This document shows, in pieces, positions 1 to 35,683 of a DNA stretch of 35,683 bases. This stretch comes from Oscillospiraceae bacterium (lineage in GTDB: Bacteria > Bacillota > Clostridia > Oscillospirales > Oscillospiraceae). The DNA is taken from positions 87,182 through 122,864 of the forward strand of contig JAGAMN010000009.1 in NCBI GenBank assembly GCA_017624715.1. The letters run 5' to 3'. The stretch's first letter is position 1; each line of letters starts with the position of its first letter. The notes beneath the pieces are model-generated. The model did not search any database, was not told the DNA's origin, and saw nothing but the letters and a program-made list of their open reading frames with translations. Made by a program: the position numbers and the translations under genes.

Positions 1-683
1 AGGATCTGACCTCTGACCAGTCGGGCAACGCCGGGCCAGGAAATAAAGGTCAAAAACAGCATCAGAATGTAGATGCGCATCTCTTCCTCGATCCAATCCT
101 GGGCGACCCAGCCATCCATTGCGGAGCTAAGGATCAGCAGGATCGGTATGCCGGGCAGGCACATCAGCACATCGCAGATACGCATGATGATGTTATCCAC
201 CACACCGCCGAAATAGCCGGCGATACCGCCCATGATGACACCAAAGATGGTCAGCAGCAGAACTGTCATAAAGCTGACCAGCAGCGACACGCGGCCGCCG
301 TACATCAGTCGTGCCAGGACATCGTAGCCCTGGTCGTCCGTACCCAAGGGGTGCACGGCAGAGGGTGCGGATAAGAAATTATCCACCAGGTGCGTTTCCG
401 TGGTTTGGTGCACGGTGTAGGTCACGCCATCGACAGTATAGGTGGTGACAGAAGTGGCGTACTCAGTCTTGCCGCTCTTATCCAGCTGTGTCTCTCCCCA
501 CTGGGTATAGACCAGCGGGCCCAGGAAACAGAAAGCAAACAGGCCAATGACCATGACCAGGCCGATGATGCTGAGTTTGGAACGGAAGAAACGACGCAGC
601 AGCATCTGTGTAGGCGACATAAGCCAGACGTTTTTATCCAGGGGCGTTTCGGTATCGATAACCGTAGTTTTCTGATCGTCCAT
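1..683 (-). CDS. oppC: Oligopeptide ABC transporter permease OppC/DppC-like, partial (3' end outside window)
   Basis: The second inner-membrane permease of a peptide ABC importer; with OppB it forms the channel fed by the substrate-binding lipoprotein. About 227 codons are visible. The frame starts at an ATG 12 bp after the oppB stop, with AAGGAGGT overlapping that stop, so the two are translationally coupled. The product has a cytoplasmic N-terminus with an RRFFRSKLSIIG stretch, a first membrane segment at about residues 39-57, a periplasm-side insert, the family motif HPLGTDDQGYDVLARL near residue 118, and further hydrophobic segments. The window ends after ARLVRGQIL, just before the EAA loop that contacts the ATPase, so the frame is cut by the window and not by mutation. 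ATPase genes (oppD/oppF) would be expected further left but cannot be seen. Family assignment is firm; the substrate class (peptide) is inferred from the neighbours. Confidence 0.93.
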   Translation of the reverse strand, partial: MDDQKTTVIDTETPLDKNVWLMSPTQMLLRRFFRSKLSIIGLVMVIGLFAFCFLGPLVYTQWGETQLDKSGKTEYATSVTTYTVDGVTYTVHQTTETHLVDNFLSAPSAVHPLGTDDQGYDVLARLMYGGRVSLLVSFMTVLLLTIFGVIMGGIAGYFGGVVDNIIMRICDVLMCLPGIPILLILSSAMDGWVAQDWIEEEMRIYILMLFLTFISWPGVARLVRGQI

Positions 684-694
684 ACCGCACCTCC

Positions 695-1690
695 TTAGCT
701 GAGCTTCACTCTGGGGTCAACCACAGCGTACATCAGATCTGCCAAAAGCACACCCACCACGCTGAGCACCGCCAGAAACATATTGTAGCCCATGATAAAA
801 GGAATGTCGCCAGCATTCATTGCCTGCAGAGCAATGTTACCGATGCCGGGCAGGTCAAAGACCTGCTCGGTAATGATAGCACCGGAAAACAGACTGGGAA
901 GCAAGCCAGCCATGGAGGTCACCAAGGGAATCAGCGTGTTACGGAAGGCATGCTTGTTAATAACGACGCTTTCCTTCAGTCCCTTGGCGCGAGCCGTACG
1001 GATATAGTCGGAGTTCATAACTTCCAGCATATTGGTACGGGTCATGCGCATTCTGGAGCCTATGGATAAGATGACCACCGTCAAAATTGGAATGAACACG
1101 TGACGGCCGTAGTCCAGGATCAAGGCGAAGCCGGACAGATCCTTTGTAGCATCCACAAGGCCGTTGGACGGGAACCATCCAAGCTGCAGCGACAGCCAAT
1201 TCTTAAGCACATTACCAAAGAAGAAGGACGGCAACGAGATGCCAACCATGACCAAAATGGTGACCAGGTAATCACGGAAGCTATACTGGTGGGTAGCTGC
1301 CGTGATACCCAAAGGAATCGCGATCATAAATTCAAATACAGCCGCAATCAAAGCGATCACGAATGAAGTGCCCATATGCATGGCAATCTTCTCTGCCACC
1401 GGGATGCCGTATTTAAAACTGGTGCCCAGGTCTAGCTTGACCAGGTCAGCCAGCCAATTGACATAGCCTTCCATGATTTGTCCGAAGGATGCATTCTCAA
1501 CCAAGCCGTAGGATTCGTACATGGCATCGACCATATCTGCACTGACAGTTGCGCCGCTGGTAGCCATGGAATTGACCTTATCCTTAACAAAGTCAATGGG
1601 CATCAGACGGGTCAGAAAATAGATGATCAGAGAAACGCCCAGCAAGACAAGAATGGCGTAGCCAATTCTTTTTGCTATATATTTCAACAT
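695..1690 (-). CDS. oppB: Oligopeptide ABC transporter permease OppB/DppB-like
   Basis: A 331-residue inner-membrane permease, the normal length for the OppB/DppB family. It opens with the family N-terminus (MLKYIAKRIGYAILVLLGVS, first membrane segment) and has about six membrane segments. The cytoplasmic EAA-type loop that docks the ATPase lies at about residues 225-255 (SDYIRTARAKGL...HAFRNTLIPLVT). The ending PGIGNIALQAMNAGDIPFI and DPRVKLS is typical of the family. It follows the substrate-binding protein gene by 19 bp and precedes oppC by 11 bp, in the usual order binding protein, OppB, OppC. AAAGGGTG upstream serves as the ribosome binding site. The role as peptide importer subunit is established for the family; co-use with the protease at the head of the operon is inferred. 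Confidence 0.95.
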   Translation of the reverse strand: MLKYIAKRIGYAILVLLGVSLIIYFLTRLMPIDFVKDKVNSMATSGATVSADMVDAMYESYGLVENASFGQIMEGYVNWLADLVKLDLGTSFKYGIPVAEKIAMHMGTSFVIALIAAVFEFMIAIPLGITAATHQYSFRDYLVTILVMVGISLPSFFFGNVLKNWLSLQLGWFPSNGLVDATKDLSGFALILDYGRHVFIPILTVVILSIGSRMRMTRTNMLEVMNSDYIRTARAKGLKESVVINKHAFRNTLIPLVTSMAGLLPSLFSGAIITEQVFDLPGIGNIALQAMNAGDIPFIMGYNMFLAVLSVVGVLLADLMYAVVDPRVKLS

Positions 1691-1709
1691 AAGTTAGCCA
1701 CACCCTTTA

Positions 1710-4271
1710 TCAGTTGGCGAATTCAAGCTCCCAAATACGGTCCAGCGGAGAGGAATAGGGATTTACATCACTGGGAAGGCTGGAGCTCTTAATGACGTTT
1801 GCATTATATGCGTACAGGACATCACGCTGGTAGACAGGCAGTTCCACAGCCAGATCCAGCACGTAGCCCATAGCCTCTTCATATAGGTCAGCGCGCTTTT
1901 TCTGATCGTTGGTCTCACGGGCTGCATCGATTTTGTCACTGAGCTTGTTCAGAATGTCCAGTTCTTCGGCGCTGCCGCTGGTCTTCAGGTGGGGATAGCC
2001 CCAAGCCAGAGTAGAGGTAGCGGTAGAATCCTTATGGTAGACCTGGTACATATCAGGATCCAGTGCAGAGGACCAGGCCGCTGCCCAGACATCCAGAGAA
2101 CCGGTGCTGATCTTGGTCAGAGCCTGGGTATCACAGACAACGGTGATTTCCCAGCCCATGTCATTGAGCAGCGCAGCTGCGTCACGGAACACGCGGTAAG
2201 TGGGGTGATCCTGCAGAGTAGATCCGGCAATGGTGAAGGTAATCCTCAGAGAGGGATCGCCGCCGCTGACGCCGGCTGCCTGCATATACTTTTCGATATT
2301 GCTTCTTGCAACATCATCGCTCCACTTGCCCATCTGGGGATAGTCCTTGCCGTTATCAGTCTTGGAGCTGCCGTCAGGGTAAGCCCAGCTGACCATAGAC
2401 ATATTCCAGTAAATCTGCTCAGCAGTACCGGCGCGGTAGTAATCCAGCGCAAGGCTGGTGTTCATAGCGCACATGATGGCCTTACGGACATTGATGTCCT
2501 GGATCTTGGAGGCATTGACACCGATGTAGCCGTAGCCCAGCTGATCAGTGGTAATCATGTTGTATCCCTTGGAGCCCATGTTCTGCAGCTTGTCGTAATT
2601 ATCGGCAGTCAGAGCAGGAGAAATGTAGTGCACGGTGCCGTTTTCCAGGGCAGCGATGGCGTTGTTGGAGCTGACGATCTGGTAACGGATCTTGGCGATC
2701 TTGGCATTCTCAATGCCGGCACCCACAGTGTGGAAGTTTTCGTTTGCCTTGAAGTAGACAACGTTGTTGTAATAGAAGTCGGCATCCTTGGGATTATCGT
2801 TATTGCTGCTGTCGGTTGCCTTGTAAGCGCCGGCGCCCATGGGCAGCTTAACGTTACGGGGAGACTGAATAATATCAGACATGAAGCTGAAGGACGCAAA
2901 CTCAACACCAAACTGATCGTTAGCAATGTTCACGGGAACTGAGCTGCCCTCGCCATAGTAATGCTGTGGAGCAATGGTCAGAGCGAAGTTCCAGATAGCC
3001 TTGGGATCGATGCCGTCAATGGTGATCTGCAGGACATCGTACTCGTTGGCATTGGTAACCGTGCCGTCAGCATTGTGACTGGATGCGACAGTATAGTCAG
3101 TGCCGTTGACCTTAATGGTGGTGCCTGCCTTATCCGTATGGGCCAGGGAAACGATACCGGAGATGTTCTTGACAGCCAGGCTGCCGTCAGAGGAGACATT
3201 CTCATGGAGAATGACTTCCTTTGCCTTGGCGGTATATTCGTTGGTCAGCGTGGCTGCAGTGGCCCAGTACTGCAGGATAACGTTCAGTTCACGGGAAATC
3301 TTATCCTTGTAGACATAGTCAATGGCTGCAGACTTGTCAGTAATGCTGTTGGGATAAGCCTTGGTCAGCTTTTCGATGGTAGTACGGTCGATCTTGCCGT
3401 TGGCACCTTCGGCGTACTTTACATCCACATAGCCCTCAGTGTACATGAAGCAGAACACTTCATCCTGGAACTCAGCGTGGGACTTATAAGGCTCATCAAT
3501 GTAGGATTCCTGTGCGCTGAGGTAGTCGGCCTCCAGCTCCTCACGGAACAGCTCCAGAGCACGCTCGTAGTCAGCCAGCAAATTTGCATTGGAGATGGTG
3601 TTGGGCTGATTGGACAGAGCGTTCTTGTAGCCGGAGCTTACAGAGTGGGACAGGATGGCGGCCTTCATGGCATCATAGCTGACTTCCTTGGTAGCAGAAG
3701 CCTTTACCTGTGCGTTGAAGAGGTTGATGAGCTCCATCATTCTGGCCCGGGCACGATTGGCTGCCTGGGAAGCGATCAAATCATCGCTGTCACCGGCAGA
3801 ACCCACGGTCTGGGTGCGATATTCGTTCAGGCCCAGAATGTCAGTAGAATACAGGGTGGAAGAACCGGTGTACACGGGGTCCAGGTAGACGTAGTAGTTG
3901 AACAGTACATCTTCCATTGTCAAAGGATGACCGTCAGAGAACAGGATGCCGTTTTTCAAAACGAACGTGTAGGTGACGGTGCCATCGGAGTTCTCCTTGA
4001 TGTCGTAGTCCTTGGTGACAACGGCTTCATTATCGCCATACGCTACCTCTACCTTACCATTGACGAACTTAGAAGACAGCATGCCGATCTGGGTCATACC
4101 GACGATGGTGCCGTCATTGGCAGAGGTGGAGAAGAAGGGATTGAACAGGCCGTCCAGCTGCTCTGTCATAATAACAAAGGCATCCACGGAGGTTGTTTCG
4201 GAACTACAGCCTGCGAACATGCTCATAACCATGAGCACACACAGGAGCAGTGCGAGAATTCTCTTTTTCAT
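1710..4271 (-). CDS. Extracellular solute-binding lipoprotein, family 5 (peptide-binding, OppA/DppA-like), oversized
   Basis: The lipid-anchored receptor that captures peptides for the OppBC channel. Residues 1-22 form a lipoprotein signal with lipobox FAGC and lipidated Cys22. The family 5 signature is clear: FVLKNGILFSDGHPLT and EDVLFNYYVYLDP near residues 103-133, then PMGAGAYKATD, YYNNVVYFKANENFH and the C-terminal DLAVELPVYQRDVLYAYN. At 853 residues it is about 300 longer than a typical OppA. The excess sits between about residues 155 and 450, after GSSTLYSTDILGLN, and is partly helical (RARARMMELINLFNAQ) and partly beta-rich (TTIKVNGTDYTV). I recognise no named domain in the insert. AAAGGAG lies 7 bp before the ATG. 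The gene follows the 442-residue lipoprotein by 31 bp. Peptide as ligand is a family-level inference. Confidence 0.92.
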   Translation of the reverse strand: MKKRILALLLCVLMVMSMFAGCSSETTSVDAFVIMTEQLDGLFNPFFSTSANDGTIVGMTQIGMLSSKFVNGKVEVAYGDNEAVVTKDYDIKENSDGTVTYTFVLKNGILFSDGHPLTMEDVLFNYYVYLDPVYTGSSTLYSTDILGLNEYRTQTVGSAGDSDDLIASQAANRARARMMELINLFNAQVKASATKEVSYDAMKAAILSHSVSSGYKNALSNQPNTISNANLLADYERALELFREELEADYLSAQESYIDEPYKSHAEFQDEVFCFMYTEGYVDVKYAEGANGKIDRTTIEKLTKAYPNSITDKSAAIDYVYKDKISRELNVILQYWATAATLTNEYTAKAKEVILHENVSSDGSLAVKNISGIVSLAHTDKAGTTIKVNGTDYTVASSHNADGTVTNANEYDVLQITIDGIDPKAIWNFALTIAPQHYYGEGSSVPVNIANDQFGVEFASFSFMSDIIQSPRNVKLPMGAGAYKATDSSNNDNPKDADFYYNNVVYFKANENFHTVGAGIENAKIAKIRYQIVSSNNAIAALENGTVHYISPALTADNYDKLQNMGSKGYNMITTDQLGYGYIGVNASKIQDINVRKAIMCAMNTSLALDYYRAGTAEQIYWNMSMVSWAYPDGSSKTDNGKDYPQMGKWSDDVARSNIEKYMQAAGVSGGDPSLRITFTIAGSTLQDHPTYRVFRDAAALLNDMGWEITVVCDTQALTKISTGSLDVWAAAWSSALDPDMYQVYHKDSTATSTLAWGYPHLKTSGSAEELDILNKLSDKIDAARETNDQKKRADLYEEAMGYVLDLAVELPVYQRDVLYAYNANVIKSSSLPSDVNPYSSPLDRIWELEFAN

Positions 4272-4302
4272 ACGAAATCTCCTTTATGTAAATTTACTTT
4301 GC

Positions 4303-5631
4303 TTACTCAGTTGTTTCATCCGCTTCCGGCTGTTCCACGAATTCCACAGTGACGGAATTGCCACTGACCTGAATCCACAGACTCTCGGGAGCGTCGCCCA
4401 CCGCTTTGCAGGTCACATCACCGGTTACAGCCCCGGCATCACCCATGCCGCACACCAGGCCGATGCTGTAGTCCTCCACACCAAAGTAGCAGGAAGAATC
4501 AATCTGCAGAACGCCGCCAACAATACGGACATCCGTCAGGGTTGCCTTTTCGGAAATCGTACCTGCCAGCAGGCCATAGTTGGTGCCCATCATGCGGGTA
4601 CCGGACTTGATGGTGAAGGTCACATTTTCAAAGGTCAGATTGGAAATGGCGGCGGTTTCGGTAAGTTGACCGAACATACCGGCATTGGTCTTAGAATTGT
4701 TGGTCTGGATCACATTTACATTGCGAATGGTATGACCGTTGCCTTGGATAGAACCGGTGAAATTGCCGTACATCCAAACCGTGGGCCAGATCTTATCTGT
4801 AAAGTCCAGATCCGCGTGAAGGATGTAATTGCCGGTGAGGCTGGCATTGTCGAGAAGTTGGTCTACATTGTAGATGTGGAACCACTCCCCTTCCATCCAG
4901 TCAACATACAGCTTTGTTGTTGTGTTGATACCGGAGCCGGTGGTAAGGTCCACGCTGCCCAGATTCTGAACGAATTCCGTATTGACGGGATTTGTTCCGG
5001 CAGCATCATAATAGGCGCCCAGGAAGGTATAGCCCTTCTTCTCCGGGAAGTCATACATTTCAATCGCGCCTGTCTCGGTACTCCATGCAGGAACGACGAT
5101 CTCGTCGGTGATGGTTGGATCATACTGCAGGGTATCCAGCAGGTCTCCGGTGGTTCTATCGTAGAATTCGATTTCAAACAGGGGTACCCATGCAGCGTAA
5201 AGAGTCAAAACCGGTTCAGCTGCGGAGTAATCACCGTTTATTGCCACGGTCAGACGATCGTTAGCGAAATCCCAACGACCGCTGTACAGGATCTTGCCAT
5301 CCTGCTCTGTACGTCCGGTGTACCAGCCTGCCAGGAAATAGCCATTATTAACAGGAGCAAAGGCATCGTTACCACGGGAGGGATCGTCCGGAGAACGGAG
5401 CGCCAGCTGGGTGTCGCCATTGCTGCTTGGCAATTGGGAAATGTTGTAAGAATCGACGATAATGGAGGTATTTGTTGTAAACAGGCCACCGTTTGCGTCG
5501 TATTTTATGCTGACAGTAAAATTCTGCTGGTCATTCAGATCGTAGGGATTTTTATCCCCCGAGCAGCCTGCCATACAAGCCACACAGAGCAGCAAAAATA
5601 CCGTAACAATTGCTTTCCATTTCATTTTCAT
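4303..5631 (-). CDS. Surface lipoprotein with InlB B-like repeat and GLUG-like region
   Basis: A 442-residue exported lipoprotein with lipobox MAGC (lipidated Cys23). Residues 40-210 contain beta-repeats of the InlB B / Listeria-Bacteroides type: KYDANGGLFTTN, GYFLAGWYTG, LTLYAAWVP, then KKGYTFLGAYYDAAG. Residues about 255-380 resemble a GLUG-type parallel-beta region (GNFTGSIQGNGHTIRNVNV, AGMFGQLTETAAISNLTFENV). These folds are usually extracellular adhesion or binding modules. The gene lies between the giant protease and the peptide-binding lipoprotein in the same apparent operon, so it may act at the surface with them, but no enzymatic motif is visible. ATGs at 5631 and 5625 are both possible starts; a GGAAGAAAG stretch upstream does not decide between them. 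The exact function is unknown. Confidence 0.85.
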   Translation of the reverse strand: MKMKWKAIVTVFLLLCVACMAGCSGDKNPYDLNDQQNFTVSIKYDANGGLFTTNTSIIVDSYNISQLPSSNGDTQLALRSPDDPSRGNDAFAPVNNGYFLAGWYTGRTEQDGKILYSGRWDFANDRLTVAINGDYSAAEPVLTLYAAWVPLFEIEFYDRTTGDLLDTLQYDPTITDEIVVPAWSTETGAIEMYDFPEKKGYTFLGAYYDAAGTNPVNTEFVQNLGSVDLTTGSGINTTTKLYVDWMEGEWFHIYNVDQLLDNASLTGNYILHADLDFTDKIWPTVWMYGNFTGSIQGNGHTIRNVNVIQTNNSKTNAGMFGQLTETAAISNLTFENVTFTIKSGTRMMGTNYGLLAGTISEKATLTDVRIVGGVLQIDSSCYFGVEDYSIGLVCGMGDAGAVTGDVTCKAVGDAPESLWIQVSGNSVTVEFVEQPEADETTE

Positions 5632-5667
5632 GTTATCGCATCTTTCTTCCTGTGATTGACTGTCCCA

Positions 5668-5697
5668 GGGGTAAGGCCGCTTACACAGCCCTACCCC
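5668..5697 (-). other. Intercistronic hairpin without a T tract
   Basis: On the minus strand the arms GGGGTAGGGC and GCCTTACCCC pair over ten positions with one G-U, around a 10-nt loop. It lies between the protease stop (5708) and the lipoprotein start (5631). No T run follows, so it looks more like an mRNA-stability or processing hairpin that tunes expression of the distal genes than a full terminator. This role is inferred. Confidence 0.5.
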
Positions 5698-5707
5698 ACG
5701 ACATTTA

Positions 5708-8700
5708 CTATTCTTCGTTTACAGGATTCTGATTCTTTTTCTTCTCACGCAGATATTCCAGCGTGAGAGCTGCGGCCACTCCGAGGACTCCGAGGAACAT
5801 GACCGTCCAAGCCATCCAGGAAACGTTGGGCTTGGCAGGGACTTCCGGAGCGGCAGGGGCTTCTGCTTCCGGAGTCAGTGCGATGATACGTTGCTCTGCA
5901 GTGACCAATTTGTCATAGTTGGTGACCAGAGCCTTCTGTTCGGTGGTGGCGATTTTGTTATAGGCTGCACGGGCGGCTTCAACGATGGCTTTATCCTCGT
6001 AGCTTACACGGTCGGGAATCTTGTTGATAGCAGCAATGGCTGCCAGGGTAACATCGTCCGCACCGGTAGCGCCGTTAATGCGAAGATCGAAATACTGGTC
6101 GAAGATGAAGGAATCATAATTCTGACCGTTAACAGGCCGCACCATCATCAGTTTATTGCCAACATATCCAACATAATCGACAAAGTTTGCACCGTAGAAT
6201 ACGTTGGAATACATCTCGCCAGTGGCGTTCCACATGAAGTACGGAATCAGGCCCATGCCGTTGATCTGTACTTCTTTGCCGTTATAGTCGGTGTAGGTGC
6301 CAAAATCACCGGAGCCGGGAATGTGCTCCAGGGACTGGTAGTAGGCAGAATCAAACTCCTCCTCCAGGATCGGTGCGTGGTAGCTGGTAAAGACAATGGT
6401 CTTCAGCTGGTTACAGCGGTAAAAAGCCTTATGGCCGATGGCGTTGACGGTGTAAGGAAGAGTAACCATCTTAACATCGGATCCGGCGAAGGCATGCGAT
6501 GTGATGCGCACTGTACCCTCAGCGACCTGAACATCCTCGCCGTTTACGCCGGCATAAGTGATCAGTTCCAGACCGTTGGGCACTTTACAGTACAAAGAGC
6601 CGTCGATAATCTGCACGCTGTCGCTAATGGCAAAGGTATAGATACGCGTTACATAGTCAACTCCGTTAAAGGTAACCGCTTCGGTGATATAGAAGGGCTC
6701 GACCTTGCACATTGCAAAGGGATTGTCGCCCAAACTCATCAAATTACTGCCCAGCTTGACAGTGAAGGGTGTCAGGTTTTCCTTCATAAAGGCCATGTCA
6801 CCGATGGAAACCGCACTGCTCAGATCAGCACCGGTCAATGCGCTGTAGGCAAAGGCGTAACTGCCGATGTTCCTGGCGTTAGACAGGTTCTCGACATTGG
6901 CAAGTTTCGCACAGTATGCGAACGCACCTTCACCAATATCCGTGCCCGCAGTGTTCAGAGCAAGGTTTGCCAAATTGCCGCAGTTGACAAAGGCATACTT
7001 CCCTACTTCTGTTGCAGATGCCAGACTTATATTCGTAAGGGCGGCACATTCCATGAAGGCATAGTCACCAATGGCAGTGACCTTGCTCAGGTCAATGGTC
7101 TTCAGTGCTTCACAGCTGGCAAAGGCGTAAGTCGGAATAACAGAGAGCTTATCGCCCAGGGTTACCTGGGTCAGCTTATCGCACAGCGCAAATGCGTACT
7201 GGCCAATAGATTCGGCCGAGGAAAGGTCAATGACCGTCAGTACAGGGGCATGGGTGGTGGTCAAATAAGTACCCTCACCGGAAACTGCAACAATGGACAT
7301 ATTTTCATCCAGGCAGATGTAGTACTCGTCACCGGAGAATGCGTATTCACCAATCACAAGCGCCTTGCTCAGGTCAATGGTCCGCAGAGCGGAGCAGTTG
7401 TAGAAGGCCATTCTGTCGATCTTGGCATTGCTGCCCAGAGTAACGGTCTGCAAGCTTGCGTGACCTGCGAATGCGCTGTCACCGATGGTAACATCGTTGC
7501 CAATGGTCAGATTCTTCAGTGCAGAGCTAAAGGCGTAGTAATAGAAACGTTTACCGTTGGAATCGGTATAGTACTTAGTTTCGTAGGACTCGTCCTTATC
7601 AATGTTGAAGGCATAGTCACCAATGGTGACATTGTTGCCAATGGTAACGCTCTCCAAAGCCTTACACTGGGCAAAAACGCCTTCCAATACCGTTGCGCCA
7701 TCCGGGATGGTTACAGATTTCAGTTTGGTGTAGGCAAAGGCGTACTTACCAATGACGGTATTGGCAGAAACTTCGGGCAACTGCGTGATAGCAGTTTCGA
7801 AGAATGCATACTCGCCGATCTGCTCCAGCTTACCCAGGATGACGGATTCCAGTTTATCGGAGGATCCAAAGCCGTAATTACCAACCTTGGTGACACCGGG
7901 TAGGTTTACAGAGGTAATCTTCCGGTTGTGCGAGAATGCGCCATCGCCAATGGCAGTAACATTTGCATTACCGATGTTGGCAGAAGTAAATGCACCGGAA
8001 GCAGTGGCAGATACCGCTACCAGGGTCTGACCGTCAGCAGACAGAATGTAGGTGTATTCGCCGGTCTTGAAGGCTTTATTGCCGTCCAGAACAATAAAGC
8101 TATTGATCTGTGTATCGCGGAAGGCAAATTCGCCGATCTCCATCACATCTGCGCCGATGGTTACAGCGGTCATGTTCTTACACTCGTAGAACATGCCCTC
8201 CGGCAGAACAGCAGCATTTACCTTGAAGGAGGTTAGGGATTCACAACCTGTGAAGGCATATGCGCCATACTTGACCTTAGCCGCAGTGATTTCCACCTCA
8301 GACAGGCCCTTACAGCCTGCAAATGTATACTGTCCGATAGACAGCAGGCTATCGCCGGTTTTGATTCCCTTCAGCTTCTGGTTGCCCGCAAAGGCATAAT
8401 CGGAGATGATGCAAACAGAAGACAGGTCAATGGTACCCTGAAGGTTACAGCCCTCAAAGGCATACTGATTGATGATCTTCAGATTGTTTTCACCGCTGAA
8501 GGTGATCTTCTGCAGATTGCTGCAACCAAAGAACGCACCGTATTCGATGGATTCCAGGGTGCTGGGCAGAACCACTTCTTCCAATGCGGTCAGATTGGCG
8601 AAGGCATAGGCTTCAATACGCTCAACGCCCTCGGGAATGATGACCTTGGTAATGGTGTTTTCACCGATGTACCACTGCTTATAGGCTTCCGCATCGTCAA

Positions 8701-11700
8701 AAGCCAATTCCTCCGGAGTCTTCTCTACATAATTGAAGTTAGAGAAGGAGAAAGAACCAACGGCTGTCAGGTGCAGTTTTTCTGGAATGGTGACCAAGCC
8801 GCCATTGCCGTAGTAGTGAGAAAGGGTCGCACCGTTGGTTACAAAGGGATCCTTAACCTCAACTGCAACCGTTTCGGAATAGTAGGTGCTCTGACCGTTC
8901 TGCAGGACACGGATCGTAACAGATGCAAATCCTTCAGCAACTGCAGTTACGAGACCGGATTTGTCGATCTTAACAATATTTTCATTGCTGGATTCAAATT
9001 CCACTGTTGTATCGTTGGGGAAATAGGCATCCAGGTCGTAAATCAGGCTGACAGACTCGGAAGGATACATTTCCAGAGAATAGTTGCCTTCGAAGAAATT
9101 GGTCTGGCCGGTATCGCCCAGCTTCTTATCTTCGTTGGTATTCATGTAGAATGCCTTAACGGTATAGAAGCCCTTCAGGGTAAAGACGTCGGCTACAGGC
9201 TTATCAAATCTGCGGAAGCCTTCATCCCCTTCCTTCAGAACCGTCAGGCGGAAGGTAATGCTCTTGTTTGTGCTGGGGTCACGGACCTTAATAGTGGCAA
9301 TACCGCTGGATACCGCTACGATCTTATTGTTGACGATCCGGGCAACGCTGGGTCTGGAGGAGGTGAACTCCAGCAGTTCACTCCAGGCATTGTCGGGATA
9401 AACCAGCGGCTCCAGAGAATACACTTCATTCGGGCTCAGGGTCAGGCCTTCCTTCAGTCCCTCGAAGTAGAAGTCCACATATTCATCGGGCAGGCCGATC
9501 TCATAGGTGGCATAGTTCAGTGCGTAGTCATAGCAAGACAGCACAAAGCAGTTGCCATTCATGGCATTTTCCTTCAGCTCGTAGATGTAATCCGTCAGCT
9601 CGAAGGTCACATAGGTAATGCCGTTGCGCTGAGAGAAAATAGGGGTCATGTACTGCTCAAAGGTCTTCAGCTCCGGCATGGGTTCACCATTTTCATCGGT
9701 GGACATCATGACGTATCCCAGCTGTGCAGCCATTGCATAGTGGTTATCATAGATAGCTGCCTTGGCATAGAGACGATTCTTCTTTGCAGTCTTATCGTAC
9801 TCGTAGTAGTACTCTACATCGGTAACGGTGGGAGCCTCAAAGTCCACAGTCAGGGGGAATTCGAAGACATTGTTTTCGTTAGTAGTCAGACCACCGTCGC
9901 CATAGTCCAGGTAACCCACCAGACGTACCGTGTATTCGGTATTATTGGCCAGGTTATAGTCCATTGTATCGAACTCGATCTCGATATTGGCAGGATAAAT
10001 AGAGCCGCCGTCGCCGTAGGATTTCCGGACATCGGTATCCACCGTTTCGAAAACCACTTCACCGGTGGTGTCATCGGTGATAGAGATTTCGATCTTCGCT
10101 GCGTTACGGAGCAGGCCAGCCCATACAAACCGCAGAGAGTGGATGGTTCCCTCCTGGTTAGACAGAGCAATGTAGTCTTTATTGGCAGAGATCACCATAT
10201 CCTTGGGATCCTGCAGGAAGTAATAAGTACCCAGGTAGCTGACATAGTCTGCAGACACGCCACCAATGGGACGGGTGGCATAGGCATCGGCCATGGTCTT
10301 ATCTTCGGGGTTAATGCCATCATCCAGTTCGTCGGCATTGGTGTCAAAGTAAGTCAGGTCGAACAGAGGTGCCTTGCGCCAGTCACCGTAGTATGCCAAA
10401 TAAGGTACATTCAGGTCGATATCCGTGCCGCTGACGGCATCCAGCGTAACGAAGCCTTCCACATACATACCGTTGGCGAAGGAAGTATCCAGGTAGTTCT
10501 TGTCCTTATCGCTGAGGGTAATGGTAACGTTGACATCCAGGCTTTGGCCAGCATTCACAGTGATCCGGTTACCATTGTTGCCACCGGCGGAAACAACGAT
10601 AGAGGCACCATCCAGAATGTAGCCGGATTCGGTGACGGTCGTCTTGCCGGAATTCGTCTTGGTATCGCTGACACCTTCGGTCATGACATAAGCGCCCAAG
10701 TCGTAGGACAGCGCGCTGTCACCAAAGTTTACCACAGTAAATTTCAGTTCGTAGACACCGGTCTTGTTGGGATCATCGCCCAACTCGATCTTAGTCTTGT
10801 CCATGGAATTGCCCTTGGCATCGTAGGTGACGATGTATGCTTTGGTCCCCAAGGAATTATAGAGATTTGCCAGGCCGGCTCCCTGCTTTCTGACCGCATA
10901 GGGCAGACCGCTCATATTCAGTGCGATGTCTGCGGTAGACATCATCAGCTGATTGATCAGTGCATTGACTTTTACATTGTCATTGGCGATTTCGGGGAAA
11001 TTTTCCACCACATACTGACGAAGCAGCACCACAACGCCTGCCAGGTTGGGGCACGCCATGGAGGTGCCGGACAGACGGTCATAACCGCCGCCGGTGACGG
11101 AGGAGAGAATGTTGCCGCCATGGGCGGTAATTTCGGGCTTGATGTTCAGGCTGGGAGTGGGACCCCAGGATGAGAAATCGGAGATAAAAGGACCGGAGCT
11201 TTGGTCACGGCTGATGCTCAGTTTGCCGCTGGCAGCTGCCGCCAGCATCTCACCATCGTCCTGGGAGATGGAGCAGACAGCGATCTTGGCATCGCCCACA
11301 TTCATCTTGATTTCGCCGGAAACATTGTTGTAGATAATAATACCGGCAGCGCCCTGAGATTCAGCGATCAACGCCTTTTCCTCGAAGGTATTATCACCAC
11401 GGCGGACCAGGACGATCTTACCGTTTACATCCAGGCCGGTGTAGTCCACGCTGCGGCCCACGCCGGGAATCAGAACGAATTCCATTTCTTTGGACTTTTC
11501 TTCCCCCAGGAGGGTATCGAAGAAATTCAGTTCCTCCGCTGCGCCACTGTTGGCTTCATCGAAGTAAATGATGGTGTCGCCGTACTTGATATAAGGAGTT
11601 TCCACGCCGTTGATAGAACCGACGGAGAGAACACCCTCGTAGGTGCCGGGAGAGCCCACAGTACCGGTATCGGGGTTGGTGGTCAAGCCCAGGTTACCGT

Positions 11701-12880
11701 TAGCTTCAGAGCCATAGGCAGAGCTGTAGCTGTTGGAAGCAGCGACAACAACGCTGATACCAGCAGCGCGGATTTTGTCGTAGACGCCGCTGAGGATCTC
11801 CTCATCCGTTTCGCGGCTAAAGCCACAGGCAGTACCCAGGGACATATTGATCACATCAACGCCCAAAACGACGCAGTCTTCCAATGCGGAAAGAATCCAG
11901 GATGCTCTTGCAGTATCCATAATGTCGGAGAAAATCTTCATGGAAACCAACTGGGCATTGGGAGCAACGCCTGTGATCACATCGTCCTTACCAACGATAA
12001 CACCGGAGACGTGGGTGCCGTGATTATTATGGGTAGAATAAACATCCGGGTCTTCATCGGCATAGTCAAAGCCGAAGGGAACCTTTTCGTTGATGTAAAC
12101 ATCATCCACTGACAGGCCCTCGAAGAGCTTGCTGGCGATGGTCTGGGACAAAACAGAAGCCACCTGAGAATAAGTTAAACCCAATTTCTGAGAGGAAAAG
12201 TTCTGAACAGAGAAGGCACTGTGGTTGGAGTCAAGGCCGGTGTCCAGGACGGCAACAACCATGCCGCTGCCGTCATAAGGAGACTTGGAGCTGTCGAAAA
12301 TGCCGGTTTCATAGACACTAACAGGGTTTTCCACCAGTTTGGTCTCGGCAACCTTGTACTCTTCACAGACAATAACGCCCTCACCCTTACCCAGGGACTT
12401 GCAGGTGGCATCGAAATCGCCTGCTTTGATGCGGATCTCAAAACCGCTGATCAGAGTATCATAATCCTCACCCAAAGTATAGGAAACACCTTTTTCATCC
12501 AGCAGGGACAGAATACGAGCTTTTTCCGTCCGGATGCGATTCTGGATCTCCAGAGATTCTGCGCTGTTCAGTGCAAAATCCTGGAAACTGCGTGTCCGGT
12601 CGGACTTGTCATAGGCGTCCATCACATTGGTCACATCCACCGTAACGATGACAGAAATAACCTGGTCATCCTTAACTGTAGAGGGCAGCTTGAACATGAC
12701 AGAATTATCCAAATAATCCGACAGATTCAGGGCCGGCAGGTCCGTATTCCTTTCTATGTAGGATGCATGATACTCCACGGCTTGTCCCACCGGGGATGCA
12801 AACATGCCCAACAGCAGTACCAGGCACAAAACGCCTGCGGTCACCGCAGAAATCAGTTTCACTTGAGATCGTTTTTTCAT
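5708..12880 (-). CDS. Giant secreted subtilisin-like (S8) protease with PA domain, Ig-like domains and BspA-type leucine-rich repeats
   Basis: A 2390-residue exported, membrane-anchored serine protease. Order of parts: signal peptide (about 1-35); I9-like propeptide (about 70-180); S8 catalytic domain with Asp213 (AVLDTG), His287 (NNHGTHVSG), oxyanion Asn383 (VVAASNS) and Ser607 (LSGTSMACP), all intact; an inserted PA domain (about 440-560, GKIVLVRRGDNTFEEKAL); Fn3-like/C5a-peptidase-like beta domains (about 690-1140); two Big2-like Ig domains (about 1150-1360, ending in ATIKV and ASVTI strands); about 27 BspA-type LRR units (about 1400-2170, YAFxxC cores); a helical linker (EQKALVTNYDKLVTAEQ); a membrane segment (about 2355-2374) and a charged KKK tail. 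It resembles lactocepin/C5a-peptidase enzymes but carries LRRs in place of a sortase anchor. It heads the operon that includes the peptide importer, from a promoter at 12941-12969. Extracellular protein digestion is the likely role; the substrate is unknown. Confidence 0.93.
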   Translation of the reverse strand: MKKRSQVKLISAVTAGVLCLVLLLGMFASPVGQAVEYHASYIERNTDLPALNLSDYLDNSVMFKLPSTVKDDQVISVIVTVDVTNVMDAYDKSDRTRSFQDFALNSAESLEIQNRIRTEKARILSLLDEKGVSYTLGEDYDTLISGFEIRIKAGDFDATCKSLGKGEGVIVCEEYKVAETKLVENPVSVYETGIFDSSKSPYDGSGMVVAVLDTGLDSNHSAFSVQNFSSQKLGLTYSQVASVLSQTIASKLFEGLSVDDVYINEKVPFGFDYADEDPDVYSTHNNHGTHVSGVIVGKDDVITGVAPNAQLVSMKIFSDIMDTARASWILSALEDCVVLGVDVINMSLGTACGFSRETDEEILSGVYDKIRAAGISVVVAASNSYSSAYGSEANGNLGLTTNPDTGTVGSPGTYEGVLSVGSINGVETPYIKYGDTIIYFDEANSGAAEELNFFDTLLGEEKSKEMEFVLIPGVGRSVDYTGLDVNGKIVLVRRGDNTFEEKALIAESQGAAGIIIYNNVSGEIKMNVGDAKIAVCSISQDDGEMLAAAASGKLSISRDQSSGPFISDFSSWGPTPSLNIKPEITAHGGNILSSVTGGGYDRLSGTSMACPNLAGVVVLLRQYVVENFPEIANDNVKVNALINQLMMSTADIALNMSGLPYAVRKQGAGLANLYNSLGTKAYIVTYDAKGNSMDKTKIELGDDPNKTGVYELKFTVVNFGDSALSYDLGAYVMTEGVSDTKTNSGKTTVTESGYILDGASIVVSAGGNNGNRITVNAGQSLDVNVTITLSDKDKNYLDTSFANGMYVEGFVTLDAVSGTDIDLNVPYLAYYGDWRKAPLFDLTYFDTNADELDDGINPEDKTMADAYATRPIGGVSADYVSYLGTYYFLQDPKDMVISANKDYIALSNQEGTIHSLRFVWAGLLRNAAKIEISITDDTTGEVVFETVDTDVRKSYGDGGSIYPANIEIEFDTMDYNLANNTEYTVRLVGYLDYGDGGLTTNENNVFEFPLTVDFEAPTVTDVEYYYEYDKTAKKNRLYAKAAIYDNHYAMAAQLGYVMMSTDENGEPMPELKTFEQYMTPIFSQRNGITYVTFELTDYIYELKENAMNGNCFVLSCYDYALNYATYEIGLPDEYVDFYFEGLKEGLTLSPNEVYSLEPLVYPDNAWSELLEFTSSRPSVARIVNNKIVAVSSGIATIKVRDPSTNKSITFRLTVLKEGDEGFRRFDKPVADVFTLKGFYTVKAFYMNTNEDKKLGDTGQTNFFEGNYSLEMYPSESVSLIYDLDAYFPNDTTVEFESSNENIVKIDKSGLVTAVAEGFASVTIRVLQNGQSTYYSETVAVEVKDPFVTNGATLSHYYGNGGLVTIPEKLHLTAVGSFSFSNFNYVEKTPEELAFDDAEAYKQWYIGENTITKVIIPEGVERIEAYAFANLTALEEVVLPSTLESIEYGAFFGCSNLQKITFSGENNLKIINQYAFEGCNLQGTIDLSSVCIISDYAFAGNQKLKGIKTGDSLLSIGQYTFAGCKGLSEVEITAAKVKYGAYAFTGCESLTSFKVNAAVLPEGMFYECKNMTAVTIGADVMEIGEFAFRDTQINSFIVLDGNKAFKTGEYTYILSADGQTLVAVSATASGAFTSANIGNANVTAIGDGAFSHNRKITSVNLPGVTKVGNYGFGSSDKLESVILGKLEQIGEYAFFETAITQLPEVSANTVIGKYAFAYTKLKSVTIPDGATVLEGVFAQCKALESVTIGNNVTIGDYAFNIDKDESYETKYYTDSNGKRFYYYAFSSALKNLTIGNDVTIGDSAFAGHASLQTVTLGSNAKIDRMAFYNCSALRTIDLSKALVIGEYAFSGDEYYICLDENMSIVAVSGEGTYLTTTHAPVLTVIDLSSAESIGQYAFALCDKLTQVTLGDKLSVIPTYAFASCEALKTIDLSKVTAIGDYAFMECAALTNISLASATEVGKYAFVNCGNLANLALNTAGTDIGEGAFAYCAKLANVENLSNARNIGSYAFAYSALTGADLSSAVSIGDMAFMKENLTPFTVKLGSNLMSLGDNPFAMCKVEPFYITEAVTFNGVDYVTRIYTFAISDSVQIIDGSLYCKVPNGLELITYAGVNGEDVQVAEGTVRITSHAFAGSDVKMVTLPYTVNAIGHKAFYRCNQLKTIVFTSYHAPILEEEFDSAYYQSLEHIPGSGDFGTYTDYNGKEVQINGMGLIPYFMWNATGEMYSNVFYGANFVDYVGYVGNKLMMVRPVNGQNYDSFIFDQYFDLRINGATGADDVTLAAIAAINKIPDRVSYEDKAIVEAARAAYNKIATTEQKALVTNYDKLVTAEQRIIALTPEAEAPAAPEVPAKPNVSWMAWTVMFLGVLGVAAALTLEYLREKKKNQNPVNEE

Positions 12881-12940
12881 TGGTTCAGTCGCCTTTCTCT
12901 CGGGAATAAATATGCAAAGGTAATACTTACGCCACTTTAT

Positions 12941-12969
12941 ATACTACCTCACCCGCTAAGGAATTGCAA
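12941..12969 (-). promoter_or_regulatory. Sigma-A type promoter for the protease/peptide-uptake operon
   Basis: On the minus strand TTGCAA (12964-12969) and TAGTAT (12941-12946) are separated by exactly 17 bp, about 60 bp upstream of the protease ATG. It lies back to back with the plus-strand promoter at 13015-13043, so the two operons share a 45-bp divergent control region. No clear operator was seen. Confidence 0.7.
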
Positions 12970-13014
12970 GAATTTTCTAGTTATATTTCGCTGTTTTTTA
13001 CGAATCGAAAGGGA

Positions 13015-13043
13015 TTTACAACCGCTGTTTTCCATGGTATACT
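13015..13043 (+). promoter_or_regulatory. Sigma-A type promoter for the membrane CXXC protein / NapH-TlpA operon
   Basis: TTTACA (13015-13020), a 17-bp spacer and TATACT (13038-13043), with a TG extended -10 element in front. The start codon at 13075 lies 31 bp downstream with GGAGG at 13063-13067. The position shows that translation must start at 13075 and not at an in-frame codon further upstream, which would precede the transcript start. Confidence 0.8.
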
Positions 13044-13074
13044 GAATACGACATTTTTGGACGGAGGTGCATGT

Positions 13075-13833
13075 ATGACCAAAAAAACCGTAAAACGGAT
13101 CCGTTTGATCTATGGCATCGTTTTAAGTGTTTCAATCATTGTTGTGGCTTTGAGTCTGATGGCCTGCAGCGCCCATATTTATCTTACAGGCGATCATACA
13201 TATACCGCAGAAAAAGTGGCGGCATACTTTTCTCTTATCGCCGTACCAACTTATGTGTGTTTCGTCTTAATCCTAGGCGGTTTTTTGCTGCAGTTTCTGT
13301 TGCCGGAAGAAAGCAAAAAGAAAGCTTTTACCACACCTGTCCATATGCTTCTGGCCAGGTCAAAGCGCAAGACTCTGGCCGCCGGTCCTGTTCTGACAGC
13401 CGACATACAGGCCGAGGAAAAAAGAAGATCAAAGCTCAGATCGCTGACCATCAGTGTCCTTACCGTGGCTTTCATCAGCTTTCTACTGTACAGTTTGAAC
13501 CCATCGAATTTCACAGAGGATATCAACAGCTCTGTAATCCGCGGCTTTGCGGTGATGGCACTATGTTTGGTCGCACCTTTCGGTATTGCATTGGTAACGG
13601 TATACCGGAACAATGCCAGTATGCGAATTGAAGCGGAGCTGCGCAAGCAGGCGCAAATGGATCCTCCTGTCCCCCCTGCTCAGTCATGTAAGAATCTTCC
13701 CTCGCAGATCGCAAGGTTTTCCATTCTTTTGGTGGCCGTCAGTTTGGTGGTAATTGGTCTTATGGGCAATGGTACGAAAGATGTTTTGACCAAGGCCATC
13801 AACATCTGCACCGAGTGCATTGGATTGGGGTGA
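13075..13833 (+). CDS. Multi-pass membrane protein ending in a CXXC motif (CD1871A-like tail)
   Basis: A 252-residue membrane protein with about five hydrophobic segments (roughly 9-31, 49-76, 121-141, 155-178, 213-231) and a basic, Glu-rich cytoplasmic-looking loop (AEEKRRSKLR). Immediately after the last segment it ends in ICTECIGLG, with Cys235 and Cys238 forming CXXC. From memory, this ending matches the small CD1871A-family CXXC proteins of Clostridia, which sit next to 4Fe-4S/NapH proteins; here it appears appended to a larger membrane domain that I do not recognise. The stop lies 4 bp before the NapH-TlpA fusion, so the two are co-transcribed and probably functionally coupled. GGAGG sits 7 bp before the chosen ATG. 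A thiol-relay role at the membrane surface is inferred; the topology of the tail is not determined. Confidence 0.8.
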   Translation: MTKKTVKRIRLIYGIVLSVSIIVVALSLMACSAHIYLTGDHTYTAEKVAAYFSLIAVPTYVCFVLILGGFLLQFLLPEESKKKAFTTPVHMLLARSKRKTLAAGPVLTADIQAEEKRRSKLRSLTISVLTVAFISFLLYSLNPSNFTEDINSSVIRGFAVMALCLVAPFGIALVTVYRNNASMRIEAELRKQAQMDPPVPPAQSCKNLPSQIARFSILLVAVSLVVIGLMGNGTKDVLTKAINICTECIGLG

Positions 13834-13837
13834 TGGC

Positions 13838-15268
13838 ATGAGTAAGATAAAGAAATGGCTTCCCTCTAAGCGAAAGCTTATGCAACTGTATTTTGGTTTG
13901 CTGTTCAACGCAAATCTGAAAGGTTACCTGACCGGAAACATCTACAAAGGTGTCACCAAGAATATGTGTGTCCCCGGTATCAACTGCTATTCCTGCCCCG
14001 GTGCTGTGGGTGCCTGTCCCATTGGTTCACTGCAAGGCTCCTTCAGTTCTGCCAACAAAAGTACCATGTATTATGTGATTGGAATTTTGCTCATTTACTG
14101 TGTAATGTTCGGCAGAATGATCTGTGGTTGGTTGTGTCCTTTCGGTCTTGTGCAGGAATTGCTATACAAAATCAAAACACCTAAGGTCAAAAAGAATCCT
14201 GTAACCCGCATTCTTTCCTGGTTTAAGTATGTTGTTTTGATATTCTTCGTACTGATCGTTCCGATTATGTACGCTTTCCGAAGCACTCCCCTACCCGCCT
14301 TCTGCAAATACATTTGCCCGGCTGGCACATTAGAGGGCGGTCTGGCGCTACTGAGCAACAAGGCAAACGAGGGTTTCTTCTCTATGCTTGGCCCTCTGTT
14401 TACATGGAAATTCCTGCTGATGGTCAGCATTCTGGTTGGTGCAATCTTCATCTTCCGTTTGTTCTGCCGGTTCATTTGCCCGTTGGGTGCTCTATATGGC
14501 CTGTTTAACAAGCTGTCGTTCTTTGGTATTCAGGTAGATACATCCAAATGTATCAACTGTGGCATGTGCGCTAACAAGTGCAAGATGGATATCCGGTATC
14601 CCGGCGACCAGGAATGTATCAGCTGCGGCGAATGTGTGCCAGTATGCCCCACAAAAGCAATTCAATGGAAGCATTGGAAGACAGGCTGTGATGAACAACC
14701 CAATCGTAAGAAACGCACCATCGTACGTATTATCAGCGCTGTAGTCATGATTGCAATACTGGCCGGTGCTATTGGTTATTTCTGGGTGACCACACCAGAT
14801 CCTGTCAAGTTGAACGTAGGAAACTCCGTTGGCGATCTTTGTCCCGGTGCGGATCTGCAGATCATCGACAAGGAAGGTATCAAGACCGAAACAATGAATC
14901 CCACTAAGCGTGGTAAAATCACCATTATTAACTTCTGGGGTACATGGTGTAGCGGATGTATCGCAGAGCTCCCCTACTTTGATCAGATCGCAACGGAGTA
15001 CCAGGACACTGTAGCTGTGATTGCAGTCCACACAAGCAGCCTGGCTGAGACTGCTCCTGCCTACATAGCAGAGCATTATCCGAATAGCAATATGATCTTT
15101 GTGAAAGATAACGGTCAACTACCAAACGAGGAATACTACTTAGCCTTAGGTGGTCGTGGCGCATATCCTTACACGGTGGTTTTAGATGAAAACGGTGTTA
15201 TTACTGAGATCTTCTTCTCTTCCGTACATTATGACGATTTGAAGGCAGCTATTGAGAATATTGGATAA
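13838..15268 (+). CDS. NapH-like membrane 4Fe-4S protein fused to two ferredoxin clusters and a TlpA-type thioredoxin domain
   Basis: A 476-residue fusion predicted to move electrons across the membrane to an extracytoplasmic thiol. Residues 1-225 form a NapH/COG0348-like membrane domain with the family Cys-Pro motifs: C44...C50-x2-C53...C60, CGWLCP (96-101), CKYICP (156-161), CRFICP (210-215). Two 4Fe-4S sites follow, C238/C241/C244/C248 and C260/C263/C266/C270 (the second with the usual CP ending). After a basic stretch and a membrane segment (about 294-316), residues 325-476 are a TlpA/ResA-like thioredoxin domain with active site WCSGC (Cys371, Cys374) and the expected cis-Pro region GAYPYTVV. 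The two halves thus lie on opposite sides of the membrane. The start is ATG 13838, preceded by GGGGTGAT; a TTG 18 bp upstream is a less likely alternative. The electron donor and final acceptor are unknown. Confidence 0.92.
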   Translation: MSKIKKWLPSKRKLMQLYFGLLFNANLKGYLTGNIYKGVTKNMCVPGINCYSCPGAVGACPIGSLQGSFSSANKSTMYYVIGILLIYCVMFGRMICGWLCPFGLVQELLYKIKTPKVKKNPVTRILSWFKYVVLIFFVLIVPIMYAFRSTPLPAFCKYICPAGTLEGGLALLSNKANEGFFSMLGPLFTWKFLLMVSILVGAIFIFRLFCRFICPLGALYGLFNKLSFFGIQVDTSKCINCGMCANKCKMDIRYPGDQECISCGECVPVCPTKAIQWKHWKTGCDEQPNRKKRTIVRIISAVVMIAILAGAIGYFWVTTPDPVKLNVGNSVGDLCPGADLQIIDKEGIKTETMNPTKRGKITIINFWGTWCSGCIAELPYFDQIATEYQDTVAVIAVHTSSLAETAPAYIAEHYPNSNMIFVKDNGQLPNEEYYLALGGRGAYPYTVVLDENGVITEIFFSSVHYDDLKAAIENIG

Positions 15269-15272
15269 ACAA

Positions 15273-15302
15273 AGAGCGGATCGTCAAACAACGTTCCGCT
15301 CT
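15273..15302 (+). terminator. Hairpin terminator after the NapH-TlpA operon
   Basis: Arms AGAGCGGA (15273-15280) and TCCGCTCT (15295-15302) form an 8-bp perfect stem 4 nt after the stop codon. The T tract is weak (CTCTTCA), so termination may be partial and assisted by the adjacent hairpin at 15313-15340. Confidence 0.55.
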
Positions 15303-15312
15303 TCACATAGGA

Positions 15313-15340
15313 AAGGGGCACGCCAAATGGCGTGCCCCTT
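15313..15340. terminator. Bidirectional terminator between convergent operons
   Basis: A perfect 12-bp stem, AAGGGGCACGCC and GGCGTGCCCCTT, closes a 4-nt loop. It lies 14 bp past the stop of the minus-strand wall-anchored protein and past the plus-strand operon, so it probably ends transcription from both sides. Confidence 0.75.
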
Positions 15341-15354
15341 AAATTATGTTGGAA

Positions 15355-17727
15355 TTAGTCTTCCTTCTTATTGGCAACCAGAACCACAGCACCGGTCAGT
15401 GCGATGATAGCGGCAGCCATAGCAACCAGGATACCGCTGTCGCCGGTATCAGGGTTGGACTCGATAATGCTGATGGAGTATGCAGAAGCACCGCTGCCGG
15501 AGTTGGCAACAACGATGGCGTTGACGGGAGTGCCGTCCAGCTTCACAAAGTACTCACCGTTCACAGCCTTCAGTTCCTTGCCATTGACAGTAACAGACAG
15601 GCCAGAACCCTTGACAACGATGTACTTGCCGTTGTAAGAGCCGTTAACAATGTAGTAGGTGGTGGAGCCTGCCTCAGCAGAAGCGTTAATAGCGCCGCTC
15701 ATAGCATTCAGAACAACAGGGTTCGTCTCAGAACCCACAGGGTACTCGATAACAGCAATGTAGCTGGCATCCTGATTGCCCTTGTTCTCAACAACGATCA
15801 TGTTGGCAGGAACACCGTTCAGCTCTACTGCAAAGATGCCATTGTCGCCTGCGACGGCACCTGCACGGGTGCTGACAGCAGTGTTGGCATCACCAACAAC
15901 GGTCAGAACCTGGCCGTTCAGCATGCTGCTGACAGCGATGTAAACTTTCTCACCGGCGGGGACATCGATGCCGCCCAACTCAGAGGGATCGTTCACAATA
16001 ATGGGGTTGTTCTCGGAACCGGCGGGGAAAGCAATGCCGGCAATGTAGCTGGCGTCCTTATCGCCCTTGTTCTCAACAACGATCATGTTGGAGGGGACAC
16101 CGGTCAGCTCAACAACAAACATACCGTTATTGGCAGCAACAGGAGTAGTACGGTTATAAACAACAGTATTGGCATCGCCAGCAATGGTCAGGACCTGACC
16201 GTTCAGCATGCTGCTGATGGCAATGTAAACCTTCTCACCGGCGGGGACATCAATGCCGCCCAGCTCGGAGGGATCGTTCACAATAATGGGGTTGTTCATA
16301 GAGCCCAGAGGATCGATAACTGCTTCGACATCAATGTAAGCACCATAGCCGTAATCCTCATACTCATAGATGGGCAGGGACTGAACCTTAATGATGACCT
16401 TATCACCGGCCTTGACATCGAATACAACTTCGGTACCGGAAATGACTTCCACACCGTTGACAAAAACAGTTACCTGGGGCTTGACATCCTCATAACCGAT
16501 AACCTCAAAGGTCTCTTCGTCGTAAATAGCTGCCTGGTACAGAGCCTCCTCAGTCCACTCAGCGCCGGTGACAGTCATGGTGACCTTACCAGTCTCGGTA
16601 GCGACCCAGGAGTAATGCATGCTGTCGTCAGTGCCGCCGGCGATCTCAGCTTCGATCTTGTCCAGCTTTTCGATCTTAATGGGGTTCTCGTCATAGCCAA
16701 GAGGCTCACTGACAGTAACTGTGTACTTAACGTCGGTGGAGCTATTGCTGCCGATACCGACAACGACACTCTCAGCGCCGCCGTAAACATAGACCTTAGC
16801 AGTCAGAACATCATCGTCACCGTCATCGATCCACTCAACATAGCAATCGCCGTAGCCATTGACATAGGCGTGTGCATCATAAATGGTCAGAATGGCGCCG
16901 CTGACATCAGTCAACTTGTAGAAAACTTCGCTGTTGGGATTCAGGACAGCCTCAAAGGTATATGCCTTGTCCTGATCGGGTACATCAAAGGGGGTGTACT
17001 GGGACTCGCCTTCCTTGAAGGGCTCGAAGGAAAGATCCAGAGTCACGGTGTCAAAGGTCTCGCCTCTGACGACGATCTTCACAGTTTCGCCACTGGCAAC
17101 ACCGATCTTGGCAGGTTCGATATTGTCGGGATACTGAGATGCCCAGGAGGAATCGGTATTCATTTCGATGACATCGTAACTACCGGTAACACCATTGATG
17201 GTCAGGTTACCGCCGGCACCGCTGTTGGTCCAGGTCATGAAGTACTCAAAACCATATTGGCCCTGAATGCCGGTAACGGTGATGGGATTAGAAATGTCGG
17301 TTAGAACAGCAGGCTTCATTTCAGAGCCTTCCACGGGCTCGACAAGTTCGCAGGTGCCGCCCACGATCTCATAACCCCAGGAAGAACCCAGGCCAATCAG
17401 AATGTCACTGCCGTAACCTTCCAGGCCGTAGGAAGCAGCCATAAAGTTCTCTGCCGCGGGGAATTCAAAGCCCATCATGGGGTGAATGATGTAAATAGCA
17501 GGGCCGCTCATAGGGGCACTGAAGTTCAGCACCTTGCCGCTCCATGCTGCAGGCAGCAGGAACCACTTGATTTCGCCCGAAGGTACGTTAACAGATGCCA
17601 GCTCGGAAATATCTGTAACGACGATGGGATCTTCCTTCGTGCCGGCTGCAGGCTCACTGGCCAGAGCAGCAGTTGCCAGGCACAGTACCAAAGACAGTAC
17701 CATAACGAGGCTGATTAACTTTTTCAT
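15355..17727 (-). CDS. Wall-anchored repeat surface protein with NPDTG sorting signal
   Basis: A 790-residue secreted protein. Residues 1-23 are a signal peptide (ATAALAS). The C-terminus has NPDTG (758-762), a hydrophobic segment (about 766-784) and the tail NKKED, i.e. an LPXTG-like cell-wall sorting signal with Asn in place of Leu. The body consists of acidic beta-sandwich units. The last three (about 476-571, 572-666, 667-757) are tandem repeats of about 95 residues that start with NNPIIVNDPSELGG or similar and end in MIVVENKG. Earlier units (KEDPIVVTDIS, YDENPIKIEKLD) look like diverged relatives. The very acidic, Gly/Val/Asn-rich composition suits a wall or S-layer-like protein. AGGGAGGT precedes the ATG. 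It is convergent with the NapH-TlpA operon. No catalytic motif was seen; the ligand is unknown. Confidence 0.87.
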   Translation of the reverse strand: MKKLISLVMVLSLVLCLATAALASEPAAGTKEDPIVVTDISELASVNVPSGEIKWFLLPAAWSGKVLNFSAPMSGPAIYIIHPMMGFEFPAAENFMAASYGLEGYGSDILIGLGSSWGYEIVGGTCELVEPVEGSEMKPAVLTDISNPITVTGIQGQYGFEYFMTWTNSGAGGNLTINGVTGSYDVIEMNTDSSWASQYPDNIEPAKIGVASGETVKIVVRGETFDTVTLDLSFEPFKEGESQYTPFDVPDQDKAYTFEAVLNPNSEVFYKLTDVSGAILTIYDAHAYVNGYGDCYVEWIDDGDDDVLTAKVYVYGGAESVVVGIGSNSSTDVKYTVTVSEPLGYDENPIKIEKLDKIEAEIAGGTDDSMHYSWVATETGKVTMTVTGAEWTEEALYQAAIYDEETFEVIGYEDVKPQVTVFVNGVEVISGTEVVFDVKAGDKVIIKVQSLPIYEYEDYGYGAYIDVEAVIDPLGSMNNPIIVNDPSELGGIDVPAGEKVYIAISSMLNGQVLTIAGDANTVVYNRTTPVAANNGMFVVELTGVPSNMIVVENKGDKDASYIAGIAFPAGSENNPIIVNDPSELGGIDVPAGEKVYIAVSSMLNGQVLTVVGDANTAVSTRAGAVAGDNGIFAVELNGVPANMIVVENKGNQDASYIAVIEYPVGSETNPVVLNAMSGAINASAEAGSTTYYIVNGSYNGKYIVVKGSGLSVTVNGKELKAVNGEYFVKLDGTPVNAIVVANSGSGASAYSISIIESNPDTGDSGILVAMAAAIIALTGAVVLVANKKED
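15457..16302 (-). repeat. Coding tandem repeats, about 285-bp period, in the NPDTG surface protein
   Basis: Three consecutive 95-codon units; the first two are very similar at the DNA level (for example the segments at about 15945-16020 and 16230-16305 differ at few sites), while the third is more diverged. Such identity points to recent duplication and to possible copy-number change by recombination. Confidence 0.85.
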
Positions 17728-17763
17728 AAATTTACCTCCCTAATATGTTTGCATTTTCATGCT

Positions 17764-17796
17764 AAAAAACCCTAGATTATAAATGAAGGGATTTTT
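17764..17796 (-). terminator. Terminator of the small CMPC lipoprotein gene
   Basis: On the minus strand AAAAATCCCT and AGGGTTTTTT form an A/T-flanked stem with one bulged base, ending in a T run, just after the stop at 17810. It overlaps the -10 element of the next promoter (17776-17804). Confidence 0.6.
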
Positions 17797-17804
17797 ACTG
17801 TTCA
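17776..17804 (-). promoter_or_regulatory. Candidate promoter for the NPDTG surface protein
   Basis: On the minus strand TGAACA (17799-17804, four of six consensus matches) and TATAAT (17776-17781, perfect) are separated by 17 bp, about 50 bp upstream of the ATG at 17727. The -10 box lies inside the loop of the preceding gene's terminator. Confidence 0.6.
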
Positions 17805-17809
17805 GGCCG

Positions 17810-18226
17810 TCAAGCGGCTTTCAGGACGATGGTCATCTCATAAGAACCGGCTTCAAAGTAAAACTCAGTCTTATCCCCTGCCAGGGTATAACCGGCCGGC
17901 ATCATGGTAAAGGAGACCTTATAATTAGCAGGAGTCAGCTTCATGGTTGCATTACCCTGAGCATCGAGCATACAGGGCATGCAGGAATCCAAACAGAACT
18001 GGATCATACCACCGGTGACAGGTTTTCCGGCCTCATCCACAACATGAACAGTGTATGTGACCTTACCGTCATTGGGTTGGCTGGCTTCGGAAGAAGGAAC
18101 AGTCGGCTCACTGGAGGGTGCGCTGCTCTCGCCGCCATTATCCACCGGAGGCTGGGAACAGCCAAAGGCCATCAGGCACAGGCATAGGATCAGTGCCATT
18201 GCCAAAAAACGTCGAATCATTTTCAT
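17810..18226 (-). CDS. Small lipoprotein with carboxypeptidase-regulatory-like domain and a CMPC motif
   Basis: A 138-residue lipoprotein: lipobox AFGC (lipidated Cys23), a Ser/Pro/Glu spacer (about 28-52), then a single beta-sandwich of the carboxypeptidase-regulatory/SpaA-like type (VTYTVHVVDEAGKPVTGG...ANYKVSFTMMPAGYTLAG). The same kind of domain begins the three larger exported proteins upstream. Unlike them it carries three closely spaced cysteines, Cys78, Cys82 and Cys85, the last two forming CMPC. This could be a disulfide, a metal site or a redox partner of the neighbouring thioredoxin-domain proteins; all of these are inferred. ATG 18226 was chosen because GTGAG lies 9 bp upstream; an ATG at 18235 is also in frame. 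It has its own promoter at 18258-18286 and a terminator at 17764-17796. Confidence 0.82.
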   Translation of the reverse strand: MKMIRRFLAMALILCLCLMAFGCSQPPVDNGGESSAPSSEPTVPSSEASQPNDGKVTYTVHVVDEAGKPVTGGMIQFCLDSCMPCMLDAQGNATMKLTPANYKVSFTMMPAGYTLAGDKTEFYFEAGSYEMTIVLKAA

Positions 18227-18257
18227 TAATATCATCTCACTCGTATAAATATCCATC

Positions 18258-18286
18258 ATTGTAGCACGTTTGTCCGCGGTGCGCAA
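18258..18286 (-). promoter_or_regulatory. Promoter for the small CMPC lipoprotein
   Basis: On the minus strand TTGCGC (18281-18286) and TACAAT (18258-18263) are separated by 17 bp, with a TG extended -10. It lies in the 95-bp gap after the 930-residue protein, where no terminator hairpin is evident, so read-through from upstream could add to its activity. Confidence 0.7.
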
Positions 18287-18321
18287 TACTAAATTATGAA
18301 AATTCTTACATTTTTTCACAA

Positions 18322-21114
18322 TTAACCGTAGTAACAGGCAAACATCCATGCATATTCGGGATTCAGATTGGGTTCGGATTCGATCAGATACCCATTCATC
18401 TCCGCGTTCCACCAGGACTGGTCCTGACCATATTCCTTCAGAATGTGCATCAGATCCGCGGTCAACGGGTAGCGTCCATTAGAATCGATGCATCCAACAT
18501 AGGCTGAGAACAGATTTTGGTAATCTTCTTTGACAACCGATCCATCCGCTTTGTCAACGTAGGCACGAACACCCAGGCCCTGGGTCAGAATGTCCTTTAG
18601 GGCGGACATATAAGTGGTATCATCAAAGTCCAGATAGATGATCGGGCCATTGGCGCTCATGTGGTAGTAACCATCGCTGCCCAGCACAAGGTTATAGGTT
18701 CCGGTAGCAGCACTGATGTCAACACGGGTGGCTCCAGAGGAGGATGCAGGGAAGCTCTTGGAGGGCGTGTGACTGCCGGTATAGGCAACCCAAGGCTGAT
18801 CGGTAATGTCCAAAACAGGCTCTCCAATGCGGGTAATGGACAGTGTGCCGGAGTTGGTGCCGGCAGGTGCAACAATGCCCAAAATAAAGGAGGAATTCAG
18901 ATGACCTTCCTTAATGGACAAGACGAAGCTATTGTTGGCATAATCAATACCTGCGCTGTGTGTCAGATCCTGAATATACTGCATATTGTTACCCCAGTAG
19001 CTCAGGGTTCCGCCTGTGCAGGTGAACCGGTACAGACCCGTTCTTGTGGGGGTAAACAGGAAGTAGCTCACCTCGCCGGGAGTCAAAATTACGGGCGTAT
19101 TGCCCTCACCTACATTGAAGGCAAGACCCACATAAAGCATGGTATATCCATTGGGAATAGATGTTTCCAATGCCACCTCCAAATTGGGGGAGCGCTTGGA
19201 TACTGTCTTTAAACCACTGGGGACTGCATATCCGGCAGGAGCGGTGATATTGACGGTGTATGTACCCTCCGGCAAGCGCAGGGTGGCGACACCGGTACTG
19301 TCGGTCTGGGTACTTCCCTGCCCCTTCGTACCGGTCAAGGAAACGGTCACGCCGGAAAGGCGCTCGTTGTACGGATCCGTAATCGTGACGGTAAAGGTAA
19401 TCTTGCCGTCATCCGGAGGTGTGGTAGGACCTTGTGTAGGACCTTGTGTGGGCTCTTGGGTCGGTTCCTCAGTAGGCTCCCACGTGGGTTCTTGCGTGGG
19501 TTTTTCCGTGGGTTCTACGCTGGGCTCCACAGAAGGATCGGTCACAGGGGGCTGGGAGGGCTGTGTTGTACCCGGAGTTGGCTCAAACGCCACCAAAGAT
19601 TCAAAATCTGCAGCGGGATAATCGTTTCCGGAGGCATCTTGGATGGACGCAATGGAAAGCTGGACACGCTGGCCGGGTTCCACGGAAATGGTCAATGTAT
19701 CTGCTCCGGTTTCAGCCATGTTGATATAGGTAAAGGAATCCAGATTATAAAGCACGTAATCATAGGTCACACCATTGGTAACAGAAAGATTCTTTACCGT
19801 CAGCGTTCCGCTTTGGGTGGCTTGGTAAATGTAGTAAATGCCCTGCTCGTTTCCGGCATCTACATGGGTAGACAGATTTCCGGTTGTAAGATTATGAGGA
19901 TTTGCCTGAGAACCAGGGATAAAGGACAGCTTCACAGTGTAGGTTTGCTCCTGAGCAGCGGTATTACCGAACACTAAAACTGCGGGCTGGAACGTATCCG
20001 GGGACTGAACCGGAAAGCGAATCACACCATTTTCGGGCAGATAGGTATGTTCCTTATAGAGGACGGTTGCATTGGTATTTTCCAGCGTCAGATAAATATC
20101 GAAAACCCGGTAAAGGTTACAGTAGATCTTACCGCCGGCAGGAACTGTGACGGTAAACTCCGTCACACCCATGATCTCTAAAGGGTTTGTCACACTTCCC
20201 TGCTGACTGGTCAGCTTTAAGATATCGTCTACATACTCCACTACGGTCTGGGTATAACCGGGGGCGCTGTAGTAAGCAAAGACGGACTCAAAGGTTTCTG
20301 CACTGGGCAGAGTACCTACATGAATTAGGCAGACTGTGCCGAAACGGTCGATGACGATGGTCGTAGGATAGTATTCGACACCCAGAATACCATCGGTATT
20401 GGTGTTGACCCATTTTGTATCGACGGCTGCCATGGGGAATGTCAATCCCATTTCAGACTTATACTGTGCGATATCTTCATTGCTGTCAAAGGGGCTCAAA
20501 GCCAGGAATGCAATATCGTTACTGTACTTTTCATAAGCTTGCTGAATATAGGGGAATTCCGCCTTGCAAGGACCGCAATCGGCAAACCAAAAGTTCAGCA
20601 CAACCGCGGACTTGGTTTCCAGTAATTCAGAAATCTTATGGGTGATACCATCAGAATCAGTAATGGTCATTTCGCACATAGCATCGCCCAGACCGATTTT
20701 GGTGTTCTCATCAGGGTCAACCATATCAGGTGCAAGAATGATCTGCGTATCGGTACCGGTCAGCACATAGCAGGTTTCCTGCTTATAGCCTGCAGGAACC
20801 TTGTCCAGCACAACAGCGTAATTACCGGGCAATGCAGTAAAGGTAATATTGCCGTTAACGTCGGTGCGCAGGAAGTTATGCAGGTCCTGCAAGCTGCTGT
20901 CCGTGTAAATGTAGACATCTACATTCGCCAGAGGACTGCCGCCATTGGTCTTGACAGTAACCGTATGGGTCACGGGAACCGGCTCTGTAGGTTGCTGCGG
21001 ATCACCATTACCGCCGCCGACGACAAGTATAATCGCCAGTGTTGCAACGACCAATACCGCAATTGCCACAAACAGCCAAAGGCGATTCTTATACATAAAT
21101 TCAGAAAATTTCAT
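18322..21114 (-). CDS. Membrane-anchored exported protein: TlpA-like thioredoxin (CGPC), P/T/E linker and GYYH-type C-terminal domain
   Basis: A 930-residue exported protein with an N-terminal membrane anchor (about 13-33, no lipobox). Order: a carboxypeptidase-regulatory-like beta domain (about 48-128, ending NYAVVLDKVPAGY); a TlpA/ResA-like thioredoxin domain (about 138-290) with CGPC (Cys180, Cys183) and cis-Pro250 (EYYPTTIVIDRFG); beta domains (about 300-510); a Pro/Thr/Glu-rich linker (about 512-570, built from EPTQEPT-like units); a second regulatory-like beta domain (about 570-650); a beta region; and an unrecognised C-terminal domain with GSDGYYH (812-818), NGP (822-824), PLT (883-885) and AWMFACYYG at the end. 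From 570 on it matches the whole 405-residue neighbour in layout, including IGEPVLDITDQPWVAY. It is third in a three-gene operon, with a 15-bp gap. Extracytoplasmic thiol redox work is inferred from the thioredoxin site; the substrate is unknown. Confidence 0.85.
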   Translation of the reverse strand: MKFSEFMYKNRLWLFVAIAVLVVATLAIILVVGGGNGDPQQPTEPVPVTHTVTVKTNGGSPLANVDVYIYTDSSLQDLHNFLRTDVNGNITFTALPGNYAVVLDKVPAGYKQETCYVLTGTDTQIILAPDMVDPDENTKIGLGDAMCEMTITDSDGITHKISELLETKSAVVLNFWFADCGPCKAEFPYIQQAYEKYSNDIAFLALSPFDSNEDIAQYKSEMGLTFPMAAVDTKWVNTNTDGILGVEYYPTTIVIDRFGTVCLIHVGTLPSAETFESVFAYYSAPGYTQTVVEYVDDILKLTSQQGSVTNPLEIMGVTEFTVTVPAGGKIYCNLYRVFDIYLTLENTNATVLYKEHTYLPENGVIRFPVQSPDTFQPAVLVFGNTAAQEQTYTVKLSFIPGSQANPHNLTTGNLSTHVDAGNEQGIYYIYQATQSGTLTVKNLSVTNGVTYDYVLYNLDSFTYINMAETGADTLTISVEPGQRVQLSIASIQDASGNDYPAADFESLVAFEPTPGTTQPSQPPVTDPSVEPSVEPTEKPTQEPTWEPTEEPTQEPTQGPTQGPTTPPDDGKITFTVTITDPYNERLSGVTVSLTGTKGQGSTQTDSTGVATLRLPEGTYTVNITAPAGYAVPSGLKTVSKRSPNLEVALETSIPNGYTMLYVGLAFNVGEGNTPVILTPGEVSYFLFTPTRTGLYRFTCTGGTLSYWGNNMQYIQDLTHSAGIDYANNSFVLSIKEGHLNSSFILGIVAPAGTNSGTLSITRIGEPVLDITDQPWVAYTGSHTPSKSFPASSSGATRVDISAATGTYNLVLGSDGYYHMSANGPIIYLDFDDTTYMSALKDILTQGLGVRAYVDKADGSVVKEDYQNLFSAYVGCIDSNGRYPLTADLMHILKEYGQDQSWWNAEMNGYLIESEPNLNPEYAWMFACYYG
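19405..19581 (-). repeat. Low-complexity Pro/Thr/Glu linker-coding repeat
   Basis: Short degenerate repeats encoding EPTQEPT/EPTEEPT/QGPT units in the 930-residue protein, about 59 residues in all. It separates the thioredoxin half from the GYYH half and has the look of a wall-spanning spacer whose length may vary between strains. Confidence 0.85.
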
Positions 21115-21129
21115 AGTATCCGCTTCCTT

Positions 21130-22347
21130 TTACTGGGCGATGTAGGCGCAGGCAAAGAGCCATGCTACATCCGGATTGATGGTTACATCAGGAGTGCCTT
21201 GGGCATCTACGAAGATATAGCCCTTGCCGGCAGCATCCCACCAGCCGTAGTAATCGCCACGCTGCTGGATGATATACTTAAGGTCTTCGGTCAAGGGGTA
21301 GACACCGGCATTTTCGTCCATAACCTCAAAGTAGGACAGCAGGCATTCGTTATAGCTTTCCTTTTTTAGGAAATTACCCTGACCGTCATAAAAAATCTTA
21401 CCGACCCGGGAAGAATCAACCATTTTCTGGAAGGAATCCAGATACTTACTGGAAACACCCAGATATACAACCACCAGTGGGCCGTTGCTGTCGTTCAGGT
21501 GATAGAAGCCGTCGCTGCCCAAGACCAGTTCATAATTCTTGGCGGTCAGATCAAAATCCGTCAGCTTCGAGCCGTCCGGCAAGATATACTGGCTTAGCTC
21601 TACAGTAGGTTTATAGGCAGTCCAAGGTTCGTCAGAGATGTCCCATTGGGGATCACCGATACGCTCAATCAGCAAAGTACAATTGGTATCGGCGGTTGCC
21701 TTCAGGCCAAAGACATATACGCCAGCAAGGGCGGATTCCTTGATGGAAATGGTGACGGAGTTATTCACTACTTCCAAAGCACTGCTTTCCTGGACAAAGT
21801 GGGGCATGCCGTAATAGCCCAACTCAGCGACATCCGCAGGGGCGGAAATCTTATAGGTGCCGGCCTTCTCGGCAGAGAATAGGAAATAATTCATGCCGGG
21901 CTTCAAGGTTACCCAGGTGGCACCGCTTTTGACGTTATATGCCTGATAGGTACCGAAATTGGTAACCAAATCCTGAGGCATACCAACAGGCATCTGCTTC
22001 AACGAAATCTGCAGTTGGGTCTTTTCTGCACTCAAGGTCAACTCCGCCTTGTCGTAATAATAAGCTGCATCGCTGTCGGTGAACATCAATTCAACAGAAT
22101 AGTCACCTCTGGGCAGATTCTTAACCGCTGCGCCGGCAGCACCGACTGGCTGCATGGCCACCTGCTGTCCGTTCTGCAGAAACTGGACAATAACACCGGT
22201 GGTAAATACCTCGCCATTGGAATCGGTAACGGTTACGCTGTAATCAGCATTGGGCGACAGCGTCTCCTGAGGTTCGGAAGATGCGCAGCCAGCGATCAGG
22301 TTGCCGAAACACAGCAATGCACAAACAAAAGCAATTGTCTTTTTCAT
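21130..22347 (-). CDS. Lipoprotein with regulatory-like beta domain and GYYH-type C-terminal domain
   Basis: A 405-residue lipoprotein with lipobox IAGC (lipidated Cys21). A carboxypeptidase-regulatory-like beta domain (about 34-117, SVTVTDSNGEVFTTG... PRGDYSVEL) is followed by a pre-peptidase-like beta region (about 140-230, TWVTLKPGMNYFLFSAEKAGTYKI), the link IGDPQWDISDEPWTAY, and the C-terminal domain with GSDGFYH (277-283), NGP (288-290), PLTEDLKYI (351-359) and WLFACAY. It has no thioredoxin domain and no CXXC. Its whole layout is repeated in the second half of the 930-residue protein encoded just downstream, so the two are paralogues by partial duplication or fusion. GAGGT lies upstream of the ATG; gaps to both neighbours are 15 bp. 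It is probably a binding partner or accessory of the thioredoxin-domain proteins; its function is not known. Confidence 0.83.
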   Translation of the reverse strand: MKKTIAFVCALLCFGNLIAGCASSEPQETLSPNADYSVTVTDSNGEVFTTGVIVQFLQNGQQVAMQPVGAAGAAVKNLPRGDYSVELMFTDSDAAYYYDKAELTLSAEKTQLQISLKQMPVGMPQDLVTNFGTYQAYNVKSGATWVTLKPGMNYFLFSAEKAGTYKISAPADVAELGYYGMPHFVQESSALEVVNNSVTISIKESALAGVYVFGLKATADTNCTLLIERIGDPQWDISDEPWTAYKPTVELSQYILPDGSKLTDFDLTAKNYELVLGSDGFYHLNDSNGPLVVVYLGVSSKYLDSFQKMVDSSRVGKIFYDGQGNFLKKESYNECLLSYFEVMDENAGVYPLTEDLKYIIQQRGDYYGWWDAAGKGYIFVDAQGTPDVTINPDVAWLFACAYIAQ

Positions 22348-22362
22348 ATAGGATACCTCACA

Positions 22363-25149
22363 TTAGCCTGCTGCACTCAGAGTATCGTAATAATAGCACA
22401 GCTTGGGCCAGGAACATTCTACATTTTCGAAGGTATACTTTTCCATCAGCAGCTGGAGGATATCTGCCAACTCCGCGGTGACGGGCACACAGCCGATCAG
22501 CTCAGGTTTACCGCTGGTGATGATGTTCTTTAAGTATTTCTTGACCGTTTCGGTATAATTCTGTCCGCGGCCGTGATAAGTACCGGACAGGACATCATCT
22601 ACCTGGTATTCCTGATAATTGGCATCGTAGTCCTCACCCCAAACCGTTTTCAGCTCTGCGAGGGTGGCTTCCACATTATTATTGTTCTTTTGCAGATAGC
22701 CGAGGATGTACATATCATTCTCGTTCTTGCTGAAATCAAAGGCACCTTTATCAATCATGCCCTTAACACCGTTATTGGTAGCGATGGGGGTATCAAAGAG
22801 GGTCAGGCCGTAGAAGTCAGCATAGACAATGCTGCCAAGCTTACCGTTGCCCAGATCTTCGTGGTAATAGCCATCCTTGCCCAGGGCAACCTTAATACCA
22901 CCGCTGATGGTGTAGTACATATTCTCGCCTTCGGCATCGGTATCGTAGGTGAAGTAGCCGGGATAAGCCAGGCGGAAAAGGTCATAGGTCTTGCCAACAT
23001 ATTCTACATCATAGTAGATATAGCCAGTAGCATAGACATCCCAGAAGGCCATATTGATGAAGTAGGTCTTTCCAGCCTCCATGTAATAGAGCATGGAGAC
23101 ATTGATGGTATCCTCATAGAGGCGCTCATCGTACTCATAGGTGTAGATGACGTTGCCGTTCTCGTCGTGGATCCAGCCCTCGATACCCTGCGCATAATCA
23201 CTCTTAGAGGTGAAACGATAGACACCGGACTTGGTTGGAACAAACTTAGCCAAAGTACCGCGGGGAATGATGGGACGATCGTAATAGAAGTAGTTGGAGG
23301 CCACATCTTTGCCCAAGGTAGCAGTAAACGCAGAGAACGGAGCCAGACCGGCAATGGGATCCTGGAGTTGTGCGCCGTCGGTACCGTAAACCTGGAAGTA
23401 CTTACAAATCTTCAACCATTCGTTTTCGTTGTTATCAAAACCGTACTGGGCAGCGACTTCCTTCAGCTGCTCCGCCAGAGAAGATGTGACGGTACAAACA
23501 CCAAACAAGGAAGAATTGGATGCCAGAGAGAAATTATCCACCATGACATCGTAATAGGGCTTGCCGTTGACCTGCATATTGTTGTCGTAAACGAGACTGA
23601 AAACAGGCTGCTCTTCGTTGAACTGGGTGTAACCCATCAGATCAGCCAGCAGCAGAGGTCCGTTGGCCGTGCCAACATGATAGTAGCCGTCCTTGGAATT
23701 GAAGACCACATCAACATAATCGTAGGTGAAGCCATCGTCCTTGGTGGTAGCAGCAAAGCGAGGGATATAGGTAGGAACATCGATATCCTTTGCGTCAATA
23801 ACACGCATATTCTTGACATAAACGGTATCTTCGCCTTCGCTGCCGGATTCATCCTTCAGATAGCACAGAGCGACCTCGTATTCGCCATCCTCCAGAGCGA
23901 CCCAGGGATAGCAGGATTTCCAGCCCGTCTGATTCGTTCCGGAAATAGAATAGATATCTTCGCCGTCAACAATGATATACAGAACATCATTCAGGCTTTC
24001 AGAAGAAGCCCAGTAGTCAAAGCCAATCGCCTGGCCAGCCTTCAGCGAAACATCGGCATAGATAATGGCATAGGAATCATCAATGCTCTGGTTAGATGCC
24101 TTCAGGCAGGTTTCGCCGCCCTTTTCTGTCAGCACAAAGGGCCAGCAGAATTCAGCGCTCTCCCCTTCTTCGGGTCGGTAGGTAACGGTGATATCACCCT
24201 TGTTAATGGCAGTGCCGATCTCCTCGTTGGAGGGCATGGTCTGGGTGGGCTTTACTGCGGTGACCAATTCATCCAGGCTTGTGCAAAGCTTCTGCTTATA
24301 GTCATCGCCGGTGAAGTAATCAAAGATACTGGTAAAGGGACGCAGGCTGGTAATACCGCCGGACTCAATCAGGCACACAACGCCGTAGCGGTCAATCACT
24401 ACGGAAGTGGGATAACCGGAAACGCCAAATGCATTGGCATAACCGGCGTTACAGCTTGCCATGGGGAAAGACAGGTGATTGCTCTCCTGGAAGCTCTTGA
24501 TGGCAGGATCCGCCTCAAAGGGATTCAGCGCCACAATCTCGATCTTGTCCTTGTACATCTGGTAGGCTTCCTCCATGTAGGGGAACTCCTCCAAACACCA
24601 GGTACAGGTGGTATACCAGAAATTCAGCATGACCATTTCCTTTTCCTTCAGCAGCTCAGAAAGGGTCACATTGGTGCCGTCATGGGTGGTGACAGTAAAG
24701 TCATACATCACACTGCCCAGGGTCAGACTGGCACTGGACAGGCTATCGTCCTTGATGAGGGAGGAATTCAGGCGAATGGCAGCGGTGGTGCCGTTAAAGG
24801 CATAGCTTTCTGCAACCTCATAACCCTTGGGCGCACCGGACAGTACGACAGCATAATTGCTCTTCTCAGGCATTTCAAAGGTAATATTGCCGTTAGCATC
24901 GGTTTGGCCAAACTTTTCCAGGTTGGTCAGATTCTCGGAATAGATGTAAACATCCAATCCAGCCATCGGCATGCCACCGGTGGTCTGCACATTGACCAGG
25001 TAGCTCTTAATGCCGCCGGGTGTTTCTGTGGTCGGTTGGGTGTTCTCACCGGGGTCCTCGGTGTTGTCGCAACCGATGAGCATCATTGCCATCGAAAGCA
25101 TCATAGAAACCGCCAGAACCATTGCCAAAATCTTTTTGCTCTTTTTCAT
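22363..25149 (-). CDS. Lipoprotein with TlpA-like thioredoxin (CTWC) and two GYYH-type domains
   Basis: A 928-residue lipoprotein with lipobox LIGC (lipidated Cys27). Order: carboxypeptidase-regulatory-like domain (about 48-128, ending NYAVVLSGAPKGYEV); TlpA-like thioredoxin domain (about 140-290) with CTWC (Cys182, Cys185) and cis-Pro247 (SGYPTSVVIDRYG); a jelly-roll-like beta domain (about 305-452); a first GYYH domain (KDGYYH 486-491, NGP 496-498); a pre-peptidase-like beta domain (about 615-720); and a second, diverged GYYH domain (KDGYYH 758-763, NGK in place of NGP, VTAELADIL near 890). The CTWC dipeptide differs from the CGPC of its paralogue, suggesting a different redox potential or partner. 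ATG 25149 was chosen because AGGAGGAG lies directly upstream and a lipoprotein signal follows; an upstream in-frame ATG at 25188 would add 13 residues before it. It is first in the three-gene operon, from the promoter at 25211-25239. Confidence 0.87.
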   Translation of the reverse strand: MKKSKKILAMVLAVSMMLSMAMMLIGCDNTEDPGENTQPTTETPGGIKSYLVNVQTTGGMPMAGLDVYIYSENLTNLEKFGQTDANGNITFEMPEKSNYAVVLSGAPKGYEVAESYAFNGTTAAIRLNSSLIKDDSLSSASLTLGSVMYDFTVTTHDGTNVTLSELLKEKEMVMLNFWYTTCTWCLEEFPYMEEAYQMYKDKIEIVALNPFEADPAIKSFQESNHLSFPMASCNAGYANAFGVSGYPTSVVIDRYGVVCLIESGGITSLRPFTSIFDYFTGDDYKQKLCTSLDELVTAVKPTQTMPSNEEIGTAINKGDITVTYRPEEGESAEFCWPFVLTEKGGETCLKASNQSIDDSYAIIYADVSLKAGQAIGFDYWASSESLNDVLYIIVDGEDIYSISGTNQTGWKSCYPWVALEDGEYEVALCYLKDESGSEGEDTVYVKNMRVIDAKDIDVPTYIPRFAATTKDDGFTYDYVDVVFNSKDGYYHVGTANGPLLLADLMGYTQFNEEQPVFSLVYDNNMQVNGKPYYDVMVDNFSLASNSSLFGVCTVTSSLAEQLKEVAAQYGFDNNENEWLKICKYFQVYGTDGAQLQDPIAGLAPFSAFTATLGKDVASNYFYYDRPIIPRGTLAKFVPTKSGVYRFTSKSDYAQGIEGWIHDENGNVIYTYEYDERLYEDTINVSMLYYMEAGKTYFINMAFWDVYATGYIYYDVEYVGKTYDLFRLAYPGYFTYDTDAEGENMYYTISGGIKVALGKDGYYHEDLGNGKLGSIVYADFYGLTLFDTPIATNNGVKGMIDKGAFDFSKNENDMYILGYLQKNNNNVEATLAELKTVWGEDYDANYQEYQVDDVLSGTYHGRGQNYTETVKKYLKNIITSGKPELIGCVPVTAELADILQLLMEKYTFENVECSWPKLCYYYDTLSAAG

Positions 25150-25210
25150 GATACTCCTCCTGTTATTCCTCGGGAAATAATTGCCCATAATACCTTATTT
25201 TACATATAAC

Positions 25211-25239
25211 ATGGTAACACAGTTGGGAGCAGCCGTCAA
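25211..25239 (-). promoter_or_regulatory. Promoter of the thioredoxin-lipoprotein operon
   Basis: On the minus strand TTGACG (25234-25239) and TACCAT (25211-25216) are separated by 17 bp, about 60 bp upstream of the start codon at 25149, giving a moderate leader with no obvious structured regulator. Confidence 0.75.
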
Positions 25240-25274
25240 CAAAAAACATACGCATCCAAAGTAAAAAATGAAAA

Positions 25275-25297
25275 AGCACCGACAAAATGTCGGTGCT
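25275..25297 (-). terminator. Rho-independent terminator of asnA
   Basis: AGCACCGACA and TGTCGGTGCT form a perfect 10-bp stem around a 3-nt loop. On the minus strand it is followed by TTTTTCATTTTTT. It starts 8 bp after the asnA stop and insulates asnA from the next operon. Confidence 0.92.
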
Positions 25298-25304
25298 CAA
25301 GTTA

Positions 25305-26312
25305 TTACAGTAATGGAATTCTTGCCTGTTCACAGATGGCAATAGTGTCTGCATCCCAAATACTGGACTGGACCTCGCCAATATGGGCACAGCCCATCAT
25401 CAGCATGCTCAAACGGGACTGTCCGATGCCGCCGCCGATGGTTAACGGCAACTCGTTGTTTAGGAGCATTTTGTGGAACGGAAGCTCCCGGCGGTCGTCG
25501 CAGCCGGATGCTTTCAGCTGACGGTCCAAAGCTGCTGCGTCCACACGAATGCCCATAGAGGATATCTCCAGCGCTCTGCCAAGAACTTCGTCCCAGAAGA
25601 AGATATCACAGTTTAAGGTCCAATCGTCATAGTCCGGGGCACGGCCTCCGTGGGGCTTGCCGGAACGGAGTTTGTCGCCGATCTGCATAATGCAGGCGGT
25701 ATGGTGCTCTTTGACATAAGCATCTTCCCTTTCCGAACCGGAAAGGTTCGGGTACAGGTCTTCCAGCTCCTGGGTGGTGATAAAGGCCACTTCCCTATCC
25801 AGCTCCACACGAAGCTGAGGAAAACGGACGTGAAGCCGATCGTTGGTATCGCAGATCGCGCGGACGATTGCCCGGACAATCAGCTTTAAGTAATCCAGGT
25901 TGCGGTTCTCCGCAGTAATGATCTTTTCCCAGTCCCACTGGTCCACATAGATGGAATGGATATTATCCAAATCCTCATCACGACGGATTGCGTTCATATC
26001 GGTATACAGGCCGTTGCCCACTACAAAATGATAGCGCTTCAGAGCCAGACGCTTCCATTTCGCCAGGGAGTGGACAACCAGAGCATCTTCGCCCACCGCT
26101 GGAATGTCAAAGGATACGGGGCGTTCTACGCCGTTCAAATCATCGTTCAAACCGGACTGCCGGGTAACAAACAAAGGCGCAGATACACGCTTTAGGTTCA
26201 GAGCAGCGGAGAACTCTTCCTGGAAGGTGTGCTTGATATAGGCAATGGCTCGCTGGGTATCGTAGGCATCCAATATCGGACAGTATCCCTCGGGCACATA
26301 AGTTTTGCTCAT
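25305..26312 (-). CDS. asnA: Aspartate-ammonia ligase (asparagine synthetase A)
   Basis: Cytosolic enzyme making asparagine from aspartate, ammonia and ATP. The 335 residues match the family length of about 330. Recognisable blocks in order: TQRAIAYIKHTFQ near the N-terminus, RQSGLNDDLNGVERPVSF, VVHSLAKWKRLAL, YTDMNAIRRDEDLDNIHS, VDQWDWEK, and the C-terminal class II synthetase-like motif GGGIGQSRLSMLMMG. The start codon has GGAGTTGAT upstream and a promoter at 26344-26371; a strong terminator follows. The gene is monocistronic and divergent from the DUF3737 gene. No T-box or other long leader is present in the 30-nt stretch between promoter and start, so asparagine control, if any, must act otherwise. 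Confidence 0.97.
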   Translation of the reverse strand: MSKTYVPEGYCPILDAYDTQRAIAYIKHTFQEEFSAALNLKRVSAPLFVTRQSGLNDDLNGVERPVSFDIPAVGEDALVVHSLAKWKRLALKRYHFVVGNGLYTDMNAIRRDEDLDNIHSIYVDQWDWEKIITAENRNLDYLKLIVRAIVRAICDTNDRLHVRFPQLRVELDREVAFITTQELEDLYPNLSGSEREDAYVKEHHTACIMQIGDKLRSGKPHGGRAPDYDDWTLNCDIFFWDEVLGRALEISSMGIRVDAAALDRQLKASGCDDRRELPFHKMLLNNELPLTIGGGIGQSRLSMLMMGCAHIGEVQSSIWDADTIAICEQARIPLL

Positions 26313-26343
26313 TGCAGATCAACTCCAACTAAAATATGATCTC

Positions 26344-26371
26344 ATTGTAGCGCATTGCAAGAAAAAATCAA
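26344..26371 (-). promoter_or_regulatory. Promoter of asnA
   Basis: On the minus strand TTGATT (26366-26371) and TACAAT (26344-26349) are separated by 16 bp. It overlaps the divergent control region shared with the promoter at 26394-26422. Confidence 0.65.
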
Positions 26372-26393
26372 CCCTAATTTTGCGCAGAGTAAT

Positions 26394-26422
26394 TTGCATT
26401 TTACGCCACGGTGTGCTATACT
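26394..26422 (+). promoter_or_regulatory. Promoter of the DUF3737 gene
   Basis: TTGCAT (26394-26399), a 17-bp spacer and TATACT (26417-26422), with TG two bases before the -10. The start codon at 26454 follows with AAAGGAG at 26440-26446. The position rules out the longer in-frame start near 26355, which precedes the promoter. Confidence 0.8.
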
Positions 26423-26453
26423 GCGTAAAAAAGACAGAGAAAGGAGCCAAATC

Positions 26454-27296
26454 ATGGCAAAGATCATTTGCAATCAGACATTCGATGCAGAACGCGCCCT
26501 TTATCATTTAACGGATACACAGGTGGAGAGGTGCCTGTTTGAAGGCCCGGCGGATGGCGAATCCGCGCTGAAAGAGGTACGAAACGTTGCACTAGTGGAT
26601 TGCCATTTCCGTTTGCGGTATCCTCTGTGGCATGTGCGGGGCTTTCAGCTTAAAGGCTGCAGTATGAATGATAAGGCCCGGGCTGCTATCTGGTACGCAG
26701 AACAGGGACTGATGCAGGATTGCCATTTGGGCGGAATCAAAGCGCTGCGGGAATGCCACGATATTAGGCTGAATCATTGTACTGTTGTCTCCCCGGAGTT
26801 TGGCTGGAAGTGCTCCGACATTCAAGTGAACGACAGTCAGCTTGAGGCAGAGTATCTGTTTCTTGACAGCAAAAATGTGACCTTAAAGAATGTTCATATG
26901 AAGGGCAAGTATTCCTTCCAATACATGGAAAACCTTATCATTGAGGATTCTATCCTGGACACCAAGGATGCCTTCTGGCACAGCAAAAATGTAACTGTTA
27001 AGAACAGTACCGTTAAGGGAGAATACCTTGCATGGTTCTCAGAAGGGTTGACCCTTATGAACTGCAGGATCATCGGCACACAGCCTCTGTGCTACTGCAA
27101 GAATTTGAAACTGGTGGATTGTACAATGGAAGGCACAGACCTTGCTTTTGAATACTCCGATGTGCAGGCAACAGTTATTGGCCATATCGACTCTGTGAAG
27201 AACCCCCGGTCCGGTTGTATTACCGCTGACAGTGTGGGAGAAATCATCACGGAGGATCCGGTAATGGAGTGCACCGGTAAGGTGAATACACGATAA
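26454..27296 (+). CDS. DUF3737 family protein (parallel beta-helix-like)
   Basis: A 280-residue soluble protein without signal peptide. It shows the hallmark repetition of DUF3737: short units of about 20 residues such as LVDCHFRLRYPLWHVRGFQLKGC, NVTLKNVHMKGKYSFQYMEN and LIIEDSILDTKDAFWHSKN, compatible with a right-handed beta-helix. The family is widespread in gut bacteria, but its function is not established, and no catalytic residues stand out. The start is set by AAAGGAG 7 bp upstream and by the promoter position. It is a single-gene unit between asnA (divergent) and the cardiolipin synthase gene (convergent), closed by the hairpin at 27300-27325. Confidence 0.88.
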   Translation: MAKIICNQTFDAERALYHLTDTQVERCLFEGPADGESALKEVRNVALVDCHFRLRYPLWHVRGFQLKGCSMNDKARAAIWYAEQGLMQDCHLGGIKALRECHDIRLNHCTVVSPEFGWKCSDIQVNDSQLEAEYLFLDSKNVTLKNVHMKGKYSFQYMENLIIEDSILDTKDAFWHSKNVTVKNSTVKGEYLAWFSEGLTLMNCRIIGTQPLCYCKNLKLVDCTMEGTDLAFEYSDVQATVIGHIDSVKNPRSGCITADSVGEIITEDPVMECTGKVNTR

Positions 27297-27299
27297 GAT

Positions 27300-27325
27300 C
27301 AGCTCCTGCCTTGTGGCAGGAGCTG
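27300..27325. terminator. Bidirectional terminator between convergent genes
   Basis: CAGCTCCTGCC and GGCAGGAGCTG form a perfect 11-bp stem with a TTGT loop, starting 3 nt after the DUF3737 stop and ending 2 nt before the stop of the convergent cardiolipin synthase gene. The flanking T content is modest. Confidence 0.75.
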
Positions 27326-27327
27326 AA

Positions 27328-28866
27328 TTACATTAATGGCGCAGCTATTTTCAATATGGCTGCTATCATTCGAGAAAATAAATTTTGCTTTCTCGCAGTC
27401 TGCAGTGTTATTTCCTGTGAAGATTGAAAGGTTGCGATAAAGTCATTTTTCATTTGATCAATCGCTGTAACACCGTATAAGAATGCCGCACATTCATAAT
27501 GCAGGTACAGGCTGCGGTAATCCAAATTGATCGTGCCAACAACGCCCTTCAGATCATCGCTTAAAAACACCTTTGCGTGGACAAAGCCCGGAGTATACTC
27601 ATAGATTCTTACACCGGCCTCCAAAAGCTGCGTATAGTGACTTTTGGCCAGTAGAAAAGCATATTTCTTATCCGGAATGTGTGGTAATATTATTCTGACA
27701 TCTACGCCCCTGGCTGCGGCAAAGGTCATAGCAGTAACCATTTCATTATCCAGAATCAAATACGGCGTCATGATATAGACATAGTCCTTAGCTTGGTTCA
27801 AAATACTAAGGTACACCATCTTACCCAGTCGCTGATTTCTGTGAGGTCCGTCTCCAAAGGGAATCACATATCCTTCCGCTTTTTCCTCGGCATGATTCAA
27901 ATAAGGAAGGTACACCAAGTCTTTTTCTCTGTAGTTCCACATCTGTAGAAAGATGCGTGTAAATTCTGAAGCACCCTCTCCCCTCACCAAAATGCCCGTA
28001 TCTTTCCAATGACCAAAGACCTCTTCCCGATTAATATACCGGTCGAGTATGTTTATGCCGCCGGTAAAAGCCACCTTCCCGTCGATAACCATGATCTTGC
28101 GGTGATCCCGGTTATTGTAGTGAGTTGAAACGAAAATACGGAAGGGCGAAAATACTTTGCATTGGATTCCCATAGTGGCAAGTTTTTGCGGGTAATTGTG
28201 TGGAAAGTAAGAAATGTCACAGCCACCATCATAAAGCACTCTGACCTCAACACCCTGTGCAGCCTTGCGTTTCAGAATATCCAGGATCTGCTCCCACATC
28301 TGCTCCTGGGCAATGGAAAAATACTCAAGAAATATAAACCGCTCTGCTTTTTCAAGCTCAGTCAGCATAACTGCGAACATTTCCTCACCCAAAGGATAAT
28401 ACTCGGTTTGCGTATTTTCACAGAGATACGCCCCATTATCCTGCAAGTACTTTGCAAGCCTGTAAAACTGCGGATCCTCCTTCTTTATACGGGTAATCGC
28501 GGCAGTGGTATCCGGGGCGTACCGATCACTTTCAATTTCGCTTCTGCGGAGAAGCTCACTGATCGCCCTATGACCAATGTCAAGCTTAAAAAACAAATAC
28601 ACCACAGTACCGAACAGCGGTGCGATGGCGATCAAAATACACCAACTAAGTTTCATGGAGGGGTTATCGCGAGTATTAAGCACCACAATCAGCATAATTG
28701 CTGTAAACAACGCCACACTGCCGGTGACCAGCGGAATCTTCCGGAGAATGGACAACCATATTGAAAAGAGAAGACCAATCTGCAGCAGTAATGCTGCAAT
28801 AACCAACAAAGCTCTGCCAAATATCAGTCGCTTGATTGCTGGTTTTTTACTTTTTGTTCGGGACAT
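27328..28866 (-). CDS. cls: Cardiolipin synthase-like phospholipase D family protein
   Basis: A 512-residue membrane enzyme that joins phosphatidylglycerol molecules to make cardiolipin. Two N-terminal membrane segments (about 15-38 and 45-63) and a third near 73-93 precede the PLD domain, as in bacterial Cls. Both HKD motifs are complete: His255/Lys257/Asp262 (NNRDHRKIMVIDG) and His430/Lys432/Asp437 (FVHAKVFLSDD), each followed by the expected GG/GTINLD strand. The start is ATG 28866, since AAAGGAGAG lies just before it; two in-frame ATGs (28893, 28887) precede this site and are less likely. It has its own promoter (28900-28927) and a terminator shared with the DUF3737 gene. The exact lipid product is inferred from the family. 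Confidence 0.94.
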   Translation of the reverse strand: MSRTKSKKPAIKRLIFGRALLVIAALLLQIGLLFSIWLSILRKIPLVTGSVALFTAIMLIVVLNTRDNPSMKLSWCILIAIAPLFGTVVYLFFKLDIGHRAISELLRRSEIESDRYAPDTTAAITRIKKEDPQFYRLAKYLQDNGAYLCENTQTEYYPLGEEMFAVMLTELEKAERFIFLEYFSIAQEQMWEQILDILKRKAAQGVEVRVLYDGGCDISYFPHNYPQKLATMGIQCKVFSPFRIFVSTHYNNRDHRKIMVIDGKVAFTGGINILDRYINREEVFGHWKDTGILVRGEGASEFTRIFLQMWNYREKDLVYLPYLNHAEEKAEGYVIPFGDGPHRNQRLGKMVYLSILNQAKDYVYIMTPYLILDNEMVTAMTFAAARGVDVRIILPHIPDKKYAFLLAKSHYTQLLEAGVRIYEYTPGFVHAKVFLSDDLKGVVGTINLDYRSLYLHYECAAFLYGVTAIDQMKNDFIATFQSSQEITLQTARKQNLFSRMIAAILKIAAPLM

Positions 28867-28899
28867 AGCCTTCTCTCCTTTCTGCATAAACATAAATAT

Positions 28900-28927
28900 A
28901 TATTACCACTGGAACATCAGAAGGCAA
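28900..28927 (-). promoter_or_regulatory. Candidate promoter of the cardiolipin synthase gene
   Basis: On the minus strand TTGCCT (28922-28927) and TAATAT (28900-28905) are separated by 16 bp, with TGG before the -10. The predicted transcript start is close to the start codon at 28866, which supports the shorter reading frame. Confidence 0.55.
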
Positions 28928-28971
28928 GCGTTCACAAAAAGAATTTACAATTTCCTTACACAATGTACATA

Positions 28972-28995
28972 AAAGCCGCCCGGATGGGCGGCTTT
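28972..28995 (-). terminator. Rho-independent terminator of the PHP phosphatase gene
   Basis: AAAGCCGCCC and GGGCGGCTTT form a perfect 10-bp stem with a 4-nt loop. On the minus strand it ends in a short T run (GGCTTTTATG), 5 bp after the stop at 29001. Confidence 0.85.
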
Positions 28996-29000
28996 CTTAT

Positions 29001-29771
29001 TTACAGAGGTCTTAGCTGCGGTCTACCGATATAGTTTAAGTGATACCTTTCCACCAGCTCCATAGCGACAGGTAACGACTTTATGTCGCAGGCAGCTTCC
29101 GTTTCATGGACATCGAAGCCAAATGTCACAGGCGATTGCTCTTCACCGGCAATTTGCCAGAAGCGTTCAACCGGATAATGGCGGCCTCGTCGAATACCCA
29201 GGAAATTAATTTCCAGCGGAATACGCAGCTCCCGTGCACGGATACAAATCCGGCGCATTTGCTTGCGGTACTGTTCTTCATCACCCACAAAGTTAAGAGA
29301 ATCCGGATGGGCGACATATGTAAACACCCCTGTTTCCATTGCCGAAATCACCTGAGAAACATATTCCTCAAGATCTTCATCGCTGCTGGTTGCATGGGTG
29401 ACGCCGTGCCCATTCGGATATTCCTGACGCAGAAAATGATGACCCAGGATCAGGAATTCTGCGCCAAAGTCCTTGGCATTTTGAAGCATTTCGGCAAAAT
29501 AGTCCGGATAATATTCCATTTCAAAACCGACATTCAGCTCGATCTTGCCGGAATACTTATCCCGTAACGTGCGAATAAAATTCACATATTCATGTCCCTG
29601 TTCAAAAGGCACCCGGTATCCGGATTGGTAACCGTCAGGAAACACATGGGGCATATGATCAGAAAAACCCATGTAGCGGATGCCACCGGCAATGGCGGTT
29701 TCAATATAAGATTCTTCTGTACCTGTAGCATGAGAGCAACGGGTGGTGTGAGCGTGATAGTTGTAGTCCAT
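29001..29771 (-). CDS. PHP-domain phosphatase, histidinol-phosphatase (HisJ/HisK) type
   Basis: A 256-residue soluble metal-dependent phosphoesterase. The PHP metal-binding motifs are present: His6-x-His8 (NYHAHTT) and His14 at the N-terminus, SDHMPH (Asp38, His39, His42), a Glu in NVGFEMEYYPDY, LGHHF, TYVAHPD, and a C-terminal FGFDVHE. The family includes histidinol-phosphate phosphatase of the histidine pathway, and length and motif order fit it well. No other his genes are in the window, so the physiological substrate could be another phosphoester. AAAGAGGA lies before the ATG. It is a single-gene unit with a strong terminator. Confidence 0.88.
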   Translation of the reverse strand: MDYNYHAHTTRCSHATGTEESYIETAIAGGIRYMGFSDHMPHVFPDGYQSGYRVPFEQGHEYVNFIRTLRDKYSGKIELNVGFEMEYYPDYFAEMLQNAKDFGAEFLILGHHFLRQEYPNGHGVTHATSSDEDLEEYVSQVISAMETGVFTYVAHPDSLNFVGDEEQYRKQMRRICIRARELRIPLEINFLGIRRGRHYPVERFWQIAGEEQSPVTFGFDVHETEAACDIKSLPVAMELVERYHLNYIGRPQLRPL

Positions 29772-29854
29772 AGCAAGTCCTCTTTATCATTTATGGCGTT
29801 ATGATAGCACAATTTTGTCGAAAAAGCTATTGGAAATTATAGAATTTATGGCAC

Positions 29855-29883
29855 TTGATTTTTCCTTCCGCGGCTGATATAAT
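29855..29883 (+). promoter_or_regulatory. Promoter of tRNA-Ser
   Basis: TTGATT (29855-29860), a 17-bp spacer and TATAAT (29878-29883), a near-perfect sigma-A promoter. The tRNA 5' end lies 12 bp past the -10, so the primary transcript has only a very short 5' leader. Confidence 0.88.
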
Positions 29884-29895
29884 GGCAGGGCTTAT

Positions 29896-29986
29896 GGAGA
29901 TGTACCCAAGTGGCTGAAGGGTGCGGATTCGAAATCCGCTAGGCGCCGCAAGGCGTGCGGGGGTTCAAATCCCTCCATCTCCGCCA
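29896..29986 (+). tRNA. tRNA-Ser (anticodon CGA)
   Basis: A 91-nt gene including an encoded CCA. The acceptor arms GGAGATG and CATCTCC pair perfectly with discriminator G. The anticodon stem GCGGA/TCCGC closes loop TTCGAAA, giving CGA, which reads the serine codon UCG. A long variable arm (GGCGCC...GGCGTGC) is the class II feature expected for serine. The T arm has GGTTCAAATCCC. The gene has its own promoter and a terminator at 29994-30015. Its T arm and 3' end are echoed three times downstream in the tandem element. Confidence 0.97.
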
Positions 29987-29993
29987 AATAAAG

Positions 29994-30015
29994 AAGACCA
30001 CCTAAGGGTGGTCTT
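29994..30015 (+). terminator. Terminator of tRNA-Ser (first copy; second copy at 30163-30184)
   Basis: AAGACCACC and GGTGGTCTT form a perfect 9-bp stem with a 4-nt loop, followed by TCTTTATTT, 7 nt after the tRNA CCA end. The identical structure recurs in the second repeat unit at 30163-30184. Confidence 0.88.
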
Positions 30016-30026
30016 TCTTTATTTCA

Positions 30027-30147
30027 TGGAATGGGATTTGAACCGATCTAAATGCGGCACGGATGAGTGCCGCCGGCGAGGGCTAGACCGAGCCGCACAA
30101 TTATTTTCATTCCTTCAGGAATGAAAATGCAAATCAAATCCCTCCAT
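30027..30147 (+). mobile_element. Candidate MITE-like hairpin element with tRNA-derived ends (copy 1; copy 2 at 30196-30317)
   Basis: The left end (ATGGAATGGGATTTGAACC, 30026-30044) is nearly the reverse complement of the right end (TCAAATCCCTCCAT, 30134-30147), so the element has imperfect terminal inverted repeats copied from the tRNA T arm. Inside are a GCGGC/GCCGC stem, a GGCT/AGCC stem, and a perfect hairpin ATTTTCATTCC/GGAATGAAAAT (30103-30128). In copy 2 this hairpin (30272-30298) gains one C-G pair while its loop changes. No coding capacity. A non-autonomous mobile element or a structured RNA are both possible; it is not a named family to my knowledge. Confidence 0.45.
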
Positions 30148-30326
30148 CTCCGCCAAATAAAGAAGACCACCTAAGGGTGGTCTTTCTTTATTTCATGGAA
30201 TGGGATTTGAACCGATCTAAATGCGGCACGGATGAGTGCCGCCGGTGAGGGCTAGACCGAGCCGCACAATTATTTTCATTCCCACAGGGAATGAAAATAC
30301 AAATCAAATCCCTCCATCGCTGTTAA

Positions 30327-31187
30327 TCAACAGGCGTGCAATTCTATCAGTATCACTTCCGGGCGGTTATTGATGCGGAACGGAAAAGCACTGTTTCCAA
30401 TGCCGCGGCTGACGATCATATTGGTATTGCCCTTGGTAAAAAGGCCAGCGTCGTATTTCGGAAACAGTCCTTGGCTGGGAACATAAACGCCACCGACGAA
30501 GGGTAGTCGAAACTGACCGCCATGGGCGTGACCGCTAAGAACAAGGTCGATGCCGCTTTGTACATATACATCGAACAGTCGCGGACGGTGTGACAATAGA
30601 ATGGTAAAACCATCTTCCTGGGGCGAATGCAGCTTTGCCAGTGATTCAGTCATCAAAATTTCGGCAAGTTCAGATTGATAACCAGGGGTAAAAATCGGAT
30701 CGTTAACACCGATGATGGTGATCGTTTCGCCATTGAATTGAATCTGGGTCTTTTCATCCTCCAGGACGATCACTCCGGCTTCTTCCATCGCGGAACGCAG
30801 ACTTGGATACTCCTCTATGCGTGCCTCATGATTCCCGGTGACATAGTAGCAGGGTGCAATCTTCACTGCTTCCTGCACAAACGCAATTGCCACCTGAAGA
30901 TCGGTATTTCGTGAATCGATCAGGTCGCCTGTGATAGCGATGATGTCCGGATTGGAATCCTGCAGTATTTGAAGCAAATCGGCATTCCCCTCACCCATTT
31001 GCGCATTGTGTAAATCGGAGACATGAGCAATGCGGAAGCCGTCAAAAGCATTCGGCAGACTCTCGCAGGAAAGCGAATAGGTATTCAGTTCCAAGGCTGT
31101 ATTGCCCCAGGCAATCCAAATAACAAGTGCCAACACGAGGCAAATAGCAACAGTCAACACAATTAACTTCCGTTTCTTCACTGTCAT
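30327..31187 (-). CDS. Membrane-anchored metallophosphoesterase (YkuE/YaeI-like)
   Basis: A 286-residue calcineurin-like phosphoesterase with one N-terminal membrane segment (about 8-28) and the catalytic domain probably outside the membrane. The dimetal motifs are complete: DLH (Asp58, His60), GD (Asp88), GNHE (Asn119, His120), a His in LLSHRP (His200) and GHAHGGQ (His220, His222). The family is built for phosphoester cleavage, in some members of UDP-diacylglucosamine or similar lipids; the substrate here is not known. ATG 31187 is 2 nt past the upstream stop (TGA AT ATG), so it is translationally coupled; a TTG at 31193 is a less likely start. It is the last gene of a three-gene operon. Confidence 0.92.
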   Translation of the reverse strand: MTVKKRKLIVLTVAICLVLALVIWIAWGNTALELNTYSLSCESLPNAFDGFRIAHVSDLHNAQMGEGNADLLQILQDSNPDIIAITGDLIDSRNTDLQVAIAFVQEAVKIAPCYYVTGNHEARIEEYPSLRSAMEEAGVIVLEDEKTQIQFNGETITIIGVNDPIFTPGYQSELAEILMTESLAKLHSPQEDGFTILLSHRPRLFDVYVQSGIDLVLSGHAHGGQFRLPFVGGVYVPSQGLFPKYDAGLFTKGNTNMIVSRGIGNSAFPFRINNRPEVILIELHAC

Positions 31188-31189
31188 AT

Positions 31190-31450
31190 TCAATCTTTCT
31201 TCCTTGCCAACTCCATTACAAGGGTCATCTTTTCCATGATCTTATCGTAGTTTTCCGGGCGATGAGGTCTTAAACAATTTGAGCAATCCTTGATTCCCTG
31301 CTCCGTATAAGTAAAGCTTCCACCACATTTCTCCCCCAAGGCATACAAAGGGCAATAACAGAACAGACAGCTGAAATTTTCCGGGTCTGCACCATTATGG
31401 CAGGGAAAATACTCACATTTCTCATTTTTTACATACTTATAATGCTCCAT
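31190..31450 (-). CDS. Small cysteine-rich protein (Cys-rich small domain, PF04071-like)
   Basis: An 86-residue soluble protein with eight cysteines: CEYFPCH near the N-terminus, CLFCYCPLY in the middle, then KCGGSFTY and KDCSNCLRPHRPENYD. Paired cysteines and histidines suggest a metal-binding fold, and the layout fits the Cys-rich small domain family often found next to cobalamin or metal genes. None of those genes are present here; it lies between a pseudouridine synthase and a metallophosphoesterase. GAAGGAG precedes the ATG. An upstream in-frame start would run into the preceding gene and give a low-quality N-terminus, so the short form is preferred. Function unknown. Confidence 0.85.
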   Translation of the reverse strand: MEHYKYVKNEKCEYFPCHNGADPENFSCLFCYCPLYALGEKCGGSFTYTEQGIKDCSNCLRPHRPENYDKIMEKMTLVMELARKKD

Positions 31451-31473
31451 ATTGCTCTCCTTCAGGTTCTGTG

Positions 31474-32106
31474 TTACAATGTGTTCCAAGGGTAATCTGC
31501 CGGCGGCTGCTCTGCAAATTCCATCCAGCGGTTTTCTGTGGGGTGGTAAAAGCCGATACGGTGGGACCACAGGGCGATCTCGCAGAGATCTTCCAGAGTT
31601 GCGTACTTCCGTTCCCCTACCAGCGGCATTCCCCGGCTGGAAAACTGCACGCGAATTTGGTGAGTGCGGCCGGTCTTCAGAGCGATCTTGACCTTTGTTA
31701 AACCCTTCGCTGTGGCTAGTACCACATAATCCAGTACCGCTTCCTGGACACCTTTGCCCGGTTCGTCCACCACCATGGTCATTTTCCGGGCCTTGTCCCG
31801 GAGCAGCAAGTCCGTAAACGTGCCGCTTGTGCATTCCGGGCAACCGTGTACAACGGCCAGGTATTCCTTTTGAAACAGATCCTCTCGGACCTGACGGGAC
31901 AGTTCTGAGGCAGCTTTTGCATTTCGCGCCAAGACCATAAGACCACCAACCACCCGATCTAACCGGTGAACGGTACGGATATCGGCATTGGGGTTATTCA
32001 GTTCCTGTCGCAGCAAGTCCGGCAGACCGCCTGGCTCGTCGGTAGACAGCACCCGGGGCGGCTTAATGCACACAAGTATGTCAGCATCCTGAAAAATGAT
32101 CCGCAT
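31474..32106 (-). CDS. RluA-family RNA pseudouridine synthase
   Basis: A 210-residue enzyme that converts uridine to pseudouridine in rRNA or tRNA. The catalytic motif HRLDR (47-51, Asp50 nucleophile) is intact. Family blocks follow: GGLMVLARN, FQKEYLAVVHG, the TGRTHQIRVQF substrate-contact motif, PLVGERKY, and ALWSHRIGFYHP. There is no N-terminal S4 domain, so it is a short-form member; which base it modifies cannot be told from sequence. ATG 32106 has GAGG 6 bp upstream; a GTG at 32112 is also in frame. It heads the operon with the Cys-rich protein and the phosphoesterase, from the promoter at 32131-32159. Confidence 0.93.
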   Translation of the reverse strand: MRIIFQDADILVCIKPPRVLSTDEPGGLPDLLRQELNNPNADIRTVHRLDRVVGGLMVLARNAKAASELSRQVREDLFQKEYLAVVHGCPECTSGTFTDLLLRDKARKMTMVVDEPGKGVQEAVLDYVVLATAKGLTKVKIALKTGRTHQIRVQFSSRGMPLVGERKYATLEDLCEIALWSHRIGFYHPTENRWMEFAEQPPADYPWNTL

Positions 32107-32130
32107 AGGCACCTCACAACGTTTTTTCTT

Positions 32131-32159
32131 ATCCTACCAAAAATCACCCTGCATTGCAA
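32131..32159 (-). promoter_or_regulatory. Promoter of the pseudouridine synthase operon
   Basis: On the minus strand TTGCAA (32154-32159) and TAGGAT (32131-32136) are separated by 17 bp, 25 bp from the start codon. Its -35 lies beside the ribosome binding site of the divergent dehydrogenase gene, for which I see no convincing promoter. Confidence 0.6.
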
Positions 32160-32171
32160 GGAGGTATTTCC

Positions 32172-33116
32172 ATGAAAATCACCATTCTGGACGGGCACGC
32201 TCTGAATCCCGGAGATTTAAGCTGGGATCAAATTAGACAGTTTGGCGAGCTGACCTACTATGACCGCACCGATGGAGAGGACTTGACTGTCCAGCGTATC
32301 GGTGACAGCGATATTGTTCTGCTGAACAAAGTGCCTATTACCAAAGCGGTTTTGGAGCGGTGTCCTAATATTAAACTGATTTGCGTGCTTGCAACCGGGT
32401 ACAATGTGGTAGATTGCAAAACTGCTGCCGAAATGGGGATCCCGGTGTGCAATGTGCCCGGATACGGCACGGATGCAGTAGCACAATTCACCTTTGCACT
32501 ACTCCTGGAACTGTGTCATCATGTTGGACTGCACAGTGATTCTGTCCATGAGGGTGAATGGTCTGCTTGTCCGGATTTTTGCTATTGGAAGACACCTCAA
32601 ATGGAGCTTGCCGGTAAGACCATAGGCATCATTGGCTATGGCGCTATTGGCCAGGCGGTTGCCAATATCGCACGGGCTTTCGGAATGCAGGTTCTGGCAT
32701 ACAGTCGCACCCAGTATCCGGAACACAACTACGTAGATTTGGACACTCTGCTTTCCCGGGCCGACATTATTTCGCTCCATTGTCCCCTGTTCCCGGAGAA
32801 TACGGGCCTGATCAACACAGAGTCTATTGCCAAAATGAAGGATGGTGCAATTCTGCTGAATACCGCCCGGGGCGGTTTGATCGATGAGCAAGCGGTTGCC
32901 AATGCTTTGCTTTCCGGCAAACTCAGAGGTTTTGCAGGAGATGTAGCTACAACCGAGCCAATTCCCGACACTTCCCCCCTGCTGGGTGCGAAAAATTGCA
33001 TCCTGACTCCCCACATGGCCTGGGCTCCCATTGAGAGCAGACAACGGATATTGGATGCTACAGAAGAAAACATCCGTGCTTTTTTAAATAAAAAACCCCA
33101 AAATGTAGTAAACTGA
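32172..33116 (+). CDS. D-isomer-specific 2-hydroxyacid dehydrogenase (glycerate dehydrogenase-like)
   Basis: A 314-residue NAD-dependent enzyme that interconverts D-2-hydroxy acids and 2-keto acids. The Rossmann motif GYGAIG (155-160) and all three catalytic residues are present: Arg233 (NTARGG), Glu262 (TTEP) and His281 (TPHMAW). The N-terminal lid has ICVLATGYNVVD and GYGTDAVAQFTFALLLE, typical of the glycerate/hydroxypyruvate group; the precise substrate is uncertain. AAGGAGG lies 7 bp before ATG 32172; an in-frame upstream start near 32154 would overlap this site. It is a single gene, closed by the hairpin at 33128-33155. Confidence 0.93.
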   Translation: MKITILDGHALNPGDLSWDQIRQFGELTYYDRTDGEDLTVQRIGDSDIVLLNKVPITKAVLERCPNIKLICVLATGYNVVDCKTAAEMGIPVCNVPGYGTDAVAQFTFALLLELCHHVGLHSDSVHEGEWSACPDFCYWKTPQMELAGKTIGIIGYGAIGQAVANIARAFGMQVLAYSRTQYPEHNYVDLDTLLSRADIISLHCPLFPENTGLINTESIAKMKDGAILLNTARGGLIDEQAVANALLSGKLRGFAGDVATTEPIPDTSPLLGAKNCILTPHMAWAPIESRQRILDATEENIRAFLNKKPQNVVN

Positions 33117-33127
33117 TTGTACAATAG

Positions 33128-33155
33128 AAGGCGTGATTCATTTGAACCACGCCTT
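33128..33155. terminator. Bidirectional terminator between convergent genes
   Basis: AAGGCGTG and CACGCCTT form an 8-bp stem that extends inward with one mismatch (ATTC/GAAC). It follows the dehydrogenase stop by 11 nt and overlaps the last codons of the convergent radical SAM gene (stop at 33138). Confidence 0.75.
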
Positions 33156-34019
33156 TAATACGCTATTAAGATAGTTGAGGACACGCTTTTTGTCGGCAGA
33201 CCAAAGCGGTGCGATCAAATTCCGCTTTGCACCGTCGCCGGTGATTCGGTGGACAACCACAGACTCCGGCAAGACCGCCAGACACTGCTTGAGGATTTCT
33301 CCATATCGTTCCATAGTAAGGCAAGAGAATTTACCGTCAAGGTAATCCCTTTCCAAATCTGTTCCTTTCAAAACATGAAGCAGGTGGAATTTGATTCCGT
33401 CCGTACCTGCCTTTACGGCAGCTTGGGTGGTTTGCACCATCATTTCCGGCGATTCCCCCGGCAGGCCTAGAATAATATGAGTCACCACTTCCAGTCCGGC
33501 AGCCTTCAGACGTCGTACCGCATCAAAATAGACTTGGGTATCATATCCACGGCGGATGTAATCTACGGATACCGGGTGGATCGTTTGCAGACCCAACTCG
33601 ATGGATATGGGTTTCATTTGATTCAGTTCCGCTAGCAAAGCGATCGCATCATCAGACAGACAATCAGGACGAGTACCGATGGCAAGACCGACGATATACG
33701 CAGGGCGCATGGCCTCCGAGTATCGCTCTCGCAGGGTATGAATAGGCGCATAAGTATTGCTAAAGGACTGAAAATAAGCGATATACTTACCAGTTTTGCA
33801 TTTCTGTTCTACACGCCTTTTGGCATTTTCCAGCTGTACGAAAATACTGCCGCATGCTTTCTCCGCAAATTCACCACCGCCATCGGCGGAGCAGAAGATA
33901 CAGCCACCAGTTCCCACAGTGCCATCGCGATTTGGGCATGTAAACCCCGCATCAATGCTTAACTTATAGACCTTACAGCCATAAAGCGAACGATAATGTT
34001 CGTTTAGCGTCTTGTACAT
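33138..34019 (-). CDS. Radical SAM protein of the TIGR01212 (YtqA) family
   Basis: A 293-residue cytosolic radical SAM enzyme. The cluster-binding cysteines are Cys28, Cys40 and Cys43 (FTCPNRDGTVGTGGCIFC), the CX11CX2C spacing characteristic of this subfamily in place of CX3CX2C. Supporting blocks: YFQSFSNTYAPI, VGLAIGTRPDCL, SIELGLQTI, THIILGLPGES, FHLLHVLKGTDLE. The family is conserved in Firmicutes, and a role in RNA modification has been proposed; I do not assign a reaction. The ATG overlaps the stop of the upstream gene by one base (TAATG), so the two are translated in tandem. Confidence 0.93.
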   Translation of the reverse strand: MYKTLNEHYRSLYGCKVYKLSIDAGFTCPNRDGTVGTGGCIFCSADGGGEFAEKACGSIFVQLENAKRRVEQKCKTGKYIAYFQSFSNTYAPIHTLRERYSEAMRPAYIVGLAIGTRPDCLSDDAIALLAELNQMKPISIELGLQTIHPVSVDYIRRGYDTQVYFDAVRRLKAAGLEVVTHIILGLPGESPEMMVQTTQAAVKAGTDGIKFHLLHVLKGTDLERDYLDGKFSCLTMERYGEILKQCLAVLPESVVVHRITGDGAKRNLIAPLWSADKKRVLNYLNSVLKAWFK

Positions 34020-35449
34020 TACATATCTCCAAAGCAGAACGCATCCATAATTGCATCCGTACCAAACATTCTTACCGCCAATCGGTACATTGCCTTAGCG
34101 TGAATACGATCATGCCATATGAACCGACGAAGCATCTTCCTCAGAGACCAAAGCTCGCCATAACTGCCCTCGATCACCGGATTACTCAGTAAGTCCACCT
34201 TTTGTTCAAGTGCCTCAAAACCTCTTTGACGGCATTCAAGAATGGTTCCGTCATTGTCTGCCTCAACATTGATCTCACCAAAATAGTACGAATTTACATT
34301 TTTTGTGTGGGTATACATTTCCCTGGCGCTTCTGGGAACTTGTCCATAGAAGGTAGCTCGGATAGGTGCATCAGACTTATCTAAGTCAGGTACGGAATCA
34401 AATAATGTTTGAAAATCTCTCGCCGATTTCAGGCATAGTCTTTTTAGTTGCGTGTATTCATCAATGGTCAGTGGACTTTTTTCGCTGTCAAACAGAACAT
34501 CTGAGTCGGCATCGCAAATCTGCAAGCTGCAGGAGGCATCCTGTACAACAGAAATATTCAAATCACCAGTTTTCTCCCATCCGCTCCAGGCGATCCAATG
34601 GCGCGTCTCTTGTTCCATTTTGGACATAGCTTCATTTAGGCTGGCGCCACGGGTGTAAGCTCCCGGCAAATTCACAGCATGGAGCAACGTGTCGTTGCCA
34701 TTATGTTCCCAAACACATTCAACCGTAGTTGCTATCAGTTTGTATTCCTTAAATCGTTCAACAATCAAATTTACAGTATTCTCAACAAAAGCCTTATACT
34801 CCTCACGTGATATGGCTAGAAATGTGTCAGTTGCCTTGCTCTCCTTAGGCAGGTAACCCATTATACCGATCTTACGAAAAATACATCCCGCGGGTAGATA
34901 GTCAATGTAATCAGGAAATCCCTCTAAGGGCAAAATATCCGTTAAATACCCGGAATCGGGATGATCATGGAGGTATTCTGCCTCAATCGAATACACCCCT
35001 TTCATCCAGCCCTTTTTAGGAAAGATTGCCTTAATAGAATCCCAAGTTTCCGGTAATCCAACACAATTGACTGTCAAACCCTTGTATTCCTTAAGCCTGC
35101 ACCATGCGGCTTTAACGCGGTCATCGTCACGAATCATTGCTTGAAAGGCCGCATCGGTAAGAAGATGTGCATAGTATCCCAGGAGAAATGCATATTCTTC
35201 AGCAGAACAAATCTCAGTTCTGCGCTCTGTGATATATTTCTCGTAAAATCTATCGCAGTCAGATGACACCTTCTTATCACCGGACATCCAATGGGTAACT
35301 GACCGTGACGGCGTAAAGGCTGTCCAGTCAGCATTTTCCACATTGCAATCCGGCGCAATATTACCCACGCAGAATCCGCGTCTATCCAACCAAGGGAATC
35401 TTGCCAGTACCATATCTGCAATCATTAAGTGTGTAACCCAAGTAGCCAT
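34019..35449 (-). CDS. Three-domain fusion: Zn-dependent phospholipase C-like, HicB-like and DinB-like
   Basis: A 476-residue protein without a signal peptide. Residues 1-230 resemble the zinc-dependent phospholipase C-like family: THLMIAD (His7), GNIAPDC (Asp34), THWMSG (His53), YYAHLLTDAAF (His95, Asp99). Residues about 235-300 resemble a HicB-like alpha/beta unit (LPGAYTRGASLNEAMSKMEQE). Residues about 315-465 look DinB-like, with a plausible three-His metal site: His381 (YTHTKNVNSYYFGEI) and His446-x3-His450 (WHDRIH). Each domain call is from motif reading; the combination is unusual and its function is not known. The start at 35449 is fixed by the promoter at 35480-35508; earlier in-frame ATGs (35497, 35527) lie at or before the promoter. 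It is translationally coupled to the radical SAM gene. Confidence 0.8.
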   Translation of the reverse strand: MATWVTHLMIADMVLARFPWLDRRGFCVGNIAPDCNVENADWTAFTPSRSVTHWMSGDKKVSSDCDRFYEKYITERRTEICSAEEYAFLLGYYAHLLTDAAFQAMIRDDDRVKAAWCRLKEYKGLTVNCVGLPETWDSIKAIFPKKGWMKGVYSIEAEYLHDHPDSGYLTDILPLEGFPDYIDYLPAGCIFRKIGIMGYLPKESKATDTFLAISREEYKAFVENTVNLIVERFKEYKLIATTVECVWEHNGNDTLLHAVNLPGAYTRGASLNEAMSKMEQETRHWIAWSGWEKTGDLNISVVQDASCSLQICDADSDVLFDSEKSPLTIDEYTQLKRLCLKSARDFQTLFDSVPDLDKSDAPIRATFYGQVPRSAREMYTHTKNVNSYYFGEINVEADNDGTILECRQRGFEALEQKVDLLSNPVIEGSYGELWSLRKMLRRFIWHDRIHAKAMYRLAVRMFGTDAIMDAFCFGDM

Positions 35450-35479
35450 TACGCTTACCCCACTGTTGAGAATAACACA

Positions 35480-35508
35480 ATTATATGTCAAGACCATTCT
35501 GCTGTCAA
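35480..35508 (-). promoter_or_regulatory. Perfect consensus sigma-A promoter for the fusion protein / radical SAM operon
   Basis: On the minus strand TTGACA (35503-35508) and TATAAT (35480-35485) are both perfect, separated by 17 bp, starting 9 bp past the rRNA terminator stem. The predicted transcript start is about 24 nt before the ATG at 35449. Confidence 0.88.
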
Positions 35509-35516
35509 TAATAGTA

Positions 35517-35544
35517 AACGCCTCCACATTACTGTGGAGGCGTT
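35517..35544 (-). terminator. rRNA operon terminator
   Basis: AACGCCTCCACA and TGTGGAGGCGTT form a perfect 12-bp stem around a 4-nt loop, directly after the 5S rRNA. On the minus strand it continues TTTACTATTATT, a fair T-rich tail. Confidence 0.9.
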
Positions 35545-35545
35545 G

Positions 35546-35662
35546 TGTTCGCGTTACCTATTTTCACGGCCAGTCACCCGGCAACTATCGTCGGCGTATA
35601 TGTGCTTAACTTCTGTGTTCGGGATGGGAACAGGTGGACCCACATAACAATCAACACGAACT
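35546..35662 (-). rRNA. rrf: 5S ribosomal RNA
   Basis: On the minus strand the conserved 5S core CCATCCCGAACACAGAAGTT is present, followed by TTAAGC and GATAGT. Helix I is closed by GTTCGTGTT at the 5' end and AACGCGAAC at the 3' end (one G-U). The length of about 117 nt is normal; ends are good to a few bases. It is the last gene of an rRNA operon that extends beyond the right edge; the remaining 21 bases are the 23S-5S spacer. Confidence 0.95.
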
Positions 35663-35683
35663 TGGTGACCCATACCGGATTCG

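Follow-up and report, generated by a model that had tools for sequence, protein, structure and literature searches.

The window, the whole 35,683-nucleotide stretch of Oscillospiraceae DNA that was analysed, holds two convergent gene sets whose order, strands and sizes agree with a preliminary description of this DNA. The forward set opens with a 252-residue membrane protein (13075-13833, + strand) that corresponds to a long form of the CD1871A family, matching the NCBIfam model NF040920 over residues 216-252 with 38.9 bits (cut-off 32). A hydropathy script places four transmembrane helices ahead of the CD1871A domain, and the five helices predicted in total, read with the positive-inside rule, leave the C-terminal CXXC tail outside the cell, which is consistent with the CXXC-tailed membrane protein proposed earlier and gives it a family identity. 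The motif is kept in all 56 clustered rows of this protein and forms the C-terminal end in 55 of them. Among the best 80 of 593 GTDB loci, the CXXC gene lies upstream of the next gene of the set on the same strand in 71 by a strict gap rule and in 78 by a relaxed one.

That next gene (13838-15268, + strand) encodes a 476-residue fusion comprising a NapH-like membrane iron-sulfur part, a transmembrane helix and an outward TlpA/ResA-like domain. Fer4_5 (1.2e-18, 67.2 bits), Fer4 (1.2e-10, 41.2 bits) and then Redoxin (2.7e-11)/AhpC-TSA follow one another along the chain, all four above Pfam gathering scores, and the fusion proposed in the preliminary description is thereby borne out. The protein is NapH-like in the wide sense of possessing Fer4_5 and Fer4 domains together with transmembrane helices by the hydropathy script; against the NapH/MauN family proper (TIGR02163) it scores 63.8 bits, below the cut-off of 213. 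Across 12 aligned fusions, four outer cysteines, the ferredoxin cysteines and the CXXC motif are all invariant. Of the best 80 of 593 GTDB loci, 79 encode NapH and TlpA in a single frame, the remaining locus (L143) having two adjacent frames, and divergent fusions occur in genomes G026 and G056. Among relatives in which the parts are split, NapH has a short CD1871A gene directly beside it in 8 of 9 fetched loci; a TlpA-type match is likewise nearby in 8 of the 9 (the exception being L042). A split version is also annotated in the isolate Peptoclostridium acidaminophilum. Searches of mobile elements recovered the NapH-like part in 1 of 72,556 plasmid and 2 of 50,697 phage records, at 43-46% identity and with none covering 80% of the query, and mobile carriage was set aside.

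The opposite strand, facing the fusion, encodes five exported proteins, two of them with thioredoxin domains. The gene farthest from the fusion (22363-25188, - strand) encodes a 941-residue lipoprotein, which the preliminary description had rightly recognized but given as 928 residues, a length that corresponds to a start at a later ATG. It consists of a SpaA-like module, a thioredoxin domain with a CTWC site and beta-rich modules. A fold search with a predicted model assigns the thioredoxin domain to the ResA fold, and in whole-model searches this domain is the sole match. A separate model of residues 483-941, of which the search effectively tested ~611-734, suggests that one beta-rich module has the fold of the collagen-binding/PPC domains of collagenases, a jelly-roll-type fold for which a binding role is conceivable. 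The second thioredoxin-domain protein (18322-21114, - strand; 930 residues) combines a TlpA domain with a CGPC site (AhpC-TSA, 7.4e-14), a SpaA-like module and a C-terminal module; the last is also present in the 405-residue lipoprotein encoded between the two (21130-22347, - strand), which is 33% identical to residues 574-929 of the larger protein. All 21 clustered homologues of the 941-residue protein retain the CXXC site, as do 6 of 7 for the 930-residue protein, and both thioredoxin sites reported earlier stand. Against ResA proper (NF002854, cut-off 170 bits), the fusion (56.7), the 930-residue protein (64.8) and the 941-residue protein (84.3) all score below the cut-off.

The remaining two exported proteins are a 790-residue protein (15355-17727, - strand) with an NPDTG cell-wall-anchor-like end (Gram_pos_anchor, 19 bits, just under the cut-off of 20) and a 136-residue lipoprotein (17810-18220, - strand) that weakly resembles SpaA/Big_1 domains at scores below cut-off. 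The latter had been put forward as a thioredoxin-type partner on account of a CMPC motif, an assignment we reject: the Pfam scan gives no thioredoxin match and CMPC is missing from the 16 other clustered homologues. What is retained, in 16 of 17 rows, is a C-x3-5-C pair, whose second cysteine corresponds by spacing and flanking letters to the first C of CMPC.

Between the convergent sets lies a terminator-like hairpin (15313-15340, + strand) with a 12-bp stem containing 9 G-C pairs, although such hairpins are at chance level in the region overall (12 versus 11.2 ± 3.5 in shuffled sequences). Separate promoters for the two sets had also been described; promoter-like matches do lie at 13015-13043 (+) and 25239-25211 (-), but their number in the region is that expected by chance (15 versus 16.2 ± 3.9).

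Divergent from the CXXC gene is a component that the preliminary description overlooked, a gene for a 2390-residue exported subtilase (5708-12880, - strand) with PA, Fn3 and BspA-type leucine-rich repeat (LRR) regions (Peptidase_S8, 7.9e-42; LRR_5, 9.2e-119). It is adjoined by a 442-residue lipoprotein (4303-5631, - strand), followed by an 853-residue peptide-type ABC solute-binding protein (1710-4271, - strand; SBP_bac_5, 1.3e-26) and an ABC permease (695-1690, - strand; BPD_transp_1, 4.8e-34). The 442-residue lipoprotein clusters with proteins from 18 other fetched loci, 14 of which also have the clustered subtilase; another of the 18, L058, continues L057, which has it. Among 297 genomes of the order, a close subtilase orthologue is found in eight, seven of which are the seven fusion genomes, where it adjoins the island each time at 1.0-1.5 kb from the fusion; the fusion is absent from the eighth, G221. 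The LRR-subtilase thus travels with the island. Correlation of distances as a separate indication of co-inheritance proved weak (r 0.17 for fusion versus subtilase over 21 pairs; 0.72 for subtilase versus rpoB) and was set aside.

The pairing of the fusion with the 941-residue family exceeds chance. Seven of the 297 order genomes have the fusion, and homologues of the 941-residue protein at E<=1.1e-99 are found in precisely those seven (hypergeometric P of 2.7e-14, relatedness not counted); that homologues of the exported proteins should usually occur without the NapH-TlpA gene, the pattern named beforehand as contrary to the proposal, is thus not what these genomes display. In the same set, G342 has a weak match to the 941-residue protein (6e-29) beside a split NapH gene. 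Within a set of 99 relatives, which overlaps the 80 GTDB loci, the fusion is present in 11 of 13 genomes with a 941-residue homologue at E<=1e-20, the exceptions being G033 and G039, and G008 has the fusion without such a homologue; these assemblies (G008, G033 and G039) are 68, 81 and 82% complete. A tree-aware test within the genus gives 5.9 pairs in the same direction and none opposite out of seven (median p 0.031), or p 0.0625 if full-length homologues alone are counted. The underlying rpoB tree covers 39 of 61 genus genomes, includes G032 twice with both rows labelled as fusion, and leaves out 3 of 11 genus fusion genomes (G016, G025 and G035), G007 and five rows from outside the genus.

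Gene arrangement in relatives points in the same direction. Among the best 80 of 593 GTDB loci, a selection that samples the closest relatives, a separate TlpA-domain gene is present in 32 and was not seen in 48, many of whose stretches end early. In 12 of the 80 a TlpA gene precedes the CXXC-fusion operon on the same strand at a distance of no more than 185 bp, in 7 of them at -4 to 11 bp; lipobox-like signal starts are found in 9 of the 12 and in 6 of the 7 abutting genes. Because of this co-occurrence and the co-directional upstream TlpA gene, the link is, in relatives, more than the matter of neighbourhood alone that it had been taken for. The proposed connection from the fusion to exported thioredoxin proteins thus gains from co-occurrence and operon-like coupling, but loses the CMPC lipoprotein as a partner.

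The membrane donor that would ordinarily be expected for such proteins was sought with the DsbD_TM model of CcdA. It yielded no match over cut-off in the 12 fusion genomes of the 99 relatives, the 7 of the order set or the 80 GTDB fusion genomes (best 80 of 593), sets that overlap, and none in the fusion genome G000, an 86% complete metagenome-assembled genome; over the whole sets, 37 of 99 relatives and 101 of 297 order genomes are positive, leaving 196 of the latter without a match over cut-off. These perfect counts are suggestive, but they do not prove replacement: the exclusion has P 0.053 in the order set alone without counting relatedness, and the tree-aware comparison is not significant (0 pairs same, 1.5 opposite and 5.5 without difference, out of seven, or 0, 2.2 and 4.8 in a second version). 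Around one Lachnospiraceae fusion genome, CcdA occurs in 27 of 99 genomes, nearly all low in the list, and so, if that list is ordered by kinship, its close kin mostly lack CcdA anyway.

CcdA feeds ResA in Bacillus. Both that pair and the CcdA-Etrx1/Etrx2-MsrAB2 system of Streptococcus pneumoniae, in the excerpted account of PMC3914529, couple a membrane donor to exported ResA-fold proteins, as is proposed here. By comparison with those systems, the island has a NapH-like iron-sulfur donor and multi-module partners of 930-941 residues; our searches found neither their CcdA/DsbD donor over cut-off in the fusion genomes covered nor, in nine island genomes, the MsrB acceptor of the pneumococcal pathway. 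Some relatives encode CcdA-TlpA single-chain fusions (for example G099:C22, 421 residues), in which conduit and TlpA domain are likewise joined and CcdA replaces NapH; G099 and G170 have no 941-residue homologue at E<=1e-20. Flavinylated systems share the NapH-like conduit, although the outer carrier described in the excerpts of PMC8238504 is an FMN-binding domain rather than a thioredoxin domain. A further close counterpart is a CxxC/4Fe-4S/TlpA operon of gut Clostridia, tied by its abundance to immunotherapy side effects (PMC12637426, preprint). The window contains the same three building blocks, here as a CXXC gene followed by NapH and TlpA in one chain, whereas the excerpted preprint presents three genes of untested function, with no CcdA, surface partner set or protease described. 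Among the publications found on the fusion, its function and reduction-assisted proteolysis, to the extent of their excerpts, that preprint alone describes the core.

Taken together, the island probably channels electrons across the membrane and on to large surface proteins capable of breaking disulfides. The NapH-like part would accept electrons from a donor in the cytoplasm or the membrane via its iron-sulfur clusters and pass them to the fused outer TlpA domain, possibly with the CXXC tail of its CD1871A-type partner as an intermediate step. The TlpA domain, in turn, could reduce the surface proteins of 941 and 930 residues at their CXXC sites, a role equivalent to that of CcdA for ResA/Etrx proteins elsewhere. 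Once reduced, these surface proteins might in turn break extracellular disulfides, the likeliest targets being cross-linked proteins from food or host; the 2390-residue subtilase would cut these, and the peptide ABC system would import the pieces. We assign a probability of roughly 0.6 to the reading in which the fusion does the job of CcdA and powers surface disulfide reduction, likely feeding the subtilase and peptide import. It builds directly on the domains, their order and conservation, the co-occurrence, the operon-like coupling in relatives and the undetected CcdA and MsrB, together with the predicted ResA fold; from these we infer electron flow and its direction, the part played by the CXXC tail, the connection with proteolysis and the nature of the substrates. 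The reduce-then-cut principle itself is shared with keratin breakdown by a protease and a disulfide reductase, for which the excerpts of PMC8260994 describe no common genes and no membrane-fed surface system.

The same electrons could instead serve quality control of the cell's own surface, reducing or rearranging wrong disulfides in the island's subtilase and binding proteins in the manner of DsbC/DsbD and without any external substrate. The constant proximity of subtilase and fusion in the seven order-set genomes fits this idea, as do conserved cysteines in the subtilase (336, 352, 536 and 610, kept in 16-17 of 17 homologues) and in the 941-residue protein (C595 in 21, C900 in 15 and C931 in 18 of 21 homologues). 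However, many subtilase cysteines fall in the LRR part, and cysteine positions are usual in LRR regions; the large further modules of the 941-residue protein, one with a predicted binding-domain fold, exceed the needs of a folding catalyst; and LP136-type and ~500-residue TlpA partners stand beside fusions for which no subtilase was seen in flanks of up to 10 kb. We therefore regard such quality control as rather unlikely.

Respiratory or overflow electron disposal, with the surface thioredoxins delivering to an extracellular acceptor rather than to protein disulfides, as in flavinylated NapH-like systems, draws on the view that NapH-like proteins feed extracytosolic reductases elsewhere (excerpts of PMC8238504). 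It appears very improbable here, given that no FMN-binding domain is listed for the fusion, that no terminal reductase domain occurs in 12 Pfam-scanned proteins of the window, and that the partner 941-residue protein has a predicted ResA fold. The Pfam scan of eight proteins (seven of the island and AsnA) listed no FMN-binding domain in any of them. Least credible is a repair pathway of the pneumococcal type, in which the surface thioredoxins would feed a methionine sulfoxide reductase: SelR/MsrB was found in none of nine island genomes, of which two are at least 90% complete and seven are below 90%, compared with 10 of 14 control genomes, which argues against methionine sulfoxide repair and led us to down-weight it as the end use.

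With disulfide reduction for surface proteolysis as the favored reading, a broader picture may be drawn tentatively, and is possible rather than likely: a self-contained apparatus of hindgut Clostridia to reduce, cut and import, in which a CcdA-displacing iron-sulfur protein powers giant protein-binding thioredoxins that open disulfide-linked proteins of host or diet for a giant LRR-subtilase and a peptide importer, the complete set passing from one family to another as a single island. Coupling a NapH-like donor to exported thioredoxins would offer one possible route for bringing reducing power outside cells in which no CcdA passes the cut-off, and the CxxC/4Fe-4S/TlpA operon that the excerpted preprint links to immunotherapy side effects (PMC12637426) thereby gains a hypothesis about its biochemistry. 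If the connection to proteolysis is true, it would explain in testable molecular terms how commensals gain access to cross-linked proteins, for example those of mucus or digestion-resistant food protein.

Two convergent gene sets, divided by a terminator-like hairpin (15313-15340), lie in the window (positions 87182-122864 of contig C52 in the genome G000; 2.27 Mb, 86% complete). On the plus strand, a 252-aa membrane protein (13075..13833) has five predicted transmembrane helices that would place its CXXC tail outside; with 38.9 bits against a cut-off of 32, the tail is a CD1871A family member. Starting four bases past it, a 476-aa chain (13838..15268, plus strand) joins three Fer4_5 stretches, two Fer4 stretches, an extra transmembrane helix and a Redoxin/TlpA domain. 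Both the CXXC-tailed membrane protein and the NapH-FeS-TlpA fusion of the preliminary description are thus borne out, as are its two large exported proteins with thioredoxin sites: among the 941-, 405-, 930-, 136- and 790-aa minus-strand products, all with predicted export signals, the 941- and 930-aa proteins contain TlpA domains. With the 941-aa protein as query, hits at E<=0.001 across the whole G000 genome number three and all fall inside the window: the query, the 930-aa product and the fusion. The 136-aa lipoprotein (17810-18220), previously counted as a thioredoxin-type member on account of its CMPC motif, loses that place, since it is weakly SpaA/Big_1-like and the CMPC is confined to G000 among 17 clustered rows of its family (LP136); a C-x3-5-C pair is conserved in 16 of the 17. 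Promoter-like sites do lie near both starts, as proposed, although their number is at chance (15 versus 16.2 +/- 3.9). Gaps of 101 and 82 bases precede the last two minus-strand genes, so a common transcript of all five is only putative. The window also holds a 5S rRNA gene (35546-35661, minus strand) and tRNA-Ser(CGA) (29896-29986, plus strand).

The gene divergent from the CXXC gene encodes a 2390-aa subtilase that has PA, Fn3 and BspA-type LRR regions; after it come genes for a 442-aa lipoprotein, a binding protein of peptide type and a permease. The order 941-405-930-136 and then another large gene is conserved in G011 (locus L049), G028 (L052) and G032 (L054); the fifth gene is weakly alike (24% over part in G028).

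The surface redox island is real, conserved and patchily distributed. Among 297 genomes of the order, each at least 90% complete except the window's own, the full fusion occurs in seven (G000, G079, G239, G263, G264, G274 and G286), and 941-aa homologues at E<=1e-20 occur in those seven, all at 1.1e-99 or better, plus G342, where a match at 6e-29 adjoins a split NapH gene. In 99 relatives, 11 of 13 genomes with the 941-aa homologue (E<=1e-20) carry the fusion, and 11 of 12 with the fusion carry the homologue. Homologues of the 941-aa protein thus do not usually occur without the fusion (7/8 and 11/13 with it), against what the preliminary description named as refuting the link. In a carefully built 40-row rpoB tree, which covers 39 of 61 genus genomes (G032 twice) and leaves out fusion genomes G016, G025 and G035 as well as G007, the fusion requires seven changes; 5.9 of seven independent pairs change in the same direction and none oppositely (median p 0.031), or 4.9 of seven with full-length homologues only (p 0.0625). 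Two rpoB matches apiece in G000 (contigs C3, C44) and G032 (C37, C16) indicate that these may be mixed assemblies, in which absences need care. In five of the seven order-set fusion genomes the 941-aa gene shares the fusion's contig, at most 17 kb away, and in all seven the subtilase lies 1.0-1.5 kb from the fusion. Subtilase orthologues at >=55% identity occur in eight order genomes, the seven plus G221 (contig C41, 55%; 93% complete), in which neither a fusion nor a 941-aa homologue was found; the G286 match spans 336 residues only.

Island proteins are hardly more divergent between families (G000 versus G079: fusion 62%, subtilase 63%, 941-aa protein 56% identity; rpoB 66%) than within the genus (49-69%, 65-71% and 52-60% against G000; rpoB 89-92%), which suggests that the island has been exchanged, although saturation of fast genes would give the same picture. 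In G026 and G056 the fusion is more divergent (49 and 54%) and the subtilase ordinary (70%). NapH-like parts at 43-45% identity in two unannotated human faecal phage records (MT836098.1, MT836032.1) are either phage cargo or bacterial contigs.

Judging by their titles, almost all of the best 80 of 593 loci from a GTDB profile scan belong to Clostridia-type genomes, and many derive from the gut or rumen of goats, sheep and deer or from samples named Lapin. Of these 80, 78 have the CXXC gene upstream in the same orientation (71 with a strict gap rule), 42 an LP136-like domain, 11 the subtilase at E<1e-100 and 32 a separate TlpA-domain gene. The 34 separate TlpA genes of these loci are convergent (13), co-directional (13) or divergent (8), and 27 have a lipobox-like signal by simple pattern, the call for the 150-aa gene of L106 being probably false. 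Excluding one distant gene, 12 co-directional TlpA genes lie within 185 bp upstream of the operon, nine with the lipobox pattern, and gaps of -4 to 11 bp in L100, L105, L106, L107, L108, L114 and L145 couple TlpA lipoprotein genes to the CXXC-fusion pair in operon-like fashion. In L110 and L111 the LP136 gene directly precedes the operon on the same strand, and hence this family may be a core exported partner.

Near unfused NapH-like genes, a CD1871A-type gene of 45-60 aa abuts the NapH gene in eight of nine fetched loci, and a TlpA-type match is nearby in eight of nine (exception L042); in Peptoclostridium acidaminophilum, where NCBI annotates the trio, an MFS gene stands between TlpA and CD1871A. 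That genes fused in one lineage are neighbours in others supports their joint function.

CcdA (DsbD_TM), the usual membrane donor for such proteins, exceeds the cut-off in 37/99 relatives, 101/297 order genomes and 27/99 genomes around a Lachnospiraceae fusion genome, versus none of the fusion genomes (0/12, 0/7 and 0/80 of the best 80 of 593 GTDB loci, these last with four below-cut-off matches). Ignoring relatedness, the exclusion has P 0.002 (relatives) and 0.053 (order set); order genomes with fused or split NapH-like genes (7 + 35) carry CcdA in 4/42 versus 97/255 of the remainder (p 1.7e-4, again ignoring relatedness). Genus g20 contains both states: fusion but no CcdA in G079, CcdA but no fusion in G184. 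With no pairs the same way, 1.5 opposite and 5.5 showing no difference out of seven, the tree-aware test lacks power, so replacement of CcdA by the fusion is suggested only. Some relatives carry single-chain CcdA-TlpA fusions of ~421 aa (G099:C22:29155-30306 and G170:C151), a CcdA-based parallel to the NapH-TlpA chain.

The core trio is already published: PMC12637426 describes a three-gene operon of putative function associated with immunotherapy side effects, and the proteins that mark these side effects are domains of the 4Fe-4S component of such an operon. The NapH-TlpA fusion, its company of giant surface thioredoxins and the subtilase island were not found in the literature searched, which left most subscription journals outside. 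In the portions of PMC8238504 available, the carriers of NapH-like systems are instead FMN-binding.

The core electron path of the island is likely (probability about 0.6); what it serves is more tentative. A pneumococcal chain of this type feeds MsrAB2, according to the available part of PMC3914529, and SelR (MsrB) was found in none of nine island genomes, only two of them at least 90% complete. The main rival holds that the system cares for the island's own Cys-bearing proteins, and 16-17 of 17 subtilase homologues keep four N-terminal cysteines, which lie in or near the catalytic domain. Since protease and peptide-type uptake genes adjoin, the leading reading is that the island would reduce disulfides in protein food. 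Keratin breakdown is a known case of proteolysis assisted by reduction (PMC8260994, as far as available), and a protein-foraging role for the island is plausible, if still doubtful.
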